This document shows positions 1 through 64,000 of a stretch of DNA of 64,000 bases, one piece after another. Each line of letters opens with the position of its first letter. The stretch's first letter is position 1. The stretch is taken from assembly GCF_004322855.1 (NCBI RefSeq), contig NZ_CP036402.1, positions 3,348,001 through 3,412,000 of the forward strand. Direction: 5' to 3'. The notes under the pieces are model-generated. The model worked only from the letters and a program-made list of their open reading frames with translations. It was not told where the DNA came from and ran no database searches. The stretch comes from Egibacter rhizosphaerae. Lineage in GTDB: Bacteria; Actinomycetota; Nitriliruptoria; Euzebyales; Egibacteraceae. The position numbers were made by a program, and so were the translations under genes.

Positions 1-677
1 TGGACCACGGCTTCGCCTCCAACGACGTGGATGCGCTCCACCTGGAGGTCGACCAGCGCCTCCTCGGTGACCGCGGGAAGCGAGTCTTCCTCGGTGAGCA
101 GGACGGGCAACTGCTCTGGTGTCGCTGCGAGCGCCCCGGCGGACACGGCGTCGGGGAAGTCGCGGCCCGACGCGAGCGCGGCCTCACCGGTTTGCGCCCC
201 GGCCATCCGGGCAGCTTCCGCCGCGGTCGCGAAGCGGTCTGCACCCGCGATCCGCCGGGTCGTGAGGCCGAGGGCGGCGAGCTCATCCTCCACCGCCGCG
301 GGCAGTGTGGCCTCCCCACCGAGCAGCAGGACCTCCTCGCTGTCGAGTCGCTGCAGCTCAGCGACGACCTCCTGGGGGAGCCCGTCGCGGTTGGCGAGCA
401 GCAGGGGTGCGTCCTCGGTTGCTGCCAGCACTGCCGCCGCGAGCGCGTCCGGATAGTCCCAGGCCGTGGCGAGCAGCACCGTGTCGGCCGACGACCAGTT
501 CGACTCCGACACCGAGACGGCCGTTGCTACTCGATCAGCTCCCTCGGTGCGCGCCAGCTCGACGCTCGACGGGGCGAGGCCGAGCAAAGTGAGAGCCCCG
601 ACCACGAGCGCGAGGAGGCCCGCCCGCGTCGAGCCCTGCTCGGGTCGTCCCGTGAGTCCGGCGTGGTGGGAACGCAT
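1..677 (-). CDS. Cell wall-binding repeat 2 protein, C-terminus cut by window edge
   Basis: The minus strand reads open from an ATG at 677 to the window edge (225 codons), so the C-terminus is missing. About 30 residues in there is a hydrophobic stretch (LLALVVGALTLLGLA), consistent with a signal peptide or anchor. Two repeats follow with the hallmarks of cell wall-binding repeat 2 (PF04122): GADRVATAVSVS and YPDALAAAVLA, then VLLLGGEATLP, then GADRFATAAE and FPDAVSAGALA, ending at HVVGGEAVV. This family binds cell-wall anionic polymers and usually carries three such repeats. A purine-rich GAGAGGG about 5-6 bases before the ATG supports this start, but the frame stays open well upstream, so an earlier start is possible. 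It lies downstream of, and parallel to, polysaccharide genes. Family seen directly; ligand unknown. Confidence 0.88.
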   Translation of the reverse strand, partial: MRSHHAGLTGRPEQGSTRAGLLALVVGALTLLGLAPSSVELARTEGADRVATAVSVSESNWSSADTVLLATAWDYPDALAAAVLAATEDAPLLLANRDGLPQEVVAELQRLDSEEVLLLGGEATLPAAVEDELAALGLTTRRIAGADRFATAAEAARMAGAQTGEAALASGRDFPDAVSAGALAATPEQLPVLLTEEDSLPAVTEEALVDLQVERIHVVGGEAVV

Positions 678-1024
678 CGCTACCCTCTCTGCACTGCTCA
701 CCAGTGCGCCGCCTTCAAGGTCTTGCAGGAACCATCCGCCCTCGGCCTGGCCGAGCACACGACGGGTGACGGGGCCGCCGTCGCTCGGGGTGTCGCGGAA
801 GTACGTGCCCGAGCCGTCGCCCTGCTCCTGGTTGATTCGGTAAGCGACGAACGAGGTGTACTCGCTGCGGAGCGTTGACTGGGCCGTCAGCGCACCGCCC
901 TGTAGGGGCACTATCGCAAACCGAGGGCACGTACTCGTGGTGGGTGAGGGGGGATGCTGGTCCCTGGCCGGCCTCCACGTGGACGTCCGGTCCTCGGCAA
1001 CCGGGGTTGCGGCCTCTGTGCGCG
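678..1024. other. Intergenic stretch with open, codon-biased minus frame
   Basis: There are 347 bases between the cell-wall-binding gene and the phosphosugar transferase. The minus frame that runs into the ATG at 677 has no stop across this stretch. From about 890 down to 680 it keeps GC-rich third positions and reads like protein (for example YTSFVAYRINQEQGDGSG). It may be an N-terminal extension of the downstream gene, for example from the GTG near 911, or the tail of a lost gene. No terminator or promoter was recognised. Confidence 0.4.
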
Positions 1025-2107
1025 TCAGGCGGCTCCGCCGTCGTCGCTCTCGTCGACCAGCCGCATCATGCGGCGCCGTTGCCGGCTGTTCTCGTAGACC
1101 GGGACGGTGGCGAGCAACGCGAAGGCGAACACCCCGGCTGCGAGCACGAAACCCACGAGCATGAGCCCGCTCGTGAGGTCGAGGCGGCTCAACAGGGCGG
1201 CGAGCCAGCCGAGGCTGATCCCCGCCGCGTAGATCAGCGCCACGGCGGCTCGCACGGGCAGCCCGATCGCGATGAGTCGGTGGCTCACGTGGTCACGGCC
1301 TCCCCGCAGCGGGTTGTGGCCGTACCGGATGCGATCCACGGTCACCAGGGTCGTGTCGAGGATCGCCACTCCGAGCACGAGCACGGGCACGAACACCGAG
1401 AGCACCTGTGGGGTCTCTACCAGGCGCAGGCGGATCCCGACGACCGCGAGCAGGAACCCCAGGAACATGCTGCCGGCGTCGCCCATGTAGATCTTGGCCG
1501 GATGGAAGTTGTGGCGCAGGAAGCCGAAGGCGCAGCCGGCGAGCGCTGCGGCCAGCCCCGCCACGAGGAACTGCCCGTTGACCGCCGCGATCCCGAAGAA
1601 CGCGACGGCCGCGATCCCGGCGATGCCCGCGGACAGCCCGTCCATGTTGTCGAGCAGGTTGATCGCGTTCGTGACGCCGACGATCCAGACGACCGTGATG
1701 AGTAGGTTCAGCCACGGCCACGGCGCGAACACGGTCCCGGCCCCGACGGCCCATACCGCGAGCCCCGCGCCGGTCTGCGCCAGCAGCCGCACCAGCGGTC
1801 CGAGTCCGCGGAGGTCGTCGAGCAGGCCGAGCACCGACAGGGCGAGTGCGACGCCCAGGATGACGAGGATCTCCTCGACGTTGACCGGTGGCCGGATGAC
1901 CGCCGCGACCGCGACCGCGAGCGTGAACGCGGCGGCGATCGCGAGGCCCCCGAAGTACGGGACCGGTGAGGTGTGTGACTTGTGCTCGCCGGGGACGTCG
2001 AGCGCCCCGCGGGCCAGCGCGACGCGCAGTGCGAGGGGCGTCAAGGCCGCGGAGAGCGCCAACGCCCCCAGGAAGGCGCCCGCGAAGCCCCAGACCCCGA
2101 GTTGCAT
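1025..2107 (-). CDS. WecA/TagO-type undecaprenyl-phosphate sugar-1-phosphate transferase
   Basis: A polytopic membrane enzyme of the MraY/WecA/TagO family that moves a sugar-1-phosphate (usually GlcNAc-1-P) from a UDP-sugar to undecaprenyl phosphate, the first step in making wall teichoic acid, arabinogalactan linker or other surface polymer. At 360 aa it has normal length. Family motifs appear in order: HTSPVPYFGG, the Asp-rich LLDDLRG, NAINLLDNMDG, YMGDAGSMFLG and the His-rich GRDHVSHRL, separated by about ten hydrophobic segments. Its ATG overlaps the stop of the upstream epimerase gene (TGATG), so the two are probably translationally coupled. It is not MraY by context, since no other cell-wall division genes are near. 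The sugar is not readable from sequence. Confidence 0.9.
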   Translation of the reverse strand: MQLGVWGFAGAFLGALALSAALTPLALRVALARGALDVPGEHKSHTSPVPYFGGLAIAAAFTLAVAVAAVIRPPVNVEEILVILGVALALSVLGLLDDLRGLGPLVRLLAQTGAGLAVWAVGAGTVFAPWPWLNLLITVVWIVGVTNAINLLDNMDGLSAGIAGIAAVAFFGIAAVNGQFLVAGLAAALAGCAFGFLRHNFHPAKIYMGDAGSMFLGFLLAVVGIRLRLVETPQVLSVFVPVLVLGVAILDTTLVTVDRIRYGHNPLRGGRDHVSHRLIAIGLPVRAAVALIYAAGISLGWLAALLSRLDLTSGLMLVGFVLAAGVFAFALLATVPVYENSRQRRRMMRLVDESDDGGAA

Positions 2108-3066
2108 CAGCTGCGCTGGTCGGCCACGACCGAGCGGATGATCCCGTCGAGGTCGATCGTGGGCGCGAAGCCCGTGAGCTTCTCCAGCCGGGTCGTGTCG
2201 GGCACTCGGCGCGCCATGTCCTCGAAGCCCTCTTCGTAGGCCTCGTCATAGGGCACGTACCGGACCGTGCTGTTCGAGTCCGACAACTCGATGACCTGCT
2301 CGGCGAGAGCGGCGATCGAGGTCTCATCCTGGCTGCCGACGTTGAAGACCGTGCCGGGCGCGTCGGGGTGCTCGGCGAGGTCGACGAGCGCGCGCACGAC
2401 GTCGGCGACGTGAGTGAAGCAGCGTGTCTGCGTCCCGTCCCCGTACACGGTGAGCGGTTCGTCGCGCAGCGCCTGGTTGACGAAGCGTGGGATCACCATG
2501 CCGTAGTGGCCGGTCTGGCGGGGTCCCACGGTGTTGAACAGGCGCGTGACCACGGTCCGCAGGCCCTTCTGGCGCCAGTACGTGTGCGCGAGGACCTCCT
2601 CGATGGCCTTGGCCTCGCTGTACGACCAGCGCGTCTTCAGCGGCGAGCCGAGGATGCGGTCGTCGTCCTCGCCGAGCACGTCGCTGGTGTTCTTGCCGTA
2701 GATCTCGCTGGTCGAGGTCACCAGGGTCGGCGTGTCGTACTTGTGGGCCTTCTCGAGGACGTTCTCGGACCCGCGGAGGTTGGTGGCGAGGCTCTCGAGC
2801 GGCTGCTCGACGATCAGCTGAACCCCCACCGCTGCGGCGAGGTGGAACACCCGGTCGGCCCGTCGCACGAGGTCGTCGACCAGGTCCGCGTTGAGGATCG
2901 AGCCGAGCGCGAACTCCACGTCGCCGCGCTCTAGCAGCGGTGCGACGTTGTCGTAGCGCCCGGTCGACAGGTCGTCGAGCACGATGACCTGCTCGCCGCG
3001 CGCGACGAGTGCCTCCGCGAGGTGGGAGCCGATGAAGCCCGCTCCCCCGGTAATGAGTGATCGCAT
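2107..3066 (-). CDS. NAD-dependent nucleotide-sugar epimerase/dehydratase
   Basis: A 319-aa extended short-chain dehydrogenase. The N-terminal Rossmann motif GGAGFIGSHL binds NAD, followed by the acidic end of strand 2 (VLDDLSTG). The catalytic pair is in YSEAKAIEE (YxxxK), with the active-site Ser/Thr in TSTSEIYG. RLFNTVGPRQTGHYGMV is typical of UDP-glucose 4-epimerase or UDP-glucuronate decarboxylase-like enzymes acting on nucleotide sugars. It is the first gene of a two-gene minus operon with the WecA/TagO-type transferase and is divergent from the glycosyltransferases at 3346 onward, so it probably supplies an activated sugar for that cluster. The exact reaction (4-epimerase or decarboxylase) cannot be fixed from the motifs alone. 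Confidence 0.88.
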   Translation of the reverse strand: MRSLITGGAGFIGSHLAEALVARGEQVIVLDDLSTGRYDNVAPLLERGDVEFALGSILNADLVDDLVRRADRVFHLAAAVGVQLIVEQPLESLATNLRGSENVLEKAHKYDTPTLVTSTSEIYGKNTSDVLGEDDDRILGSPLKTRWSYSEAKAIEEVLAHTYWRQKGLRTVVTRLFNTVGPRQTGHYGMVIPRFVNQALRDEPLTVYGDGTQTRCFTHVADVVRALVDLAEHPDAPGTVFNVGSQDETSIAALAEQVIELSDSNSTVRYVPYDEAYEEGFEDMARRVPDTTRLEKLTGFAPTIDLDGIIRSVVADQRS

Positions 3067-3345
3067 CAGCCCGCAAGCCTAGCGGTCGAAGTGTGGCAGC
3101 GGCTCGGCTGATCCGCCGGGTCACGCGGCCCTTATGTCCTTTGTGGTCGTGCGGTGACGGTGCGGCCCGGGTAGGGGGGTGTCAGCATCAGGCCGCTGCG
3201 GTCGAGCGCCGGGCGCCGCAGCAACGTGACGAGGTCGCGCGCGAGGCTGAGGGAGCGGCTGAGTAGACTTGTCTGCGCTACTCGCAGTTGCGGTGCCTGC
3301 GCTCGGCCCGTGACGGCCAACGATGGGTGGGTTCGGAGTGAATCA

Positions 3346-4461
3346 GTGAGTTCTGCCCCCTCCGAGCGCCGGCTCGGGACAGCGAGGCGTGTCGCCATCC
3401 TGACGCTGCAACGCACCGAACCCGGTCAGGCGTCGCGGACCCACGTGGGTGCGGTCGCTGATGGCCTACGTGATACGGGGTGGGCGGTGAGCGTAACCCA
3501 GCCCGCGCGCACCCGAAGCCGGGTGGGCCGATTGTTCGGTGCCTTCTCATGCCAGCGCGAGTACGCCCGGCTTCTGGATGAGGTCGACGTGGCGTATGTG
3601 CGCCTGCACCCCCTCGTACTGCCTGCGGTGCGCGCCGCGAGGCGGCGCCGGGTGCGGGTGGTCGGCGAGCTGAACGGACCCTGGGAGGACTACCTCGAGG
3701 CCCACCCTCCGCTGCGACTGCTCGAGGTCCCGCTGCGTCGATGGTTCCGGCGCGTGCTTGCCGGCTTGGACGCCTTGGTGGTCGTGACCTCGCAGCTCGC
3801 ACAATGGGTCCGGCAATTCGAGCCTCGCGCGCCCGAGCCCCGCGTGGTGCCCAATGCCGCGGACCCTGGCGCGTTCTGTCCACGGCCGCTGGACGGTCCT
3901 CCCTTTCGGGTCGTCTATGCCGGGGCGTTGTGGCCCTGGCAGGGCGTGGAGGATCTGCTCACGGCCACAGCAAGGGCGGAATGGCCACCGAACGTGGAGC
4001 TGCTGGTGATGGGTGCCGGGCCTCTTGCCGATCAGGTACGTGACACGACCGCTCGAGGCCCCGTTCGCTTCCTCGGAGCAGTGGAGCATTCGATGGTCCC
4101 ACAGCACTTGTCCGGGGCACTGTGCGCGGTCAGTCCCAAGACCTCCCATGCCGCGCACGGGCGCGTCGGGCAGTCGGCAATCAAGGTGTACGAGGCACTG
4201 GCGGCCGGCGTGCCAGTGGTCGTGACCGACATCCCGGGCCAGCGCGAACCGGTGGAGGAGTCTGGCGGTGGCGCAGTGGTCCCGGAGGGGCGCCCGGACC
4301 GGATCGCAGAAGCGGTGGCTCGGCTGGTGTCGGACTCGGAGGAGCGACAGGCGATGGGCCGCGCGGGGCGGGCCTGGATCGAGCAGGGCAACACCTGGGC
4401 TGACCGGATCGCCCTGATCGAGCCCCTGCTGCGGCGGCCAGGCACCAGAGACGCCCGGTGA
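3346..4461 (+). CDS. GT4-family glycosyltransferase
   Basis: A GT-B fold glycosyltransferase of about 371 aa. The C-terminal half carries the donor-binding signature KVYEALAAGVPVVVTD followed by EPVEESGGGAVVPEG, with the conserved Glu pair of family GT4. The N-terminal half has the usual acceptor-side Rossmann pattern (RTHVGAVADGLRDTGW). The open frame reaches back to 3226, but the GTG at 3346 is preceded by GGAG at good spacing and gives a start close to the first beta strand (RRVAILTLQRTE). It opens a plus-strand run of polysaccharide genes, divergent from the epimerase/transferase pair across about 280 bases that must hold both promoters. Donor and acceptor are unknown. Confidence 0.85.
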   Translation: MSSAPSERRLGTARRVAILTLQRTEPGQASRTHVGAVADGLRDTGWAVSVTQPARTRSRVGRLFGAFSCQREYARLLDEVDVAYVRLHPLVLPAVRAARRRRVRVVGELNGPWEDYLEAHPPLRLLEVPLRRWFRRVLAGLDALVVVTSQLAQWVRQFEPRAPEPRVVPNAADPGAFCPRPLDGPPFRVVYAGALWPWQGVEDLLTATARAEWPPNVELLVMGAGPLADQVRDTTARGPVRFLGAVEHSMVPQHLSGALCAVSPKTSHAAHGRVGQSAIKVYEALAAGVPVVVTDIPGQREPVEESGGGAVVPEGRPDRIAEAVARLVSDSEERQAMGRAGRAWIEQGNTWADRIALIEPLLRRPGTRDAR

Positions 4462-4612
4462 AGCAGAATTGGCCACGGCGGCCAGTACAGGCTCACGGCG
4501 GTAACCTGCGCCGCTACGCAGGGCTGGTCGCGAGTCGGGATGGCTGCCCGCCCACGGTGCGATGGACGGGTGACAGCCGGCGCCGTGGCCCCACAGAGCT
4601 TCGGAGTGGTTG

Positions 4613-6823
4613 ATGGCAAAGCACTACGACGTCGTGATGGTCAGCGACTTTCGCTACGGCGGTGGCACCGGCGCCAGCCTGGCCGAGGAGCTCCGAGCGC
4701 AGTGGAAGAACGGCCTCACCACCGGTCTCGTCCAAGTGGATGCAAGCCACCTTCGCTCCACGAAGCGATTCAATCCCCGAGTGGCGGACTGTGTGCGGCG
4801 CGGGATGGGCGAGCTGATCGCAACCCCGGTGAAGGGGGTAAGTGCTCATCATCTCGTCCTGCGGCAACCCCGTGCGTTCTACGACAAGGCCGTCACTGAC
4901 CTTCCGAGGATCGAATCCTCCCGGAGCTCGATGATCATCAATCAACCCCCGAGCGACGAGACGCTGCGTGGATACTACTGGCATACCACCCAACTCGACA
5001 GGGTGCTGGAGTCCGCCTATGGGGCGGTCGATTGGTATCCAATCGGTCCGCTCGTAAGGGAACAATTCAACAAGGTCAGTGGTCAGCGAACGCTGGAACC
5101 GGAGGACTGGCACAACATCATCGACCTCGACGAGTGGATGCGACCACGCTGGCAGCTCGCGCCGCCTGTCACCATCGGACGCCACAGCCGGAACGACTCG
5201 GCGAAGTGGCCCGACCGTGTTGAGGATCTGCTGGCCGCGTACCCGTCCTCTTCTGAGTACGCGGTGAGGGTCCTGGGGGGTGCTCAGGCCCCCCGTGAGC
5301 TCCTCGGCGAGCTGCCCTCCAATTGGTCCGTGCTCCCATTCGGGGGTGAGCACCCACGACGGTTCCTGCACGGGCTCGACTTCTTCGTCTACTTCCATCA
5401 CCCAGGATGGGTCGAGAGCTTCGGCCGGAACGTTCTCGAAGCGCTGGCGGTGGGTGTGCCCGCTGTCCTTCCGGGCCACTTCTCGCCGTTGTTCGGGGAG
5501 GCCGCGGTCTACGCTGAACCCCGAGATGTGCCAGCAACGGTGGACCGACTGTTCTCCGACGAGGAGGCGTACGCGGCCCAGGTCGAGGCGGCATTTCAGG
5601 CAGTGCGAGCCCGCTTCGACTACCGGGTTCACATCGAACGACTGGGCTTCGGATGCCCGGATACCTCTGGGCCCGTCAGTGAGGTGCAGGTTAGCCGTAC
5701 CGCGGATTCCATGGAGGAATCGGACGCCACGCGAGGAGGGCGCGAATCGCTCCGGAAAGTACTATTCGTCACGAGCAACGGCGGCGGCCTGGGCCATCTC
5801 ACCCGTGTGCTCGCTACGGTCCGCCGAGGAATCGATCGGATCGAGCCGTACCTCCTGAGCCTGTCTCGTCGCTGTGACCTCGCCGAATTGCTCGGAATAC
5901 CCTGGGAGTATGTCCCGTCGCAGCCGTTTACGCATCTGAAGGTGGACGAGTGGCACGGTTTGCTGCACCGCCGGGTTGAGCGTGTATTGAATGCGTTCGA
6001 GCCGGATGAGCTCGTTTTCGATGGCACGGCCCCGTACCGGGGGATGCGTGAAGCGATGGGCAAGACGAACGTCCAGAGCACGTGGCTGCGGCGGGGTATG
6101 TGGAAGCCGGGGGAGGGTGGCAGATGGGTCCAGTACGCGGGGGATTTCACTCGCGTTCTGCAGCCGGGCGAGGCCGCATACTGGGCGGACCGTGGAGCTG
6201 CGAGAGTCGATGGGAAGCAGCTGCTGGCGCCCTTTACCTATTTGGAGCCCGACGAGTTGGTCGGTCGCGTCGAGGCGCGCGAACTCCTCGGAATCGAAGG
6301 GGACGAACTAGCGATCCTGGTCCTTGTCGGTGCCTGGGAGACGAAGGAGGGCGGCTTCGGGTCCGCTGACTTCCTGCACCTGGTCCGCGAACGGCTCGGT
6401 GCTCGATTGTTCTCCACCCCCTCCCCGCTCGGTTCCGAAAGTTCCTTGGGAGCCGAGGTCGAGGAACCCGTTCGGCTGGCCGAGTATCCCATCAGTCGCT
6501 ACTTCAATGCGTTCGATGCGGCGGTCTCCGCGGCTGGGTACAACACGACTCACGAGTTGCTGCGCTTTGGTCTCCCGACGATGTTCCTCCCCGTGCCGGG
6601 GACCGACCTGGATGACCAAGTGGGTCGTGCAGCGGCGCTCGAGGATGTGGGCGCGGCCTTCAATCTGAACTGGTATGGGGATCCCGATGTGCATTCCACG
6701 CTGGATCAGGTTGGGGATCCGCAAGCCCGAAAGGCGGTCGCGTCCAAAGGCCAGGAGCTGGTCTGGGGAAGCGGCGCAGAAGACCTCGTCGCTCGAGTCG
6801 AGACGCCAGTGAGGACCCTGTGA
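4613..6823 (+). CDS. Two-domain fused glycosyltransferase (GT4-like plus MurG/GT28-like)
   Basis: A 736-aa protein with two GT-B glycosyltransferase units. Residues about 1-360 are GT4-like: SDFRYGGGTGASLAEEL at the N-terminus and ESFGRNVLEALAVGVPAVLP as the donor-binding helix. After a polar linker, residues about 385-735 resemble MurG/UGT-type enzymes: VTSNGGGLGHLTRVLA, and AAGYNTTHELLRFGLPTMFLP followed by GTDLDDQVGRAAAL. The ATG at 4613 has GGAG 6 bases upstream. Its TGA overlaps the next start (GTGATG), so the two genes are coupled. Such a fusion could add two sugars in succession. Whether both halves are active cannot be told from sequence. Confidence 0.82.
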   Translation: MAKHYDVVMVSDFRYGGGTGASLAEELRAQWKNGLTTGLVQVDASHLRSTKRFNPRVADCVRRGMGELIATPVKGVSAHHLVLRQPRAFYDKAVTDLPRIESSRSSMIINQPPSDETLRGYYWHTTQLDRVLESAYGAVDWYPIGPLVREQFNKVSGQRTLEPEDWHNIIDLDEWMRPRWQLAPPVTIGRHSRNDSAKWPDRVEDLLAAYPSSSEYAVRVLGGAQAPRELLGELPSNWSVLPFGGEHPRRFLHGLDFFVYFHHPGWVESFGRNVLEALAVGVPAVLPGHFSPLFGEAAVYAEPRDVPATVDRLFSDEEAYAAQVEAAFQAVRARFDYRVHIERLGFGCPDTSGPVSEVQVSRTADSMEESDATRGGRESLRKVLFVTSNGGGLGHLTRVLATVRRGIDRIEPYLLSLSRRCDLAELLGIPWEYVPSQPFTHLKVDEWHGLLHRRVERVLNAFEPDELVFDGTAPYRGMREAMGKTNVQSTWLRRGMWKPGEGGRWVQYAGDFTRVLQPGEAAYWADRGAARVDGKQLLAPFTYLEPDELVGRVEARELLGIEGDELAILVLVGAWETKEGGFGSADFLHLVRERLGARLFSTPSPLGSESSLGAEVEEPVRLAEYPISRYFNAFDAAVSAAGYNTTHELLRFGLPTMFLPVPGTDLDDQVGRAAALEDVGAAFNLNWYGDPDVHSTLDQVGDPQARKAVASKGQELVWGSGAEDLVARVETPVRTL

Positions 6824-7425
6824 TGGCCCTGGGGAGAAGGCTGAGGGCGCTGGGGAGCGCGTGCCTTGTGTGGGTTGCTCGACGGGTGCGAAACCTCGTC
6901 CCAATCCATTGGCGTGTGAGGATCCCGCGTCAGGCCGGGGAGATGGCACGCCGTCTCGCGGATGCGACCGGTACCCGGGAGACGTGGGAGGTCGGAAGCC
7001 TTCGCCCGCGACCACGGGGGTCCGCGGGCGGGGCAGACCGTCAGTCCGATCCACTGTGGCGCGCACAGCATCGGGATCCGTCGGTGGGGATCATCGTGCG
7101 ACCAGACTCGCCAGAATCGATGAGGCGGTTCGCCGATCTCCGGACTCTGCTGTACATGGAAGGTGTGCGTCATCCCGTCGTCGTCACGTTAGGCGCTCTG
7201 TCGAGCCAGGTTCGCGCCACGCAGCTGGCGATAGAGCACATCCACGCCGATCCCGAATCGCCGGTCGTGAAACACGCGAACGGTTGGGACGCCTACCTTT
7301 CTGCCCGCTGCGAGGAGATCGTCACGGATCATGCGATGGGTGCGTTCCTGATTGCCGGGGAACCGGAGGACGAGGCCCTGGCCGAGCTTGGGATCTGTCT
7401 TGCTCGAAAGAGTGTGTTCATGTGA
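6820..7425 (+). CDS. Unknown protein in glycosyltransferase operon
   Basis: A 200-201 aa protein not assigned to a family. It starts at GTG 6820 or ATG 6823, overlapping the stop of the fused glycosyltransferase, so it is probably translated with it. The N-terminus is basic with a moderately hydrophobic stretch (LGSACLVWVARRVRNLV) that could be a weak membrane anchor. A proline/arginine-rich segment follows, and then a compact C-terminal half (from SVGIIVRPDS) with alternating hydrophobic strands. It could be a small accessory or degenerate GT-like domain, because the second half reads like a Rossmann-type fold with a HPVVVTLGAL strand. Function is not recognised. Confidence 0.6.
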   Translation: MMALGRRLRALGSACLVWVARRVRNLVPIHWRVRIPRQAGEMARRLADATGTRETWEVGSLRPRPRGSAGGADRQSDPLWRAQHRDPSVGIIVRPDSPESMRRFADLRTLLYMEGVRHPVVVTLGALSSQVRATQLAIEHIHADPESPVVKHANGWDAYLSARCEEIVTDHAMGAFLIAGEPEDEALAELGICLARKSVFM

Positions 7426-7455
7426 GGAGGCGAGACAGATGTCAGGCTCTGCACG

Positions 7456-8376
7456 ATGAGCGGCACTGCGTGGTTGGTGACCATTGGTCTTCTACAGATC
7501 GTGCTGCTCGGGGCATTGATCGTGGGCGGTGGTCTGCTGTGGCGGTGGTCTGAGCGAGCGGCCCACGAGCGGGATGTGCGAGCGCGGAAGGAGCGACGGG
7601 AGCTCGCAACCAGCATGGCGGAAGACCGCAGGGAATGGAAGCAGCGAATGAATCGGGCAGCGGCGTCAGGCGCGAGGACAGCTCTCGCTGAGGCCCGAGA
7701 ATCCGACGCTCGCGCAGGCTCGGTGCGGGACATCGTGCGCCGCGGCGAGCTTCGCAACTACCACCAGCTCGAGGCATTGATGGCGCTGTACACGTTGTTG
7801 CAGCCCACTGCCCCGCTACCCCAAATGCGCAGGTACGCACTCTCGCCCGATGCAGGGTGGGTCCTCGTCGACGAGATTCTCCAGGGAGAGCCGAAGATAG
7901 TCGTGGAGTGCGGGAGTGGCGCGTCCACAATTCTCATTGGGCTTGCGCTCCGCCAAGTGGGTTCGGACGGCAGGGTGATTGCCTTGGAGCATGACCCCAC
8001 CTTCGCGGCGCGCACCCGTGAGGAAGTCGAGCGCCTCGGGCTGGGCGAGGTCGCTGAGGTCGCCCATGCGCCGCTGTCCCCCCAGTGGCTCCGCGGTCGG
8101 AGCTTCGAATGGTACGACCCCCGAGCTGTGGAAGGGATCGAGTCCATCGACCTGATTCTGGTTGACGGTCCCCCTAGGTCTACGGGTGAGCTTGCCCGGT
8201 ATCCGGCGCTGCCGATGTTGGCCGATAAGTGGGCGCTGGACGGCACGTTGCTCCTCGACGACGCGGACCGCGAGGACGAGACGAGGATCAGGGAGCTGTG
8301 GGAGGCGGACTGCGGTCCCTTGGCCATGGACCACGTTCGCAGCGAGAAGGGGTTGCTCGTCGTGCGGCGGAGGTGA
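7456..8376 (+). CDS. Membrane-anchored class I SAM-dependent methyltransferase
   Basis: A 306-aa protein. Residues about 5-30 form one transmembrane helix (LLQIVLLGALIVGGGLLW). A basic, charged, helix-forming segment (about 35-95, many Arg/Glu) looks like a coiled coil. The catalytic domain starts near residue 130. The SAM-binding loop is VVECGSGASTILIGLAL, strand 2 ends in the acidic VIALEHD, and IDLILVDGPP is motif IV. It lies 30 bases after the previous gene in the polysaccharide run. It probably methylates a sugar, or terminates a polymer chain, at the cytoplasmic membrane, as coiled-coil-tethered methyltransferases do in some O-antigen systems. That role is inference. Confidence 0.8.
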   Translation: MSGTAWLVTIGLLQIVLLGALIVGGGLLWRWSERAAHERDVRARKERRELATSMAEDRREWKQRMNRAAASGARTALAEARESDARAGSVRDIVRRGELRNYHQLEALMALYTLLQPTAPLPQMRRYALSPDAGWVLVDEILQGEPKIVVECGSGASTILIGLALRQVGSDGRVIALEHDPTFAARTREEVERLGLGEVAEVAHAPLSPQWLRGRSFEWYDPRAVEGIESIDLILVDGPPRSTGELARYPALPMLADKWALDGTLLLDDADREDETRIRELWEADCGPLAMDHVRSEKGLLVVRRR

Positions 8377-8602
8377 GCAAGAGAACTGGAGCGACGGGAC
8401 CCAACGGCGTGAACCCCCGGCCCGGGTTGTCGCAAGCACCCTCGTTGATCAAGTCCACTTCCGCGTCACTTAGGTCGCGATGACGTAGTGCCAGGGCGAG
8501 GGCATCGAGATCCCCCCAGTCCGGCTCTTCGTCTCGAAGGGTATCCGCTAGCCTCCCCGCGACGCGCAGCCCCACCAAGCTCCCAGGGAGGCCGAGACAG
8601 CC

Positions 8603-9454
8603 GTGCTCAAGAGCGCGAACCCCATGGGTCACGCCGACCCATACGTCAACGTTGTCGTCCGCTACAGCGTCTTCAACGATGAGAAGAGAGGCTGGGGAGG
8701 GGCGAGCCACGACCCCGACATTGACACCTACCGACGCCGTCTCTTCAACCCGGAACGCCTCGACCAGCACGGCCACCTTTTCGAGAACGTCACACTCCCC
8801 TCGATCGCCGGTCAAGACATCGGCGTTGAAAGCTCGTGGTTCCGGCTGACCGTGCTCACGTCCACCGAGCTACCGCCAGTTCACAAGGACCGGCTCCTGC
8901 GAGCGGTCACGCCCTACGACTGGGTCGAGGTCGTCGAGGTGGCGCCCGACGAGTCACATAAGAAGACGCTCGCCGCCTGCGTCGAAGCCAACGGTGTCAC
9001 GGGCGTGTACGTCACTGCACGAGTCGATGACGACGACGGCATCGCGCGGCAGTGGGCACGTTACCTGCTCGAACACGTGGATGAGAATACCGTCGGGATG
9101 GCCGTGTCCTTCCCCAGCGGGGTCTGCGGGATTCTCGACCAAGACGGTCAGACCTACGAACGATGCCACCATTCCCAGTGGTTCAACAGTTCGGTTGGGC
9201 AGGCGTACATCAGCAGAGCCTCTAAGGCCGCACGCAACAATCACGTATTGACCTTGGGTCCCCACCTACGCGTTGACGAGCGCGTGCCCACTATAACTGA
9301 GCCTCGCATCGTCGCTTGGATACGTTCCATTCATTGGGCGCAAGAGCAGAGCCACCTAGGGCGGCTCGACAGGAACGTTCGTAAGGTCGATGAGGGCGAC
9401 GCGATGTCAGCGGGGGAAGTGCGGGACTTGTTCTCGCTCACGATCGACCTCTAG
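8603..9454 (+). CDS. Putative rhamnosyltransferase-family protein (copy 1)
   Basis: A 283-aa protein matching the putative rhamnosyltransferase family (PF11316) by pattern: FENVTLPSI, SWFRLTVLTSTELP, a DDDDG metal-binding-like motif (RVDDDDGIARQW), then SIHWAQEQS near the C-terminus. It is clearly paralogous to the gene at 9996, with the same length and shared blocks such as SSWFRLTVLTSTELP, VDDDDG, FPSG, RVDERVP and IRSIHWAQEQS. The GTG at 8603 is used here, with GGGAGG about 12 bases upstream; an ATG at 8624 is the alternative. It likely adds a sugar to a surface polysaccharide. The name rests on family resemblance, not on a known substrate. Confidence 0.75.
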   Translation: MLKSANPMGHADPYVNVVVRYSVFNDEKRGWGGASHDPDIDTYRRRLFNPERLDQHGHLFENVTLPSIAGQDIGVESSWFRLTVLTSTELPPVHKDRLLRAVTPYDWVEVVEVAPDESHKKTLAACVEANGVTGVYVTARVDDDDGIARQWARYLLEHVDENTVGMAVSFPSGVCGILDQDGQTYERCHHSQWFNSSVGQAYISRASKAARNNHVLTLGPHLRVDERVPTITEPRIVAWIRSIHWAQEQSHLGRLDRNVRKVDEGDAMSAGEVRDLFSLTIDL

Positions 9455-9995
9455 AGCGGCACTGCCGTTCGCTAGGGGGAGTTTGATGGTGGCAGTCCGT
9501 TGGAGACGCGCGACACGCTCGACGGAGGGACAAGTCTCGTGAGTTTGTTCCGGTTCCGGTTGCGTGGCGGCACGGCGGACGAGTGGAGGCGCGCGACGCT
9601 GACTTGCAGCGACGCCGACGACGAAGCTGTCCGCGCAGAGCGCGGCGCTACAGTGAACTTCGACGGTGGCGCCGCGACCGACTGCAGCCAGGGCCGCGCG
9701 CCTTCTCCGGCGCCACGATCAACGCGTGTGACGCGACCGGTAACGGGCGCAACTGAGCACGCTGCCGATGCGTGGGACGGCAGCCACATCAACGCGCGCG
9801 GCGGCGACCTCACCGGCAGCGGCGACGGCGTTCGCATCCCCCGAGACAGCCACATCGTGGTGCCCGACCAAGGGCTCACGGTTTGGCCGGACGCCAACAA
9901 CGCTTACCAGCGAGGGCGTGATCTACGAGTGATGGTGGTCGCGGGGGACCGCCACCGAGTAGCGGTCGCGGCGTCCACCTGGCACCCTCGCCCCT
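9455..9995. other. 541-base stretch between rhamnosyltransferase paralogs, no confident gene
   Basis: No gene is called here. A plus frame opens from about 9500 and would run 98 bases into the next gene, ending at 10093. Its middle part (for example DGVRIPRDSHIVVPDQ) reads somewhat protein-like, but the tail is clearly antisense-frame noise of the following gene. It could be a fragment of a secreted beta-strand-rich protein left by a duplication or insertion between the two paralogs. Low confidence. Confidence 0.3.
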
Positions 9996-10844
9996 ATGGA
10001 CACTACGAATCCGGCCGCTTCGTCTTTCGTTCATGCGTTTGTGCGGTACAGCATTCTGAGTGCACGCAACGAGGGTGGGTGGAGCGGGGCTAGGCAGGAT
10101 GGCGACCTGGAGACCTACCGTCAACGCCTCTTCGATCCTCAACGGCTCGCCGTGCACGCGCACCTGTTCGAGAACGTGACCTTACCCTCGATCGCGGAGC
10201 AGACCGTCGAGGTAGGTGCAAGCTGGTTTCGACTGACGGTGCTCACCTCCACCGAGCTGCCGGAGTCACACCGGGACCGCCTACACGCGGCTCTCGCCCC
10301 GCTGGGGTGGGCCGAACTCAGAGAGGTCTCACCCACACAGGACCCCAGCAAGGTTGTGACAGAGGCTATCGAGCCCCTGACTGGCCGGGACGTATACGCG
10401 ACGTTGCGGATCGATGACGATGACGGGCTCGCCCGAACCTTCATGGCCCAATTGGCCCCATATCTCACCCCAGCGTGGGCGGGATACGCAGCGGCGTTTC
10501 CCAGTGGCGCGGCCGGATTGCTCGACCAGCACGGCAACGGCTTCGAAGAGGTTCGCCACGCTCGCTGGCCCTACAGTTCCATCGGGCTCACCTACGTCGC
10601 CGCTGCTGGCAATGCTCCGTACAGCCACGTCTTCCAGTTGGGTCCGCACAGGCGCGTGGACGAGCGGATCCCACTGGTGACCGATGGTCGTGAATGCGCG
10701 TGGATCCGATCTATCCACTGGGCTCAGGAGCAGAGCTACACGCGCGGGCTCGAGAAACACCGCAGACAGTACTCCCGCGGTGAGCCTATAGCGGCAAGCG
10801 AGGTCCGCGAGCGCTTCCCCATCACGATCGCGTGTGGGCCTTGA
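9996..10844 (+). CDS. Putative rhamnosyltransferase-family protein (copy 2)
   Basis: A 282-aa paralog of the protein at 8603. The same landmarks are present: FENVTLPSI, SWFRLTVLTSTELP, the acidic RIDDDDGLART, AAFPSGAAGLLDQ, HRRVDERIPLV and IRSIHWAQEQSY. It starts at ATG 9996 without a clear ribosome-binding site. Its last 23 bases overlap the tail of the convergent FkbM methyltransferase gene. The two copies are well diverged, so the duplication is old and each may transfer to a different acceptor. Metal- and nucleotide-sugar-binding roles for the DDDD motif are inferred from GT-A enzymes in general. Confidence 0.76.
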   Translation: MDTTNPAASSFVHAFVRYSILSARNEGGWSGARQDGDLETYRQRLFDPQRLAVHAHLFENVTLPSIAEQTVEVGASWFRLTVLTSTELPESHRDRLHAALAPLGWAELREVSPTQDPSKVVTEAIEPLTGRDVYATLRIDDDDGLARTFMAQLAPYLTPAWAGYAAAFPSGAAGLLDQHGNGFEEVRHARWPYSSIGLTYVAAAGNAPYSHVFQLGPHRRVDERIPLVTDGRECAWIRSIHWAQEQSYTRGLEKHRRQYSRGEPIAASEVRERFPITIACGP

Positions 10845-11490
10845 CCACCGTTTCGGAGACGAAGACGGGATTGGCTCGCCTCATCTCCGGGACGCCCCAC
10901 ATGCCCACGGCTTGACCGGGCAAGCTGAACAATCGGTAGCCCCGCGGGTGCAGGTGTCGTCGGAACGCCTCGAACGGGACGTGACTTGAGTTCGAGGCGT
11001 TCATCCCGGCCTCTACTTGGACCAGATCGATGCGATTCGCTGAGAGCATGCGTTCCAACCCTCTCAGCACCTCGAGGTCGAGCCCCTCAGTGTCGACCTT
11101 GCAGAAGGAGATGTGCTGGATGCCGCGCTTTGCGCAGTATGCGTCACCAGTGCACATCACCACGCGTTCGCGCGGCACCTTGCGCTGGTAGTTGCCTGCA
11201 CCGGTCACGTCGAGGACCCGGTTTCGGACGCCCTGGCGTCTCGCCTCGATCGCGACCGCGTCGCTCTCGGCTTCACCGAGTGCGAGACGCTCCACTTGAA
11301 CTTGCGGGTGACCGCCGACCCCCTGCACGAGCGCCTCGTAGCTGGACGAGACCGGCTCGAAACACCAGATAGATGCGGTAGGCCACGCGTCCAGGTATGC
11401 CTTCGCTGATTGGCCAACGTTGGCGCCGATGTCGAACACCGTCGAGATCGGCAGGTCGGGGAGGTGGCGGGCGATCGCTTTGAATGGCAT
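10822..11490 (-). CDS. FkbM-family methyltransferase
   Basis: A 222-aa SAM-dependent methyltransferase of the FkbM type. The SAM-binding motif is FDIGANVGQSAKAYL near residue 20, followed by the acidic strand end WCFEPVSSSYEAL. The FkbM hallmark is FCKVDTEGLDLEVLRGLERML, with VQVEAG after it and EAFRRHLHPRGYRLF near the end. Such enzymes O-methylate sugars or polyketides. It is transcribed towards the rhamnosyltransferase-like gene and overlaps its end by 23 bases. In this setting O-methylation of a surface glycan is the likely role. Confidence 0.85.
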   Translation of the reverse strand: MPFKAIARHLPDLPISTVFDIGANVGQSAKAYLDAWPTASIWCFEPVSSSYEALVQGVGGHPQVQVERLALGEAESDAVAIEARRQGVRNRVLDVTGAGNYQRKVPRERVVMCTGDAYCAKRGIQHISFCKVDTEGLDLEVLRGLERMLSANRIDLVQVEAGMNASNSSHVPFEAFRRHLHPRGYRLFSLPGQAVGMWGVPEMRRANPVFVSETVVKAHTRS

Positions 11491-11516
11491 TGCCGGGCAT
11501 CGTAACCCGGAATCCG

Positions 11517-12127
11517 CTAAGGCCCGTTGCCCAACGAGATCACCGACGATCGGGTCACCACCCGCTGCTGGCCGAGTGCGAGGGCGTAGGGGGCCTGGGG
11601 GATGGCGTGCAGCCGGGCGCGTTCCTCGGCGTGCATGTCGGCCGGCGAGCGGCCGGTCTCGCGATGGGAGCGCGCGTTGACCTTCTCGCAGAACGCCGCG
11701 GCAGTCGTGATCAGCTTGGCGGACGTGGCGTACCGGTTGCGGAGGTTGGCGGTGGTGGGCACCAGATCGGCCTTGGCGATCTTCACGGTCGCCTCAGATC
11801 CGCCCTTGGGCTCGGGGTCCGTCCGATGCTCGACCCGCAGGCCTTCTTCGCGGCAGCCACCGCCCGACGCGTGGTCCGATCCGTGCCGGCGAACCCCATC
11901 GCGGTGAGCTTGTCGTGCACCACGTCCGCGCGGATCTTGCCCTTCGAACGCGCCACCAACTCGGCGATTTTGGGGCGGAACCCGTCAATCATCGACGCTC
12001 GCACCACCCCAGTCTCCGGCGACAGCCCCGCGTCGCGGCGCTGGACGTAGCGCTTGACGGTGTGCTGATCACAGCCAGCCAGCTCAGCCGCGCCGCAATA
12101 CGAGCGGGGACCTCGCATGTCCACCAC
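11517..12127 (-). pseudogene. IS21-family transposase (IstA-like) remnant with internal deletion and frameshift
   Basis: Two pieces of one transposase survive on the minus strand. The first (12127 to about 11840) is the N-terminal DNA-binding part: the helix-turn-helix AAELAGCDQHTVKRYVQRRD, then RPKIAELVARSKGKIRAD and TDRTTRRAVAAAKKA. The next part of a full IstA, the DDE catalytic core, is absent. The sequence then jumps, in another frame, to the C-terminal part: EPKGGSEATVKIAKADLVPT, VNARSHRETGRSPADM and ERARLHAIPQAPYALALGQ. The first residues before the HTH are also lost and no IstB partner is present. It is dead, and marks an old insertion between the FkbM and TupA genes. Confidence 0.85.
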
Positions 12128-12322
12128 TGGGGAGAATGCCGTGTCCGCTCACACGTTGCGCGGAACGCGTCGGCGGTCAACGTCGGCATTGCGCTGCGAA
12201 CTGCCGATGAATCGCACATTGAGGCCCGTAGCGCCATCGCAACGGGAACGAGAGACACCGCTGTGCGCGCCCAACGCGGCGGCGCCATCAGCTTCGACCT
12301 CCCCAACCTATACTCCCGCCCC

Positions 12323-13423
12323 ATGAGACGACGGGACCCGCAGGATCAGCCCGCCGAGCACGCCGTCGAACCGGCCCCCCCGGTGGCGAGCGCCGACACC
12401 GATCTCGACGTGTTCGCTCATCTCTGCCGCGAGAAGGCTGAGGCAGACCGACAGTCCGCGGAAGAGATCGTCAAGGCGTTCCGGCGCCTACTCAAGCGAA
12501 CAGAGTCGCCGGAGTTGCGTAGTCGCGCTGTCATGGCCGCGCTAGGCGCGCTCGAACCCGGTCAGCTCCCCGAAGAGATGCTGCGCTACGCGCTGAAACT
12601 GGATACCGGGATGGCGCCGGTTTCCTCCTTCCGGCGACTCATCCCCATCCGCCGCCAGCGCCACCACCTCGGCCCGTTCAAGCTCGAAGGCCCGCTTGAG
12701 CGAAAGGCAGTGTCGGCGAGGTTCGCCGAGCTCTGCGGCATCAGAGTGCCCGCCTCGTCGCTGGAGACCCGCACGCTCGACGAACTGGAGCTGCATCCCG
12801 GGTACGCGTTCAAGCCGACCAACGCGGCCGGCGCCCGAGGCGTCATGCTGTGCTTCGAGGAGCAGCGTGTGTTCCGCCCCAAGGAGCAGCTCTGGACCGA
12901 TTGGGGCGAATCGGTCGCGATGAGCCGCGAGATGCTCGATGAGGGCCGCATCGAGACCGACGAGTGGGTCTTGGAGGAGCTTGTCGAGGACGTCGCCGAG
13001 CAGGGGCCTGCCCGCGACGTGAAGTTCTACTGCTTCTACGGCCGCGTCGGCCTGGTGCTGGAGATCGTGCGCGATCCGGAGACGCGCCACTGCTGGTGGT
13101 CCCGCGACGGGGAGCGGATTGCGACCGGGAAGTATGGGGACAGCGCGTTCGCGGGCGTCGGGGTGAGTGACGCGGACGTTGAGATGGTCGAGCGGTTCAG
13201 CGCGGAGATCCCCGCGCCGTTCATGCGCATCGACTTCCTGCACGGCCGAAACGGACTCGTGTTCGGCGAGATGGGCGCGAAGCCTGCTCGGTATGACCGC
13301 TTCGACGATGAGACGGACCGATGGCTTGGAGACCTCTGGCTCGAAGCCGAGGGACGCCTACTCAACGATGCGCTGGCGGGCCAGCGATTCGAGGCGCTGG
13401 AGGCCGCGCAGGCCATCCACTAG
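12323..13423 (+). CDS. TupA-like ATP-grasp protein
   Basis: A 366-aa protein with the pattern of the TupA-like ATP-grasp family, named after teichuronopeptide biosynthesis. After a proline-rich N-terminus and a helical segment it has KLEGPLERKAVSARFAEL, GYAFKPTNAAGARGVML (nucleotide-binding Lys), EWVLEELVED, DVKFYCFYGRVGLVLEI, and the metal-binding end FMRIDFLHGRNGLVFGEMG. ATP-grasp enzymes ligate a carboxylate to an amine using ATP, so it may attach amino acids to a surface polymer. The ATG at 12323 is chosen because upstream sequence is not protein-like, although no ribosome-binding site is obvious. Confidence 0.78.
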   Translation: MRRRDPQDQPAEHAVEPAPPVASADTDLDVFAHLCREKAEADRQSAEEIVKAFRRLLKRTESPELRSRAVMAALGALEPGQLPEEMLRYALKLDTGMAPVSSFRRLIPIRRQRHHLGPFKLEGPLERKAVSARFAELCGIRVPASSLETRTLDELELHPGYAFKPTNAAGARGVMLCFEEQRVFRPKEQLWTDWGESVAMSREMLDEGRIETDEWVLEELVEDVAEQGPARDVKFYCFYGRVGLVLEIVRDPETRHCWWSRDGERIATGKYGDSAFAGVGVSDADVEMVERFSAEIPAPFMRIDFLHGRNGLVFGEMGAKPARYDRFDDETDRWLGDLWLEAEGRLLNDALAGQRFEALEAAQAIH

Positions 13424-13526
13424 GGCCCGTTATGGCGTGCTTCTTCTGGGCCGCGGGCGGGGTAACCGACTGCCTGGTCATCGGGAGCTTCCCGTCTCCT
13501 TGTCATGCCACCGGAGGCTCGGGGTG

Positions 13527-14416
13527 CTACGGCCCGTCCGCGCCGATGTAGTCCCTGAGGTCGACGTTGTAGCGCACTTCCTCGGTGCGCAGGCGCGCCC
13601 ACGGTGCGCGCTCGTCGGCCCACGCGACCTCGGCGCGTAGCGGTACGGGTGTCCGTCCACCTCGCCCCAGTCCAGCGCGTGGTTGAGCCACAGCGTCTTC
13701 TCACGGTCCTGTTCGCCCTTGAAGCGCATCGACTCCATGCGGCTCAGCAACCCGGTGTCGGGGTCGAAGTGCACGGTGAACGTCTCCTCCTCGTCGCCAA
13801 ACGGCACGACGAGGCGAGCGGTGTCGGCGTCGCTCGGTTCCCACCGCACGGCAGGGTCGGTGAGCCACACCGACGGCATCCACACCGCCTCGGCCCACAG
13901 CGCGAGGTTCGCGCCCTGGTCGACGTTGGCGCCCTCGCTGACCCCGAAGGGCAGCTCGAGTCGGGCGTGCCCGTCGAGGTACCGCTCGTCGACCGTCACC
14001 AGCGGCCGGCCGAAGAGGGTGAGCTCGATGTAGTGGCGGTAGTCCCGTCCGGTGACGTGACTGAAGCGGTAGCGAGCCGGGAAGGTGATCCCGGCGATGC
14101 GCAGCTCGCCCCGGCCGCTGATCACGGCGCTGTCGACCACCGGCACCGCGTCGCCGTAGAGGGTCGTACAGAAGCGCGCGACCGGCTCCGGCAGGTCGTC
14201 GGGCATCGCAATGGTCGAGACCTCGGCGGGTGCGAGGTCTGGTGGTGGCAACGGTGCCGACTGGACCTGCAGTCCGATCCACCCCGCCGCCACCACGGCG
14301 CCGACCCCGCCCACGGGGTAGCCGAGGCGTCGGCGACGGCGCCCGGTCCGCGGCGGTGCGACCTCTCCACGGCCGGTACGACGGTCGGCGCGAGTCGACG
14401 ACACGGTGCCGGTCAC
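13527..14416 (-). pseudogene. DUF6920-type membrane-anchored protein, single-base frameshift near C-terminus
   Basis: Starts at GTG 14416 with GGAGGG 8 bases upstream. An Arg-rich segment is followed by one transmembrane helix (VGGVGAVVAAGWIGLQVQ). The conserved body follows: LPEPVARFCTTLYGD, SGRGELRIAGITFPARYRF, DYRHYIELTLFGRPLV, RYLDGHARLELPFGV, NLALWAEAVWMPSVWL and KTLWLNHALDWGEVDGHP. Near 13643-13650 the frame breaks. In another frame the tail continues as LRAEVAWADERAPWARLR and EEVRYNVDLRDYIGADGP, ending at 13527. Restoring one base (CCG-TA to CCG-GTA) rejoins them. The function of this family is not known to me. The break is either a real mutation or a sequencing indel. Confidence 0.75.
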
Positions 14417-14769
14417 GGCGGCTGCCCTCCGATGCGGTTGGTTGGCCCGCCGCCTCTCGAGGCAACGGTAGGCAGGTGGCCGTGGCCACGGGAAGGTCGA
14501 ACGAGCCTCATTGGACGGGCCGAACGCCCCCCGCGCGCGGGTCGGAAGGGGAGTCGTCTCGTCCGGTAGACGGCCTACGAAATGCTGAAAGGGAAGGCGC
14601 CGACGTTGGGGCGCGACTGTGTCCAGCCCCAACGAGCGCGGCACCCGGTACGTGTTCGGGATATTGAAGGTATGCTCGATCCACGCCATAAACGAAGGTC
14701 TTCAGCGGACCCTTTGCGTCGACACTCCTACCCCATCCGATGCCCGGCCCGCCAATCGAGGGATCGCCG
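14417..14769. promoter_or_regulatory. Divergent promoter region with an 8-bp inverted repeat
   Basis: This 353-base gap separates the DUF6920-type gene (minus) from the proline racemase-family gene (plus), so it should carry both promoters. It contains a perfect inverted repeat GTTGGGGC (14605-14612) and GCCCCAAC (14626-14633) with a 13-base loop, followed by an AT-richer patch at about 14660-14695. No defined operator was recognised. Confidence 0.4.
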
Positions 14770-15801
14770 ATGCATGCTCGACAGCTGTACTCACTGCCCG
14801 AGCCCCCACGAGCCCCGAGTGCTCGACTCCACGCCATCGACTCGCATACCGGCGGCGAACCGACGCGTGTGATATTTGAGGGGTTGCCCGAGCTCGATGG
14901 GGCCTCAGCCTCCGAGCTCCGCGACCAGCTCGCCGAGCAGCACGACTGGGTACGTCGAGCCTCGGTGTACGAGCCCCGAGGACACAACGACATGTTCGTC
15001 GCGGCCCTGTACCCCGGCCAGCCGGACCCAGCGATTCCCCGCGTCGTGTTCATGTCGGCAGCGGGCTATCCGGACATGTGTGGTCACGCCACCATCGGGG
15101 TTGCCACGACGCTGGTCGAGATGGGCTGGGTCGATCCCGGCGACGAGGTACTGACGCTCGACGTGCCGGGGGGACTCATCGAGGTGTCGCTGCAGCGGCA
15201 AGGCGCCCGGGTCCACGCTGTGACGTTTCGGAATCAACCGGCTTTCCATCTCAAGAGGGTCGCCGTCCCGGGACCGCAGGGCGACGTGCCCGTAGATGTG
15301 GCCTACGGAGGGCAGTGGTACGGGTTCCTTCCAGCCTCCGCGTTTGGATTGCGTGTCGTGCCCGAGGAGCTGACACGATTGCAAGCAGCGGCCGACGAGG
15401 TCCGCAGCTCACTGGTGGCGGCACTGGAGACGCCGGACCCTCGGACAGGATCGCCGCCGGCTGTGGCGAACATCGTGTGGTATGCCGAACCAGCCTCGGA
15501 GGCCGGCGATGCCCGCAACGTTCCGATCGCACCCGGTGGCGTCTTCGATCGATCCCCCTGCGGAACTGCGACCTGTGCACGGCTGGCGGTGCTCCACGCC
15601 CAGCAGGGGCTCGAGGTCGACGAACCGTTCGTCAACGAGGGGATCCTAGGGACGCGCTTCCATGCGCGGATCAGGCGAATCATAGATGTCGAGGGATACC
15701 GCGGCGTGATTCCCGAGGTGACGGGTGACGCGTGGCTAACGGGGGTGTCGGATATGTGGATCGACGACCAGGACCCGCTGGGCCAAGGATTCGTCGTCTA
15801 G
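14770..15801 (+). CDS. Proline racemase-family epimerase (hydroxyproline 2-epimerase-like)
   Basis: A 343-aa cofactor-independent racemase/epimerase of the proline racemase family. Both catalytic cysteines are present: Cys104 in DMCGHATIG and Cys264 in DRSPCGTATCARLA. This favours a racemase or epimerase over the Thr-containing 3-hydroxyproline dehydratases. IDSHTGGEPTRV marks the N-terminus and GTRFHARI is in the C-terminal lobe. ATG 14770 has GAGGGA 7 bases upstream. The gene faces the FAD oxidase gene tail to tail (15816). Epimerases of this family turn L-hydroxyproline or proline into the D form for an FAD-dependent D-amino acid oxidase, which matches the neighbour. The exact substrate is inference. 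Confidence 0.88.
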   Translation: MHARQLYSLPEPPRAPSARLHAIDSHTGGEPTRVIFEGLPELDGASASELRDQLAEQHDWVRRASVYEPRGHNDMFVAALYPGQPDPAIPRVVFMSAAGYPDMCGHATIGVATTLVEMGWVDPGDEVLTLDVPGGLIEVSLQRQGARVHAVTFRNQPAFHLKRVAVPGPQGDVPVDVAYGGQWYGFLPASAFGLRVVPEELTRLQAAADEVRSSLVAALETPDPRTGSPPAVANIVWYAEPASEAGDARNVPIAPGGVFDRSPCGTATCARLAVLHAQQGLEVDEPFVNEGILGTRFHARIRRIIDVEGYRGVIPEVTGDAWLTGVSDMWIDDQDPLGQGFVV

Positions 15802-15815
15802 ACCACCACCTGAGG

Positions 15816-16976
15816 CTAGAAGACTTGGGGCTCGTGGACGAGTCCGTCGAGTCCTTCGCCGCGGAAGCGGGTCGCCGAGAACTCCTCAAACTCCTCGGCC
15901 ATCACGCCGTCGAGCACTGCTCGCGCGAGGCGGCGGCTGACTGCGGGGGCGAGCATGAACCCGTGGCCGCTGAAGCCCGCTGCTATCCACAGATTGGCGT
16001 GCTCGCCGACAGGGCCGAGTATGGGTTGGCCGTCGGGCGTCATATCGTAGTGCCCCTCGACGAGCAGCGGGAAGGACACGAACTGCAGCCGCGGCAACAG
16101 CTTCTCGATCTGTTCGTCGATTCGTTGGCGCCACTGCTGCCGACCCGCTTCGGTGGCCTCACCCCTGGCGAGGAGGTCGCTCGCCAGGATGCGTCCATCG
16201 GCAAGGTGCTTGGCCGCGAAGTGCCGCTCCGTGGCGACCACCAACGGGTCGAGCAGCCGCTCGTTGATGGGGGCACTCATGAACAGGTAGCGCCGCTCCT
16301 TCTCGATCGGCAAGCGAATGCCGAGGGGGCGGAGCAAGGGGGGAGTGTCGTAGCCGGCCGCGATTACGACGTGCTCCGCGCAGATGCTGGACCCGTCTGC
16401 GAGCACCACCGTCCACGCCGCTCCCGTGCGCTCGAGGCGCTGGACCTCTGCGTGCTCGATCTGGGCACCGTGTCTCGTGGCGGCTTCCGCATAGGCCTCC
16501 ACGGGGGCCTGCGCGTTGTCGAAGTAGCCGTCCTCCGCGCAGTAGGCCGCCCCGACCAGGGTCTCCGTCATCAGGTCGGGGACCACCTCGGCGGCCTCCT
16601 CGGGAGTCATGAGGTCGGATGGGATCCCGAGGCTGTTCTGCAAGGCGACATTATCTCGCAGTTGCGCCATCACTTCGTCGGACTCGGCCAGGAAGACGTA
16701 GCCGCACGATGACAACCTCGGCCGCGCGCTGGTCTCGAGACGCTCGTGGATGTCGCGATAGAAGAAGAACGCTTCTCGTGCGAGCCGGCAATTGACGGCC
16801 GTCCCCCACTGCTGCCTAACCCCCCCGGGCTGAACCCCGGACGCTCCGGCTCCGATGCGGTCGCGTTCCAACACTGTCACCTCGCCCGCGCCCTGGCTCG
16901 CGAGCTCGAAGGCGGTGGAGAGTCCGGTCACCCCCGCCCCGACGATCACCACGTCGCGATTGCGCCTGCTGGACAT
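15816..16976 (-). CDS. FAD-dependent amine/D-amino acid oxidoreductase (DAO family)
   Basis: A 386-aa FAD enzyme. The N-terminal dinucleotide-binding motif is VVIVGAGVTGLSTAFELA, with TVLERDRIGAGASG closing the second strand. HVVIAAGYDTPPLL is the middle FAD contact and the C-terminal signature is LWIAAGFSGHGFMLAPAVS. This layout is that of sarcosine oxidase or glycine oxidase-like DAO enzymes, which oxidise secondary or D-amino acids. ATG 16976 has AGGAGG upstream. It is the last of three minus-strand genes (hyuB, amidohydrolase, oxidase) and sits next to the proline racemase-like gene, suggesting oxidation of a cyclic or N-substituted amino acid to an imine. Confidence 0.86.
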   Translation of the reverse strand: MSSRRNRDVVIVGAGVTGLSTAFELASQGAGEVTVLERDRIGAGASGVQPGGVRQQWGTAVNCRLAREAFFFYRDIHERLETSARPRLSSCGYVFLAESDEVMAQLRDNVALQNSLGIPSDLMTPEEAAEVVPDLMTETLVGAAYCAEDGYFDNAQAPVEAYAEAATRHGAQIEHAEVQRLERTGAAWTVVLADGSSICAEHVVIAAGYDTPPLLRPLGIRLPIEKERRYLFMSAPINERLLDPLVVATERHFAAKHLADGRILASDLLARGEATEAGRQQWRQRIDEQIEKLLPRLQFVSFPLLVEGHYDMTPDGQPILGPVGEHANLWIAAGFSGHGFMLAPAVSRRLARAVLDGVMAEEFEEFSATRFRGEGLDGLVHEPQVF

Positions 16977-17023
16977 CTCCCCACCACCTCCTGGCCCGCG
17001 GTCCATGTGAAGCCGGTCGGGTG

Positions 17024-18265
17024 TCATGTGGTCATCCGACCGGTCAGGTCCTTGACGATTTGACCGGCCTGGATCACCAACACCACGGACTCGGGGTCCT
17101 CGAGCAGAGCCGGGTTCTCCAGTGGGTCCCCGTCCACGACGACGAGATCGGCGATCTTGCCCGGCTCCACGGTCCCGAGGTCGTCGGCTTGCCCGATGAT
17201 CGTCGCGTTGTGCAGCGTCGCGGCCGTGAGGGCCTCGAGAGGATCGGTCATCTCGGCACGCAGTCGAATCTCGAGGCCTCGGCCGCTCTGCTCGGCACCG
17301 ATGAGGTCGCTCCCCAAGCCCATCAGCACGCCCGCTCCTCGCGCGGATTTGAGAGCTTGACGCAGCGCTGAGCGCATTTGTTGCGCGCGCCCGACCGCTT
17401 CCTCGGGAGCGCCCCATTCTTGCCAGTGCTCCTGAAGGAGGTGACCTATGGACAGGGTGGGCACCATCGCTGCGCCCTGGCGAGCCATCTCAGTGGCGAG
17501 GGCGTCATCGAGGAACGTGCCGTGCTCGATGCACGAGACACCAGCATCGAGCGCTTGAGTGATCGATTCGCGGTTGTGGGCGTGGACGGTCACGTAGCGT
17601 CCGCGTGCCTGGGCCTCTGTCACCGCCGCGCGCAGTTCATCGACGGTGAACTGGGCGTCCTCGAGGCGGTCGGTGTGCGAGATCACGCCTCCGCTGACTG
17701 CGAGCTTGAGCTGCGTCGCTCCGCGTTGAAAGGCCTTGCGCGCGGCCTCGCGCACTTCGTCCGGCCCGTCGCACACCATCGAGGGCTTGACGAGTCCGGG
17801 GATGCCGCTGTGGTACACGTCGTTCTTCTCGCCCAGGTACGGCACGGACAAGTCGCCGTGACCGCCGGTCTGGCAGATCATCGGACCGGACGGAAGGAGC
17901 CGCGGGCCGCGGACGTGGCCCCGTGCGATCGCCTGTGCGACACCACCGTCCACGCCCCCACAATCACGGGCGGTGGTGAAACCTGCTTCGAGTGCCAGCG
18001 CACAATTGCGGAAGATCAAAGCAGCGGTGACCGCGGCGGGAGTCCGGAAGTCAGGTACCGGCCCAACGATGCCTAGGTGCGCATGTGCCTCAATGAGTCC
18101 CGGCAGGGCGACCATCCCGTCCAGATCCACCGTGGGGGTGTCGCGTCGTGCGGCGGCCGGACCGACCGCGTCGATTCGGTCGTCGGAGATGGCGACGGCA
18201 ACGGGATCGCTGATCCGGCCCCGGACGGGGTCGAACAGTCTCGGGCCATCCAGTGTGAGGACCAT
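17024..18265 (-). CDS. Amidohydrolase family metalloenzyme (prolidase/imidazolonepropionase-like)
   Basis: A 413-aa TIM-barrel amidohydrolase. Metal ligands are visible: the HxH motif in GLIEAHAHLGIVG, the Lys in ATQLKLAVSGG, His residues in YVTVHAHNRE and SCIEHGTFLDD, and the Asp in VLMGLGSDLIGAE. The C-terminal beta-sandwich ends with DLGTVEPGKIADLVVVDGDP, typical of the imidazolonepropionase/Xaa-Pro dipeptidase-like branch. ATG 18265 overlaps the hyuB stop (TGATG), so the two are coupled. It likely cleaves a C-N bond in a cyclic amide, dipeptide or guanidine product of the same pathway. The substrate is unknown. Confidence 0.87.
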   Translation of the reverse strand: MVLTLDGPRLFDPVRGRISDPVAVAISDDRIDAVGPAAARRDTPTVDLDGMVALPGLIEAHAHLGIVGPVPDFRTPAAVTAALIFRNCALALEAGFTTARDCGGVDGGVAQAIARGHVRGPRLLPSGPMICQTGGHGDLSVPYLGEKNDVYHSGIPGLVKPSMVCDGPDEVREAARKAFQRGATQLKLAVSGGVISHTDRLEDAQFTVDELRAAVTEAQARGRYVTVHAHNRESITQALDAGVSCIEHGTFLDDALATEMARQGAAMVPTLSIGHLLQEHWQEWGAPEEAVGRAQQMRSALRQALKSARGAGVLMGLGSDLIGAEQSGRGLEIRLRAEMTDPLEALTAATLHNATIIGQADDLGTVEPGKIADLVVVDGDPLENPALLEDPESVVLVIQAGQIVKDLTGRMTT

Positions 18266-20064
18266 CAGTGGTTGCTCCCTTGTGCAGTGGTCTCGCCCAT
18301 GGGGGCGGACGTGTTCGCGCGTTGTTGGTTGGTGGGGGTGGGGTCGATGTCGAGGCTGTGGGGGTCGAGGACGACGTGGTAGTCCCGCTCGGCGGCGTGA
18401 GCGCTGACGTAGCCGGCTTCGACGTCGCGGCGCACGGCCTCGGGGTCGCGGTGCGCGGGTGGACCCCAACCGCCGCCGCCGCCGGTTTGGATGCTGACCA
18501 GCCCGTCGGCGCCCACCGGCACCCGCATGCCCTTCTGATAGACCTGCTCCGCCCCGGTACCCGGATGCGCGACGACTTGGCCGTGCTGCGCACTGCCGCC
18601 CCCGAAGAGGCCCCAGGGTGGGCATTGTTGGCGCTCCAGGATGCAGGTCATCTCGGCGTGGTGGTCCAGCACCCGGTAGTCGCGCACGATGCCCAGCCCA
18701 CCGCGGTGCTGTCCGGGTCCGCCCGAGTCCTGGCGGAGCTCGTGGCGCTCCAGCCGCAACGGGAACCGGGTCTCGATCACCTCGGCCGGGATGTTGCGCG
18801 TGTCCCCGTCGTTGATGAAGATCATCGCTGACTCCCCGTCGCCGTGCGGCCCGGCGCCCCACCCCCCGTTCTCGGGCTCCTGGTGGATGTACAGCTCCCC
18901 ACTGCGCGGATCGGTCCCCACGAAGAAGAACCCCGACAGGTCCCCGTAGTGCGCCGCCGCGACGCGGTCGGGAAGGGTGTCGGAGAGCGCGGTGATCACG
19001 GTGTCGATCAAGATGCGCAGGTGTTGGCCGTACATGAAGGTGGGGGCGGGGTATTGGGCGTTGAACATGCTGTCGTCGGGGCAGTCGAGGTGTAGGGGCG
19101 CGAAGTCGCCTTCGGTGGCGGGGGTGTGCGGATGGGTCAGGCACTTCAACGCGATCCGGCACGCCGCCAGCGTCGCCGGGAGCCCGCAGTTGACCGGTCC
19201 CACGTTCTGGGCATGCGAGCCCTGCAGATCGATGTGCAGCTGATCGCCGTGTACCTGTGCGGTGACCTCCACCGGCAACGGCCCGTTGCCCAAACAATCG
19301 TCATCAAGACACGAGGACGCGCGGTACACCCCGTCGCGCATGTCGCTGATCGCCTGCCGAGTGCGCTGCTCGCCCTGCCGATGCATGACCGTGATCACCG
19401 ACTCGACGGTGTCGCGACCATGCCGGCCGAAGATCTCGGCCACCCGCGCTGCGCCCGACAAGGCCGCCGCCGTCTGCGCCCGCAGATCGCCCATCATGTT
19501 CTTGGTGTAGCGAATGTTGTGCTCGATCAAGCGCGTGACGTGCTCGTCCTGGCGGCCCTCCCGCAACACCTGCACCGACCGGAACCACAGTCCCTCCTGC
19601 ACCACATCGGTGCTGTCGATACTGCCGCCCGGGTCCTTGCCGCCGATGTCCAACCAATGCGCCCGCGTCGACGTGAACCCCAACAGCTCGCCGCCGCGGG
19701 AGAACACCGGCGCCACCGCCGCGACATCATTGAGATGATTACCCGTCAAATACGGATCGTTCATCAAGAACACATCGCCGGGCCGCAGCGACTCCACCCC
19801 CACGTCATGCACCACCCACTGCACCGCCACCGCCAGATTGCCCAAGAAGATCGGCAACCCATCGGCCTGCGCCACCATCCGACCCGCCCGATCAAAGACC
19901 CCACAACTGAAGTCCAACACCTCATAAATGATCGGGTTATACGCCGTGCGCATCAGATTCGTCTTCATCTCCTCCGCCGCGGCAATCAACGCATGCCGCA
20001 CAACCTCCACCCGCACCGGGCTGACGTCCCCAGCTGCCATGGGACCAGTGGCTAGTGGGTTCAC
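18265..20064 (-). CDS. hyuB: Hydantoinase B/oxoprolinase-family subunit (copy 1)
   Basis: A 599-aa HyuB-type subunit. HyuA and HyuB together form ATP-dependent hydantoinases, 5-oxoprolinases and acetone/acetophenone carboxylase-like enzymes that open or carboxylate small rings or ketones. Family blocks: [60 protein letters not shown]-like [36 protein letters not shown] and a Gly-rich [13 protein letters not shown] tail. The GTG at 20064 has GGAGAGG at good spacing. The stop overlaps the amidohydrolase start. Bases 18324-20019 form an inverted repeat with the other hyuB (22684-24379), identical over the first 992 bp. No hyuA lies on this strand. Confidence 0.92.
18324..20019 (-). repeat. Left arm of 1,696-bp inverted repeat (hyuB copy 1)
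   Basis: Reverse complement of 22684-24379, aligned without gaps along 1,696 bases. By reading, bases 19028-20019 here are identical to 22684-23675 there. The remainder differs at five places only: an 86-base island, a 2-base change, one base, a 25-base island and one base. The repeat ends inside the coding sequence at both sides. Confidence 0.95.
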
Positions 20065-20551
20065 GTGGGGCCTCTCCTTCGCTCGGGGCAATAGCACCCG
20101 CTGGGGTCGTCACAGCTCATCGGGACGATGAGCCTTGAGGAAGCTGAACGGACCTCCCCGGGGTGTCAGGTGGCGATACCGGTCAGCAGGGCCGCGATTG
20201 CCGGCTTGACCTCGGGCTTCGCTGGTCTCTCCACTGTCCCGTAGCCGATTCTGGCTGACCTGTTGACCTTCCTCGCAGGGCCGGGCAGACTCTACCGACA
20301 TTGAGAATGTTGAACAAGGGTCTTCCTGGAGGCTTCTTGAGACGATGCGGCCCACCAGAGCGCCCGCGTCCACCACGTCGGGCGCGGCTGAGCGAGACCG
20401 TCGCTGCCCGGTCGCGGTTCACGGACGATCGGCCTCACCGAGCGGAGTCGTGCGTCCTTCAAGCGGCACAGATCCCCCGCGTCGCTTCCCGCTACGCGGG
20501 GGAGATCGGTGACCTTCGGTTCCGGGTCTCTACACGTTCGAAGGGGACAGC
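20065..20551. promoter_or_regulatory. Divergent hyuB/hyuA promoter region
   Basis: The 487 bases between two divergent genes hold no convincing gene. It must contain the promoters for the minus operon (hyuB, amidohydrolase, oxidase) and the plus operon (hyuA, hyuB, transporter). A palindrome at 20298-20310 is the only clear operator candidate. The region lies inside the segment flanked by the inverted hyuB repeats. Confidence 0.55.
20298..20310. promoter_or_regulatory. Candidate operator ACATT-GAG-AATGT
   Basis: A perfect 5-bp inverted repeat with a 3-base centre, in a locally AT-rich patch midway in the hyuB/hyuA divergent promoter. The core TTGAG-ATG recurs on the minus strand at 32790-32800, upstream of the XRE-cupin regulator gene, which makes that regulator a candidate binder. 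Inference from two sites only. Confidence 0.35.
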
Positions 20552-22660
20552 ATGGTGACACAGCAGGCTGGGTCGGCTCGCTCCCTGCGGGTTGGGGTTG
20601 ACATCGGCGGGACGTTCACGGACCTCGTGATCGTCGACGACGATGAAGGCTCCGTTCGGCTCGAGAAGACGCCGACCACACCCGGGCAGCTGTCGCAGGG
20701 AATCCTGCGGGGGCTTGACTCGGCCGGGATCAGCGGGGACGCCATCGGCCACCTGGCGCACGGTACGACCGTGGGCATCAACACCTTGCTCCAGCGTCGT
20801 GGAGCGAGGACGGGCTTGCTGACCACCAAGGGCTTCCGAGACGCCTATGAGATCGGCCGTGGGGCACGACCGGATGTGTACAACCTGCACTTCCGCAAGC
20901 CCCAGCCGCTCGTCCCCCGGGAACGCCGGCTCGAGGTCGACGAGCGCTTGGCTGTGGATGGCCAGGTGGTACGCCCCTTGGACGAGGCGAGCGTGCGGTC
21001 GGCCATGGAGGTACTCCGGCGCTACGAGGTCGACACCGTCGCGGTGTGCCTCATCCACGCGTACGTAAATCCCGCCCACGAGCGGCGAGTCGCCGAGATC
21101 GTGCGCGAGGGGTTGCCCGACGCCTTCGTCTGCACGTCCCACGAGCTCGTTCGTGAATGGCGCGAGTACGAGCGCACGAGCACCACCTGCGTGAATGCCT
21201 ACATCATGCCGCGCACGGGTGAGTACATCGACGACCTCATCACCGGCCTCGAGGCCCAGGGCTACGCGAACACCCTCTTCGTGAACCAGTCGGCGGGGGG
21301 TGTGATGTCGGCCACCACCGCCAAGTGGAAGCCCGTTGGAACGCTGATGTCCGGGCCCTCGGGGGGTGCAGCCGCAGCGGCTCACGTCGCGGAGCTCATG
21401 GACCTGCCGGGCGGCATCATCTCCTTCGACATGGGGGGCACGAGTACAGACGTCGCCGTCATCGAGGGGGGGACGCTCCCCATCACCGCCGACGCGAAGA
21501 TCGACCGCATCCCGGTCATGGTCCCGATGATGGCGATCGAGTCGATCGGCGCAGGTGGAGGTTCCATCGGCAAGGTCGATGAGGTCGGCGCGCTGGATGT
21601 CGGGCCACAGAGCGCCGGTGCGGAACCCGGCCCCGCCTGCTACGGCGGCGGTGGTGAGCTGCCGACGGTCACTGATGCGGACCTCCTGCTCGGCCGGCTT
21701 CCGAAGGAGCGGTTCCTGCCGGGCCAGATGTCCCTCGACGAGGACGCCGCTCGCAAGGCGCTGGACCAGCACGTGGGCGAACCGTTGGGACTCACCCCAG
21801 AGGAGTCCGCTGCGGGCATCGTCGAGCTCGTCAACCTGAAGATGGCCATGGCCGTGCGTTCGCTCACGGTCGAGCGTGGCCTGGATCCCCGAGACTTCTC
21901 GCTGTTTGCCTTTGGCGGCGCCGGGCCAATGCATGCGTGCGCGATCGCCGAGGAACTCGGAATTCCCAAGGTGATCGTCCCGCTCGCTGCGGGTCAATTC
22001 TCCGCGTTGGGGATCCTCATGAGCGACATCCGCCACGACTTCGTGCGGACCGCCGCGGAGCGCCTCAGGGAGCCCACCGCCGAGGAACTCAGCGAGGAAT
22101 TCGGAGCGGTCGAAGGCGAAGCCCGGGGAACGCTTGAGCGCGAAGGTGTCGCGCCGGGCGACATGGCGTTCTCACGGTCCGTTGATCTCCGCTATGCGGG
22201 CCAGGAATACACCGTCAACATCCCGGTACCCTCCGGAGCTCTCGACCACGATGGCCTAGTGCAGGTCTTCGAGGCGTTCCACAGTCGGCATCAGCAGGTG
22301 TACAGCCACAGTTCCCCCGAGGAACAGCCCGAGCTAGTCAACCTGCGCGTCGCCGCGATCGGGCGGCTGCCGAGTCTCAAACTCCAGCGCTTGCCGATCG
22401 GCTCCTCGGAACCGGGGACGGCTTCCGTCGTCGGTTCGCAATCGATCGTGTTCGACCGCTCCGAGGACGTGGTCGAGTCGCCGGTGTACGACCGCGCCTC
22501 CATGGAGGCCGGCAACGTAGTGAAGGGGCCCTGCATCATCGCGGACATGGGGTCCACGACCGTCGTGCCACCCACGGCCACAGGTGAGCTCGACGAATTC
22601 GGCAACCTGGTTATCCACGTGGAGGAGCAGGCTTCCCAGACGGCTCGGAGCGATCAGTGA
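20552..22660 (+). CDS. hyuA: Hydantoinase A/oxoprolinase-family ATP-binding subunit
   Basis: A 702-aa HyuA-type subunit with an actin-like ATPase fold. The phosphate loop is VGVDIGGTFTDLVIVDDD near residue 15, followed by HGTTVGINTLLQRRGARTGL. The middle block is GPSGGAAAAAHVAE, then the second phosphate loop SFDMGGTSTDVAVIEGG, and IGAGGGSIGKVD. AFGGAGPMHACAIAEELG lies in the C-terminal part. It activates a cyclic amide or ketone by phosphorylation for reaction on HyuB. ATG 20552 has AAGGGG upstream. Its TGA overlaps the ATG of the next hyuB (TGATG), so the subunits are made together. It is the only hyuA among three hyuB genes and lies between the arms of the inverted repeat. Confidence 0.94.
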   Translation: MVTQQAGSARSLRVGVDIGGTFTDLVIVDDDEGSVRLEKTPTTPGQLSQGILRGLDSAGISGDAIGHLAHGTTVGINTLLQRRGARTGLLTTKGFRDAYEIGRGARPDVYNLHFRKPQPLVPRERRLEVDERLAVDGQVVRPLDEASVRSAMEVLRRYEVDTVAVCLIHAYVNPAHERRVAEIVREGLPDAFVCTSHELVREWREYERTSTTCVNAYIMPRTGEYIDDLITGLEAQGYANTLFVNQSAGGVMSATTAKWKPVGTLMSGPSGGAAAAAHVAELMDLPGGIISFDMGGTSTDVAVIEGGTLPITADAKIDRIPVMVPMMAIESIGAGGGSIGKVDEVGALDVGPQSAGAEPGPACYGGGGELPTVTDADLLLGRLPKERFLPGQMSLDEDAARKALDQHVGEPLGLTPEESAAGIVELVNLKMAMAVRSLTVERGLDPRDFSLFAFGGAGPMHACAIAEELGIPKVIVPLAAGQFSALGILMSDIRHDFVRTAAERLREPTAEELSEEFGAVEGEARGTLEREGVAPGDMAFSRSVDLRYAGQEYTVNIPVPSGALDHDGLVQVFEAFHSRHQQVYSHSSPEEQPELVNLRVAAIGRLPSLKLQRLPIGSSEPGTASVVGSQSIVFDRSEDVVESPVYDRASMEAGNVVKGPCIIADMGSTTVVPPTATGELDEFGNLVIHVEEQASQTARSDQ

Positions 22661-24411
22661 TGAACACGGTCCAGCAGATCGATCCGGTGCGGGTGGAGGT
22701 TGTGCGGCATGCGTTGATTGCCGCGGCGGAGGAGATGAAGACGAATCTGATGCGCACGGCGTATAACCCGATCATTTATGAGGTGTTGGACTTCAGTTGT
22801 GGGGTCTTTGATCGGGCGGGTCGGATGGTGGCGCAGGCCGATGGGTTGCCGATCTTCTTGGGCAATCTGGCGGTGGCGGTGCAGTGGGTGGTGCATGACG
22901 TGGGGGTGGAGTCGCTGCGGCCCGGCGATGTGTTCTTGATGAACGATCCGTATTTGACGGGTAATCATCTCAATGATGTCGCGGCGGTGGCGCCGGTGTT
23001 CTCCCGCGGCGGCGAGCTGTTGGGGTTCACGTCGACGCGGGCGCATTGGTTGGACATCGGCGGCAAGGACCCGGGCGGCAGTATCGACAGCACCGATGTG
23101 GTGCAGGAGGGACTGTGGTTCCGGTCGGTGCAGGTGTTGCGGGAGGGCCGCCAGGACGAGCACGTCACGCGCTTGATCGAGCACAACATTCGCTACACCA
23201 AGAACATGATGGGCGATCTGCGGGCGCAGACGGCGGCGGCCTTGTCGGGCGCAGCGCGGGTGGCCGAGATCTTCGGCCGGCATGGTCGCGACACCGTCGA
23301 GTCGGTGATCACGGTCATGCATCGGCAGGGCGAGCAGCGCACTCGGCAGGCGATCAGCGACATGCGCGACGGGGTGTACCGCGCGTCCTCGTGTCTTGAT
23401 GACGATTGTTTGGGCAACGGGCCGTTGCCGGTGGAGGTCACCGCACAGGTACACGGCGATCAGCTGCACATCGATCTGCAGGGCTCGCATGCCCAGAACG
23501 TGGGACCGGTCAACTGCGGGCTCCCGGCGACGCTGGCGGCGTGCCGGATCGCGTTGAAGTGCCTGACCCATCCGCACACCCCCGCCACCGAAGGCGACTT
23601 CGCGCCCCTACACCTCGACTGCCCCGACGACAGCATGTTCAACGCCCAATACCCCGCCCCCACCTTCATGTACGGAACCCATCTGATCCTGCTTATTGAC
23701 ACGATCGTGAGCGCGCTGAGCGAGGCGATCCCGGAGCGGGTGGCCGCCGCGCACTACGGCAACCTGTCGGGGTTCTTCTTCGTGGGGACCGATCCGCGCA
23801 GTGGGGAGCTGTACATCCACCAGGAGCCCGAGAACGGGGGGTGGGGCGCCGGGCCGCACGGCGACGGGGAGTCAGCGATGATCTTCATCGCCGACGGGGA
23901 CACGCGCAACATCCCGGCCGAGGTGATCGAGACCCGGTTCCCGTTGCGGCTGGAGCGCCACGAGCTCCGCCAGGACTCGGGCGGACCCGGACAGCACCGC
24001 GGTGGGCTGGGCATCGTGCGCGACTACCGGGTGCTGGACCACCACGCCGAGATGACCTGCATCATGGAGCGCCAACAATGCCCACCCTGGGGCCTCTTCG
24101 GGGGTGAGGCGGCTGCCCACTGTCGCACGGTCGCGCATCCGGGTACCGGGGCGGAGCAGGTCTATCAGAAGGGCATGCGGGTGCCGGTGGGCGCCGACGG
24201 GCTGGTCAGCATCCAAACCGGCGGCGGCGGCGGTTGGGGTCCACCCGCGCACCGCGACCCCGAGGCCGTGCGCCGCGACGTCGAAGCCGGCTACGTCAGC
24301 GCTCACGCCGCCGAGCGGGACTACCACGTCGTCCTCGACCCCCACAGCCTCGACATCGACCCTACCCCCACCAACCAACGACGGGCCGACCCCACCGGAT
24401 CGGACGCGTAA
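22660..24411 (+). CDS. hyuB: Hydantoinase B/oxoprolinase-family subunit (copy 2)
   Basis: A 583-aa HyuB subunit translationally coupled to hyuA. It is nearly identical to copy 1 apart from its N-terminal dozen residues, the last residues and short islands: [20 protein letters not shown] here against [20 protein letters not shown] in copy 1; one residue at FIAD/FIND; MERQQ/LERQQ; and [28 protein letters not shown]. The substituted residues cluster in two places, perhaps near a subunit or substrate surface. The repeated part uses more T- and A-ending codons than its neighbours (for example in the codons for [12 protein letters not shown]), suggesting foreign origin. The dipeptide-type transporter follows 63 bases later. 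Confidence 0.93.
22684..24379 (+). repeat. Right arm of 1,696-bp inverted repeat (hyuB copy 2)
   Basis: Inverted copy of 18324-20019. Differences by eye are confined to 23676-23761, 23890-23891, 24064, 24105-24129 and 24363. The arms enclose 2,664 bases that carry hyuA and both promoters. Confidence 0.95.
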
Positions 24412-24474
24412 GCGGTCGCCGCTGGCAATTCACGCCACGCCGTCTGAGCAGCAAACCGAGGAGAAGGGCAAGCC

Positions 24475-26193
24475 ATGTTCAATCGTGACACGCGGGACCG
24501 CCGAGTCCGCCTCGGCGCACTCGGCGTTCTCGCCCTGGTGATGCTCCTCGCGGCGGCCTGTGCGCCGGGTGACCCCGACGAGGTGGACGACGTCGAGGAC
24601 GACCCCCAGGCTCAGGAAGAGGCGGGCGACAGCGAGGAAGCCCAGGACCAGGACGCCGAGTCCACGGAGGGCTCGACGCTGACCATCGCGATCCCTGACG
24701 ACATCGCGACGCTTAATCCGCCCGACGCGACCTCGCCACGATCCAACATCGCGCTCGTGCAGCTCTACGATTCGCCGTTCACCTACGAGCATGTCGAGCT
24801 GGACGACGGAACGGTGATCGGGGACTCCACGGCCCTCGAGGGACTGATCTTCGAGGAGTGGGAGACCGAGGACGATGGGCAGACCTACACCATCACCATC
24901 CGCGAGGACGCCGCGTTCCACGACGGGGAGCCCATCACCGCGGAGCACGTGCACTACATGTTCGAGCGGTCCTTTGAGACCCAGGATGGCGAGAGCGGTT
25001 CGAACTGGTACCTGACCAACGTCTCCGGGATCACCGAGCCGCCTGAGGTCATCGACGAGCACACTATCGAGTTGTCGGTCGAGCAGCCTTCGCAGCTCAC
25101 GATGCGCAGCCTCACCGCGATCCAGATGGGCATCCTGGATTCCCAGGAGATCGAGGAGAACGCGCCCGAGGACGATCCGTGGGCGAACGCGTGGCTGTCC
25201 GACAACGTCGCCGGGGGTAGCGGGCCGTACGAGTTGGTCGAGTGGGAGCGTGACCAGCGCGTTGTATTCGAGGCTAACGCCGACTACTGGCGAGGCGCCC
25301 CCGACATCGACCGGATCGTGTGGGAGATCGTCCCCTCCGCTTCTGAGCGGGTGCAGTTGCTGCAGGCTGGCGAAGTGGACATGGTCGAGGGGCTGGGGCC
25401 CGACGAGATCGCCGCGGTCGAGGGTGCCGATGGGGTCGACATCGTCTCGGTGCCGTCGCAGAACCGTCTCTTCCTGGGGATGAACAACACGGTGGCGCCC
25501 TACGACGACCAGGCGTTTCGTCAAGCCGTCTCTCATGCGGTTGACTACGACGAGCTGATCCAGGAGGTCTACGGAGGTGACGCGGAGCGCCTGCACGGCC
25601 CGTACCCGGAGGGCCCTGCAGGCTCCCCCCACTCGCTCGGCGACGAGATCGGTTACGAGACCGACCTTGCCGAGGCGGAACGGTTGCTCGAGGAGAGCGG
25701 CTACGACGGCTCGCCGGTCACCCTGTCGATCGACAACTCGGTCGCTGAGCACGAGGAGGTCGCCGTGCGCGTCCAGTCCTTCCTTGCAGCGATCGACGTG
25801 GACGTCGAGATCGACCAGATGACTCCCTCGGTGTTCGCTGAGCAGCGCAACGAGACGACACTCGAGTTCTTCGTTGACGAATCGCTGTCATGGATCGACG
25901 ACCCGGCGTACTTCCTCTCGGTGAACTTCCAATGCGGCGTCCTGATCAACCACGTTGAGTACTGCAACGAGGACATCGATGCGGCCATCGAGGAAGGCTG
26001 GACCGAGATGGACGAGGACGTGCGGCAGGAGATGTTCGGGGAGGCCCAGCGAACGATCGTCGACGAGGCGCCCTGGGTGTTCATCGCCCACCCCGACTTC
26101 CAGCTCGCCATGCGTGACCACGTTGAGGGCTACGTCCACTACATCGACGAGCTCCCCCGCTACTACGACCTGTCCCTCAGCGACGACGACTAG
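24475..26193 (+). CDS. Dipeptide/oligopeptide-type ABC transporter substrate-binding lipoprotein
   Basis: A 572-aa solute-binding protein of family 5 (SBP_bac_5). The signal peptide ends in a lipobox LLAAAC, so the mature protein is lipid-anchored outside the membrane. A strongly acidic linker of about 35 residues (mostly Asp, Glu, Gln) follows. The body has TLTIAIPDDIATLNPPDA, the typical TITIREDAAFHDGEPITA, GSGPYELVEWERDQRVVFE, and AFRQAVSHAVDYDELIQ. ATG 24475 has a GAGAAGGG site upstream. It starts the transporter part of the hyuAB operon, so its ligand is probably the substrate of the pathway. Whether this is a peptide, hydantoin or opine-like compound is not readable. Confidence 0.9.
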   Translation: MFNRDTRDRRVRLGALGVLALVMLLAAACAPGDPDEVDDVEDDPQAQEEAGDSEEAQDQDAESTEGSTLTIAIPDDIATLNPPDATSPRSNIALVQLYDSPFTYEHVELDDGTVIGDSTALEGLIFEEWETEDDGQTYTITIREDAAFHDGEPITAEHVHYMFERSFETQDGESGSNWYLTNVSGITEPPEVIDEHTIELSVEQPSQLTMRSLTAIQMGILDSQEIEENAPEDDPWANAWLSDNVAGGSGPYELVEWERDQRVVFEANADYWRGAPDIDRIVWEIVPSASERVQLLQAGEVDMVEGLGPDEIAAVEGADGVDIVSVPSQNRLFLGMNNTVAPYDDQAFRQAVSHAVDYDELIQEVYGGDAERLHGPYPEGPAGSPHSLGDEIGYETDLAEAERLLEESGYDGSPVTLSIDNSVAEHEEVAVRVQSFLAAIDVDVEIDQMTPSVFAEQRNETTLEFFVDESLSWIDDPAYFLSVNFQCGVLINHVEYCNEDIDAAIEEGWTEMDEDVRQEMFGEAQRTIVDEAPWVFIAHPDFQLAMRDHVEGYVHYIDELPRYYDLSLSDDD

Positions 26194-26247
26194 CGCGGTC
26201 TCGGGCGGGGTGGGTTCTCGCCCGACACCGTGGCGGAGAGGCCCTGG

Positions 26248-27258
26248 ATGCGTCTCGCCCTCTACCTTGCCAAGCGTCTCGGACTGCTGCTCGTGTCCTT
26301 GCTCGGTGTGAGCATCATCACGTTCGTGGTCACGCGGGTGGTGCCGGGGAATCCGGCGGCGTTGATCGTCGGGGAGTACGCCGACCATGCCCGGGTCGAG
26401 GAGGTCATCGCGAGCCTGGGCTTTGACCGGCCCCTCCACGAGCAGTACTTCACGTACCTGGGCTCCCTGCTTCAGGGGGACCTGGGCACCAGCTGGCGCA
26501 CGGGCAACGACGTGGTGGCCGACCTCGCGGTGCGTTGGCCTGCGACCGTCGAGCTCGCCGGCTTTGCCCTCGTGCTCATCCTTCTCTGGGCATTGCCACT
26601 CGGGATCTGGGCTGGGACTCGCCCGGGTTCCGTCCCCGATCGGTTCGCGAACGCCCTCTCCGGGCTCGGGGTGTCGATGCCCGAGTTCTGGCTCGGGGTG
26701 CTCCTGTTGTTCGTCTTCTTCGGGACGCTCGGGTGGGCGCCGCCCCCCCTGGGACGCATCTCGGGGGTGTCCGCGCCCCCGACGATCACCGGCTTCTATT
26801 TGGTCGACGCCCTGATGGCCGGACAGTGGGCGGCCCTGTGGGCCGCATTGCGACAATTGCTGCTGCCGGCCGCGACGCTTGCCTTCGTCTTGGGTGCCCC
26901 GTTGTTGCGGGTCACACGCGCCTTCATGCGTGAGGCGATGTCGGCGCAGCACATTCGAGCCGCGCGGGCGTTGGGCGTGGGCCGGGCCTCCCTGGTCTTC
27001 CGACACGGGTTGCCGAACGCCTTGCTGCCGGTCACCACGATGATGGCGATGCTCTTCGGCTACCTGCTGGGGGGGACCGTCATGGTCGAGTACGTCTTCG
27101 CCTGGCCGGGACTCGGGAAGTACGCCGTGGACTCGATCAACGCTGGTGACTATGCCCCTGTCATGGCGGTCGTGCTGGTAAGCGCGCTGAGCTACCTGCT
27201 GGTCTACATGCTTGTGGACATCATGCACTTCTTCCTCGACCCGAGGTCTCGCGCATGA
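26248..27258 (+). CDS. Dpp/Opp-type ABC transporter permease (DppB-like)
   Basis: A 336-aa permease with about six membrane helices. Family marks: an N-terminal helix followed by VVPGNPAALIVGE, LGFDRPLHEQYFTYLGSLLQ, GDLGTSWRTGNDVV, and the cytoplasmic EAA loop at MREAMSAQHIRAARALGVGR, then GTVMVEYVFAWPGLGKYAVD. ATG 26248 is chosen over the GTG at 26230 because a GGAGAGG site precedes it. It overlaps the next permease by ATGA. It pairs with the DppC-like protein to form the membrane channel. Confidence 0.9.
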   Translation: MRLALYLAKRLGLLLVSLLGVSIITFVVTRVVPGNPAALIVGEYADHARVEEVIASLGFDRPLHEQYFTYLGSLLQGDLGTSWRTGNDVVADLAVRWPATVELAGFALVLILLWALPLGIWAGTRPGSVPDRFANALSGLGVSMPEFWLGVLLLFVFFGTLGWAPPPLGRISGVSAPPTITGFYLVDALMAGQWAALWAALRQLLLPAATLAFVLGAPLLRVTRAFMREAMSAQHIRAARALGVGRASLVFRHGLPNALLPVTTMMAMLFGYLLGGTVMVEYVFAWPGLGKYAVDSINAGDYAPVMAVVLVSALSYLLVYMLVDIMHFFLDPRSRA

Positions 27259-28091
27259 GCGCACCGAGCGCCACACCGGACGGAGCACGTCGCCCGATCG
27301 CGGGATTGCGAAGGTTCGCGAGCCCGGCGTACGTAGCCCTCACCATCATCGTGCTCATCGCCTTGGTCGGTCCGTTCCTGGTCGGAGATCCCGAGGCCGT
27401 CGGGACCGGGCCGACCCTCGCAGGACCGTCGCTGGCTCATCCGATGGGCACGAACGAGTTCGGCATGGACATGATGTCGCGGGTCGTGCATGCGGCGCGC
27501 CTGGATCTCGGCGTCGCAGTGAGCGCCTCCGCGATCGCGGTTGCGATCGGGATGCCGCTTGGCGCGCTGGCCGCGTACCGAGGCGGCTGGCTCGACAACG
27601 TCGTCCTCCGTATCTCGGAGTCGTTTCAGGCTTTTCCGGTCCTGCTACTCGGCATGGCGATCATCGCGGCGCTCGAATCGAGCATCCCGAATCTGATCGG
27701 CGTCATCGCCCTCGTCAACATCCCGGTGTACGTGCGGCTGACGCGCAGTGCGGTCGTGCCCCTCAAGGAAAGCGATTTCGTGCTCGCCGCGCGGTGCGCC
27801 GGCCACGGAACGCCAAGGATCGTCGCTCGGCACATTCTCCCGAACGTCACGAACGTCGTCGCCGCGCAGTTCTCGGTGAACTGCGCCTGGGCGATCCAGA
27901 TCCTCGCCGGCTTGAGCTTCATCGGTGTAGGCGTCGCGCTACCGACGGCGGAGTGGGGGGCGATGGTGCGCGGTGGCGCTGACCGCGTGGTGTACGGCGA
28001 ATGGTGGGTGGCCATGTTCCCGGGTCTCGCGATTCTCGTGACCGTCCTCACGCTCAATGCGGTCGCAGAACGGATCCGGCATGGAGACTGA
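27255..28091 (+). CDS. Dpp/Opp-type ABC transporter permease (DppC-like)
   Basis: A 278-aa permease starting at ATG 27255, inside the stop of the previous gene. Typical DppC features: one N-terminal helix (YVALTIIVLIALVGPFLV), then HPMGTNEFGMDMMSRVVHAA, then a block of helices with the EAA loop around ESDFVLAARCAGHGTPRI, and the C-terminal GLSFIGVGVALPTAEWGAMV. It heterodimerises with the DppB-like protein. Its end overlaps the first ATPase gene by 11 bases. Confidence 0.9.
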   Translation: MSAPSATPDGARRPIAGLRRFASPAYVALTIIVLIALVGPFLVGDPEAVGTGPTLAGPSLAHPMGTNEFGMDMMSRVVHAARLDLGVAVSASAIAVAIGMPLGALAAYRGGWLDNVVLRISESFQAFPVLLLGMAIIAALESSIPNLIGVIALVNIPVYVRLTRSAVVPLKESDFVLAARCAGHGTPRIVARHILPNVTNVVAAQFSVNCAWAIQILAGLSFIGVGVALPTAEWGAMVRGGADRVVYGEWWVAMFPGLAILVTVLTLNAVAERIRHGD

Positions 28092-29076
28092 GCCAGGCCG
28101 ACTGCCCGCAAGCGCGTGCGACGCGGATGGACCCTTGCTCGCGGTCGACGACCTGCGCGTGCGCCTTCGTGGCCAAGAGCACGACGTCCACGCCTTGCAG
28201 GGGGTCAGTTTCGACGTGGCGCCCAGACGACGCGTCGGGCTGGTGGGTGAGTCGGGCTCGGGGAAGAGCCTTACCGCGGCCGCGATCATGGGCATGCTCC
28301 CCCCACAAGCCGTCGTCGACGGCGGTCGCATCGACCTCGACGGACTGGACCTCGTGCGCGCGTCGGAGCGCCAGATGCGCCGGGTCCGCGGAACGCGACT
28401 GTCGGTGGTGTTCCAGCACGCGAAGGCGTCGCTGAACCCCGTCCTCACGGTGGGGAGCCAGATCGCGGAGGTACTGCGTATCCACAAGGGACTGTCACGT
28501 CGAGAGAGTCACGAGGGGGCTGTCGACCTCCTGCGTCAGATGGGCATCCCGAATCCGCAGGAACGTGCGCGCGAGTACGCGCACCAGTACTCAGGTGGGA
28601 TGGCCCAGCGGGCCACGCTCGCGCTCACGATGGCGTGCTCACCCGACCTGCTCATCGCGGACGAGCCCACAACCGGACTGGACGTGACCGTCGAGGAGCA
28701 GGTCCTTGAGCTGCTGACCAGCGAGATCGACGCGCGAGGGGCGTCCCTGCTCTTCATCAGCCATGACCTCGGCGCTGTAGCGCGTATCTGCGACGACGTG
28801 GTCGTCCTCTACGCGGGAATGGTGATGGAGAGTGGGCCCGCGGAGCGGGTTCTCAAGGATCCCAGGAACCCGTACACCCGCGAGCTCCTTCGTTGCTTCG
28901 ACCGACAACCGGGGCAGCGGCTGCACACGATCGAGGGGCAGGTCCCCACCATCACGACCCCTCATACGCGGTGTCCCTTCACCGACCGCTGCCCGTCGGT
29001 CGGGCCGGAGTGCCACTCATCGGTCCCTCAGCTCCGCGAGATGGACGGCAGAAAGGTGGCCTGTCATCGAGTCTGA
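28081..29076 (+). CDS. Dpp/Opp-type ABC transporter ATPase (DppD-like)
   Basis: A 331-aa ABC ATPase. Walker A is GESGSGKS, the Q-loop is VVFQHAKASLNPVL, the signature is YSGGMAQR, and Walker B is LLIADEPTTGLD, followed by FISHDLG with the switch His. The C-terminal oligopeptide-transporter domain has NPYTRELLRC and a Cys-containing CPFTDRCPSVGPEC motif that often binds an iron-sulphur cluster in this family. The ATG at 28081 lies inside the end of the permease gene, so translation is coupled. It powers uptake together with the second ATPase. Confidence 0.92.
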   Translation: METEPGRLPASACDADGPLLAVDDLRVRLRGQEHDVHALQGVSFDVAPRRRVGLVGESGSGKSLTAAAIMGMLPPQAVVDGGRIDLDGLDLVRASERQMRRVRGTRLSVVFQHAKASLNPVLTVGSQIAEVLRIHKGLSRRESHEGAVDLLRQMGIPNPQERAREYAHQYSGGMAQRATLALTMACSPDLLIADEPTTGLDVTVEEQVLELLTSEIDARGASLLFISHDLGAVARICDDVVVLYAGMVMESGPAERVLKDPRNPYTRELLRCFDRQPGQRLHTIEGQVPTITTPHTRCPFTDRCPSVGPECHSSVPQLREMDGRKVACHRV

Positions 29077-29140
29077 GACGCAGATCGCAGCATCCACCTC
29101 CCCGTCCCCGAGGGACGACCACGGTTCCCCGCTCCTACAG

Positions 29141-30133
29141 GTGGATGGGCTCGTTAAGGACTACGTGCGCACGGACGCCTCCCTGCGGCGTCGTCCTCTT
29201 CGGGCAGTGGACGGAGTGTCGTTCACGGTAGGTCGCAGCGAGACGTTCGCGCTCGTCGGCGAATCGGGCTCCGGGAAGTCCACGGTGGGGCGGGTCCTGT
29301 TGCGCCTCACCGAGCAGACCGCGGGCTCGATCGTCTTCGACGGTGAGGAAATCGGGAGGCTCTCCGAACGTCAGGCCCGCCGCTTCCGGCATCGCATCCA
29401 GATGTTGTTTCAAGACCCAATGGCTGCGTTCGATCCCCGGATGACGATCCGGGAGAGCCTCGCCGAGTTCCTCAGGCTACGCGGGGTGCCGCGGAGCGCC
29501 GTGAACAGCGAAGTGGCTCGCGCCCTAGCGTCCGTGGGCTTGGACTCGGACCTCGCCCGACGTCGGCCCGGAGCGCTGAGCGGCGGCCAGCTCCAGCGTG
29601 TTGGCGTCGCTCGGGCCCTAGCGCCGGAGCCGGAGCTGGTGTTTCTCGACGAGCCCACCTCCGCGCTGGACGTCTCGATCCGTGGTCAGATCGTGAACCT
29701 GCTGTCCGAGCTGCAGGAGACACAGTCGGTCGGCTACGTCCTCGTGACCCACGACTTGCGCGTCGTCGAGGCCATGGCCGATCGGGTCGGTGTGATGTAC
29801 CTGGGTCAGCTTGTTGAGGTCTGTGCCAAGGAAGAGTTGTTCGAGCGACCGCTGCATCCGTACACGCGGGCCCTCATCGGGGTCACCCGCCGGTCCGCGA
29901 TCGCCGAGGGAGCAGCCGATCACGCGGTCGGCCTCGGGCGCTTGCATGGCGAGCTGTCGCTCGAGCACGCCGAACGCGAGGGCTGCCGTCTCGCTCCACG
30001 GTGCCCCTTCGCGGAGGCTCGGTGCGAGGAGCCGCAGGAGTTGGTGCAGGTCGCGCCGGCCCACTGGGCGCGCTGCTGGAAGGCGCTGGACGTCGAGCAA
30101 CAGGTCGACGCCGACGCCACGAAGGGTTCGTGA
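29141..30133 (+). CDS. Dpp/Opp-type ABC transporter ATPase (DppF-like), start uncertain
   Basis: An ABC ATPase of at least 330 aa. Walker A GESGSGKS, Q-loop MLFQDPMAAFDPRMTIRE, signature LSGGQLQR, Walker B LVFLDEPTSALD and switch His in VTHDLRVV are present, with the C-terminal HPYTRALIG and a CRLAPRCPFAEARC cluster-like motif. The frame is open upstream to 28832, but no ATG, GTG or TTG lies between there and the GTG at 29141, which has no good ribosome-binding site and trims the first beta strand. The protein-like stretch begins near 29063, just after AAAGGTGG, so an unusual ATC start at 29066 is possible. Confidence 0.85.
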   Translation: MDGLVKDYVRTDASLRRRPLRAVDGVSFTVGRSETFALVGESGSGKSTVGRVLLRLTEQTAGSIVFDGEEIGRLSERQARRFRHRIQMLFQDPMAAFDPRMTIRESLAEFLRLRGVPRSAVNSEVARALASVGLDSDLARRRPGALSGGQLQRVGVARALAPEPELVFLDEPTSALDVSIRGQIVNLLSELQETQSVGYVLVTHDLRVVEAMADRVGVMYLGQLVEVCAKEELFERPLHPYTRALIGVTRRSAIAEGAADHAVGLGRLHGELSLEHAEREGCRLAPRCPFAEARCEEPQELVQVAPAHWARCWKALDVEQQVDADATKGS

Positions 30134-30175
30134 CGTCGTGACATGTTCATCGGACATCGGCGGAAGGGTCGTCCT

Positions 30176-30934
30176 GTGGAATCTATGAGGATCCGGGTGC
30201 TCGTTCCTCTCACCCTTGAGGGTGTCGGGGACGAGCCGATGCACGAACTTCTCGAGCTGTACGCCCAGGTCGGGGCGAAGAGCACCGAGCTCTCGGTCGC
30301 GAAGATTACCGGCGGCCCATCGACGGTCGAGCAGCACTACGACGAGGCGCTGGCTGCCGGCTACGCGGTGATGGAGGCGGAGCGCGCCGAGCGTGAGGGT
30401 TGCGACGCTGTATTGAACGCGTGTTTCGGGGACCCGGGTCTGCGCGCCTGCCGTGAGGCGGTCCGCATCCCCGTGATGGGGACCGGGCTCGCGTCGATGA
30501 CGGTGGCCACCACGCTGGGGAGTGCCTTCGGCCTCGTCGCAGTCGAGGAGAACGGCATTCCCCTGATGCGTGACCTCGCTAGTTCGTACGGCCACGCGCA
30601 TCGGTTGGCGGGTATCCGTCCGCTGGGCGCGTCGGTCCCCGAGATCCTCGGCAGCAGCGCACCGGGAGAAGGGCGAGACACGCTCCTGGAGCAAGCCCTC
30701 GTTCCGGCCCGGCGGCTCGTGGAGGAGGATGGCGCCGACGTCCTCATCCTGGGCTGCGGGGGACTCGGCAACGTTGGCGCCCCGAAGTGGCTGGAGGAGA
30801 GGCTTGGTGTCCCTGTCCTCGATCCCAACGTCACTGCGCTGAAGCTAACCGAACTCCTCGTCGTGGGCGGCGTCGCGCACAGCCGGACGACCTACCCGCC
30901 TCCTCGAGCAAAGCCGCGCAGCCACCCCGGGTGA
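30176..30934 (+). CDS. Asp/Glu/hydantoin racemase-family protein
   Basis: A 252-aa protein of the aspartate/glutamate/hydantoin racemase superfamily. The two-domain pseudo-symmetric fold has one catalytic Cys in each half: NACFGDPGLRACREAV and LILGCGGLGNVG. RIRVLVPLTLEG and PVMGTGLASMTVA match HyuE-like members. The GTG at 30176 has GGAAGGG 7 bases upstream; ATG 30185 is the alternative. It sits between the transporter and the third hyuB. In hydantoin pathways such enzymes interconvert the D and L forms of the 5-substituted ring, which fits the hyuAB neighbours. Confidence 0.85.
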   Translation: MESMRIRVLVPLTLEGVGDEPMHELLELYAQVGAKSTELSVAKITGGPSTVEQHYDEALAAGYAVMEAERAEREGCDAVLNACFGDPGLRACREAVRIPVMGTGLASMTVATTLGSAFGLVAVEENGIPLMRDLASSYGHAHRLAGIRPLGASVPEILGSSAPGEGRDTLLEQALVPARRLVEEDGADVLILGCGGLGNVGAPKWLEERLGVPVLDPNVTALKLTELLVVGGVAHSRTTYPPPRAKPRSHPG

Positions 30935-30988
30935 CACCCATCGATGACGCACCGCTCGTTGCGCCTGTCGCGGAGGAAGGGCTGGTAC

Positions 30989-32737
30989 ATGGTTGACCCC
31001 ATCACCGTCGAGGTCGTGCGCCACGCGCTGATCGCTGCTGCGGAGGAGATGAAGACCAACCTCCGCCGCACGGCCTACAACCCGATCATCTACGAGGTTC
31101 TCGATTTCAGCTGCGGGGTGCTGGATCGCAACACCCGAATGGTCGCGCAGTCCGACGGCCTGCCCATCTTCCTCGGTAACCTGACGGCCACGGTGAGCAC
31201 CATGGTGGCCGACGTGGGCGTCGACCGACTTCGGCCGGGCGACGTGTACCTCATGAACGACCCGTACGAGGCGGGAAACCACCTCAACGACGTCGCGACC
31301 ATCGCGCCGGTCTTCTCGGACGGGGACGAGCTGTTGGGCTTCGCCTGCACACGTGCGCACTGGCTCGACATCGGGGGCAAGGACCCTGCGGGGAGCCTGG
31401 ACGCGACCGAGATAATGCAGGAGGGGCTGTGGTTCCGCTCGGTACTACTACAGCGGGCAGGCGAACCGGTCCCCGCGGTGTACCGGATGATCGAGCACAA
31501 CATCCGCTACGCGCGCAACATGCTCGGCGACCTCCGCGCGCAAGTCGCCGCAACCCACGTGGGCGCTCAACGGGTTCGGGAGATCTTCGCTCGTCACGGA
31601 ACGTCGGTCGTCGAGCAGGCCATCGCGTCCATGCACCAGCAGGGTGACCAGCGGACACGCGACGCCATCCGACTCATGCCGGATGGGGTCTACGAGGCCG
31701 AAACCTGTATGGACGACGATTGCCGCGGCAACGGCCCGCTGCCCGTCAAAGTGACGGCCACCGTGGAGGGCAGCGACCTCACTATCGATCTGGCGGGCTC
31801 GCACGGACAGAACGTGGGTCCCGTCAATGCCGGACTCCCAGCGACCGAGGCCGCCTGCAAGATCGCGCTGAAGGCTCTCACGCACCCGCGAACCCCGACA
31901 ACGGACGGGGATTTCGAGGCGTTACGCGTCCTCTGCCCCGAGGACAGCATGTTCAACGCCCAGTTCCCGGCTCCGACGTTCATGTACACCACCCACCTGA
32001 TCACGCTGACCGATCTCGTGATCCGGGCGCTGAGCGGAGCAACGCCGCGGATGGCAGTGGCGGGGCACTACGGGCACCTTTGTGGATTCTTCTTCGTCGG
32101 CTTCGAGCCCACGGATGGGGAGTTGTACATCCACCAGGAACCCGAGCACGGTGGGTGGGGGGCGGGGCCCCACGGGGATGGGGAGAGCGCGATGATCTCC
32201 ATCGCGAACGGCGACACGCAGAACCTACCGGCGGAGATCATCGAGGCGCGGTTCCCGCTCCGTGTTGAGCGGCATGCCCTGCGTCCTGACACCGGCGGTC
32301 CAGGCATGTATCGCGGAGGGCTGGGTACCTATCGCGACTACCGCGTACTCGGTCACAACCCCGAGATGACGTCGGTGATCGATCGGCGCACCTGTCCGCC
32401 GTGGGGTCTTCAGGGCGGTGGAAGCGGCTCACCTGCGCGAGTGATGGTGGACGCCGAAGGCGCAGCGCCCGCCGAGTACGGGAACGGGCGTCGCGTACGG
32501 GTGGGTGCAGACCAGGTCGTCAGTGTTCAAACGCCCGGTGGCGGCGGGTGGGGCTCCCCGCTGGCCCGAGACCCGGAGCAGGTCCGGCTCGACGTCGAAC
32601 GTGGCTACGTCACATCCGCGGCGGCTCGGCTCCATTACGGGGTGGTGGTGGATGAGGTCGGGGAATTCCTGGACGCCGACGCGACCGCTCGGGTGCGCGA
32701 GGATCTGAGCCGCGACGAGGGGGTGACAACACCATGA
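30989..32737 (+). CDS. hyuB: Hydantoinase B/oxoprolinase-family subunit (copy 3, diverged)
   Basis: A 582-aa HyuB protein. It shares the order of all family blocks with the other two copies ([86 protein letters not shown]) but differs at many positions throughout and in codon choice. ATG 30989 has GGAGGAAGG upstream. No hyuA accompanies it; the single hyuA would have to serve several B subunits, or this copy works alone or with a distant partner. It ends the catabolic operon before the XRE-cupin regulator. Confidence 0.92.
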   Translation: MVDPITVEVVRHALIAAAEEMKTNLRRTAYNPIIYEVLDFSCGVLDRNTRMVAQSDGLPIFLGNLTATVSTMVADVGVDRLRPGDVYLMNDPYEAGNHLNDVATIAPVFSDGDELLGFACTRAHWLDIGGKDPAGSLDATEIMQEGLWFRSVLLQRAGEPVPAVYRMIEHNIRYARNMLGDLRAQVAATHVGAQRVREIFARHGTSVVEQAIASMHQQGDQRTRDAIRLMPDGVYEAETCMDDDCRGNGPLPVKVTATVEGSDLTIDLAGSHGQNVGPVNAGLPATEAACKIALKALTHPRTPTTDGDFEALRVLCPEDSMFNAQFPAPTFMYTTHLITLTDLVIRALSGATPRMAVAGHYGHLCGFFFVGFEPTDGELYIHQEPEHGGWGAGPHGDGESAMISIANGDTQNLPAEIIEARFPLRVERHALRPDTGGPGMYRGGLGTYRDYRVLGHNPEMTSVIDRRTCPPWGLQGGGSGSPARVMVDAEGAAPAEYGNGRRVRVGADQVVSVQTPGGGGWGSPLARDPEQVRLDVERGYVTSAAARLHYGVVVDEVGEFLDADATARVREDLSRDEGVTTP

Positions 32738-32883
32738 CGGGGAGTTCGGGGTGAGGACCATCCAGGGCGTGATGGCCGACGCCCATTGGCATACTCAACA
32801 CTGAGAGCTATTCTCCGCTGCAAAGTAGCTGATGCGCGCCTGAGCGGCACGCACTGTCGCCGTACACCGGTGCGAGGACGAAC

Positions 32884-33495
32884 GTGGGAGCGAACGAGCC
32901 GATGGCGGTCACGGATCCGGCGCCAGGCGCAGCACACCAAGGACCTGGCTCCTCGGTGGGTGAGGCGCTGCGTGCCCTGCGGCAGGAACGTGGGCTGTCT
33001 CTCGCGGAGGTCGCCAAGGCGACCGGGATCTCCCCCTCGTTCCTCTCCCTCGTGGAGACCGGCAAGAACGACATCACGGTCGGACGCCTCACTCGGCTCG
33101 TCCAGTTCTACGACGTGTCCGTGCTGGATCTGCTTCCGGACGAGCGACACGAGGAGCCCGACGTCATCCGTGCCTCCGAGCAGAAGTTGCTGCACTCCCC
33201 GGCTGAGGGCATCGATGCGTACCTCATGATCTCAGATGTCGACCGCGACATGTTGCCGATGCTGCTCGTCTTCGAGCCGGGGGCGACGCTGGCCGAGCCC
33301 GGACGCCATCAAGGCGAGGAGTTCGTGCACGTTCTCGAGGGCGTGCTCCGGCTCGAAGTAAACGGCCAACACGTCAGGACGCTGTTCCCGGGTGACAGCG
33401 CGCACTACTCGGCCGAACGCCCCCACCTCTTCTCGAACGCTCGGACCGACAGCCGCCTGCGCATCCTCTGCGTTGACTCTGCGTCACCCCTCTGA
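32884..33495 (+). CDS. XRE-family regulator with C-terminal cupin domain
   Basis: A 203-aa transcription regulator. Residues about 28-82 form a helix-turn-helix of the XRE type: ALRALRQERGLSLAEVAKAT, then GISPSFLSLVETGKNDITVG. Residues about 120-200 form a cupin barrel: HQGEEFVHVLEGVLRLEVNG and LFPGDSAHYSAERPHLFSNA, a likely small-molecule pocket. Such regulators (PuuR/SutR-like) sense an amino acid or amine and control its catabolic genes. Placed directly after the hyu cluster, it is the probable pathway regulator. GTG 32884 has GAGGAC upstream; the 146-base gap before it contains a site similar to one in the hyuA promoter. Confidence 0.9.
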   Translation: MGANEPMAVTDPAPGAAHQGPGSSVGEALRALRQERGLSLAEVAKATGISPSFLSLVETGKNDITVGRLTRLVQFYDVSVLDLLPDERHEEPDVIRASEQKLLHSPAEGIDAYLMISDVDRDMLPMLLVFEPGATLAEPGRHQGEEFVHVLEGVLRLEVNGQHVRTLFPGDSAHYSAERPHLFSNARTDSRLRILCVDSASPL

Positions 33496-33811
33496 CGTGG
33501 AGTCGAGGTTTGGTAAGTTGAACAGCACCCTGTGCTGTGGATGTGGATGCTGCCCTGTGTGCGCTGCCGGGAAGCAGCCACGAGGGTGATCGGGTGGTGC
33601 CGAGCGCAGCGGTGATGCGTCCCCGCAGCAGGAACTTGACTCGGACCGATGCATCGCCAAGCCTGCGAGGGTCTCGTCAGAATTCTCAATAGCCGAGTCC
33701 TCAGCGTTGGACGATGGGCGTGCACTGCTTCGACCGCGAAACCAGCTTCTTCGAGCCGGACAGCTTCTGACCCCTCGGCGCGGACGCGCGCCACGAAAGG
33801 AGACACACGCC
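33496..33811. other. Intergenic stretch after XRE-cupin gene
   Basis: 316 bases without a convincing gene. An inverted repeat ACAGCA (33522-33527) and TGCTGT (33533-33538) sits just after the regulator stop and may be a weak terminator or an operator. An AAAGGAG site for the RidA-family gene ends the stretch. Nothing else was recognised. Confidence 0.4.
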
Positions 33812-34204
33812 ATGGACACCCGTCGCTCGTGGTCGGGATCGCCGTGGGAGGAACGCGCGGGCTACTGCCGCGCGGTGCGCGTCGACGACCGCGCTTGGGT
33901 CGCTGGAACCGCACCGTTCGCCGACGACGGCAGCGTCGTCGCACCGGGCGACATGGCCGCACAGACCCGCCGATGCCTCGAGATCCTGACGCAGGGGCTC
34001 GCGGACGTCGGGGCCGAGCCCGGTCACGTCGTCGCGACCCGGATGTACGTCACCGACATCACGCTGGCGGGCGAGCTCAGCGAGCCCCACCGGGAGGCCT
34101 TCGGCGGCAACCCGCCCGCCGCGACGCTCGTGCAGGTCGCCGCGCTGGTTCACCCGGACGTGCTCATCGAGGTGGAGGCCGAGGCGGTCGTCCGCGACCG
34201 CTGA
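33812..34204 (+). CDS. RidA/YjgF-family protein
   Basis: A 130-aa RidA-family protein (usual length about 130). It shows the family pattern AWVAGTAPFADDGS, QTRRCLEILTQGLADVGAEP, VVATRMYVTDITLAGEL and AATLVQVAALVHPDVLIEVE. The usual catalytic Arg of RidA proper (in a ...R.V... context near the C-terminus) is replaced by the VQVAALV type, so it belongs to another Rid subfamily. These trimeric cytosolic enzymes hydrolyse or bind reactive imines such as those made by FAD amine oxidases, matching the oxidase at 15816. ATG 33812 with AAGGAG upstream. Confidence 0.86.
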   Translation: MDTRRSWSGSPWEERAGYCRAVRVDDRAWVAGTAPFADDGSVVAPGDMAAQTRRCLEILTQGLADVGAEPGHVVATRMYVTDITLAGELSEPHREAFGGNPPAATLVQVAALVHPDVLIEVEAEAVVRDR

Positions 34205-34270
34205 AATGCCGATACCCCCGGTTCCCCTCCGCCCGACCTCCGCTCGACGAAGGTTCGGGTCCGATCGCCG

Positions 34271-34813
34271 CTAGCCAGCCTCGGGGTCATCGAGGAAGGC
34301 AAGCAGTTCCTCGTGCCAGGCCAGCTCGGCTTCGAGCCGTCGCAGCGTGTGCCGCACGATCACCGGCTCTAGTCCCTGGAGGTGGGGGGTGGCGGACTCG
34401 ACGAGGTCCTGCCAGGAGTCGAGCTGCGCGGTGAGCGCGAGCTGCCGCTCGGTGACGAGCTCGCGCAGCTGCTCGTGTGAGAGGTCGTCGCTGTACTGGA
34501 GCGCGAGGTCGACCGGGTCGGGGCGCGGCCGGGTGTCCTCCAGGAACCGCTGGCGTTGCCGGGCCAGCTCCTGGCGTCCCTCGTCGGTGATCGCGTAGAC
34601 GGTGCGGGCCGGCAGGTTGCCGTGCTGCTCGGTGGCGTGGACCTCGATGAGGCTCTCGTTGGCCATGCGCTTCAACGCGCCGTAGAGCGAGCCGACGGTG
34701 ATGTCGGTCCATCGCTCGGTGCGGTCCCGCTCGGCGTTCCGCCGGATCTCGTGGCCGTGCATGGGGCCTTTCCGGGCCAGGGCGCCCAGCAGGAACAGGC
34801 GGACGGAGCTCAT
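34271..34813 (-). CDS. PadR-family transcriptional regulator
   Basis: A 180-aa regulator. The N-terminal winged helix has LFLLGALARKGPMHGHEIRR, VGSLYGALKRMANESLIEVH and YAITDEGRQELARQ, the PadR pattern. The C-terminal half is helical (LRELVTERQLALTAQLDSW, RRLEAELAWHEELLAFLDD), matching the PadR/virulence-activator-like dimerisation domain. It lies 57 bases upstream of the multicopper oxidase stop on the same strand, so it follows that gene. It may control it through the palindrome at 36650. A fragment of a close relative of its tail recurs at 38061. Confidence 0.88.
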   Translation of the reverse strand: MSSVRLFLLGALARKGPMHGHEIRRNAERDRTERWTDITVGSLYGALKRMANESLIEVHATEQHGNLPARTVYAITDEGRQELARQRQRFLEDTRPRPDPVDLALQYSDDLSHEQLRELVTERQLALTAQLDSWQDLVESATPHLQGLEPVIVRHTLRRLEAELAWHEELLAFLDDPEAG

Positions 34814-34870
34814 GCGCGCAGCCTATGACGTGCCCGGCCGTGGAACCGCCGGGTCCGCGTCCCCACCGGC

Positions 34871-36618
34871 TCAGTGGTGGCCATAGTCGTCGGGCGCGTC
34901 GATGCGCCGCGGGGCGGTGTCGACCTCGTCGGGCTCCACGATCGTGAACTGCCCCCTCATCCCGGCGTCCTCGTGGGTCAGCACGTGGCAGTGGAACATG
35001 TACGGCGTGGTCGGGTCGACGTAGCTGCCGAACTCGATCGCGAGCTGCACGGTCGAGCCCGCCGGCACGTGCACTGTGTCGTGCCAGCCGGTGAGCTCGG
35101 GGGGCGGTGAACGGCCGTCGACGGCCACCACCTGCACGTGCCGGTCGTGGAGGTGCAGGTTGTGGGGATCGCCGTCGGTGTTGGTCACCTCCCACACCTC
35201 CGTCGTGCCCGCAGCGATGATGTGATCGATCCGCTCCATGTCCATCGCGCGCCCGTCGATGACCTCGTCACCGAGATCGATCGACCGATCCGGCGACCTC
35301 CCCGGCTCGGCGAGCGGAGGGATGGGGGCGAGCTCGTCGGCCGGCGGTGGTGAGGCCTCGAGCTCGTCCTCGGCCGCGATGCGCAGGATGTCGAAGGTGT
35401 CCGCGCCGCCGACGCGACGCTCCAGGAACGCGCCGGTCTCGGGGGCGAAGCTGCGCAGGACGACGTCGTCGCCCGGCTCGAGCGCGACGACGAGCTCGGC
35501 GCGCTCGCCGGGGGACAGCTGGACGCGGCGGGTGCGGTGCGGTTGCTCGAGCAGCCCACCGTCGGTCGCGACCTGGTCGAAGGCGCGCTCGTCGTCGAAC
35601 CCGAAGGCGAAGATCCGGTCGTTCGCGGCGTTGAGCACGCGCAGCCGCACGCGCTCGTGGCCGATCTCAAGGTGGGGGTCGTGGGTGCCGTTCACCAGGA
35701 TCTCGTCGCCGAGCACCCCCAAGCTCGACAACGTCGGCGCCTTGCGGAACGCGCCGTCCGCGTCGAACAGGCGGTCCTGCACGATGAGGGGGACGTCGTC
35801 GACGCCGTACTCGGCGGGAAGGTCGAGCGTCCCGAATCCTCGTCGTCGACGATGAACATGCCGGCGAGGCCCTGATAGACGTGCGCGCCGGTCTTTCCGT
35901 GCAGGTGCGGGTGGTACCACAACGTCCCGGCGGGCTGATCGATGGTCCACTCGGGCGGCCAGGTTTCCCCTGGCGCGATGATCTGGTGCGGTCCCCCGTC
36001 CGCCGCTGCCGGCAGGTGCATGCCGTGCCAGTGCATCGTGGTCGGCTCGTCGAGCCCGTTGGCCACGTTGATGCGCACCGTGTCGCCTCGTGAGGCGCGG
36101 AGGGTCGGCCCGAGGTAGTCGCCGTTCACGCCCTCGGTGTCGGTGGTGGTGCCGGGCAGGAACGAGCGCTGGCCGCGACGGGCCTCGAGGTCGAAGACCT
36201 TCCGCCCGTGCGCGTCCACGCGTGGTTCGAGGAGCTCCGGGATAGCGAGCTCGTTTCGGAACTCCTGCTCGCCGACGTTGGAGACCGGTGCGGTCGCCAG
36301 CAGCCAGGCGAGGCCGAGCAGCAGCGGCAGCGGCACTGCGGTGAGTGCCCCGATCCCCCATCGCATCGCGCGCCGACGCGGGCGCCCCCATGGCCATCGT
36401 CGCCAACGGGGCACGATGCCGGACGCCGCGAGGGCTCCCCCGACGAGCACGAACCAGGCGCCCAGGACCCATCCGACGCGGGAGTCGAGCGGCCACCAGA
36501 GCGCCCCCACGAGGCCGGCGGCACCGAGGACGGTGCCCCCGAGCACGCGGAGGGCGCTGGCGGGCCACCGTGGCCCCTGCCGAGTGCTGGGGGGTGGAGC
36601 CGGGGGAGACGAAACCAC
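34871..36618 (-). pseudogene. Multicopper oxidase with membrane N-terminus, single-base frameshift
   Basis: Start GTG 36618 with GGAGGT 8 bases upstream. The N-terminus has three transmembrane helices. The cupredoxin part has all four copper-ligand motifs of a laccase-like enzyme: MHWHGMH, WYHPHLHGKTGAH, HNLHLHDRHVQ and the C-terminal HCHVLTHEDAGM with the type 1 Cys and axial Met. Between MFIVDDEDS and TLDLPAEYGVDD the frame shifts by one base at a C run (35831-35833 on the plus strand); one extra G on the coding strand would restore it. The enzyme would oxidise copper(I), manganese or phenolics outside the membrane. Either a recent mutation or an indel error; otherwise the gene looks intact. 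Confidence 0.85.
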
Positions 36619-36649
36619 GTGCGGCGACCTCCACAATGACTGCGGTAAG

Positions 36650-36669
36650 AGTGCTCTTGCGAGAGTACT
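36650..36669. promoter_or_regulatory. Palindromic operator upstream of multicopper oxidase
   Basis: AGTGCTCT-TGCG-AGAGTACT: two 8-base arms, complementary except for one mismatch, around a 4-base centre. It lies 32 bases before the oxidase start codon in an AT-rich patch that continues to about 36676. This is the position of a repressor site. The PadR protein downstream of the oxidase is one candidate binder. Confidence 0.5.
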
Positions 36670-36755
36670 TTAACAAGGTTACGGCGCAAGGTGGAGGTGG
36701 TGGAACCGTCGGGAGGACGCTGCCGCCGGGGTCGCGGGTGAGCCGACGCGGCGGG

Positions 36756-37091
36756 TCAGCTGAGGCCGGCGGCGGCGAACGCGAGCGCCCCGGTGGCGAC
36801 GACGGCGCCGAGGGTGGTGTAGACGTGCAAGCGCCCCCAGCGGGCGATCTCCAGGCGGATCTGCGATCGGGTGTCGGTGATCTCGGCGCGGAGTTCGGCG
36901 CGGGTGTCGGCGAGCTCGGCGCGGAGGTCGCTACGCAGCGCGTCGATTCGTTGGTCGACGTGGTCGTTGGTGGCCAGCTGCGACCAGTCCACTGGTGGCA
37001 GGTAGGTCATCAGGGTCTCGGCCTCCTCGGCCCCCAGCACCGACTCGAGCTTTCGCAACAACCGCAGTCGTTTCGCGTCTGCTTCCGGCAT
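36756..37091 (-). CDS. Small coiled-coil protein with C-terminal membrane helix
   Basis: A 111-aa protein. Residues about 1-45 are helical (MPEADAKRLRLLRKLESVLG), and residues about 50-85 form a regular coiled coil with Arg/Glu/Asp heptads (DQRIDALRSDLRAELADTRA). The end is a hydrophobic helix (VYTTLGAVVATGALAFAAAG). The design resembles DUF1640/CCDC90-like bacterial proteins of unknown function. ATG 37091 is preferred over an upstream in-frame start that only adds unstructured residues. The last 35 bases recur at 38135-38169. Confidence 0.72.
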   Translation of the reverse strand: MPEADAKRLRLLRKLESVLGAEEAETLMTYLPPVDWSQLATNDHVDQRIDALRSDLRAELADTRAELRAEITDTRSQIRLEIARWGRLHVYTTLGAVVATGALAFAAAGLS

Positions 37092-37226
37092 GATCCCCTC
37101 CGTGGGCCTGGACGGCAACCCACGGAAGTGTCCTCGAGCGGGTTGCTCGAGGTCCGCATCGGCGAGTCGAGGTTGTGGAAGCTCAGGCGTAGGGCGCGAA
37201 GAGGGCGGTGACCGACTGCTCGGCGG

Positions 37227-37478
37227 TCACTCCTGCAGGTGCTGTCCGTCGTGGCCGCGCAGTTCGTCGGCCTCCCACCGCAACCGTGCCGCGGCGGCGT
37301 CCTCGATGGACCGGAACCGCTGGACGCCGCGGGGGCCGGGGGAGGGAGGGCGTCGGTCCCCGGCGAGTTGGGACCCGAGCGCGGTCGACGCGCAGGCGGC
37401 ACGCAGCCCCGCCAGGGCCGAGGTGGCACGTGGTGGGGGCGGCATGTCCCCGATATGGCGGTAGCGCTGGACTGGCAC
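37227..37478 (-). CDS. Small protein paired with nucleotidyltransferase-like gene
   Basis: An 83-aa protein starting at GTG 37478, preceded by GAGGAG at good spacing and 3 bases after the stop of the nucleotidyltransferase-like gene. It begins PVQRYRHIGDMPPPP and has a second similar phrase GVQRFRSIEDAAAARLRWEA, a pattern seen in small proteins encoded next to AbiEii-like nucleotidyltransferases. It may be the antitoxin or partner of that gene. I recognise the pattern but know no defined function. Confidence 0.65.
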   Translation of the reverse strand: MPVQRYRHIGDMPPPPRATSALAGLRAACASTALGSQLAGDRRPPSPGPRGVQRFRSIEDAAAARLRWEADELRGHDGQHLQE

Positions 37479-37481
37479 CGG

Positions 37482-37958
37482 CTACTCCTCGATGTCGAAT
37501 GCGTCGCGCAGCCGCGCAGCGTCGTCGCGATCGCGTCCGCGAACCGTGTCACGCTTCATGCGGTACAGCGTCGCGGGACTCGCGACCCTGATGGTCGTGG
37601 ACCCGGCGTGGGTCTCGACGATGTGGAGATCATCGATGGTGAAGGCGTCGCCCAGGCGGCTTACCAGGTCGATGGTGAAGTCGACCTCCGGGGGTCCGTA
37701 GCGGATGGCGGGATAATCGCCGCCGAGGTCGCCCGCGGTGATCTCATCGATGGCGGCGTCGTCGAAGACGAACCGCAGCGCACGGCGGAGCCGCGCGACG
37801 TTCTCCTCGCTGGGGCGAACGAACAAGTCGAGGTCGCGGGTGGCCCGATCGAGGCCATGGGCCGCCATCGCCATGGCTCCGATGACGGCGTAGTCCACGC
37901 CTTCGCGCTCCAACGCACTGAGGACCGCGAGTACGTCATCGATTCGCACACCTGGCAT
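37482..37958 (-). CDS. Nucleotidyltransferase-like protein (AbiEii/DUF6036-like)
   Basis: A 158-aa protein with the nucleotidyltransferase core: a helical start (VRIDDVLAVLSALEREGVDY), then AVIGAMAMAAHGLDRATRDL with the acidic DLDLFV (two Asp for metal), and a third acidic strand PEVDFTIDLV. These match the minimal polymerase-beta-like fold of AbiEii/MenT-type toxins and DUF6036 proteins. ATG 37958 lacks a good ribosome-binding site. Its small partner gene follows 3 bases downstream. A toxin-antitoxin role is plausible but not shown. Confidence 0.72.
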   Translation of the reverse strand: MPGVRIDDVLAVLSALEREGVDYAVIGAMAMAAHGLDRATRDLDLFVRPSEENVARLRRALRFVFDDAAIDEITAGDLGGDYPAIRYGPPEVDFTIDLVSRLGDAFTIDDLHIVETHAGSTTIRVASPATLYRMKRDTVRGRDRDDAARLRDAFDIEE

Positions 37959-38060
37959 GGTACGACGCGGTACGGCGGGCCGCTCGGGTGTCGCCGATGG
38001 CCATGCCGACCTGACGTCGGGCATCGCAGCGGCACCAGGAAGCCGATCGTCGCTCGCCAG

Positions 38061-38169
38061 CTACGGGTCATCGCGGACTGCGACCAGCTCCTCGGGCCAT
38101 GCCAGGTCGGCTTCGAGCCGTCGCAGCGTGCGCCGGTCAGGTGAGGCCGGCGGCGGCGAACGCGAGCGC
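38061..38169 (-). pseudogene. Recombination scar: PadR tail and coiled-coil protein tail fragments
   Basis: Two gene ends are joined here. Bases 38061-38136 on the minus strand read TLRRLEADLAWPEELV...RDDP and a stop, a diverged copy of the PadR C-terminus found at 34271. Bases 38135-38169 read ALAFAAAGLT and a stop, matching with one mismatch in 35 bases the end of the coiled-coil gene at 36754-36788. Neither fragment has a start. They mark a duplication and deletion event that also removed the front of the GGDEF gene beside them. Confidence 0.7.
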
Positions 38170-38735
38170 GCGCCCGCACCGAGGCCGCCCTGCTCGCGGC
38201 CCAGGCGAACGAGGACCCGCTGACCGGCCTGCCGAACCGTCGCCGGCTCGACGACGAGCTCGACCGGCTGTTGGCGCTCGCCCGGCGCTACGGTCGCCCC
38301 CTGTCGGTCGCGCTCGTCGACATCGATCACTTCAAGCGCGTGAACGACGAGCTGGGTCATCAGGTCGGGGATCGCGCGTTGATCGAGGTGGTCACCCGAC
38401 TCTCGGCCCTGCTGCGCCAGGGGGACCTGCTCGGCCGGTGGGGCGGGGAGGAGTTCCTGCTCCTCGCGCCGTACGCCAAGCACGATGCGGCGCTCGACCT
38501 CGCCGAGCGATGCCGCGAGGGGATCGCCCGCACGCCCTTCCCCGGGGTCGGGCACCTCACCGTGAGCTTCGGGGTCGCCACCCTGACCGGCGACGACGAC
38601 GCCCGCTCGATCCTGCGCCGCGCCGACCTCGCCCTCTATACCGCCAAGCGCGAGGGGCGCGACCGCGTCGTCGGGATGCCCGGTCTCACCGACGCCGGCG
38701 AGCTGGACTCCTCCCCCGAGAGGAACGGCCGCTGA
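38145..38735 (+). pseudogene. Diguanylate cyclase (GGDEF) gene missing its sensor and start
   Basis: The open frame begins after a stop at 38142-38144, inside the scar, and reads straight into a full GGDEF domain: DPLTGLPNRRRLDDEL, VDIDHFKRVNDELGHQVGD, the active-site GRWGGEEFLLLAPYA and LTVSFGVATL, DLALYTAKREGRDRV. The GGEEF site is intact, so the domain could make cyclic di-GMP if translated, but no ATG or GTG lies upstream (a TTG at 38271 would cut into the domain). The sensor region is gone. It is probably a truncated gene. Confidence 0.78.
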
Positions 38736-38798
38736 TCGGTCACGAGGCACGTGCCGACCGCGGGGCCCGGCCGGTAGCCTGCGGGCGGGAGGCAACGG

Positions 38799-39227
38799 AT
38801 GAGCGAGGTCGTCGCAAGGCTCACTGCCGGCGCTGCGTCGGCGTTCGCTGGGGAGCCGGTCGCATTCGCGTACTTGTTCGGCTCTCAGGCGACCGGGCGT
38901 GCCCGAGCGCGCAGCGACGTGGACGTGGCGGTGATGCTCACGGGAGTGGTGTCACCGACCGAGTTCCTCCAACGGTCGCTGCGACTGGCCGGCGAGCTCG
39001 AGGCGGTAGCTGGGGTGGGTCCGGTCGAGGCGTTGGTGGTCCTGAACGAGGCACCGCTGCCGTTGGCAGGTCGGATCCGACGCGAGCGCATCGTGCTGTA
39101 CTCCGCCGATGAGCCGGCCCGCGTGCGCTACGAGAGTCAGATCGCCCGGTTGTTCCACGATTTCCAGGTACACGCCGACCCTCGTGACCGCGCGCGTCTC
39201 CGAGCGATCGCCGCGGAGGACTGGTAG
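38799..39227 (+). CDS. MNT-domain nucleotidyltransferase (MntA-like)
   Basis: A 142-aa minimal nucleotidyltransferase. The key motif GSQATGRARARSDVDVAV contains GSx10DxD, with the two Asp that bind metal, and GPVEALVVLNEAPLPLAG holds the later strand. This fold is used by MntA antitoxins, which AMPylate their HEPN toxin. No HEPN gene is adjacent: the next gene is MerB-like. Either the partner has been lost or the protein works alone. The ATG at 38799 follows a GGGAGG site. It lies 64 bases after the GGDEF fragment. Confidence 0.82.
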   Translation: MSEVVARLTAGAASAFAGEPVAFAYLFGSQATGRARARSDVDVAVMLTGVVSPTEFLQRSLRLAGELEAVAGVGPVEALVVLNEAPLPLAGRIRRERIVLYSADEPARVRYESQIARLFHDFQVHADPRDRARLRAIAAEDW

Positions 39228-39234
39228 AGGACCG

Positions 39235-39885
39235 ATGGGCAGCGCTCTCGATCCCGACGCGACGAACCGACTATTCGACGCGGTCTGTGGGACCGCTACG
39301 CCCTCGACGGAGGAGCGCGCAGCGATTCGCGCGGTCTACGCGAGCCTGCGTGACGGCGAGCCGGTCACCGTGCCGCGGCTGGCGACCACGGTGGAGTGGG
39401 ACGAGGCCCGCGCACACGAGCTGCTCGCGCGCCTGCCGAACGTCGAGCGCGACGCGACGGGCGCGGTGATCGGGTTCGGCGGGCTCACCCTGCGGCCGAC
39501 CGGTCACGAGATCACGATCGAGGGGGCGACCCGCTACGCCTGGTGTGCCTGGGACACCCTCTTCCTGCCGGCGGCGATCGATCGCGAGGTCACGGTCGCC
39601 TCGCGGTGCCCGGTGACCGCCGAGCCGGTGACGCTGCGCATCGCGCCCACCGGCATCCTCGACCGCGATCCGCCCGAGGTGGTCCTCTCGTTCCTGTCGC
39701 CCGAGCGGATCGACCCCGACGATCTGCGCGCGAGCTTCTGCGGCGCGGTGCACTTCCTGGTCGACTCGTCGGCGGCCGAGGCGTGGTGCGCCGAGCGTGA
39801 CGACCGACTCGTCCTCGAGCTCGACGACGCGCACGAGCTCGGACGGGAGCTGATCCAGCGTCGGTGCGGCCGGGGTGCGCGCTGA
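39235..39885 (+). CDS. merB: Organomercurial lyase (MerB)
   Basis: A 216-aa protein matching MerB, which cleaves the carbon-mercury bond of organomercurials to give Hg(II). The catalytic residues are all visible: Cys104 and Asp107 in YAWCAWDTLFLPA and Cys169 in SFCGAVHFLVDSSAAEAW. The N-terminal winged-helix-like part has EPVTVPRLATTVEWDEARAH, also typical. ATG 39235 has AGAGGA 5 bases upstream and follows the MNT gene by 7 bases. No MerA, MerR or MerT gene is nearby, so mercury reduction must be encoded elsewhere or the enzyme acts alone. Confidence 0.9.
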   Translation: MGSALDPDATNRLFDAVCGTATPSTEERAAIRAVYASLRDGEPVTVPRLATTVEWDEARAHELLARLPNVERDATGAVIGFGGLTLRPTGHEITIEGATRYAWCAWDTLFLPAAIDREVTVASRCPVTAEPVTLRIAPTGILDRDPPEVVLSFLSPERIDPDDLRASFCGAVHFLVDSSAAEAWCAERDDRLVLELDDAHELGRELIQRRCGRGAR

Positions 39886-40083
39886 CCGAGTCGCGCCGGG
39901 AGGACGGGGTTCCCATAATGGGAGGCGACGAAGGCTCGCGCGATGAAGTGCGATGAGGGTCGCGCGGTCGCCTTGTTATGGTTATCGTTGTCGGAAGCGG
40001 GTTCGGGTGTGGTGGAGGTGGATCACGCAGGACCCACCTTCCACGCATTCGGGTGAACGGACCGTGGCCGAGGGAGTTGGCCG

Positions 40084-40833
40084 GTGAGCGAGTACGACGA
40101 TCTCCTGCAGTCGCTGCGGCCGTTGCGACCGACCGGCCTCGCTGACAGCGTCACCAGCCAGCTCCAGGAGCTCATCCTCTCGAAGGGTTTGGATCCGGGG
40201 GAGCGGCTTCCCTCCGAACGCGACCTCGCCGAGCGGCTCGGCACGAGCCGGGCGATCATCACCCAGGCGCTGCGGACCCTTTCGTTGATGGGGTTCGTCG
40301 AGGTTCGTCCCGGATCCGGCGCCTACGTGACCCGGAACCCCGGCACGATGTTCACGACCGCCATGGAGATGCTGATCCGGTCCCAGGGCGGCTCGTTGTC
40401 GGAGATCGCGGACTTGCGGTTCTGGCTGGAGGAGGTCGGCGCGTCGAAGGCCATGAAGTCCGCGGAAGCGGAGGTCGCGAGCGACCTCGAATCCGCGTTC
40501 GCTCGGCTCGAGGCCAACGACGGCAACGTCAGCGAGTGGATGGCCGCCGACACGATCTTCCACGCGACGCTCGTGCGGGCGTCCGGGAATCTCTACCTCA
40601 ACCAGGTCTACGAGGCGGTCCACTCGGCGATGGTCACCGAGCTTTACAAGGAGTGGGTCGAGCGGGACGTCGTCCCGGCGTGGCTGCGGGACGACGCGCG
40701 CGGACAACAGGTCGAGCTGCACCGTCCGATCCTGCAGGCGGTGAAGGACGGCGACGCCGTGGAGCTGCAGCACGCGTTGCGCCAGCACCACGAGTCCGTG
40801 CACGCGCATCTGCACCAGCGGGCCGCGCGGTAG
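40084..40833 (+). CDS. GntR-family (FadR subfamily) transcriptional regulator
   Basis: A 249-aa regulator. The N-terminal winged helix is standard GntR: LDPGERLPSERDLAERLGTS followed by RAIITQALRTLSLMGFVEVR and PGSGAYVTRNP. The C-terminal helical FCD domain has LSEIADLRFWLEE, FHATLVRASGNLYLNQVYEA and HRPILQAVKDGDAVELQHAL, with the His and Asp that bind metal or an organic acid. GTG 40084 has GAGGGAG 6 bases upstream. It is convergent with the Liv-transketolase operon and probably represses it, releasing on binding the pathway substrate. Confidence 0.9.
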   Translation: MSEYDDLLQSLRPLRPTGLADSVTSQLQELILSKGLDPGERLPSERDLAERLGTSRAIITQALRTLSLMGFVEVRPGSGAYVTRNPGTMFTTAMEMLIRSQGGSLSEIADLRFWLEEVGASKAMKSAEAEVASDLESAFARLEANDGNVSEWMAADTIFHATLVRASGNLYLNQVYEAVHSAMVTELYKEWVERDVVPAWLRDDARGQQVELHRPILQAVKDGDAVELQHALRQHHESVHAHLHQRAAR

Positions 40834-40890
40834 CGCCCCGCCGGCGCGCCGACGACCTCGGCGGCCTTCGTCGCGGTGGCCCCTCGTCGC

Positions 40891-40964
40891 GATCCCGCGA
40901 CACGGCGAACCGGGATCCGCGACGGGGTGAACCGCGATCCGCGACGCGCCCAGGCAGCGATCCG
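40891..40964. repeat. Degenerate tandem repeat between GntR gene and liv operon end
   Basis: The motif GATCC followed by CGCGAC or close variants recurs at 40891, 40914, 40936 and 40959, a period of 22-23 bases. It lies between two convergent genes, so it may form part of a terminator region. The units are imperfect. Confidence 0.5.
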
Positions 40965-42011
40965 CTACACGCCCAGCCGGCTCTGCCGCCGCTCGCTGAA
41001 AAGCCCGGCGATGCCGTCCCGCGCATACAGGGCGATCAGCACGACCAGGACCCCGAGCATGAGCTTGTAGCTCTCGACCGGAAGGTTCGTCCCGAGCAGC
41101 TGCAGACGCAGCACGCCTGCGCGCATGATCTCGGCGAGGATGAGGACTAGCGGCGCGCCGATCAGCGGTCCCTGCCAGCGTCCGAGCCCTCCGATCACCC
41201 CCATGACGACGACGTTGACGGAGATGATCAGCTCGAACGCGCCGACCGGCTCGATGTAGCCGACGCGGTAGGCGTGTAGCCCTCCGATCACCGCGGCGAT
41301 GAACGCCCCGGCCGCGAACGCCGCGAGCTTGATCCGCGTCGCGCGGACGCCCAGGACCACCGCGCCGTCCTCGTCCTCGCCGATCGCCCGCAGCGCATCG
41401 CCGAAGCGTGTTCGCTCCAAGGCGAACACCGCGACGGTGACGACGAGGGCGACGCCGAAGAAGATGAAGTACCACGCCCGCGCGGTTGTGACGCCGTCGA
41501 ACGGGAGCACCGGGGCGAACATGCCGAGGCCTCCGCGCGTGAACTCGACGTTGCGGGCCAGGGTCTGGACGAAGAAGCTGAGCGCTAGCGTGAAGATCAC
41601 GAACGACGCGCCGCGCAGGCTCAGCGCCGCGAACCCGATGACGGTCGCGGCCGCAGCGGCGACGAGCCCGCCGATCAGTGGCGTCGCCACGTGGTGCAGC
41701 GGCACCGTCTCGGCGAGGATCGTGCTGGTGTAGACGCCCACGCCGAAGAACGCGGCGGTGCCGAGGTTGAGGTACTTCGCGTAGCCGGAGAGCACGTTCC
41801 AGGCCTGGACCATCGCCATGTACATGAAGATCGTCGCCGCGAGGCTGATCCAGCCCTGCCGGGGGCTCCACAGGCCAAAGGCGATGACCGCGAGCAGCGC
41901 GCCCGCGGTCAACGCGGCCATCGCGCCCGTGCGGAGCGAGCGCCGAGGCTGGCCGGTCTCGGGCTGCTCACCGGCGGTATCGGCACCCTTGTGCATCGTG
42001 GGCAGCTGCAA
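40965..42011 (-). CDS. livM: Branched-chain amino acid-type ABC permease (LivM-like)
   Basis: A 348-aa permease with about ten membrane helices. Family blocks: WNVLSGYAKYLNLGTAAFFG, SLRGASFVIFTLALSFF, GDALRAIGEDEDGAVVLGVR (the cytoplasmic EAA-like loop) and VMGVIGGLGRWQGPLIGAPL. TTG 42011 is used because AAGGAG lies 6 bases before it; ATG 41996 is the alternative. It is the last gene of the eight-gene operon and forms the channel with the LivH-like protein, 20 bases upstream. The ligand need not be a branched-chain amino acid. Confidence 0.88.
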   Translation of the reverse strand: MQLPTMHKGADTAGEQPETGQPRRSLRTGAMAALTAGALLAVIAFGLWSPRQGWISLAATIFMYMAMVQAWNVLSGYAKYLNLGTAAFFGVGVYTSTILAETVPLHHVATPLIGGLVAAAAATVIGFAALSLRGASFVIFTLALSFFVQTLARNVEFTRGGLGMFAPVLPFDGVTTARAWYFIFFGVALVVTVAVFALERTRFGDALRAIGEDEDGAVVLGVRATRIKLAAFAAGAFIAAVIGGLHAYRVGYIEPVGAFELIISVNVVVMGVIGGLGRWQGPLIGAPLVLILAEIMRAGVLRLQLLGTNLPVESYKLMLGVLVVLIALYARDGIAGLFSERRQSRLGV

Positions 42012-42031
42012 CGGACACTCCTTCTCGTGGC

Positions 42032-42913
42032 CTAGATCCGACGGGTCGCCGTGGCCTTTCCGAGCAGACCCTCGCCGGTCAGCAACAGCGCGATTCCGAG
42101 GAGGGCGTAGATGGCGAGGTAGGCCCACTCGAAGCCGAGGAACAGGTTGAGCACGGTCTCGACGAGACCGAGCGCCATGCCCGCCACCAGCGTGTTGAGG
42201 ACCGAGCCGAACCCTCCCACGACGACGACCAGGAACGCCCACGCGAGCCACACGTAGTGGGTTTGGGGTTCGAAGGCGAGCAGCGTGGACAGCGCCGCGC
42301 CGCTGAAGGCCGCGGTCGCGGTCGCGAGCCCGAACGCCGTGGCGCCGAGCGCGGTCACGTTCATCCCGAGCACCCGGGCGGCGTCGCGGTTCTCGCTCAT
42401 CGCCCGGATGGAACGCCCGGCAATCGTGTGCTGGAAGAACACGTGCAGCCCCGCCACCACGACCAGGCAGACGGCGCCGGCGACCACGCGGCGCGTCGAC
42501 ACGCTGGCGACTCCCAGGTCGATCTGCATACCCGCGTAGCCGACGGTCACCGCCCGCGTGTCCGCAGTCCAGACGATCGCGATGACGGTCTCGATCACGA
42601 GCAGGACGCCGAACAGGGCGACCACCGTCATGGTCGGGTCCATGCGGGCCAGCGGCTGGACGATCCACCTCGCGATCGCGTAGCCGAGGCCGAAGAACAG
42701 CGGCGCTAGCACGAGGAGGGTCAACATCGGATTGACCTCCCAGATCCGCCACACCTGCCACCCCACGTAGGTGCCGAGGATGATGAAGGTCGTGTGCGCC
42801 ACGTTGATGATGCGCATGACCCCGAGCGCGATACTCAGGCCCACGGCCATGAGCGTGTAGACGGCGCCGAGGAGGACACCGCTGATCACGACCTGGGCGA
42901 CGAGCTCCAACAT
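42032..42913 (-). CDS. livH: Branched-chain amino acid-type ABC permease (LivH-like)
   Basis: A 293-aa permease with about eight hydrophobic helices. Typical motifs: SGVLLGAVYTLMAVGLSIAL, GVMRIINVAHTTFIILGTYV, the EAA loop GRSIRAMSENRDAARVLGMN and VVVVGGFGSVLNTLVAGMAL. ATG at 42913. It is flanked by the LivF and LivM genes on the same strand and pairs with LivM in the membrane. Confidence 0.9.
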   Translation of the reverse strand: MLELVAQVVISGVLLGAVYTLMAVGLSIALGVMRIINVAHTTFIILGTYVGWQVWRIWEVNPMLTLLVLAPLFFGLGYAIARWIVQPLARMDPTMTVVALFGVLLVIETVIAIVWTADTRAVTVGYAGMQIDLGVASVSTRRVVAGAVCLVVVAGLHVFFQHTIAGRSIRAMSENRDAARVLGMNVTALGATAFGLATATAAFSGAALSTLLAFEPQTHYVWLAWAFLVVVVGGFGSVLNTLVAGMALGLVETVLNLFLGFEWAYLAIYALLGIALLLTGEGLLGKATATRRI

Positions 42914-42994
42914 GACTGCGCTCCCGGGGTTCGAAGGCTGGAGGGTGCTGGGTTGCGGGACGCTTCAAGTGACGGCGGAAGACGGGTTGGCGGG

Positions 42995-43717
42995 CTACTC
43001 GATGCGCAGCCATTCGCGGACGACGCCAGTGAGGTCCTCGGTGAACCGCTCCGGGGACCCCTCCTGTCGTTTCCGTCCCAGCTCGAGGACGTAGACGTAG
43101 TCCGCGAGCGTCATGGCCTTGCGCACGTTCTGGTCCACGAGCAGGACCCCTTTGCCCTCGTCGGCGAGGGCACGGATCTCCTCGTAGACGTCCTGGACGA
43201 AGACGGGCGCGAGCCCGGCGCCCGGCTCGTCGATAAGGACGTAATCAGGATCGCTCATCATCATGCGCGCGATCTCGGTGAGGCGTTGTTGGCCCCCGCT
43301 GAGACGGCCGGCGAGGACCTCGCTGCGCTCGGCCAGCACGGGGTAGCGATCGAGGAGCTCCTCGACCCGTCGTCGGCGACCCCGCCGGTCACGACGAAAC
43401 GTCCAGGCCCCGAGCTCGATGTTCTGCCGGACGGTGAGCGACGGGAAGACCGACCGGCCCTGCGGCAACACGCCGAGACCGAGGCGCACGCGCTCGTGCG
43501 GCGGGGTGGCGTTGACGTCCTCGCCGTCGAGCTCGACGCGTCCCTCGCGCGCCGACAGCAACCCGCAGAGGACCCGCAGCGCCGTCGACTTGCCGGAGCC
43601 GTTCGGCCCGATGAGCACGGTGGTGCGCCCCTTGGGAACCCCCAGCGACACGCCGTTCAGCACGAGGTCCTCGGCGTGGTAGCCGGCGGTGACGTCGCTC
43701 AGCGCGAGGCCGTTCAC
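42995..43717 (-). CDS. livF: Branched-chain amino acid-type ABC ATPase (LivF-like)
   Basis: A 240-aa ABC ATPase. Walker A is IGPNGSGKST, the signature LSGGQQRL, Walker B YVLIDEPGAGLAP, and the LivF-specific GVLPQGRSVFPSLTV follows the Q-loop. The switch region is VLLVDQNVRKAM, with Gln-Asn in place of the usual His, a LivF habit. The GTG start overlaps the LivG stop (GTGA), so the two ATPases are made together. Confidence 0.92.
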   Translation of the reverse strand: MNGLALSDVTAGYHAEDLVLNGVSLGVPKGRTTVLIGPNGSGKSTALRVLCGLLSAREGRVELDGEDVNATPPHERVRLGLGVLPQGRSVFPSLTVRQNIELGAWTFRRDRRGRRRRVEELLDRYPVLAERSEVLAGRLSGGQQRLTEIARMMMSDPDYVLIDEPGAGLAPVFVQDVYEEIRALADEGKGVLLVDQNVRKAMTLADYVYVLELGRKRQEGSPERFTEDLTGVVREWLRIE

Positions 43718-44481
43718 GAGACTCCCTCCTCGCTGCCGGCGACGCCGCCGCCGGACAGCTCCTCGCCCAGCTCCGTGCCGAGATAGGCCTCCACGACCCG
43801 TGAGTCACCAGTGACCTCGGCGGGCTCGCCCGTCAACAGGACCCGGCCCTCGACCAGGCAGGCGACGTGGTCGGTAACCCCGAGCAGGGCGGGGAGCTCG
43901 TGGCTGACCACCACCACGCTCACGCCGTCGTCGCAGGCCGCCCTGATGCGCTCGGTGAGCAACTGTTTGATCTCGGGGTGAACACCCGCGAGTGGCTCGT
44001 CCATGAGGATGAGCCGCGGCCGGGGCATGAGCGCTCGCGCGAACTCGAGCAACTTGCGCTGTCCGCCGGAGAGCTCGCTCGCGGCGGTGTTCCCATGATC
44101 GGTGAGGTGCACGAACTCGAGGAGCTCCCACGCGCGGCGACGGACCTCGCCTTCCGACACCCGCGAGTGCAGCAGCGGCACGCGCATGTTCTGCATCGCG
44201 GTGAGCGTCCGGAACACGCGGCTGTCCTGGAACGTCCGCATGACCCCGGCGGCCGCGACCCGATGGGGGCGGCCGCTCCGGATCGGTGTTCCGTCGAGGC
44301 GGACCTCGCCCTCGCTCGGGGCGTACACCCCGTTGCAGACGTTCAACAGGGTGGTCTTTCCTGAGCCGTTCGGGCCGATCAGACCCACGACGGTCCCCGG
44401 TTCGACGCGGACGTGGACGTCGTGCAGCGCCCACAGCCCACCGAAGCGTTTCGAGACGCCCTCGACGTCCAGAATGCTCAT
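43714..44481 (-). CDS. livG: Branched-chain amino acid-type ABC ATPase (LivG-like)
   Basis: A 255-aa ABC ATPase. Walker A is GPNGSGKTTLLN, the Q-loop area VMRTFQDSRVFRTLTAMQNM, the signature LSGGQRKLLEFARALM, Walker B LILMDEPLAGVHPE and switch His in VVVVSHELPALL. ATG 44481 has GGGGAGAG upstream; the frame is open further up but not protein-like. It follows the binding protein gene by 112 bases. It heterodimerises with LivF. Confidence 0.92.
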   Translation of the reverse strand: MSILDVEGVSKRFGGLWALHDVHVRVEPGTVVGLIGPNGSGKTTLLNVCNGVYAPSEGEVRLDGTPIRSGRPHRVAAAGVMRTFQDSRVFRTLTAMQNMRVPLLHSRVSEGEVRRRAWELLEFVHLTDHGNTAASELSGGQRKLLEFARALMPRPRLILMDEPLAGVHPEIKQLLTERIRAACDDGVSVVVVSHELPALLGVTDHVACLVEGRVLLTGEPAEVTGDSRVVEAYLGTELGEELSGGGVAGSEEGVS

Positions 44482-44593
44482 GGCCGACTCTCCCCAGCAC
44501 GACCCTCGGCGGGGCGTGTTCCGGGCCGGGAGCCGGGACACGCGCGGCGTCTCCCGGCTCCCGGCCATCTGCGGTCTCGGTCGGGTCGGACGG

Positions 44594-45937
44594 CTACCGA
44601 TCCATGGGGATGATCGGCTCGGTGGTTGCGCGCTCCTCCGGCCACACCGCCTCGTTCCTGCCGTCCTGCCACTGCAGCAGCATCGACATGTCCTCGGGCC
44701 AGGTCCGGTCGGGGAACTCGAGCGTGCCCGAAGCGGTCTCGAAGGTGTTGTCGAGCACGTGGTCGTACAGCTCCCACTCGTCGACGGTGCCGGTCTCCTC
44801 GATGGCCTGCTCGAGCACCTGCAGCACCGTGAGGCCCTGGATGGAGGTGGAGGCGATGGACTCGGTCCCCAGTTCCTCCTGGACCACGTCGTACAGCTCG
44901 TCGAGCTCGGCGAAGTCGTCGGACTCCGGCCAGCCGGTGGTCGGACCCATGACGTGCTCGCCCGCCTCCCCCAGGTCGTCCCAGACCGGCAGGACGGTGA
45001 CCTGCGAGCCGCACACGCAGAAGACGTCGGGCTCGAAGCCCTCCTCGTGCGCGGTCGACGCGAAGAGGGTCCCGTCGTCGGGGAAGCCGATGTTCAGGAA
45101 CACCTCGACGTCGGCGGACTGCGCCTCCGAGATCATCGGACCGACGTCCGCCGGCCCGGACGGGTACTCCTCGTCCATCACCAGCTCGATACCGAGCTCC
45201 TCGGCCATCTCGATGACGCCGCCGCCCTCGCCCTCGAGCCCGTCGCGGACCATGAGCTGGAACGGCTCCTGGACGGTGGCCAGGCCGAGCCGCTCCGGCC
45301 GCTCGTCCTCGGGCAGCGACTCAAGCATGTCGAACAGCGGCTGGATGTAGTCGAGCTCGTTATAGGTGAGGAAGTTGATCATGTTGTCCTCGTGCTCGAT
45401 GTAGAGCTCGAGGCCGATGAAGCCGTCATTCCACAGCACACGGTCGTTGCCCGCCACGGCTGTGATGACCGCGCCGCCGGGGCCGGTCGCGAACGGGCCC
45501 AGCAGCAGGTCCACCTCGTCCTCGAACATGAGACGCTGGTAGAGGTCCTGTGCGGTCTCCACCTCGCTCTCGTCGTCGTAGATCACCATCTCGACGGGGC
45601 GGCCGAGGATGCCCCCGTCCTCGTTGACGCGATCCTCCCAGTACTCGTAGGCCACCTGGAACTGCGACGAAGGCTGCGCGAACGCCCCGGTGAGGCCCAA
45701 CGTCCCCCCGATGCGGATCGGCTCGTCGTCGGTCGGCTCGTCGTCGGTGTCGTCGTCGGGATCATCGTCGGGCTCGTCCGTGGGCTCGTCGTCGGGGGCA
45801 TCCTCGTCGGGCTCGTCCGCCTCGGGTTCGTCGTCCTCGGCCACGACCTCGTCGTCGGCCTCACAGCCCGCGAGCAGCGCGAGCATCGCCGCGAGCGCGA
45901 TGAGCGCCCCCGGCACGAGCTTCCGTCTGCCGTGCAT
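44594..45937 (-). CDS. Liv-type ABC transporter substrate-binding lipoprotein
   Basis: A 447-aa periplasmic-binding-protein type 6 lipoprotein. The signal peptide ends in LLAGC, so it is lipid-anchored. A highly acidic linker of about 50 residues (Asp, Glu, Pro repeats) leads to the body, which starts IRIGGTLGLTGAFAQPSSQF and continues with EYWEDRVNEDGGILGRPVEM and DLLLGPFATGPGGAVITAVA. ATG 45937 has GGGAGGAG upstream. The surface charge of the linker resembles that of the Dpp-type protein at 24475. It delivers the unknown ligand of the operon to LivHM. Confidence 0.9.
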   Translation of the reverse strand: MHGRRKLVPGALIALAAMLALLAGCEADDEVVAEDDEPEADEPDEDAPDDEPTDEPDDDPDDDTDDEPTDDEPIRIGGTLGLTGAFAQPSSQFQVAYEYWEDRVNEDGGILGRPVEMVIYDDESEVETAQDLYQRLMFEDEVDLLLGPFATGPGGAVITAVAGNDRVLWNDGFIGLELYIEHEDNMINFLTYNELDYIQPLFDMLESLPEDERPERLGLATVQEPFQLMVRDGLEGEGGGVIEMAEELGIELVMDEEYPSGPADVGPMISEAQSADVEVFLNIGFPDDGTLFASTAHEEGFEPDVFCVCGSQVTVLPVWDDLGEAGEHVMGPTTGWPESDDFAELDELYDVVQEELGTESIASTSIQGLTVLQVLEQAIEETGTVDEWELYDHVLDNTFETASGTLEFPDRTWPEDMSMLLQWQDGRNEAVWPEERATTEPIIPMDR

Positions 45938-46032
45938 CCAGTCTCCTCCCTGCCTCGTGCTCCGGGAACCTCGGAGCTGCCACCAACTCGTGTCGTCCGA
46001 CGTTGGTTCAGCGGCCCGTGCCCAGCGGTCGC

Positions 46033-47406
46033 TCAACGCGTCGCCCCGGCCGTCTGGGTCGTTTGGGCACCGTTGCCGCTCGGGACCGGCATCGTCGCCT
46101 GCGAGAAGCCCACCCCTTCGAGGGACGCGGGCACCGCCAGATCCGCGCCCCGCCAGTACTGGATCCCGGTGACGAGGAGCTCGTCGGCCGGGAAGCGCGT
46201 GATGATCCGCGCCCCGTCGGCGGTGACGACCACCTCCTCCTCGATCCGCGCGGCGGCCGAGCCGTCCTCGGTGGGCCAGTAGGTCTCGAGGGCGAAGACC
46301 ATGCCCTCCTCGATCTCGACCGGGTACTCGTGGGAGTGGTACCGGCTCATCAGGGGCTGCTCCCACGCCGACAGCCCGATCCCGTGGCAGTACTGGAGCC
46401 CGAAGGCCTCCTCCTCGTCCTCGAAGCCGAACTCGTGGGCCGCGGGGAAGTGCTGGATGACGTCCGCCGACGTGGCTCCGGGCTTGACCTCCGCGATCGC
46501 GCGGTCGATGAACTCGCGCGCCCGCTTGTAGGCGTCCACCTGGGCTTGCGTGGCCCCACCGACGTTGAACGTGCGGTAGTAGCAGGTCCGGTAGCCGTTG
46601 AGGGAGTGCATGATGTCGAAGTAGGCCGTGTCCCACTGCCGCAGCGAGCGGTCCGAGAACACGTGGGGATGCGGGCTGCACCGCTCGCCGGAGATCGCGT
46701 TGACGTTCTCGACCTCCTCGGAGCCGCGCTCGTACAGCAGGCGGTTCACGAGCGCGACGCAGTCGTTCTCGCGCACGCCGGCCCGCATGTACCGGAAGAG
46801 CTCCTCGTAGACCCCGTCGACGAGCCCGGCCGCCTGGTCGAGCAGCGCGATCTCGTCGGCGGTCTTGATCCGCCGGGCGCGCTGCATCAGGCCCTGGGCG
46901 TCCCGCACCTCGAGCCCCTCGCCCTGCAGGGCGAACAGCACCGGCAGCTCAACGATGTCGATGCCCACGGGTTCGCCGGCCAGCCCCGCGTCGTGGAGGA
47001 TGCCCGCGACGCGCGCGGCGTTGGTGCGCTCCACCCCGACGTCCTCGGGGATCGAGCCACGCCAGCTCGAGATGCCCGCCCGCCAGCTGTCCTCGTCGAA
47101 CCAGGGGGCGAAGAGCCGGTGCTTCTTCGCCGCGGATCCGATGTCCCACAGGATCGGGTCGTGGTCCTGCATGACGAGCACGCAGCGGAAGAACTTGTCG
47201 CGCGCCCAGTTCCCGATGTGCGTGCCGGTGGCGTAGCGGATGTTGTTCTGGTCGAACAGCAGGAGGGCTCCGAGCTCCGACCGTCGGAGCTCGTCGCGCA
47301 TCCGCTCGATGCGATCGGTCCGGAGCCGATTCATGTCGACTCGGGACTCCCACTCCACTGCGTGCATGGCTCCCGGTGACGAGATGCCGAGTCCGTGTTG
47401 CTGCAT
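46033..47406 (-). CDS. M24-fold (DddP/creatinase-like) enzyme with altered metal site
   Basis: A 457-aa pita-bread-fold protein of the M24 family. The N-terminal domain (RTDRIERMRDELRRSELGAL, LLFDQNNIRYATGT) is close in style to DddP DMSP lyase and creatinase. The C-terminal domain has YCHGIGLSAWEQP (His), EEGMVFALETYWP (Glu) and AARIEEEVVVT (Glu). Where active M24 metalloenzymes have two Asp in a D...D pattern, this protein reads AYFDIMHSLNGYRTCYYRTF: the second Asp is missing. So it may bind metal differently or be a metal-free lyase or hydrolase like creatinase. ATG 47406 has GGAGG 6 bases upstream. It lies between transketolase and Liv genes. Confidence 0.82.
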   Translation of the reverse strand: MQQHGLGISSPGAMHAVEWESRVDMNRLRTDRIERMRDELRRSELGALLLFDQNNIRYATGTHIGNWARDKFFRCVLVMQDHDPILWDIGSAAKKHRLFAPWFDEDSWRAGISSWRGSIPEDVGVERTNAARVAGILHDAGLAGEPVGIDIVELPVLFALQGEGLEVRDAQGLMQRARRIKTADEIALLDQAAGLVDGVYEELFRYMRAGVRENDCVALVNRLLYERGSEEVENVNAISGERCSPHPHVFSDRSLRQWDTAYFDIMHSLNGYRTCYYRTFNVGGATQAQVDAYKRAREFIDRAIAEVKPGATSADVIQHFPAAHEFGFEDEEEAFGLQYCHGIGLSAWEQPLMSRYHSHEYPVEIEEGMVFALETYWPTEDGSAAARIEEEVVVTADGARIITRFPADELLVTGIQYWRGADLAVPASLEGVGFSQATMPVPSGNGAQTTQTAGATR

Positions 47407-47499
47407 CGTGGTCCTCCGTTGTCGAGAGGCGGGGCCTGACGGGGCCGTCCCGGCGTGGTGCCACCCGCTCCTGGGCCGGGGCCCGGCGATCAGCCGGGG

Positions 47500-48510
47500 T
47501 TAGACCGGGGCGTACACATCGGGCGAGGAAGCCGGCTCGGGGGTGGTGATCGGGGGCTCGCCGGGCCGTTCGAGCGCGTCCCACGCGGTGTCGATGACGT
47601 CCTGGGTGGTGAGGCCGTAGGTTCGGTAGAGGAACGCGCGGTCCTGGGCCGGCTCGGCGAAGGTGTCCGTGCGCCCGACCTTGTGCAGCGGCGTCGGGCA
47701 GCCGACCTGGCTGAGCGCCTCGGACACCGCCGAGGCCAAGCCTCCGAGGGCGGGATGGTCCTCGAGGACGAGGACGGCGTCGACGCTGGCCGCCGTGTCG
47801 CGGACGAGGTCGGCGGCGAGCGGCTTGACGACCGGGGCGTGGAGGAGGCTGGTCGACACGCCGGCCTCCTCGAGCAGTCCGGTCGCCTGGATCGCCGTCG
47901 TCAGGGGGGTGCCGGCGGCGACGACCGCGAGGTCGGTCCCGTGCCGCAGCAGCTCGGCGCCCTCGGCGGGCAGCCGCTTGCCCTCCTCGAACACCACCGG
48001 GATGTCGCCGCGCTTGAGCCGCAGGTACACGGGCCCGTCGCGGTCGAGGACGTCGGGCACGGTCTGTTTGATCGTGGCCGCGTCCGCGAGATCGATGACG
48101 GTCATGTTGGGCAGCGCGCGCATGAGCGCGAGGTCGTCGATCGCCTGGTGGCTCGGCCCACCCGGGCTCGACAGGCCGGGCATGAACCCGACGATCGTGA
48201 CCGGCAGGCGGGGATAGGCGATCGCCATCGCCACCTGGTCGTAGGCGCGCCTGGTCGCGAACACGCCGAACGTGTGCACGAACGGCGCGAAGCCCTTGCG
48301 CGCCAGCCCGCCCGCGACGCCCATCATGTTCGCCTCCGCCATGCCCATGCTGAGGAAGCGATCAGGGAGGGCCTCGGCGAAGCCGTCGACCTCGCACTGA
48401 CGGGTGAGGTCCCCGCTGAGGCAGACGACCTCCTCGACGGTCGTGGCCAGTTCGACCAGCGCCGTGCCGTACGGCTTCTGCTCGATCGAGAACGGCGGCT
48501 CACGGTGCAA
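47500..48510 (-). CDS. Transketolase-like C-terminal subunit
   Basis: A 336-aa protein equal to the pyrimidine-binding and C-terminal domains of transketolase. Motifs: VVCLSGDLTRQCEVDGFAEA, RFLSMGMAEANMMGVAGGLA (the conserved Glu that activates thiamine diphosphate), FVHTFGVFATRRAYDQVAMA, GLSSPGGPSHQAIDDLALMR and VYLRLKRGD. The TTG start overlaps the end of the N-terminal subunit gene by 11 bases. Split transketolases of this sort often act in specialised sugar or sulphonate catabolism. The substrate is not known. Confidence 0.9.
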   Translation of the reverse strand: MHREPPFSIEQKPYGTALVELATTVEEVVCLSGDLTRQCEVDGFAEALPDRFLSMGMAEANMMGVAGGLARKGFAPFVHTFGVFATRRAYDQVAMAIAYPRLPVTIVGFMPGLSSPGGPSHQAIDDLALMRALPNMTVIDLADAATIKQTVPDVLDRDGPVYLRLKRGDIPVVFEEGKRLPAEGAELLRHGTDLAVVAAGTPLTTAIQATGLLEEAGVSTSLLHAPVVKPLAADLVRDTAASVDAVLVLEDHPALGGLASAVSEALSQVGCPTPLHKVGRTDTFAEPAQDRAFLYRTYGLTTQDVIDTAWDALERPGEPPITTPEPASSPDVYAPV

Positions 48511-49342
48511 GGCGTGCCTCCAGACTCTCGTGGACCCGGGCGGAGTCCTCCGGCGAGATCTTGATGAAGTGCGCGTCCACCGTGTGCTCGAGCTCCTCGA
48601 GGCCTCGGGTGGGGGAGGTCCGCGCGACGAGGACCGCCGGCGCCGGCGATCGCTGCGCCTCCGCGAGGGCGCTGGCGATGTCCACGGTGTCGTGGCCGTC
48701 GAGCTCGAACACGTCCCACCCGAAGGCGGCCCACTTCTCGGGGACGGGCTCGATCGACATGACGTCGCTCACCTGGCCGTCGACCTGGGACCCGTTGCAG
48801 TCCAGCAGCACGATCAGCGTGCGGACGTCGTGGTGCGGCGCGGCCATCGCGGCCTCCCACACCTGTCCCTCCTGCAGCTCGCCGTCGCTCAGGAAGGCGT
48901 ACGTCCAGGCGGGGCGACCGGCGAGGCGGTTCGCGATCGCGAACCCGAGCGCTCCCGACAGGCCCTGTCCCAGCGACCCGCAGGTGAGGTCGACGATCGG
49001 CGACTCCTCACTGCCGATGGCCGGAAGGCGCGAGGCGTCGCGGCCGTAGGTCGCCAGCTCCGCCTCGTCGATCAGGCCGAGCTCCGCGCCGGCGGCGTAC
49101 GCCGCGACGACGTAGTGCCCGGGCGAGAGCACGAGATCGTCCGTGTCGGGTCGGTACGGGCCCGAGAACAGCGTGGCCAGCAGCTCGGCCGAGGACATCG
49201 CCTGGCCGAGGTAGCCGAAGCCGTGGAGGCCGATCATCTCCAGCGCTCGTTGGCGGATCCGCGTCGCGAGCTGCGCGGCGGGATCCCGGCCGTCGGCGGC
49301 AGAACGTTCCCCGCCGTGCTCGAAGTCGGACGAAGTGGGCAT
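48500..49342 (-). CDS. Transketolase-like N-terminal subunit
   Basis: A 280-aa thiamine-diphosphate-binding subunit. The cofactor motif is SDGELQEGQVWEAAM...LDCNGSQVDG, where the usual GDG is SDG. SPGHYVVAAYAAGAELGLID and CGSLGQGLSGALGFAIANRL are standard for transketolase N-domains. The start is placed at ATG 49342 with AAGGGG 8 bases upstream. The frame continues open into an 18-bp minisatellite just above it, which would add an HRTTGV-type repeat if a farther start were used. It is the first gene of the eight-gene operon. Confidence 0.88.
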   Translation of the reverse strand: MPTSSDFEHGGERSAADGRDPAAQLATRIRQRALEMIGLHGFGYLGQAMSSAELLATLFSGPYRPDTDDLVLSPGHYVVAAYAAGAELGLIDEAELATYGRDASRLPAIGSEESPIVDLTCGSLGQGLSGALGFAIANRLAGRPAWTYAFLSDGELQEGQVWEAAMAAPHHDVRTLIVLLDCNGSQVDGQVSDVMSIEPVPEKWAAFGWDVFELDGHDTVDIASALAEAQRSPAPAVLVARTSPTRGLEELEHTVDAHFIKISPEDSARVHESLEARLAP

Positions 49343-49362
49343 TCGCAGGGCCCCTTCACTCG

Positions 49363-49569
49363 TGTGGTGCGCTCCGGCCGTGCGGTGCACCCCGGTCGTG
49401 CGGTGCACCCCGGTCGTGCGGTGCACCTCGGTCGTGCGGTGCACCTCGGTCGTGCGGTGCGCCTCGGTCGTGCGGTGCGCCTCGGTCGTGCGGTGCGCCT
49501 CGGTCGTGCGGTGCGCCTCGGTCGTGCGGTGCGCCTCGGTCGTGCGGTGCGCTCCGGCCGTGCGGTGCG
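49363..49569. repeat. 18-bp tandem repeat array (minisatellite), about 11.5 units
   Basis: Units of TGCGGTGCGCCTCGGTCG and near variants run head to tail from 49363 to 49569, eleven full units and a partial one. The two outer full units (49363 and 49543) both end GCTCCGGCCG, the next two carry CACCCCGG, then two CACCTCGG, then five identical GCCTCGG units. The gradient of variants is typical of replication slippage. It sits about 20 bases upstream of the transketolase start codon. Confidence 0.95.
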
Positions 49570-49612
49570 AGCGGATGCTCGTCGCCGCCCGTCACGGCAC
49601 CGATCGTGGATG

Positions 49613-49627
49613 ACTGGCTGAGCCAGT
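49613..49627. promoter_or_regulatory. Perfect palindrome ACTGGCT-G-AGCCAGT
   Basis: A 7-bp perfect inverted repeat with a 1-base centre, upstream of the minisatellite and of the transketolase operon. Its length and GG/CC ends are compatible with a FadR-type GntR operator, so the GntR protein at 40084 is a candidate binder. It could also be a weak terminator hairpin for the Wadjet operon. No second copy was found. Confidence 0.35.
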
Positions 49628-49761
49628 TAGCCAAAAGATGCCGGCAGGTCACGAAGCTGTCAAGACCCGGTTGCGGCCTCCCCCGGATGCGTGGGGCGGC
49701 CTCGGCTCCCTCGCCCTCGTGGACCCGACTGTGTGCCCGACTGGTTGTGCTCCGCGTCGAC

Positions 49762-51051
49762 TCAGCGCCTGGGGTCGCTACGGGGATCGATCGCGAGGTC
49801 GGAGAGGAGTTCCTCGAGCATCAGCTCTTCCTCCACCGCGATCCCCCGCGCGTGCATCGCGGTCGGGAGGGCGGGATCCCAGGGGGCCTCGGCGGCGGGG
49901 CCGGTGAGGCGCTTGCTCGAGCGCTCGGCGGCAGCCTCGTAGTCCGCGACGCACAGGCGCCACGGCGATGCCCCTGTGCGTCGCATGACCGCGCTGGCGA
50001 TCCGCATCCCGGCCCAGTCGAGGTCGGCCTGCACATGCAGGCGGGCGCCGGCCGCAGCGAGGCGGTCGAGCAGCAGCCACGCGGCCACGGTCGGCTGCCC
50101 GTGGGTGCAGACCAGCGGGGCGCTCGACGCGCCGAGTCGGTCGGCCGCCGCGGCGACGATGCTCGGGTTCTCGCAGACGAACACCGGCTGGACCGCGCTC
50201 GCGGCGAGGTCGGGAGGTGCGCGTACGAGCTCGCGCAGGGTGAGAGTGGCGGGCTCGCCGGCATCGGCGTGCAGCGACAACGTCCGGCCGCTCACCGACG
50301 CTTCGTCTCCGGGCAGGCCGAGCACGACGACCCGCGAGGTCAGCGGATCGACCGTCACGCCGGCCGCTGCCCAGCGCTCCCGGCGGTCGCCCGCGGGCTG
50401 CCCGGGGGCGAGCTCGTCGATCGCCCGGAGCACGAGCGTGGTGACCGGCCGGTCGTCGTCGAGCGCATGCCCATCGCCGATGACCCGTGCCGCCAGCACG
50501 CTGCGGCTCTCGCCGGCGGCAGGTAGTTCGTCGATTACCGCCGCCGCGGCCTCGAGCAGATGCCAGGCCCGGTCCGGGTCGCTGGCCGACAGGCGCCGCA
50601 GCAGCCCGTCGGCCCGCAGCTGCGCGACCCAGCGGGCTCGGGGCCCGTGGTCCTCGGGCACGTCGTCGTCCGCCAACACCCTCGCGCGGGCCCACTGCCA
50701 CAGCTGCTGCCAGCGCGCCTCGTGCGCGAGGGCCGCCGCGTGCTCGTCGTCGACGGGGCCGGCCAGTGCTTGCACAGCCGTCGCGAGGTCCCCGGCGATC
50801 CCGGCCTCGGCCAGGACCTCCGCAACCCGGGCGAGCGGCACCGACAGCGACGAGCCGCGGCCCGGGTGGCGGCCGAGCAGTCGGGCGGCGGCCTCCCGCT
50901 GCGCCCGGGAGGCCTCGGCGAGAGTCATCGTGCCGGTGAGCGTCTGCCCGCGAGCGAGCCGGCGGGCGCACCGCTCGACGAGCCACGACAGCGCCGGGTC
51001 GCCAAGCAGCGCTTCGAGGCGCGCCTGGTCGACCTCGGCCCCGCCGCCCAT
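49762..51051 (-). CDS. jetD: Wadjet nuclease subunit JetD (TIGR02679/DUF2399)
   Basis: A 429-aa JetD-type protein. The C-terminal Toprim-like core has the acidic residues expected for a topoisomerase-VI-like nuclease: VFVCENPSIVAAAADRLG (Glu) and LHVQADLDWAGMRIA (Asp-x-Asp). The N-terminal part is helical (RLARGQTLTGTMTLAEASRA, RVAEVLAEAGIAG). In Wadjet systems JetD cuts small circular plasmids once the JetABC condensin-like complex has extruded a loop. It is the last gene of the operon, 6 bases after jetC. TIGR02677-02680 systems correspond, as I recall, to Wadjet type II. Confidence 0.9.
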   Translation of the reverse strand: MGGGAEVDQARLEALLGDPALSWLVERCARRLARGQTLTGTMTLAEASRAQREAAARLLGRHPGRGSSLSVPLARVAEVLAEAGIAGDLATAVQALAGPVDDEHAAALAHEARWQQLWQWARARVLADDDVPEDHGPRARWVAQLRADGLLRRLSASDPDRAWHLLEAAAAVIDELPAAGESRSVLAARVIGDGHALDDDRPVTTLVLRAIDELAPGQPAGDRRERWAAAGVTVDPLTSRVVVLGLPGDEASVSGRTLSLHADAGEPATLTLRELVRAPPDLAASAVQPVFVCENPSIVAAAADRLGASSAPLVCTHGQPTVAAWLLLDRLAAAGARLHVQADLDWAGMRIASAVMRRTGASPWRLCVADYEAAAERSSKRLTGPAAEAPWDPALPTAMHARGIAVEEELMLEELLSDLAIDPRSDPRR

Positions 51052-51057
51052 GCGCGG

Positions 51058-54000
51058 CTACGCCTCCGGCTCGGCGGGCTCGGCGGGCTCGGCGAGCGGC
51101 GGGGTCGGGCGCTCGGCGGCAGCGAGCGCGGCCCCGTCCCACTCCCAGTGCGAGACGTGCACCGCGTCGATGCCGTCGACGCGCGCGAGCTGGGCGATCG
51201 CGAGGCCCGGCACGGTCGGGTAGCACCCCCACTCGCGCTCGCTCGTAGCGACGACGTCGAGGTCGAACTCGGCCAGCAGCCCCAGGCACTTCGCCCGGGC
51301 GTCGTCGTCGATGCCCGCGAAGACCTCGTCGAGCATGATCGGCCGCGGCGCGTCGTCGCGGCCCGCGGTGCCGTAGAAGCTCGCGGCAGCGGCGAGCATC
51401 GGCACGGTGGCCGCGAGTGCCCGCTCGCCTCCGGAGGCCGGGCCGGTCGCGCGCCGCCACCCGGTGGGGGTCTTGCGCTGGATCGCGAACGCGTGCCAGC
51501 GGCGGTAGTCGAGCGCCTCGGCGAGATGCTCCTCCCAGCGCCCGCCCTCGCGGGCGGCCCGTACCGCGGCGATCTGGTCCTGCAGGAACCCCCCCACCGC
51601 GGCGCGGCCCTCGTCCGACCACGCCTCGACCCGCTGGCGCAGCAGTCGCTGGCGCGCCTCCTTCAGGCCGGCGGGCGCATCGGCACGGGGTGCCCACTCG
51701 AGCCGCAGCGTCATGCCGGTCGAGGTCGGCCGCTGGGCGAGCTGCTCGTTGATCGCGGCGACCTGCTGATCGGCCGCGTGCACGCGCGCGGCGAGGTGCT
51801 CTCCGGCCTGGTCGATGAGGTGGGTCTCGAGCAGCTCCCGCTCGCGGCTGGTGAGCAGCTGCTCGCGCTCGGCGATCTGCGCGCGGAGTCGCTCGGCGAG
51901 GGTGGCTGGGCTGAGCCGCTCGCTGCGGGCGGCGATGTCGATCACCGGTGCGCCGGCTTCGCGGCGCAGCTCGGGGCGGTAGTCGTGCGCGCCGAGCGCC
52001 TCCTGCAGTTGCCCGAACCGCTCGAGGAGCCGCGTGTCGGCGCGCTGCCACGCCTCGTCGCCGGCGTCGACCTCCTCGAGCGCGGCGTTGACCCGCCGCG
52101 CGAGGCGCACCGCCGGGTCGGCGGCCCACGCCTCGGCGTTCGGGTCGGGCGCGTCGAGGTCGGGGGTCGCGGCCGTGAGCAGGCCGGTCGCGGCGAACTG
52201 CTGGAACGCGTCGACCGCGCCGCGTCGGTCCTCCTCGGCGGCCTCGACCTGATCGCCGAGGCCGCGCACCCGCTCGGCGAGGCGCGTGGTCTCGTCGTGG
52301 TGGGCACTGCGCTGCGCGTCGGCCTGCTGTCGCTGGGCCTCGAGTTCCTCGATGCGTCGGGCGACCTCGTCGAGTCGCTCCGTGAGTTCGGTGACCGCCG
52401 CGCCGACCTGCGCGCGGAGCGTGTCGGCGCGGCGGCGGGCGGCGTCGGCTTCCCGTCGGGCGGCCGCGGCCTCGTCGAACCGCGTCGTGGCGGTCGCGGC
52501 GAGGCGCTCGTGGCGCGCGAACTCCCGCTCGCGAGTGGCGGCCGCCCCGCGGTGCGCGGCGCGCGCCGGCCACAGCGAGCGGGCCGCGAGCGCGTAGGCA
52601 TCGACGTGCTGCCGCGCGGCGTCGAGCTCGCCGGGCTCGCCCGGGAGGCTGAGGTCGGCGGCTGCCTCGTCGCGGTCGGCCCGCGCCTGCCGCGCGCGCT
52701 CGTCGGCGTCGGCGACCGCGCGGTCGAGCTCGTCCACGCGACGGTCGAGCCGGGCGCGGGCGGCCGTGCGCTCGGCGAGCTGGGTGTGCGCGTCGAAGAC
52801 CGGCCGGGGCGAGGGCGCCGCGCTCGCCTCCGCGTCGAGCTGCTCGCGGCGGATCGCCAGGTGCTCGCGCTGTCCGCCGAGCTCGTCCCGCTCGGCGTCG
52901 AGCGTCGCCAGGCCATCGTCGAGCTCGACGAGACGGGCTCGGCGGGAGGCCTCGCGCGCGGCGTGGCCGACGTAGGCCGCGGAGGGCTTGGCCCAGCGCC
53001 CCTCGAGCGGACCGACGCGGTAGCGACCGTCGGTGGCGACCCACGTCGGCGCGGTCGCGGGGCCGAGCCCGATCGCCGACAGCGCGCGGTGGACGGTGGC
53101 TGCGGGCACGGCCGGCTCGCTGCCGTCGGGCGAGGTCGCGGCGGGAACGAGGGCGCGGTTGGCGTCGGCGTCCGAGGGCGGGTCCGTCGCCTCGCTGGGG
53201 GCGAGAACGACGTCAAGCAGGTCGGGATCGAGCAGCGCGCCGTCGGGGGTGAGCCACGCGTCGAGCAGCCCGCCGGCCTCGAGCGCGGCCTCGAGGCCGG
53301 CGCGCTCGTCGTCGGCCATCCCATCGGCGAAGTCGACGAGCTGCCACAGCGGTGCGCCCGGCCGGTGCTCGCGGGCGGCCTCGTCGCGGGTGTGCGGCAC
53401 CGGCGGGGTGGGGGCGGCGCCCACGACGAGCCCTTCGCGCTCAGAGGCGAGCTCGTCGCGTCGCGCGCCGAGCTCGGCGTCGCGGGCGGCGAGGTGCGCG
53501 TCCTCCTCGGCGAGCCGCGTGTCGGCGGTCCGGTGCGCGGCCGCGATCGTGGGGCCGAGGGGGTCGTCGCCGGTCCCGCTCTCGGCCCAGGCGGCCACGT
53601 CGGCCTCGAGCGCCTCCCCGTCGGCGACGAGTTCGGCGAGCCCGGCGCTCCAGGCGCGCACCGCGGCAGCAAGTTCCCCACCGACGCGGGCGAGGGCGTC
53701 GGTGGCCTCCTGCTCGTCCTCGGCGGCGCGGTCGCGGTCGCGGGCCCCCTCGTCGCGTCGGCGGCGGGCCTCGGCGGCGTCGCGGTCGCGGGCGACCGCC
53801 GTGTCGGCGAGGCCGCGGACGTGCGCGACCTGCTCGCGCCGGCGCGCGGCGAGCGCGTCGGCGGCTTGTCGTGCCGCGCCGTCGTCGTCCGGGTGCTCGG
53901 CCAGCAGCGAGCGGTGCGCCGCGTCGACCCCGGCGACGTCCGCGGCCTCGTCGGCTTCGGCGAGTGCTGCGTCGAGCTCGGCGCGCGCCTGCTCACGGGT

Positions 54001-55215
54001 CGTCTCGGCGCTCGCGAGCGCCTCGGCAGCCTCGTCGCGATCGCTGGCGGTCTGCGCCGCGCGGTCGGCGGCCTCGTCGGCGCGGCGCTGGGCCTGGTCG
54101 GCGAGCTCGTCCTCGCGCTCGAGCGCGCGGGCATCGTCCATCGTCCGCGAGTCGCGCAGCGCCTGTTGCTCGGCTCGGGTCTCGGCGAGGGCGGTGTCGG
54201 CCTGCGCGACCTCGGCCGCGGCGGCCTGCTCGGCCCGCTCGGCCTCCGCCCGCTCGCGCTCTGCGGTCGAGCGCTCGCCGCTGAGCCGCTCGTACGTGGC
54301 GTTCGTGCTCGTCACCGCGCCAGCGGCCCGGCGAGCGGCGATGCCGGCGGTCGCGGAGTAGACCTGCGCGAACTCGGCGACCTCGTCACGGGCTTCGGCG
54401 AGCGCCGCGAGGTCGGCGCGATCGGTCTCGAGGCTGCGGAACGCCTCGGCGACGTCGTGGACGAGGTCCTGGTCGGGCGGGGCGAGCGCCTCGGTGAGCG
54501 CGGCCGACAGGGCTTCCTCGTCGGGCCGGCGCGACAGCTGAGGCTGGCGCAGCTGGATGAGCAAGCGTAACAGCGCCTCGTAGCGCTCCGGACCGAGGCC
54601 GAAGAGCGTCTCGTCGACCAGCCGCCGCCACGCGCCGGGCTGTTCGAGTAGCCGGCCGGTTCCGTCCAGCGACTCGGCGAGGCGCTCCTTGGTCTTCGCC
54701 GTCCGTGCGCTCGAGACGAGCCAGAGGTCGCGTCCGACGCGCTGGCGAGTGGCGAAGAACCAGCGGGCCGGCGCGCCCTTCCCGTGGGTGGCCTTCAGCC
54801 CGCAGCCGAGCGTGAGCGTCTCGGGCTCGCCGCCCGGCTCGTCGGGAATGCGGCCGAACTCGAGCCAGACGTAGCCGGTGCGCTCGGCGTACGCGCCGTC
54901 GAGCAGCAGGTTCCACTCCATGCGCTTGCCCGGGTCGCCGTCCGGCTCGACGCGGTGCGGGGCGACTTCCCCGTCGAGTAGGAACGGCAGCGTGAGCGCG
55001 AGCACCTTCGACTTGCCGGTGCCGTTGTTGCCGCGGAGCAGCAGCCGCCCGTCGCGGAACCAGAGCTCCTGGTGGTCGTAGTGGAAGACGTCGACGAGGC
55101 CGAGTCGCAGCGGCTGCCAGCGCGTCCGGGTGGGTGCGGGCAGCTCGGCCGGCGGCTCGGGTGTGTGCGCGACGAGTTGCCCGTCGCCGGCCGCGTGCCT
55201 CGGGTCGTGACTCAT
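51058..55215 (-). CDS. jetC: Wadjet SMC-like ATPase JetC (TIGR02680)
   Basis: A 1,385-aa SMC/MukB-like ATPase. The head has Walker A RGNNGTGKSKV at residues 61-71, and near the C-terminus the ABC signature ATGPASGGERALAATVPMLA and the Walker B PIMLDEVFAGIDDDARAKCL. Between them about 1,000 residues of Ala/Glu/Arg-rich coiled coil, with a hinge-like globular part near the middle (KPSAAYVGHAAREASRR region). JetC extrudes DNA loops by hydrolysing ATP. Its ATG overlaps the vapC stop (ATGA), so vapBC and jetC are translated in a chain. Length is normal for the family. Confidence 0.92.
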   Translation of the reverse strand: MSHDPRHAAGDGQLVAHTPEPPAELPAPTRTRWQPLRLGLVDVFHYDHQELWFRDGRLLLRGNNGTGKSKVLALTLPFLLDGEVAPHRVEPDGDPGKRMEWNLLLDGAYAERTGYVWLEFGRIPDEPGGEPETLTLGCGLKATHGKGAPARWFFATRQRVGRDLWLVSSARTAKTKERLAESLDGTGRLLEQPGAWRRLVDETLFGLGPERYEALLRLLIQLRQPQLSRRPDEEALSAALTEALAPPDQDLVHDVAEAFRSLETDRADLAALAEARDEVAEFAQVYSATAGIAARRAAGAVTSTNATYERLSGERSTAERERAEAERAEQAAAAEVAQADTALAETRAEQQALRDSRTMDDARALEREDELADQAQRRADEAADRAAQTASDRDEAAEALASAETTREQARAELDAALAEADEAADVAGVDAAHRSLLAEHPDDDGAARQAADALAARRREQVAHVRGLADTAVARDRDAAEARRRRDEGARDRDRAAEDEQEATDALARVGGELAAAVRAWSAGLAELVADGEALEADVAAWAESGTGDDPLGPTIAAAHRTADTRLAEEDAHLAARDAELGARRDELASEREGLVVGAAPTPPVPHTRDEAAREHRPGAPLWQLVDFADGMADDERAGLEAALEAGGLLDAWLTPDGALLDPDLLDVVLAPSEATDPPSDADANRALVPAATSPDGSEPAVPAATVHRALSAIGLGPATAPTWVATDGRYRVGPLEGRWAKPSAAYVGHAAREASRRARLVELDDGLATLDAERDELGGQREHLAIRREQLDAEASAAPSPRPVFDAHTQLAERTAARARLDRRVDELDRAVADADERARQARADRDEAAADLSLPGEPGELDAARQHVDAYALAARSLWPARAAHRGAAATREREFARHERLAATATTRFDEAAAARREADAARRRADTLRAQVGAAVTELTERLDEVARRIEELEAQRQQADAQRSAHHDETTRLAERVRGLGDQVEAAEEDRRGAVDAFQQFAATGLLTAATPDLDAPDPNAEAWAADPAVRLARRVNAALEEVDAGDEAWQRADTRLLERFGQLQEALGAHDYRPELRREAGAPVIDIAARSERLSPATLAERLRAQIAEREQLLTSRERELLETHLIDQAGEHLAARVHAADQQVAAINEQLAQRPTSTGMTLRLEWAPRADAPAGLKEARQRLLRQRVEAWSDEGRAAVGGFLQDQIAAVRAAREGGRWEEHLAEALDYRRWHAFAIQRKTPTGWRRATGPASGGERALAATVPMLAAAASFYGTAGRDDAPRPIMLDEVFAGIDDDARAKCLGLLAEFDLDVVATSEREWGCYPTVPGLAIAQLARVDGIDAVHVSHWEWDGAALAAAERPTPPLAEPAEPAEPEA

Positions 55216-55634
55216 GCGGGTTTAGTCCCCTGAGTGGCGAGGTCGAGGGCAAGCGGCACTACGCTTGCCATCCGCGCGAAGTCGGTGTCGTGGGCGAGGA
55301 CCGGGGCTCCGTGCCGGAGGGCCACGGCCGCGATGAGACAGTCGTGGAGGCTGCGGAAGGTGGTGCCTCGTTGTCGGCATGCTCGGTAGATGCGCACCGC
55401 GCCGTCGAAGTCGGTAGGCGTCTCGAACGGCAGCAGGGCGCACCGATCGAGGAGTCGTGGCAGCTGCCGCTCGCGAGCGTCGGTACGTGCACCAGCGAGG
55501 ACCTCTGCGGTGACGGGCTCGGTCACCGCGATCGAGGGATCATCGCGGGCGAGGAGGTCCTGCATGCGGAGGTCGCACGGGCTTCCCGTGGCCCGGTCGT
55601 GCTCGATCCAGGCCGAGGTGTCGACCAGGATCAC
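55212..55634 (-). CDS. vapC: VapC-type PIN-domain toxin inside Wadjet operon
   Basis: A 140-aa PIN-domain ribonuclease. The acidic active site is seen as VDTSAWIE (first Asp), EPVTAEVLAG (Glu), SLHDCLIAAVA (Asp) and LAHDTDFARMA (Asp). GTG 55634 overlaps the vapB stop (GTGA), and its own TGA overlaps the jetC ATG (ATGA). PIN toxins cleave tRNA or rRNA. The placement between jetB and jetC, with overlap on both sides, means it is an integral part of the operon transcript. Confidence 0.9.
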   Translation of the reverse strand: MILVDTSAWIEHDRATGSPCDLRMQDLLARDDPSIAVTEPVTAEVLAGARTDARERQLPRLLDRCALLPFETPTDFDGAVRIYRACRQRGTTFRSLHDCLIAAVALRHGAPVLAHDTDFARMASVVPLALDLATQGTKPA

Positions 55635-55873
55635 TCCGGCTCGACGCGCTCGCCCTCGATGGGCGGATCGAGGAGGTCGAGGTCGTCCTCGGGGATGGGA
55701 TCGATGGCGTGTGCGCCTCGCATCCCGAGCGCCTCGTCGCGCGTCATGGGCTGCCCGGCGAGGTGGCGCAGCGCCAGGGCGACGGCCTCGGTCTTGGTGC
55801 GCAGCCGGTAGCGCTCCATGACGCGCGCCACGTCGTCGTCCTCGAGCTCGATGTTCGTTCGCGTCCTCACCAT
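55631..55873 (-). CDS. vapB: VapB-type antitoxin inside Wadjet operon
   Basis: An 80-aa antitoxin. The N-terminal ribbon-helix-helix-like part is RTRTNIELEDDDVARVMERY, followed by RLRTKTEAVALALRHLAGQP, the standard VapB pattern, and an acidic tail (PIPEDDLDLLDPPIEGERVE) that should wrap around VapC. ATG 55873 lies 9 bases after the jetB stop. VapB proteins bind their own promoter; here that promoter would lie within the Wadjet operon or ahead of jetA. The presence of both genes argues that the module is functional. Confidence 0.9.
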   Translation of the reverse strand: MVRTRTNIELEDDDVARVMERYRLRTKTEAVALALRHLAGQPMTRDEALGMRGAHAIDPIPEDDLDLLDPPIEGERVEPE

Positions 55874-55882
55874 ACACCAATC

Positions 55883-57178
55883 CTACACCTCGTCGTGGCT
55901 CTCCAACAGGCCCTGCTGGCGGGGCTGGGTCACCGTCGGCTCGTCGGCGGCGTAGCGGCACAGGGCCGGCAGCGCGCGGACCGCGTCCCCGTTGCGCTCG
56001 GCGAGGCGCAGTCCGGCGAGCCGGTCGAGCGCCCCGCGACAGAGGTCGCGCGCGCCCTCGGGGGTCTGCGCGGCCTTGCGCCAGTGCGTGGCGTGCTCCG
56101 CGGCGAGCGCGGCGGTGTGGGCCTCGAGCTCGTCGACCCCGTGCCAGCGGTCGGGCTCGGCGGCGAGGCGCTCGGCGAGCAGCAGCGTCGCGTGCCCGTC
56201 GGTGCCCTCCTCGGGCAGGCCGGCGTCGGTCGCCTCGCCCGTGGGGTCGAGCAGCGCCGTGCCCTCGGCGCGTAGCTCGGGCACGAGGCCGCACGGCTCG
56301 GCGAGGCGGCGGGCGAGCTGGGGCCGCTGGGTCGTGAGGTAGGCCTGCTCGTCGGGCTCGAGGTCCGCGGTGTAGACGACGGGGTCGTCGAGCAGGCGTC
56401 GGGCGAGGCGGCGGCGGATCGTGGCCGGCCCAGCCGGCTCCGTGTCGCCTTCCCCCTGGCCGGTGACCGCGGCCAGCCGCGCCTCGTGGTCGGTCGCCGC
56501 GATCGTGGACGGGCCGCGTGGGGAGGCGAGGACCGTGGCCAGCACCCGCCGGTCGACATCGTAGAGGGCGTCGCCGCGCTCGTCGAGGTAGGCCTGCTCG
56601 TCGCCGGCGACCTTCGCGAGCACCCCGTGCGCGAGGAGCAGCCGCACGACCGCCACGAGGTCGCTGCGCTCGTCGCGGCGCTCCATGGTGAAGCTGATCC
56701 CGGCCTCGGCGAGGGCCGGGTCGCTCGCTGCGCCGAGCACCTGATCGGCGAGCAGGCCGAGGGTGGTCTGCTGCTCGAGCCGCTCGAGGGCGGTGAGCGC
56801 GAGGCACAACAGCACGTAGCGTCGGCGGCTGAACGCCGGGTGCCCGCGGCCGGAACGCGCCGGTCGGCTCGCGTCGGCGAGATCGGCGGGAGTCTTGCGT
56901 AGGCGCGCGGACTCCGGGCCCACGAGGAGCTGCCACCCGGTCTCCTCGGCGAACCAGGCGCGGAGCTCGCTCGCATGGCGTCGGACGAGCGTGAGCGCGG
57001 CCGGATCGGGCCCCGCTTCGGTGAGCAACGGGTGACGCAGCAGCGCGCGACGTGCCCGGGCGAGCTCCGCGGCGCGGGCCTGGCTGCGCGCGTCATCGAG
57101 CGCGCCGGCGGAGGATCGCGGCCCCGCGGTCGGGGCCGTCGTGTCCTCGAGCCCCCCGCTCATCGGGTCGAAGCTCAC
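55883..57178 (-). CDS. jetB: Wadjet subunit JetB (TIGR02678/DUF2398)
   Basis: A 431-aa protein of the TIGR02678 type, the kite-like (MukE-like) subunit of the Wadjet complex. Landmarks: RRALLRHPLLTEAGPD, RHASELRAWFAEETGWQLLV, RRRYVLLCLALTALERLEQQ, EAGISFTMERRDERSDLVAV, DVDRRVLATVLASPRGPSTI and RRRLARRLLDDPVVYTADLE. The GTG start overlaps the jetA stop (GTGA), so the subunits are made in step. It is followed by vapB rather than directly by jetC, which is unusual. Confidence 0.9.
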   Translation of the reverse strand: MSFDPMSGGLEDTTAPTAGPRSSAGALDDARSQARAAELARARRALLRHPLLTEAGPDPAALTLVRRHASELRAWFAEETGWQLLVGPESARLRKTPADLADASRPARSGRGHPAFSRRRYVLLCLALTALERLEQQTTLGLLADQVLGAASDPALAEAGISFTMERRDERSDLVAVVRLLLAHGVLAKVAGDEQAYLDERGDALYDVDRRVLATVLASPRGPSTIAATDHEARLAAVTGQGEGDTEPAGPATIRRRLARRLLDDPVVYTADLEPDEQAYLTTQRPQLARRLAEPCGLVPELRAEGTALLDPTGEATDAGLPEEGTDGHATLLLAERLAAEPDRWHGVDELEAHTAALAAEHATHWRKAAQTPEGARDLCRGALDRLAGLRLAERNGDAVRALPALCRYAADEPTVTQPRQQGLLESHDEV

Positions 57179-58839
57179 TCCGCGACCTCCCGTGGGGCGT
57201 GGGCCGACGGCGACGCGGTCGGTGGGGAGGAGGCCCCGGAGGCCACCGCCCGGGAGGCGCTCTCGGTCGCGACGGCATTGGCGCCGTCCAGCCCGGTCGT
57301 CGATAGGCGCCCGGGCGCGACGCGTTGGATCGCCACATGGCAGTCGGGCCCGCGCAGCTCGCCGTCCTCGGTCGGGATCGCGGCGACGCGCCCGTCGTCG
57401 GCGGGTGTGAGGCGGATCGCGAGCAGACCGTCTGCGGTGGAGGCCTCGTTCGGGTGTCCGGGAACCAACGGCCGCGTCAGGGCCTCGCCCAGCAGATCAA
57501 GCAGCAGTCCGAATGCCGCGCGGTCGAGGTGGCCGAGCTCGGAGAGCCGCACGGTGCCCTCGGTGGCCAACCGCGCCCGCGCGGCCTCGGCCTGGGCCGA
57601 CTGCTCGGCGAGCCGCTCGGCCAGGGCCCGGCGCTCGGCGCTGCGGTCGGCGACCCGCTCGGGCTTGCCGCGCCGCTCGTAGCGCCCGGTCGTGCGTAGC
57701 CGGGGGCTCACCCGCACCGGCGGCGCGTCCGCCCAGGGGGTCGCGTTGCCGACCGGCGCCTCGTCCCGTTCGGCGAGCGTGTCGGCATCGACGGTGAGGT
57801 GGCGCGCGGGGGCGAGCCCGAACGCGGTGCGCCACAGCCGGTGGCAATCGGCCTCGGTCGGGGCCTGCGCGAACCAGCGCGCGAGCTCGCGGAAGTCCGC
57901 CGCCCGGTCGCTGCGGCCGCTCGAGCGTTCGGCGAGTTCGGTCACCACGCCAAGCAGTGCGGTGATCGCCTGCCGCGCGCGGCGCCGGAGCAGTTGCGAC
58001 TGCGCCGGCGCGGCATCGGTGCCGACGAACCACTGGCGCAGCCCCTGCCAGCGGTCGCGCCACGCGGCGAGCCGCGCGCCCACGGGGTCGGCCTCGTCGG
58101 GGCTCGCGTCCGCGGCTTCCGCCTCCGCGGCGACGACCAGCAGCCGGTCGACCCCCGCCGCGTCGAGCTCGTCGAGCGTGGTCGCGATCGCCGCCGACGC
58201 GGTCACGAGCTCGCCGACGAACCGCTCGACGTAGGCGACGAGCTGCTCCTTGTAGGCGAGGAACGCCTCCACCTCCGCCTCGTGCAGGTCGATCGTGCGC
58301 TGCAGGCTCGCCATGAACGCCTGCGCGTTGTCGGCGAGCCCGTCGAACACCGCGGCGAGGTCCCGCAGCGCCTGCCGCGTCAGGCCGGCATCGGGCTGGT
58401 GCGCGCGGCTCTGGCGTGCGAGCTCCTCCAGTCGCTCGCGGATGTCGGCGAGCGCGACTGCCTGCAGCGCCCCACGGCGCCCGAGCGCCGCGTCGTAGGC
58501 GGCGAGCGCCTCCTCGGCGGCCTCCCCGGCGTGGGTGAGCTGGTAGAGGTAGCGGGCCCGGTTGAAGTCCTCGACGCTCGTGACCCGCGCGGTGTCGGGG
58601 TCGGCGCGTAGGTTGCCCCACTCGCGCAGCTGCTCGAGGGCCGCGCCGACGTCCTCGATGCTAGGGGCCCCGCCGTCGGCCTCCGCGAGCGCGGCTTGCA
58701 CGTCCTCGGGGCGCAGGTGCACGACGAAACGCTGCTTCGCGGCCGCGAAGCACCCCATCATCGCGCGGTAGCGGTCGACGTGCTCGGTGGTGACGTGCTT
58801 GAACACCTCACGGTGGGCCGGCGCGGTGCGGTTGCTCAT
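57175..58839 (-). CDS. jetA: Wadjet subunit JetA (TIGR02677/DUF2397)
   Basis: A 554-aa protein of the TIGR02677 type, the kleisin-like (MukF-like) subunit of the Wadjet complex. Landmarks: HREVFKHVTTEHVDRYRAMM, DFNRARYLYQLTHAGEAAEE, a long helical middle (ALRDLAAVFDGLADNAQAFM, LAYKEQLVAYVERFVGELV) and the C-terminal HLDRAAFGLLLDLLGEALTR. ATG 58839 is used; upstream residues in the open frame are not protein-like. It opens the operon jetA-jetB-vapB-vapC-jetC-jetD. The C-terminal 60 residues are low-complexity (Ala, Ser, Pro). Confidence 0.9.
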   Translation of the reverse strand: MSNRTAPAHREVFKHVTTEHVDRYRAMMGCFAAAKQRFVVHLRPEDVQAALAEADGGAPSIEDVGAALEQLREWGNLRADPDTARVTSVEDFNRARYLYQLTHAGEAAEEALAAYDAALGRRGALQAVALADIRERLEELARQSRAHQPDAGLTRQALRDLAAVFDGLADNAQAFMASLQRTIDLHEAEVEAFLAYKEQLVAYVERFVGELVTASAAIATTLDELDAAGVDRLLVVAAEAEAADASPDEADPVGARLAAWRDRWQGLRQWFVGTDAAPAQSQLLRRRARQAITALLGVVTELAERSSGRSDRAADFRELARWFAQAPTEADCHRLWRTAFGLAPARHLTVDADTLAERDEAPVGNATPWADAPPVRVSPRLRTTGRYERRGKPERVADRSAERRALAERLAEQSAQAEAARARLATEGTVRLSELGHLDRAAFGLLLDLLGEALTRPLVPGHPNEASTADGLLAIRLTPADDGRVAAIPTEDGELRGPDCHVAIQRVAPGRLSTTGLDGANAVATESASRAVASGASSPPTASPSAHAPREVAE

Positions 58840-58893
58840 CCAGGACAGTGTGCCGCAGGGGTGCGACAAGACCGCGGACGCCGCGCGGCGTCC

Positions 58894-58985
58894 GTCGGCC
58901 TCGTGCGCGCGGGCCCGCGGGCCCTCGCGGGCCGCCCACGCGGGCAGCGCTGGCGTCGGCCTCGTGCGCGCGGGCCCGCGGGCCC
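58894..58985. repeat. 31-bp GC-only direct repeat upstream of jetA
   Basis: Two identical 31-base copies at 58894-58924 and 58955-58985 (start to start 61 bases), each beginning GTCGGCCTCGTGCGCG and ending in runs of GGGCCC. The run at about 58970-58992 is almost wholly palindromic (GGGCCCGCGGGCCC) and can fold very strongly. They lie between the glycosyltransferase stop and the jetA start, and could terminate the one and lead the other. Confidence 0.85.
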
Positions 58986-59049
58986 GCGGGCCTCCCGTCG
59001 ACCGCGCCGCGGGGCTCGCAAGAGGCATCGGGGGACCTGAGGTTGTCGC

Positions 59050-60174
59050 CTACCCGGCGAGGGCGCGGTACAGCGCGGCGGTCTCGGCGGCGGTTCGCCG
59101 CGGGTCGTGGCGGGAGGCGGCGCGGCCGCGGCCGGCGCGGGCCAGGCGGCCGCGCAGCGCGGGGTCGTCGAGCACGGCGGCGACGGCCTCGTGGAACGCG
59201 GTGGGCTCGCTGGCGAGCAGGCCGGTCTCACCGTCGAGGACGAGGTCGGGCACGCCCCCGACGGGGGTCGCGATGACGACGCGCTCACAGAGCTGCGCCT
59301 CCACCAGGCTGAGCGGCGCCCCTTCGTTGTCGCTGGTGAGCACGACGGCGTCGGCGGCGCCGAGCACGGTGGGGACGTCGTCGCGCCAGCCCAACGGACG
59401 CAGGGTCCCGCTCGGCAGCCGGCGGGCGGCGGCCTCGACCTCGTCCAGACGGTCCCCGCCGCCGGCGACGAGCAGGGTGGCGTCGGGGTGGGAGCGGCCG
59501 AGCCGTTCGGCGAGCGCGATCAGCCGGTCGGGGCGCTTGATGCCGGTCAACCGTCCGACGTAGGCCACGACCGGTTGGTCGGGGTCGAGGCCGAGCTCCC
59601 GGCGAGCCTGCTCCTGCGGCGGTGCGGCGGGTGGCTCGACACCCGGCGGGATCACGCGGTACTGGTCGGGTTCGCCGATCCGCGCGTCGAGCAAGTCGTC
59701 GCGGACGTGCTCGCTGACCGCGACCAGCGCATGACTGCGGCGGGCGAGGCGGCGCTCGGCGGCGCGGATGGCGCGCACGGCGCGGTCGGAGAAGTAGCCG
59801 TGCAGCACGTGGCCGTGGAAGGTGTGCACCCGGGCGGTGCCGCGCGGCAGCAGGCCGGGGGTGCGGGCGAGCAGTCCCGCTTTGGCCGTGTGGCTGTGGA
59901 CCACGTCGGGGCGGTCGGCACGGCTGCGGCGGGCCAGCCAGAAGGCCGCGCGGGCGTCCTGGTCGGGACGCAGCGCGGGGGAGAGGCCGGGCACGTCGCG
60001 CACCACCCCGGCCAGGGGGCCGTGCAGGTCGCGGTGATCGGCCTCGCCGCGGCCGGGTCGGCCGGTCCAGATCTCGAGGTCCAGCCGTTCGTGGTCGGCC
60101 GAGCGCGCGAGCATGTCGACGACCGCGGCGGGGCCGCCGACGTTCAGCCGGGCGATCAGCTGCACGACACGCAC
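59050..60174 (-). CDS. GT4-family glycosyltransferase
   Basis: A GT-B glycosyltransferase of about 374 aa. N-terminal half: VVQLIARLNVGGPAAVVDML, PDVVHSHTAKAGLLAR and VHTFHGHVLHGYFSD, the typical GT4 entry. C-terminal half: VVAYVGRLTGIKRPDRLIAL, AVVLTSDNEGAPLSLVEAQL (donor-binding Glu) and GGVPDLVLDGETGLL. Two GTG starts are possible; 60174 is used because it starts at the first beta strand, with a GGA 5 bases upstream, while 60192 adds six residues. It is preceded by three tandem hairpins in its leader. Target unknown. Confidence 0.85.
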   Translation of the reverse strand: MRVVQLIARLNVGGPAAVVDMLARSADHERLDLEIWTGRPGRGEADHRDLHGPLAGVVRDVPGLSPALRPDQDARAAFWLARRSRADRPDVVHSHTAKAGLLARTPGLLPRGTARVHTFHGHVLHGYFSDRAVRAIRAAERRLARRSHALVAVSEHVRDDLLDARIGEPDQYRVIPPGVEPPAAPPQEQARRELGLDPDQPVVAYVGRLTGIKRPDRLIALAERLGRSHPDATLLVAGGGDRLDEVEAAARRLPSGTLRPLGWRDDVPTVLGAADAVVLTSDNEGAPLSLVEAQLCERVVIATPVGGVPDLVLDGETGLLASEPTAFHEAVAAVLDDPALRGRLARAGRGRAASRHDPRRTAAETAALYRALAG

Positions 60175-60223
60175 GAGCGTCCAGTCTCGCACCGGGTCTG
60201 CCCGGCGATGGGGGTCCGACGGC

Positions 60224-60408
60224 TGTGTTGACTGCGCGACTCCACATGACGGCTGGTCAACGCAGACCCGTGTGGGCGACGGGGGTCCGACGGCTGCGTT
60301 GACTGGGCGACCCTACACGACGGCCGGTCAACGCAGGTCCGTGAGCGCGGCGATGGGGGCCGACGGGTGCGTTGACTGGGCGACCGCATGCGACGGCGGG
60401 TCAACACA
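60224..60408. repeat. Three tandem hairpin repeats, period 71-73 bp
   Basis: Three 41-base inverted repeats at 60224-60264, 60295-60335 and 60368-60408, each of the form TGCGTTGAC...GTCAACGCA (9-base arms, 23-base centre). Arms in copy 2 are perfect; copy 1 has one wobble pair and copy 3 one mismatch. The spacer between hairpins is conserved too (GGCGA.GGGGGTCCGACGG-like), so the whole 71-73-base unit is repeated. Confidence 0.9.
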
Positions 60409-60525
60409 GGTCCCCGCACGCGGAGCCACGCCTTGCGCGCAGGTGCTGGCGGGCTTCGACCGACTACCCCCAGCGATCGGCCATTGACGCGCTGCAACTC
60501 GCCCTTCTAGGCTCCCCCGCGCCGT

Positions 60526-60540
60526 AGTGGTCTAGACCTA
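60526..60540. promoter_or_regulatory. DasR/NagR-like operator AGTGGTCTAGACCTA
   Basis: The core GGTCTAGACC (60529-60538) is a perfect palindrome and the whole matches the dre consensus of Streptomyces DasR, a GntR-family regulator of N-acetylglucosamine and chitin metabolism. It lies 47 bases before the start codon of the secreted phosphatase-fold gene. The regulator is not in this window. Match to the consensus is from memory; binding is inference. Confidence 0.6.
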
Positions 60541-60586
60541 AACCAGTAGGTCCGCGGCAGTCTCTCCCCACGCATGGAGGTGCGTC

Positions 60587-61477
60587 ATGGCAGGTCTATA
60601 CCCTCGTCCCGTCCGTCGCGTGTCCCTCGCGCTACTCGCCCTCGTCGCTGCCCTGGCCCTCGCGGTCGCGGCCTCCCCCGTGGCGGCCGAGCCCCCCGGT
60701 CACGACCGAGCGCCCGGCCTGGAGGTCGATCTGCGGGTCGCGAGTTTCAACATGGCCGCCGGCATGGGCGACCTGTCGGCGACCGCGGACGCCATCGAGG
60801 ACCTCGATGCCGACATCGTCGGCCTGCAAGAGGTCGACGTGCACTGGGGCGCGCGTAGCGACTTCGAGGACCAGGCCGCGCGGCTGGCCGAGATGCTCGA
60901 CATGGAGGTCTTCTTCGCGCCGATCTACACGTTCGAGCCGTTCGAGGAGGGCGACCCCGACCGCGAGTACGGCCTGGCCTTCCTGAGCGACTATCCGTTG
61001 CACGAGACCATCAACCACGACCTCACGCGCCTGTCGACCCAGGGCGAGGATCCCGAGCCCGAGCCCATGCCCGGCTTCCCCCAGGTGACCGCGAACGTGA
61101 AGGGCGTGACCGTCGACCTCTACAACACCCACCTGGACTACCGCGGCGACCCCACCGTTCGCGAACTGCAGGTGGATGACACCCTCGAGATCCTCGGCGA
61201 CGAGCCGGCCCCGGCCGTGCTGCTGGGCGACCTCAACGCTCCGCCGGAGGCCCCCGAGCTCGCCCCGCTGTTCGAGGTGATGGACGACGCCTGGGCGGTG
61301 GCCGGCGAGGGTGACGGGTTCACGTTCCCGGCCGAGGACCCGGACGCGCGGATCGACTACGTCCTGGCCACGCCCGACATCGAGGTGCGCGACGCCCAGG
61401 TCGTCGATACGCAGGCCTCGGACCATCTGCCCGTGGTCGCCGACCTCACCGTCGAGCGTGACGTCCCCGGGCACTGA
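60587..61477 (+). CDS. Secreted endonuclease/exonuclease/phosphatase-fold protein
   Basis: A 296-aa protein with a signal peptide (RVSLALLALVAALALAVAAS) and the EEP fold of DNase I, sphingomyelinase and inositol phosphatases. Catalytic landmarks: VASFNMAAGM (Asn), VGLQEVDVHW (Glu), VDLYNTHLDY (His), VLLGDLNAPPEAPEL (Asp, Asn), RIDYVLAT and ASDHLPVVADL (Asp, His). All active-site residues of the family are present. It could be a nuclease or a phosphodiesterase/phosphatase outside the cell. ATG 60587 has GGAGGT upstream. The serine hydrolase follows 34 bases later, so the two probably form one operon. Confidence 0.88.
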   Translation: MAGLYPRPVRRVSLALLALVAALALAVAASPVAAEPPGHDRAPGLEVDLRVASFNMAAGMGDLSATADAIEDLDADIVGLQEVDVHWGARSDFEDQAARLAEMLDMEVFFAPIYTFEPFEEGDPDREYGLAFLSDYPLHETINHDLTRLSTQGEDPEPEPMPGFPQVTANVKGVTVDLYNTHLDYRGDPTVRELQVDDTLEILGDEPAPAVLLGDLNAPPEAPELAPLFEVMDDAWAVAGEGDGFTFPAEDPDARIDYVLATPDIEVRDAQVVDTQASDHLPVVADLTVERDVPGH

Positions 61478-61511
61478 CCGGCGGCCGTTCGTGACCCGCG
61501 AGGAGTCTTCC

Positions 61512-63248
61512 ATGCACACGATCACGGGTGATCGCGACCCACGCACGAATCCCGCCGGGCTCGGCGCCCGCGTGGTCGTGCTGTTCGCGGCCGGGGCGCT
61601 GCTCGTCGGCCTGGCCGCGCCAGCGGTGACCGCGCAGGGCGCCGAGCCGTCCGGCACATCTGACCCGTCCGGCACATCTGACCCGTCCGGCACCTCTGAC
61701 CCGTCCGAGTCGTTGGACGCCACCTCGGCGTTCGCGCACGGATCCGCGCTGGAGGGGCAGGCCGTCCTTCGCCTCGAGGCCCAGCCGGGCCGGCACGACG
61801 AGGCGGGCGCGAGCTTCGAGGCGCCGAACGGGGCCGCCACCTTGCGGCTCGACGCGAACGCCGACGCGCGCGGGCAGATCCGCGTGAACGGACGGACCGT
61901 CGGTGCCGCCACCGCCGCGCTCGCCCGCGGCGAGGGGGAGGTCGACCTCTCGGACGCGGTGGAGGCCGGCACGAACGAGCTGGAGGTCCGCCTCGTCCGC
62001 GGCCGCGCCGACGTCTCGGTCGATCACCCCGTGCTAGTCGACGCCGAGCCGGCCGAGGCCGGCGTCGATCCGGACGCGCTCGCCGCGATCGACGACACGC
62101 TGGCCGAATACGCCGGCAGGGAGGAGGACTCGTTGTTCGCGGGCGCGGTCGCCCTCGTCGCCCACGAGGGACAGGTCGTGCACGAGAGCGCCGTGGGCGA
62201 CGCCGAGGCGTTCGCTCGCGGAGAGGACGTGGTCGAGCCGATCGACGAGTCTCGCGCGATGACCACCGACACGGTGTTCGACCAGGCCTCGATCACGAAG
62301 GTCGCAGCCACCACCGCGGCAGTGATGCAGCTGGTGGAGGAGGGCGTGCTCGACCTCGACGACCCGCTCTCCGCGCACCTCGACCGCTTCGACGGCGCCA
62401 AGGGCGACATCACGTTGCGCCAGATGCTCACGCATCGCTCGGGGCTGCGGCCGTGGCAGCCCACGTGGATGCACGGCACGGGGGCCGACGAGGTGCTCGA
62501 CTACCTCGCCGACCTCGACCCCCAGGCCGCCCCGGGCGAGAGCTACGCCTACTCCGACCTCGGGTTCATGCTGCTCGCGGCGGTGGTCGAGTCGGCGACC
62601 GACATCCCGTTCGACGAGCACGTGCGCGAGCGGGTCCACGAACCGCTCGGCATGGCCGACACCCGGTACCTGCCGGCCGAGGACGGGGGCCCGTTCGCGG
62701 CCACCAGCCACGGCAACCCGTACGAGCACGGCATGGTGGAACACGAATGGCCGTACGCGATCATCGGCGACGTCGACCCCGGTGATTTCGACGGGTGGCG
62801 CGAGTACACGCTGGCCGGGGAGGTCAACGACGGCAACGCCTGGTACGGCTGGGAAGGCGTCGCGGGGCACGCCGGTCTGTTCGCCACCGCCCGCGACCTC
62901 GCCCGGTTCGGCCAGACGATGCTGAACGAGGGCGGCTACGGCGATGCGACCCTCGCGGGGCCGGACACCGTCGAGGCGTTCCTCGACACCCCGTTCGATG
63001 CGGGGCAGGCGCACGGGTTCCAGACCGGCGAGCTGTCGGGCGGCGGTTACGGCCACGGCGGCTTCACCGGCACGGAGTTCGCGTTCGATCCCGAGCACGA
63101 CCTCGTCGTCGTGCTGCTGACCAACCGCCAGCACCGGGGCACCGAGCGCCCCTGGGACCTGCACCCGATCGACATCTACCCGGCGATCACCCCCGCTTGG
63201 AACGACGTGCAGGGGCATGCGCTCGAGGCCGTTGGCGCGGAGGGCTGA
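61512..63248 (+). CDS. Secreted beta-lactamase-family serine hydrolase
   Basis: A 578-aa protein. After a hydrophobic signal (VVLFAAGALLVGLAAPA) there is a short PSGTSD tandem repeat, an N-terminal beta-rich domain (about residues 70-175), and a serine hydrolase domain. The SxxK active site is QASITKVAATTA, the second motif YSDLGFML (Tyr-x-x), and the third GHGGFTGTEF (HGG/KTG-like). The family includes class C beta-lactamases, DD-peptidases and the amidase and esterase enzymes of cell-wall recycling. ATG 61512 has GAGGAG upstream. Placed behind a DasR-like site, a role in recycling amino sugar or wall fragments is possible. Confidence 0.88.
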   Translation: MHTITGDRDPRTNPAGLGARVVVLFAAGALLVGLAAPAVTAQGAEPSGTSDPSGTSDPSGTSDPSESLDATSAFAHGSALEGQAVLRLEAQPGRHDEAGASFEAPNGAATLRLDANADARGQIRVNGRTVGAATAALARGEGEVDLSDAVEAGTNELEVRLVRGRADVSVDHPVLVDAEPAEAGVDPDALAAIDDTLAEYAGREEDSLFAGAVALVAHEGQVVHESAVGDAEAFARGEDVVEPIDESRAMTTDTVFDQASITKVAATTAAVMQLVEEGVLDLDDPLSAHLDRFDGAKGDITLRQMLTHRSGLRPWQPTWMHGTGADEVLDYLADLDPQAAPGESYAYSDLGFMLLAAVVESATDIPFDEHVRERVHEPLGMADTRYLPAEDGGPFAATSHGNPYEHGMVEHEWPYAIIGDVDPGDFDGWREYTLAGEVNDGNAWYGWEGVAGHAGLFATARDLARFGQTMLNEGGYGDATLAGPDTVEAFLDTPFDAGQAHGFQTGELSGGGYGHGGFTGTEFAFDPEHDLVVVLLTNRQHRGTERPWDLHPIDIYPAITPAWNDVQGHALEAVGAEG

Positions 63249-63309
63249 CACCGCGGGTGGGCTGAGACCGCGGGGGGCTGAGACCGCGGGTGGGCTGAGA
63301 CCGCGGAGG
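63243..63309. repeat. Four short tandem repeats (GGCTGAGACCGCGG units)
   Basis: Units of 16-17 bases starting GGCTGA occur at about 63243, 63260, 63276 and 63293, just after the stop region of the serine hydrolase. The first overlaps its last codons. Confidence 0.7.
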
Positions 63310-63323
63310 AGTGACCCCGCAGC

Positions 63324-63370
63324 GGCCGGGCGCGCCCAACACGCTCGCTAAGCCCTGCCCGCGCCCGGCC
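63324..63370. terminator. Hairpin after serine hydrolase gene
   Basis: GGCCGGGCGC at 63324-63333 pairs perfectly with GCGCCCGGCC at 63361-63370, with a 27-base loop. There is no T tract, so it is a terminator-like stem typical of high-GC genomes, separating the hydrolase operon from the next gene. Confidence 0.5.
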
Positions 63371-63383
63371 GACAGGTCCTGTA

Positions 63384-64000
63384 ATGACGTTTCGAGTGCT
63401 CGCCCACGCCGTCCTGATCGCGCTCGTCGCGGCGTACGCCGTGGTGCCCGGCTGGCCGTGGCTCGGCGGGGGGACGATCCTGAACCCGTACTACCTCACC
63501 GTCGCGGTGAGCATGTTCGTCCTCGTCGTCGCGGTGGCGCGGCAGCGCCCCGAGCCGCGGTGGCCGTGGGGCCTGCTGGTCGCCGTGACCGCGGCCTGGG
63601 CGCTCGGGGACATCCGCTACGACACGCTGACCACCGAGCCCGCCCTGTCGTTGGCGGACGCGCTGTACGTGCCCGGTTACTTGGCGATCGTCGGTCTAGT
63701 CGTCTACTTCCTGCGCGCGGGCGCGCGTCGCAAGGGCGCCGACAGCCTCATCGAGGCGGCCCTGGTGGGGGTCGCGGCGCTGCTCTCGGTGTGGGTGCTC
63801 GTCATCGAGCCGGCGCTCGGCGAACCCGGCGCCTCCACCCTCGAGCGGTTCACCGTGGCCCTGTACCCCGTGCTCGGGGCCGTGCTGCTGGTGCTCGTCG
63901 CCCAGCTCCTGCTCGAGCCGACGACGCGGGGTCCTGCCGCCGCCCTGCTGGGCGTGGGCATGGCCATGACGTTCGTCGCCGACATCGTCTACGCCGTGCT
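63384..64000 (+). CDS. Multi-pass membrane protein, N-terminus only (sensor-like)
   Basis: An open frame from ATG 63384 to the window edge (205 codons) without a stop. About six hydrophobic helices are seen, for example VLIALVAAYAVVPGWPWL, YYLTVAVSMFVLVVAVA and GYLAIVGLVVYFLR, with short charged loops and the phrase LADALYVPGYLAI. Such membrane sensor domains often precede GGDEF/EAL or kinase parts. The output domain lies beyond the window, so the function cannot be named. The terminator-like hairpin ends 13 bases upstream. Confidence 0.75.
   Translation, partial: MTFRVLAHAVLIALVAAYAVVPGWPWLGGGTILNPYYLTVAVSMFVLVVAVARQRPEPRWPWGLLVAVTAAWALGDIRYDTLTTEPALSLADALYVPGYLAIVGLVVYFLRAGARRKGADSLIEAALVGVAALLSVWVLVIEPALGEPGASTLERFTVALYPVLGAVLLVLVAQLLLEPTTRGPAAALLGVGMAMTFVADIVYAV

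Follow-up and report, generated by a model that had tools for sequence, protein, structure and literature searches.

In Campylobacter fetus the sap locus contains inverted homologous genes that flank a segment, and flipping of this segment, which has been demonstrated, changes the gene behind the promoter and so varies the surface protein. In the palindromes of primate Y chromosomes the inverted arms are homogenised by gene conversion, and inversion of the region between them arises as a by-product of crossover. With sap the hyuB genes described here share an arrangement in which a segment is enclosed by homologous genes in inverted orientation, and a flip of this segment would change the adjacent gene; at this locus, however, a hyu metabolic enzyme is encoded in place of a surface protein and the geometry alone is known. 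With the Y palindromes they share inverted arms that appear to have been homogenised, the difference being that the hyuB arms are bacterial and consist of a single gene. Literature searches for the inversion at sap and for metabolic loci able to invert yielded little. Concerted evolution of prokaryotic protein-coding paralogues, of which tufA and tufB are an example, has been described for 26 genes (PMC6053082), and the word hydantoin is absent from the main text of that paper. The hyuB copies resemble such pairs, which mostly encode subunits of complexes, in being near-identical at both synonymous and non-synonymous sites. Unlike the tufA/tufB-type pairs they are inverted, lie 2.7 kb apart, contain divergent islands and are known from one genome.

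The encoded proteins belong to the HyuA/HyuB family of ATP-dependent amidohydrolases, as the Hydantoinase_A and Hydantoinase_B domains and the Asp-His-Asp-His metal ligands are all present. In these domains, in the metal-ligand residues and in the pairing of A and B subunits they resemble caprolactamase (CapAB), N-methylhydantoinase and 5-oxoprolinase. They differ from these named hydrolases in that one hyuA accompanies three hyuB, and in that the scores against the caprolactamase models (NF050156/NF050157) were 605 bits for HyuA, 273 bits for HyuB1 and 279 bits for HyuB2, far under the cut-off of 1000 bits.

Geometry and gene content of the hyuB locus

The sequence was taken from Egibacter rhizosphaerae (GCF_004322855.1, NZ_CP036402.1), whose genome assembly is a single contig of 4.64 Mb. 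The stretch analysed, referred to as the window, comprises 64,000 nt from 3,348,001 to 3,412,000 of the forward strand, and all features are numbered by window position, with position 1 being its first letter (Table 1).

Table 1. Features of the hyuB locus, in window positions.
Feature	Position	Strand	Domain, family or comparison
FAD-dependent oxidase/dehydrogenase	15816..16985	-	DAO, PF01266; start approximate
Amidohydrolase, downstream of hyuB1	17024..18265	-	PF01979
hyuB1	18265..20064	-	Hydantoinase_B, PF02538
Left arm	18306..20019	-	hyuB1 nearly entire; repeat search and ungapped comparison
Island 2, hyuB1 copy	18574..18598	-	Partner of 24105-24129
Island 1, hyuB1 copy	18942..19027	-	Partner of 23676-23761
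Inter-arm core	20020..22683	.	hyuA, divergent intergenic region 20065-20551, 5' ends of both hyuB
hyuA	20552..22660	+	Hydant_A_N, Hydantoinase_A, Hydant_A_C
hyuB2	22660..24411	+	Hydantoinase_B, PF02538
Right arm	22684..24397	+	hyuB2 nearly entire; repeat search and ungapped comparison
992-bp block, inner arm end	22684..23675	+	100% identical to 19028-20019 (-)
Island 1, hyuB2 copy	23676..23761	+	60% nt identity to hyuB1
Island 2, hyuB2 copy	24105..24129	+	32% nt identity to hyuB1
Peptide-type ABC transporter (binding protein, 2 permeases, 2 ATPases), downstream of hyuB2	24475..30133	+	
Asp/Glu/hydantoin racemase family gene	30143..30934	+	PF01177
hyuB3, third hyuB	30944..32737	+	~65% aa identity to hyuB1 and hyuB2

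An inverted-repeat search revealed two pairs of segments, 18306-18573 with 24130-24397 and 18599-20019 with 22684-24104, each 97% complementary, and the inner ends of the arms were separated by 2,664 nt. Ungapped comparison of one arm with the other gave 62 differences over 1,714 bp, an identity of 96.4%, which is a similarity far beyond chance. The original prediction had described inverted hyuB arms of 1,696 bp, ungapped and in register, around a 2,664-bp core; its coordinates and the register were confirmed by the repeat search and the whole-arm comparison, and over the 1,696 bp there were 55 differences (96.8% identity). The core was also said to hold hyuA and both promoters. hyuA lies inside it, as do the hyuB1 and hyuB2 start codons, however the promoters had been placed there by geometry, and a sigma-70 scan of the core recognised no promoter-like site. 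The identity of the arms begins at the 9th codon and ends within the last few codons of both ORFs, with no flank included.

The start of hyuB1 is a GTG at 20064, preceded by a ribosome-site-like sequence, AAGGAGAG. Stop and start codons overlap as TGATG where hyuA meets the ATG of hyuB2 and where hyuB1 meets the ATG of the amidohydrolase, which suggests that translation may be coupled on both sides. The top NCBIfam model for the amidohydrolase was Xaa-Pro dipeptidase, with a score under the model cut-off. A gene of the proline racemase / hydroxyproline epimerase family (14740-15801) lies beside the oxidase and this Xaa-Pro-dipeptidase-like amidohydrolase. The cluster may have a role in the catabolism of proline-type compounds or cyclic amides. 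At its other end (30143-32737) the racemase-family gene is followed by hyuB3, which has no hyuA of its own; the same order of racemase and hyuB is found in a Bacillota MAG locus (L014, 13929-16354), in a cluster of four hyuB and two hyuA. Located 6.5 kb downstream of the arms, hyuB3 was the reference by which the islands were dated.

Mosaic of identity between hyuB1 and hyuB2

The differences between the arms are unevenly placed. Most of the 62 fall in two islands of approximately 86 and 25 bp, and the inner end of the arms is occupied by a perfect run of 992 bp, a feature that the original prediction did not mention. If 62 differences fell randomly in 1,714 bp, the probability of such a run would be about 3e-22. 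When polymorphic sites were scored relative to hyuB3, the longest run shared by hyuB1 and hyuB2 was 311 sites, compared to a maximum of 91 in 10,000 shuffles. Among the codons of conserved residues outside the islands, only 1 of 504 carried a synonymous difference between hyuB1 and hyuB2. Inside the islands the codons of conserved residues differed at 15 of 23 positions between hyuB1 and hyuB2, at 9 of 18 between hyuB1 and hyuB3 and at 7 of 17 between hyuB2 and hyuB3, and the nucleotide identity was 57.5% between the first two and 54.2% to hyuB3. By this measure the islands appear to date back to the split from hyuB3, whereas the remainder of the arms looks young. The blockwise near-identity is incompatible with uniform divergence, and the paralogues appear older than their present identity suggests, for which import from an absent donor is an alternative; both are properties of concertedly evolving paralogue pairs.

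Block identity that is broken by old divergent islands points to non-reciprocal gene conversion, and the ending of this identity inside both ORFs, as opposed to in the flanks, to a conversion limited by homology, unlike a segmental duplication. It is probable that hyuB1 and hyuB2 are old inverted paralogues made alike by ectopic gene conversion, with one HyuA probably shared between them and with differing pockets. The conversion would have proceeded by homologous recombination of the RecA type, mostly without crossover, and the islands would be short tracts that were never converted or that were protected by selection. This reading is drawn from one genome, and no orthologous hyuB pair was found in any genome.

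A young duplicate would likewise be nearly identical outside the islands, and one hyuB could have undergone a recent inverted duplication, after which short divergent tracts were brought in from another paralogue or strain, the islands then being imports from an absent third donor into one copy. In the present data relics and imports would look alike. Such a history, the main rival reading, is possible but rather unlikely. The identity is confined within both ORFs, at the edges of the family homology, and reaches no flank. Nor can a donor be found among the other hyuB genes of the genome, as the identity of hyuB3 to either island does not exceed 60% and the remaining two have protein identities of only about 32%. 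Duplication followed by import would in addition require gene conversion to place the islands. A false duplication or a homogenised repeat, produced by assembly or polishing, is a very improbable source of the pattern, given that the two arms are flanked by different operons, have ends of their own and contain divergent islands of conserved protein sequence, that the genome is a single contig, and that polishing is unable to make genes of approximately 60% identity identical.

Segmentation by codon style gave change points in both hyuB genes, with comparable ones in 2 of the 24 other ORFs of the window; these are only suggestive of conversion in both directions. The islands of hyuB1 or hyuB2 contain too few residues to be traced to any one relative. 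Over their first 900 nt (22660-23560 and 19128-20061) the two genes contain unusually many codons ending in G or T, whereas the later segments favour codons ending in C. In a 60-nt bin of island 1, all ten fourfold codons of hyuB2 end in G or T (10/10), while those of hyuB1 end mostly in C or A.

Scaffold, pocket and a probably shared HyuA

In the structure of caprolactamase (6YRA), CapB residues 5-205 include the helices in contact with CapA, the interface between CapB subunits and the metal site (PMC8453981). Over the counterpart of this region HyuB1 and HyuB2 are identical from residue 9 onwards, and apart from its first few residues the region lies inside the 992-bp block. The metal-site residues D44, H103, D106 and H129 are the same in both proteins. 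Aside from the ends, the differences between the two proteins are confined to islands 1 and 2 and to residues 411 (N/A) and 469 (L/M). In the alignment to CapB, these differences fall beside pocket positions, island 1 having residues 336/339 at one end and 365/368 at the other, while residue 411 aligned near the CapB 410-411 disulfide, and residue 469 adjoins Phe468; as the mapping is an alignment to a distant homologue, these positions describe closeness in sequence and not in space.

The genome contains three hyuA and five hyuB, and this cluster one and three respectively, which makes it probable that the HyuA is shared. Our hypothesis, which is read from sequence, is that an identical scaffold probably carries two different pockets, with one HyuA serving two HyuBs. 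The HyuA from the one gene in the core would pair with the products of both genes, hyuB1 having no hyuA of its own. Two enzymes with a common ATPase subunit would result, identical in the scaffold that fits HyuA and different in residues close to the substrate pocket. If this is correct, conversion keeps the common scaffold of the two HyuBs identical while the pocket positions escape it, and the locus would serve as a natural record that separates the parts of an ATP-dependent amidohydrolase responsible for partner binding from those that determine the substrate.

Possible inversion of the core, and related loci

The original prediction held that recombination between the arms would invert the core without breaking either hyuB frame and would couple hyuA to the other operon. 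When the inversion was carried out in silico with crossovers at five points along the arms, both hyuB frames remained open in every case, as they would in a RecA-dependent invertible locus of the sap type, and hyuA came to face the amidohydrolase and oxidase genes; on paper, both parts of this claim hold. Of the other sap-type features, the long arms and the divergent core are present, and the scan of this core recognised no promoter. As the islands belong to the outer portions of the arms, a crossover within the 992-bp block would keep each pocket variant with its own operon, and the move would be confined to hyuA, the divergent control region and the N-terminal portions of the HyuBs.

As conversion and crossover use common intermediates, the core may occasionally invert. 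It is plausible that inversion is a rare by-product of the same recombination that would have caused the conversion, and a low frequency of inversion is likewise plausible if exchange rates are comparable to those of known gene conversion. A core that inverts reversibly in the living population would make a stronger claim, in which RecA-dependent crossover is frequent enough to have consequences, hyuA shares a transcript with the transporter operon in one orientation and with the amidohydrolase/oxidase operon in the other while the pocket variants stay in place, and the arms are maintained by selection. If it occurred, this would be a heritable metabolic switch driven by ordinary homologous recombination. 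The geometry and reading frames allow it at each crossover point simulated, the TGATG overlaps would give a coupled operon in either orientation, RecA is encoded in the genome, and the sap inversion of C. fetus, cited in PMC5634654, is a precedent for flipping between inverted gene homologues. The identity of the arms is however no evidence for inversion, because a reciprocal crossover swaps sequence without making the arms identical, and conversion alone explains it. The empty promoter scan of the core also counts against a switch. A further locus (L023) contains a divergent hyuB / hyuA-hyuB arrangement without near-identical arms, the two hyuB being 34% identical to each other and the hyuB genes of the left operon only 38% identical to the focal hyuB, so this geometry arises without a switch. 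Reversible inversion of this kind is considered improbable, and the conversion mosaic between inverted paralogues that apparently share one partner appears to be the stronger finding.

Inverted repeats that bound a segment able to flip are also what a site-specific invertible element with a dedicated recombinase would present, however the repeats here are coding sequences of 1.7 kb and no cognate recombinase was found nearby. Across the genome the only match to a serine recombinase was a partial domain at 4.56 Mb, and among tyrosine recombinases the nearest is at 3.61 Mb, approximately 200 kb past the window, making such an element extremely improbable.

The genome set contained only one genome of the genus Egibacter. 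A class-wide hyuB search of 33 other genomes, most of them fragmented assemblies, found no close inverted hyuB pair; one genome (G031) had two hyuB genes 9 kb apart in the same direction. No relative of more than 60% identity was found in a search of plasmids. The nearest hyuB relatives, approximately 55% identical, are in Bacillota MAGs (L014 and L015), where hyuB and hyuA are co-directional. In an Acidimicrobiaceae MAG (L019, 5723-12869) two co-directional hyuB genes have a protein identity of 73%, one with an adjacent upstream hyuA and one without.

Follow-up and report, generated by a model that had tools for sequence, protein, structure and literature searches.

Inverted hyuB paralogues in Egibacter rhizosphaerae, probably homogenised by repeated gene conversion around two retained islands

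Two hyuB genes (copies A and B) that lie in opposite orientation on either side of a single hyuA gene in Egibacter rhizosphaerae are nearly identical from codon 10 to about ten codons short of the stop, apart from two short islands in which they differ about as much as each differs from a third copy (C) nearby. Gene conversion between the two inverted coding sequences, as proposed in a first-pass annotation of this DNA, is well supported by silent divergence, by the coincidence of the limits of homology with the gene ends and by a mosaic of codon styles. We consider it probable that A and B are old paralogues which repeated conversion has homogenised, and that the islands have been retained partly through selection on substrate choice.

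The window, i.e., the whole stretch of 64,000 nucleotides that was analysed, covers positions 3,348,001-3,412,000 of the genome, which is a single contig of 4.64 Mb. The genes of the locus are the following, in window coordinates.

14740-15801, + strand: proline racemase
15816-17417, - strand: DAO-type FAD oxidoreductase
17024-18250, - strand: amidohydrolase, downstream of hyuB copy B
18265-20064, - strand: hyuB copy B (Pfam PF02538, E = 6e-167, 556.6 bits across the entire profile)
20552-22660, + strand: hyuA (PF01968, PF05378, PF19278), between the arms of the repeat
22660-24411, + strand: hyuB copy A, Hydantoinase_B (Pfam PF02538, E = 8e-168, 559.5 bits across the entire profile)
24475-30133, + strand: peptide-type ABC importer (SBP_bac_5, two permeases, two ATPases), downstream of copy A
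30143-30934, + strand: Asp/Glu/hydantoin racemase
30944-32737, + strand: hyuB copy C (hyuB3), with 66% amino acid identity to copy A
32884-33495, + strand: helix-turn-helix/cupin regulator

Copies A and B match PF02538 over its full length, i.e., they are HyuB (hydantoinase B/oxoprolinase) subunits, predicted to be the catalytic part of an ATP-dependent hydantoinase or oxoprolinase-type enzyme that hydrolyses cyclic amides. The start of copy A overlaps the stop of hyuA (TGATG; sequence 22657-22662), and copy B likely starts at a GTG at position 20064, with GAAGGAG just before it. Three hyuB genes share the only hyuA of the locus; in the whole genome there are five hyuB genes and three hyuA genes. 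With its racemases, oxidoreductase, amidohydrolase and peptide importer assembled around one hyuA and three hyuB, the region 14740-33495 looks like a cluster that imports and degrades cyclic or modified amino-acid derivatives. The window contains two further repeats: a tandem array at 49342-49593 with an 18-nt unit of the TCGTGCGGTGCGCCTCGG type, detected as eleven overlapping 72-nt copies, and a direct repeat of 71 nt (34284-34354 and 38065-38135), the copies of which are 86% identical and 3.8 kb apart.

The inverted repeat formed by A and B has the following parts.

22684-24379, + strand: arm A, confined to coding sequence
18324-20019, - strand: arm B
22684-23675, + strand, in copy A, and 19028-20019, - strand, in copy B: identical block of 992 nt
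23676-23761, + strand: island 1 in copy A (34 of 86 nt differ; residues 340-369)
18942-19027, - strand: island 1 in copy B
24105-24129, + strand: island 2 in copy A (17 of 25 nt differ; residues 483-491)
18574-18598, - strand: island 2 in copy B
23890-23891, + strand: isolated dinucleotide difference (residue 412 is Ala in A and C, Asn in B)
24064, + strand: isolated single difference (Met470/Leu470)
24363, + strand: isolated single difference, silent

The gap-free alignment of the arms is 1696 nt long and contains 55 differences, which change 19 residues. The first-pass annotation had described identity over 992 bp that includes the silent sites, heavy differences in the two islands and few single changes elsewhere, and this description is exact: 34 differences fall in island 1, 17 in island 2 and only four outside them (23890-23891, 24064 and 24363). 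When the three hyuB genes are aligned at the nucleotide level and silent divergence is taken by region, the A-B value is 0.00 in the identical block and 0 to 0.02 in the arms outside the islands, but rises to 0.67 in island 1 and to 0.78 in island 2. Over the identical block, the silent divergence of either copy to C is 0.66, i.e., similar to that between A and B inside the islands. Nucleotide identities in island 1 are 60% for A-B, 60% for A-C and 57% for B-C, and in island 2 they are 32%, 32% and 44%, respectively. From this follows that the islands are not unusually divergent, and that it is the remainder of the two genes that is unusually alike. Replacement relative to silent change in the islands is ordinary (pN 0.27, pS 0.67), with no signal of positive selection.

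Copies A and B, which are otherwise diverged paralogues, are thus joined by sharply bordered tracts of near-zero silent divergence, the pattern by which conversion is recognised. Beyond the nearly identical region the flanks are unrelated. Limits of homology at the gene ends are expected when only homologous coding sequence can convert, and as judged from the sequence they are easier to reconcile with exchange between old coding sequences than with a recently copied segment.

To see how the pattern may have arisen, consider two old inverted HyuB paralogues that are both homologous to C and share the one hyuA next to them. By homologous recombination, tracts of one coding sequence would repeatedly be copied into the other, and from the observed pattern we infer recombination of RecA type and at least three tracts. 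In the end state, A and B would be nearly identical over all but the first and last few codons, while the two islands and the two isolated residues would keep their original divergence, the age of which is suggested by its equality with the A-C and B-C divergence. Most likely, the islands would have been kept at least in part since the two copies would lose a difference in substrate choice if they were converted there.

That the nearly identical sequence is itself a patchwork can be seen from its codon style, defined as the numbers of G- and C-ending codons (G3:C3) among four- and six-fold degenerate codons. In the sequence shared by A and B, G3:C3 is 117:49 before position 23578, 1:14 from there up to island 1, 30:20 beyond it and 3:29 from position 24205, so that two tracts of C-ending codons stand out.

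23578-23675, + strand: tract of C-ending codons with G3:C3 = 1:14, present in both A and B and adjoining island 1
24205-24378, + strand: second C-ending codon tract (G3:C3 = 3:29)

Among 144 genes, taken from the window and from eleven other stretches of 20 kb of the genome, the two highest values of within-gene heterogeneity of codon style are those of A and B (z = 6.0 and 5.9; the next gene has 5.0). The patchwork suggests that the tracts derive from two or more sources. In copy A, there is a break in style at the left edge of island 1 (p = 0.001) and none at its right edge (p = 1.0); in copy B the style is ambiguous and has no clear fit to either border. In A, the sequence just left of island 1 has therefore probably come from elsewhere, with B as its source. 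Replication-strand bias was considered as an explanation of these codon styles and rejected, as neighbouring genes on both strands have ordinary G3/C3 ratios. Three other genes of the control also have uneven third-base style, with z between 4 and 5 (L129:12547-13599, L127:2177-3946 and L128:268-1812), and are possible mosaics.

Comparison with copy C bears on where the islands come from. The first-pass annotation took the first island of one copy to be closer to hyuB3, on the strength of the motifs THLI and ALS. This does not hold: THLI is common to A and C and absent from B, ALS is present in all three, and the identities to C of 15/30 residues and 60% of nucleotides for A against 14/30 and 57% for B do not differ significantly. 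Nor is there a sign of conversion with C, since the longest run of identity between A and C is 20 nt, which is inside the shuffled range (95% limit 24). Residue 412 is Asn in B and in 79 of 79 aligned relatives and, through the dinucleotide change, Ala in A and C; by this comparison the A412/N412 difference would separate an ancestral from a C-like state. Differences between A and B fall on sites that are nearly invariant among relatives in 7 of 19 cases, compared with 24 of 185 for differences between A and C (p = 0.013). No orthologue above about 44% amino acid identity was found among the relatives, 66 genomes of the class, 396 genomes of the phylum, a scan of the genome contigs and plasmids. 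With the nearest orthologue this distant, a tree cannot reveal the history, and the state before conversion is an extrapolation.

The first-pass annotation left it open whether the islands had been preserved or imported from a third allele. Preservation is favoured, since the divergence in the islands equals that of A-C and B-C. Import finds no donor: for island 1, the genome offers none beyond A itself and a short flank of C, the only full-length match in the genome to the island region of B is copy A (72%), and no island donor was found in the searched collections (relatives, class, phylum sample, genome contigs and plasmids).

What the islands may do can be approached from structure. An AlphaFold model of copy A, with a mean pLDDT of 84.7 and low confidence around residues 406-416, matches caprolactamase CapB 6YRA and N-methylhydantoinase 9H03 (Foldseek E = 8.5e-38 and 6.9e-52). 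In the model, island 1 forms helix 339-353 and a turn toward strand 371-378, and island 2 is the loop 483-491 that lies before and runs into strand 490-494. The pocket of CapB includes residues T336, M339, C411 and Phe468 (PMC8453981). By profile alignment the first three correspond to residues 341, 344 and 412, where A/B have Thr/Gln, Ile/Arg and Ala/Asn; a pairwise alignment shifts T336 and M339 to residues 340 and 343, and C411 is placed on residue 412 by both alignments. Residues 345, 369 and 470 adjoin pocket positions, with 470 beside the residue aligned with Phe468. When the islands are mapped in this way, as the first-pass annotation had suggested, island 1 lies in or beside the CapB-derived pocket. 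Three of the 19 residues that differ between A and B fall on pocket positions and six within one residue of them, an overlap which in a circular-shift test has p = 0.021 (exact) and p = 0.014 (within one residue), the counts being small, the test post hoc and the CapB template only about 28% identical.

The metal ligands of CapB are D41, H99, D102 and H124, and its dimer interface spans residues 129-174 (PMC8453981). The Asp-His-Asp-His site is present in A, B and C as D45, H104, D107 and H130, and both these four ligands and the region aligned to the CapB-CapB interface lie inside the identical 992-nt block. Since A and B differ at predicted pocket positions and are identical in the regions mapped to the interface and the metal site, the comparison supports a role of island 1 that is related to substrate and not to partner. 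Of the proposal that the islands set substrate or partner specificity, it is thus the first part that gains indirect support. At the column of residue 107, we note, 79 of 79 aligned relatives (mostly proteobacterial) have His, and CapB (D102), A, B and C have Asp; the caprolactamase paper calls CapB D102 fully conserved (PMC8453981). The subfamily of these relatives may bind its metal through Asp-His-His-His.

The same history of conversion could have left the islands standing with no functional selection at all, if they were too divergent for strand exchange and the tracts simply halted there. We regard this as possible, though doubtful. When windows of each island's length are ranked by A-C identity, island 2 falls among the lowest 1% and island 1 among the lowest 18%, so that poor homology alone could account for their survival, and the ordinary pN/pS of the islands is in line with such a barrier. 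However, about 11% of the homogenised windows of 86 nt have an A-C identity no higher than that of island 1 (minimum 51%), and yet they were converted. Moreover, the differences at residues 412 and 470 lie outside long divergent stretches and on or beside predicted pocket residues. That the islands were kept in part because two substrate specificities were selected for is plausible.

We consider it unlikely that the whole gene was duplicated in inverted orientation only recently, and that one or both copies then took up short tracts from a divergent homologue. Such a duplication would give the near-perfect identity seen outside the islands, and short foreign tracts can in principle be imported. 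Nevertheless, the repeat ends where the genes end, the genome and the searched collections contain no donor, and a tract from an external donor would, on two occasions, have to end at both borders precisely where identical sequence begins. The split between C-like and ancestral states at residue 412, and the codon-style mosaic that extends outside the islands, also speak against this history.

Since hyuA lies between arms of opposite orientation, a crossover between the arms would flip hyuA onto copy B and the amidohydrolase and off copy A and the importer. In silico, this inversion leaves both hyuB frames and hyuA intact, so that inverted identical blocks flank variable segments with open frames in both orientations, as in the inverting Type I hsdS loci (PMC7394358; SpnIII, PMC6620402), where inverted copies likewise carry identical blocks and divergent specificity segments that recombination in the blocks could reassort. 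That the hyuB arms are a slow specificity switch of this kind, giving a population several HyuAB enzymes that differ in substrate range, is nonetheless improbable. If it were true, crossing-over in the identical blocks would place hyuA with one or the other hyuB and with one or the other downstream operon, and would reassort islands 1 and 2 between the copies. A recombinase gene is common, yet not universal, at hsdS loci; no match to a resolvase or integrase family occurs within about 200 kb of the hyuB locus, and the nearest integrase-family match is about 240 kb away. The hyuB islands are also short (86 and 25 nt), and both copies look full, with starts of their own.

An assembly artefact through partial collapse or cross-polishing of the arms is very improbable. 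Near-identical inverted arms of 1.7 kb are indeed hard for short reads, but the genome is one contig, both frames are fully open, and the island differences encode coherent protein sequence. Polishing cannot make 992 identical bases from sequence that is 60-70% identical, so that the near-identity is real even where single differences might be errors. Even mutation following one duplication, which the first-pass annotation had already thought unfit to explain the mosaic, is refuted: when 55 differences are placed at random, the longest identical run averages 137 nt and in 20,000 trials never exceeded 379, compared with the observed 992.

Conversion between old paralogues with retained islands has known parallels, and the hyuB pair illustrates an established evolutionary pattern cleanly in a bacterium and is not a new kind. 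In human red/green opsin exon 5 and in RHCE/RHD, concerted evolution proceeds around a selected peak of divergence (PMC3924837): neighbouring duplicates are homogenised by conversion, as A and B are, and a short stretch, which in the opsin and RH genes holds functional residues, stays divergent. The hyuB pair, in contrast, is bacterial and inverted, its islands are far more divergent, and selection on them is a proposal made here. Bacterial rRNA operons (PMC8022953) are likewise repeated genes homogenised within one genome; here it is an enzyme subunit pair with retained islands, and no multicopy RNA gene. Caprolactamase CapAB (6YRA) and N-methylhydantoinase (7HK5, 9H03) share the HyuB fold, the sequence family and the metal ligands with A and B, but are only about 28-33% identical to them, and the vicinal disulfide Cys410-Cys411 of CapB aligns to Ile-Ala in A and Ile-Asn in B.

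The locus is a compact natural experiment, in which two subunits that are 19 residues apart within the arms share one ATPase partner and are apparently held apart against conversion, with the differing residues clustered partly near the predicted pocket. If the islands have no role in substrate choice, the locus is a clear case of conversion halting at heterology. If they do set substrate choice, specificity residues would be named for a poorly characterised enzyme family, and the hyuB pair would be a bacterial counterpart of the opsin and RH cases.
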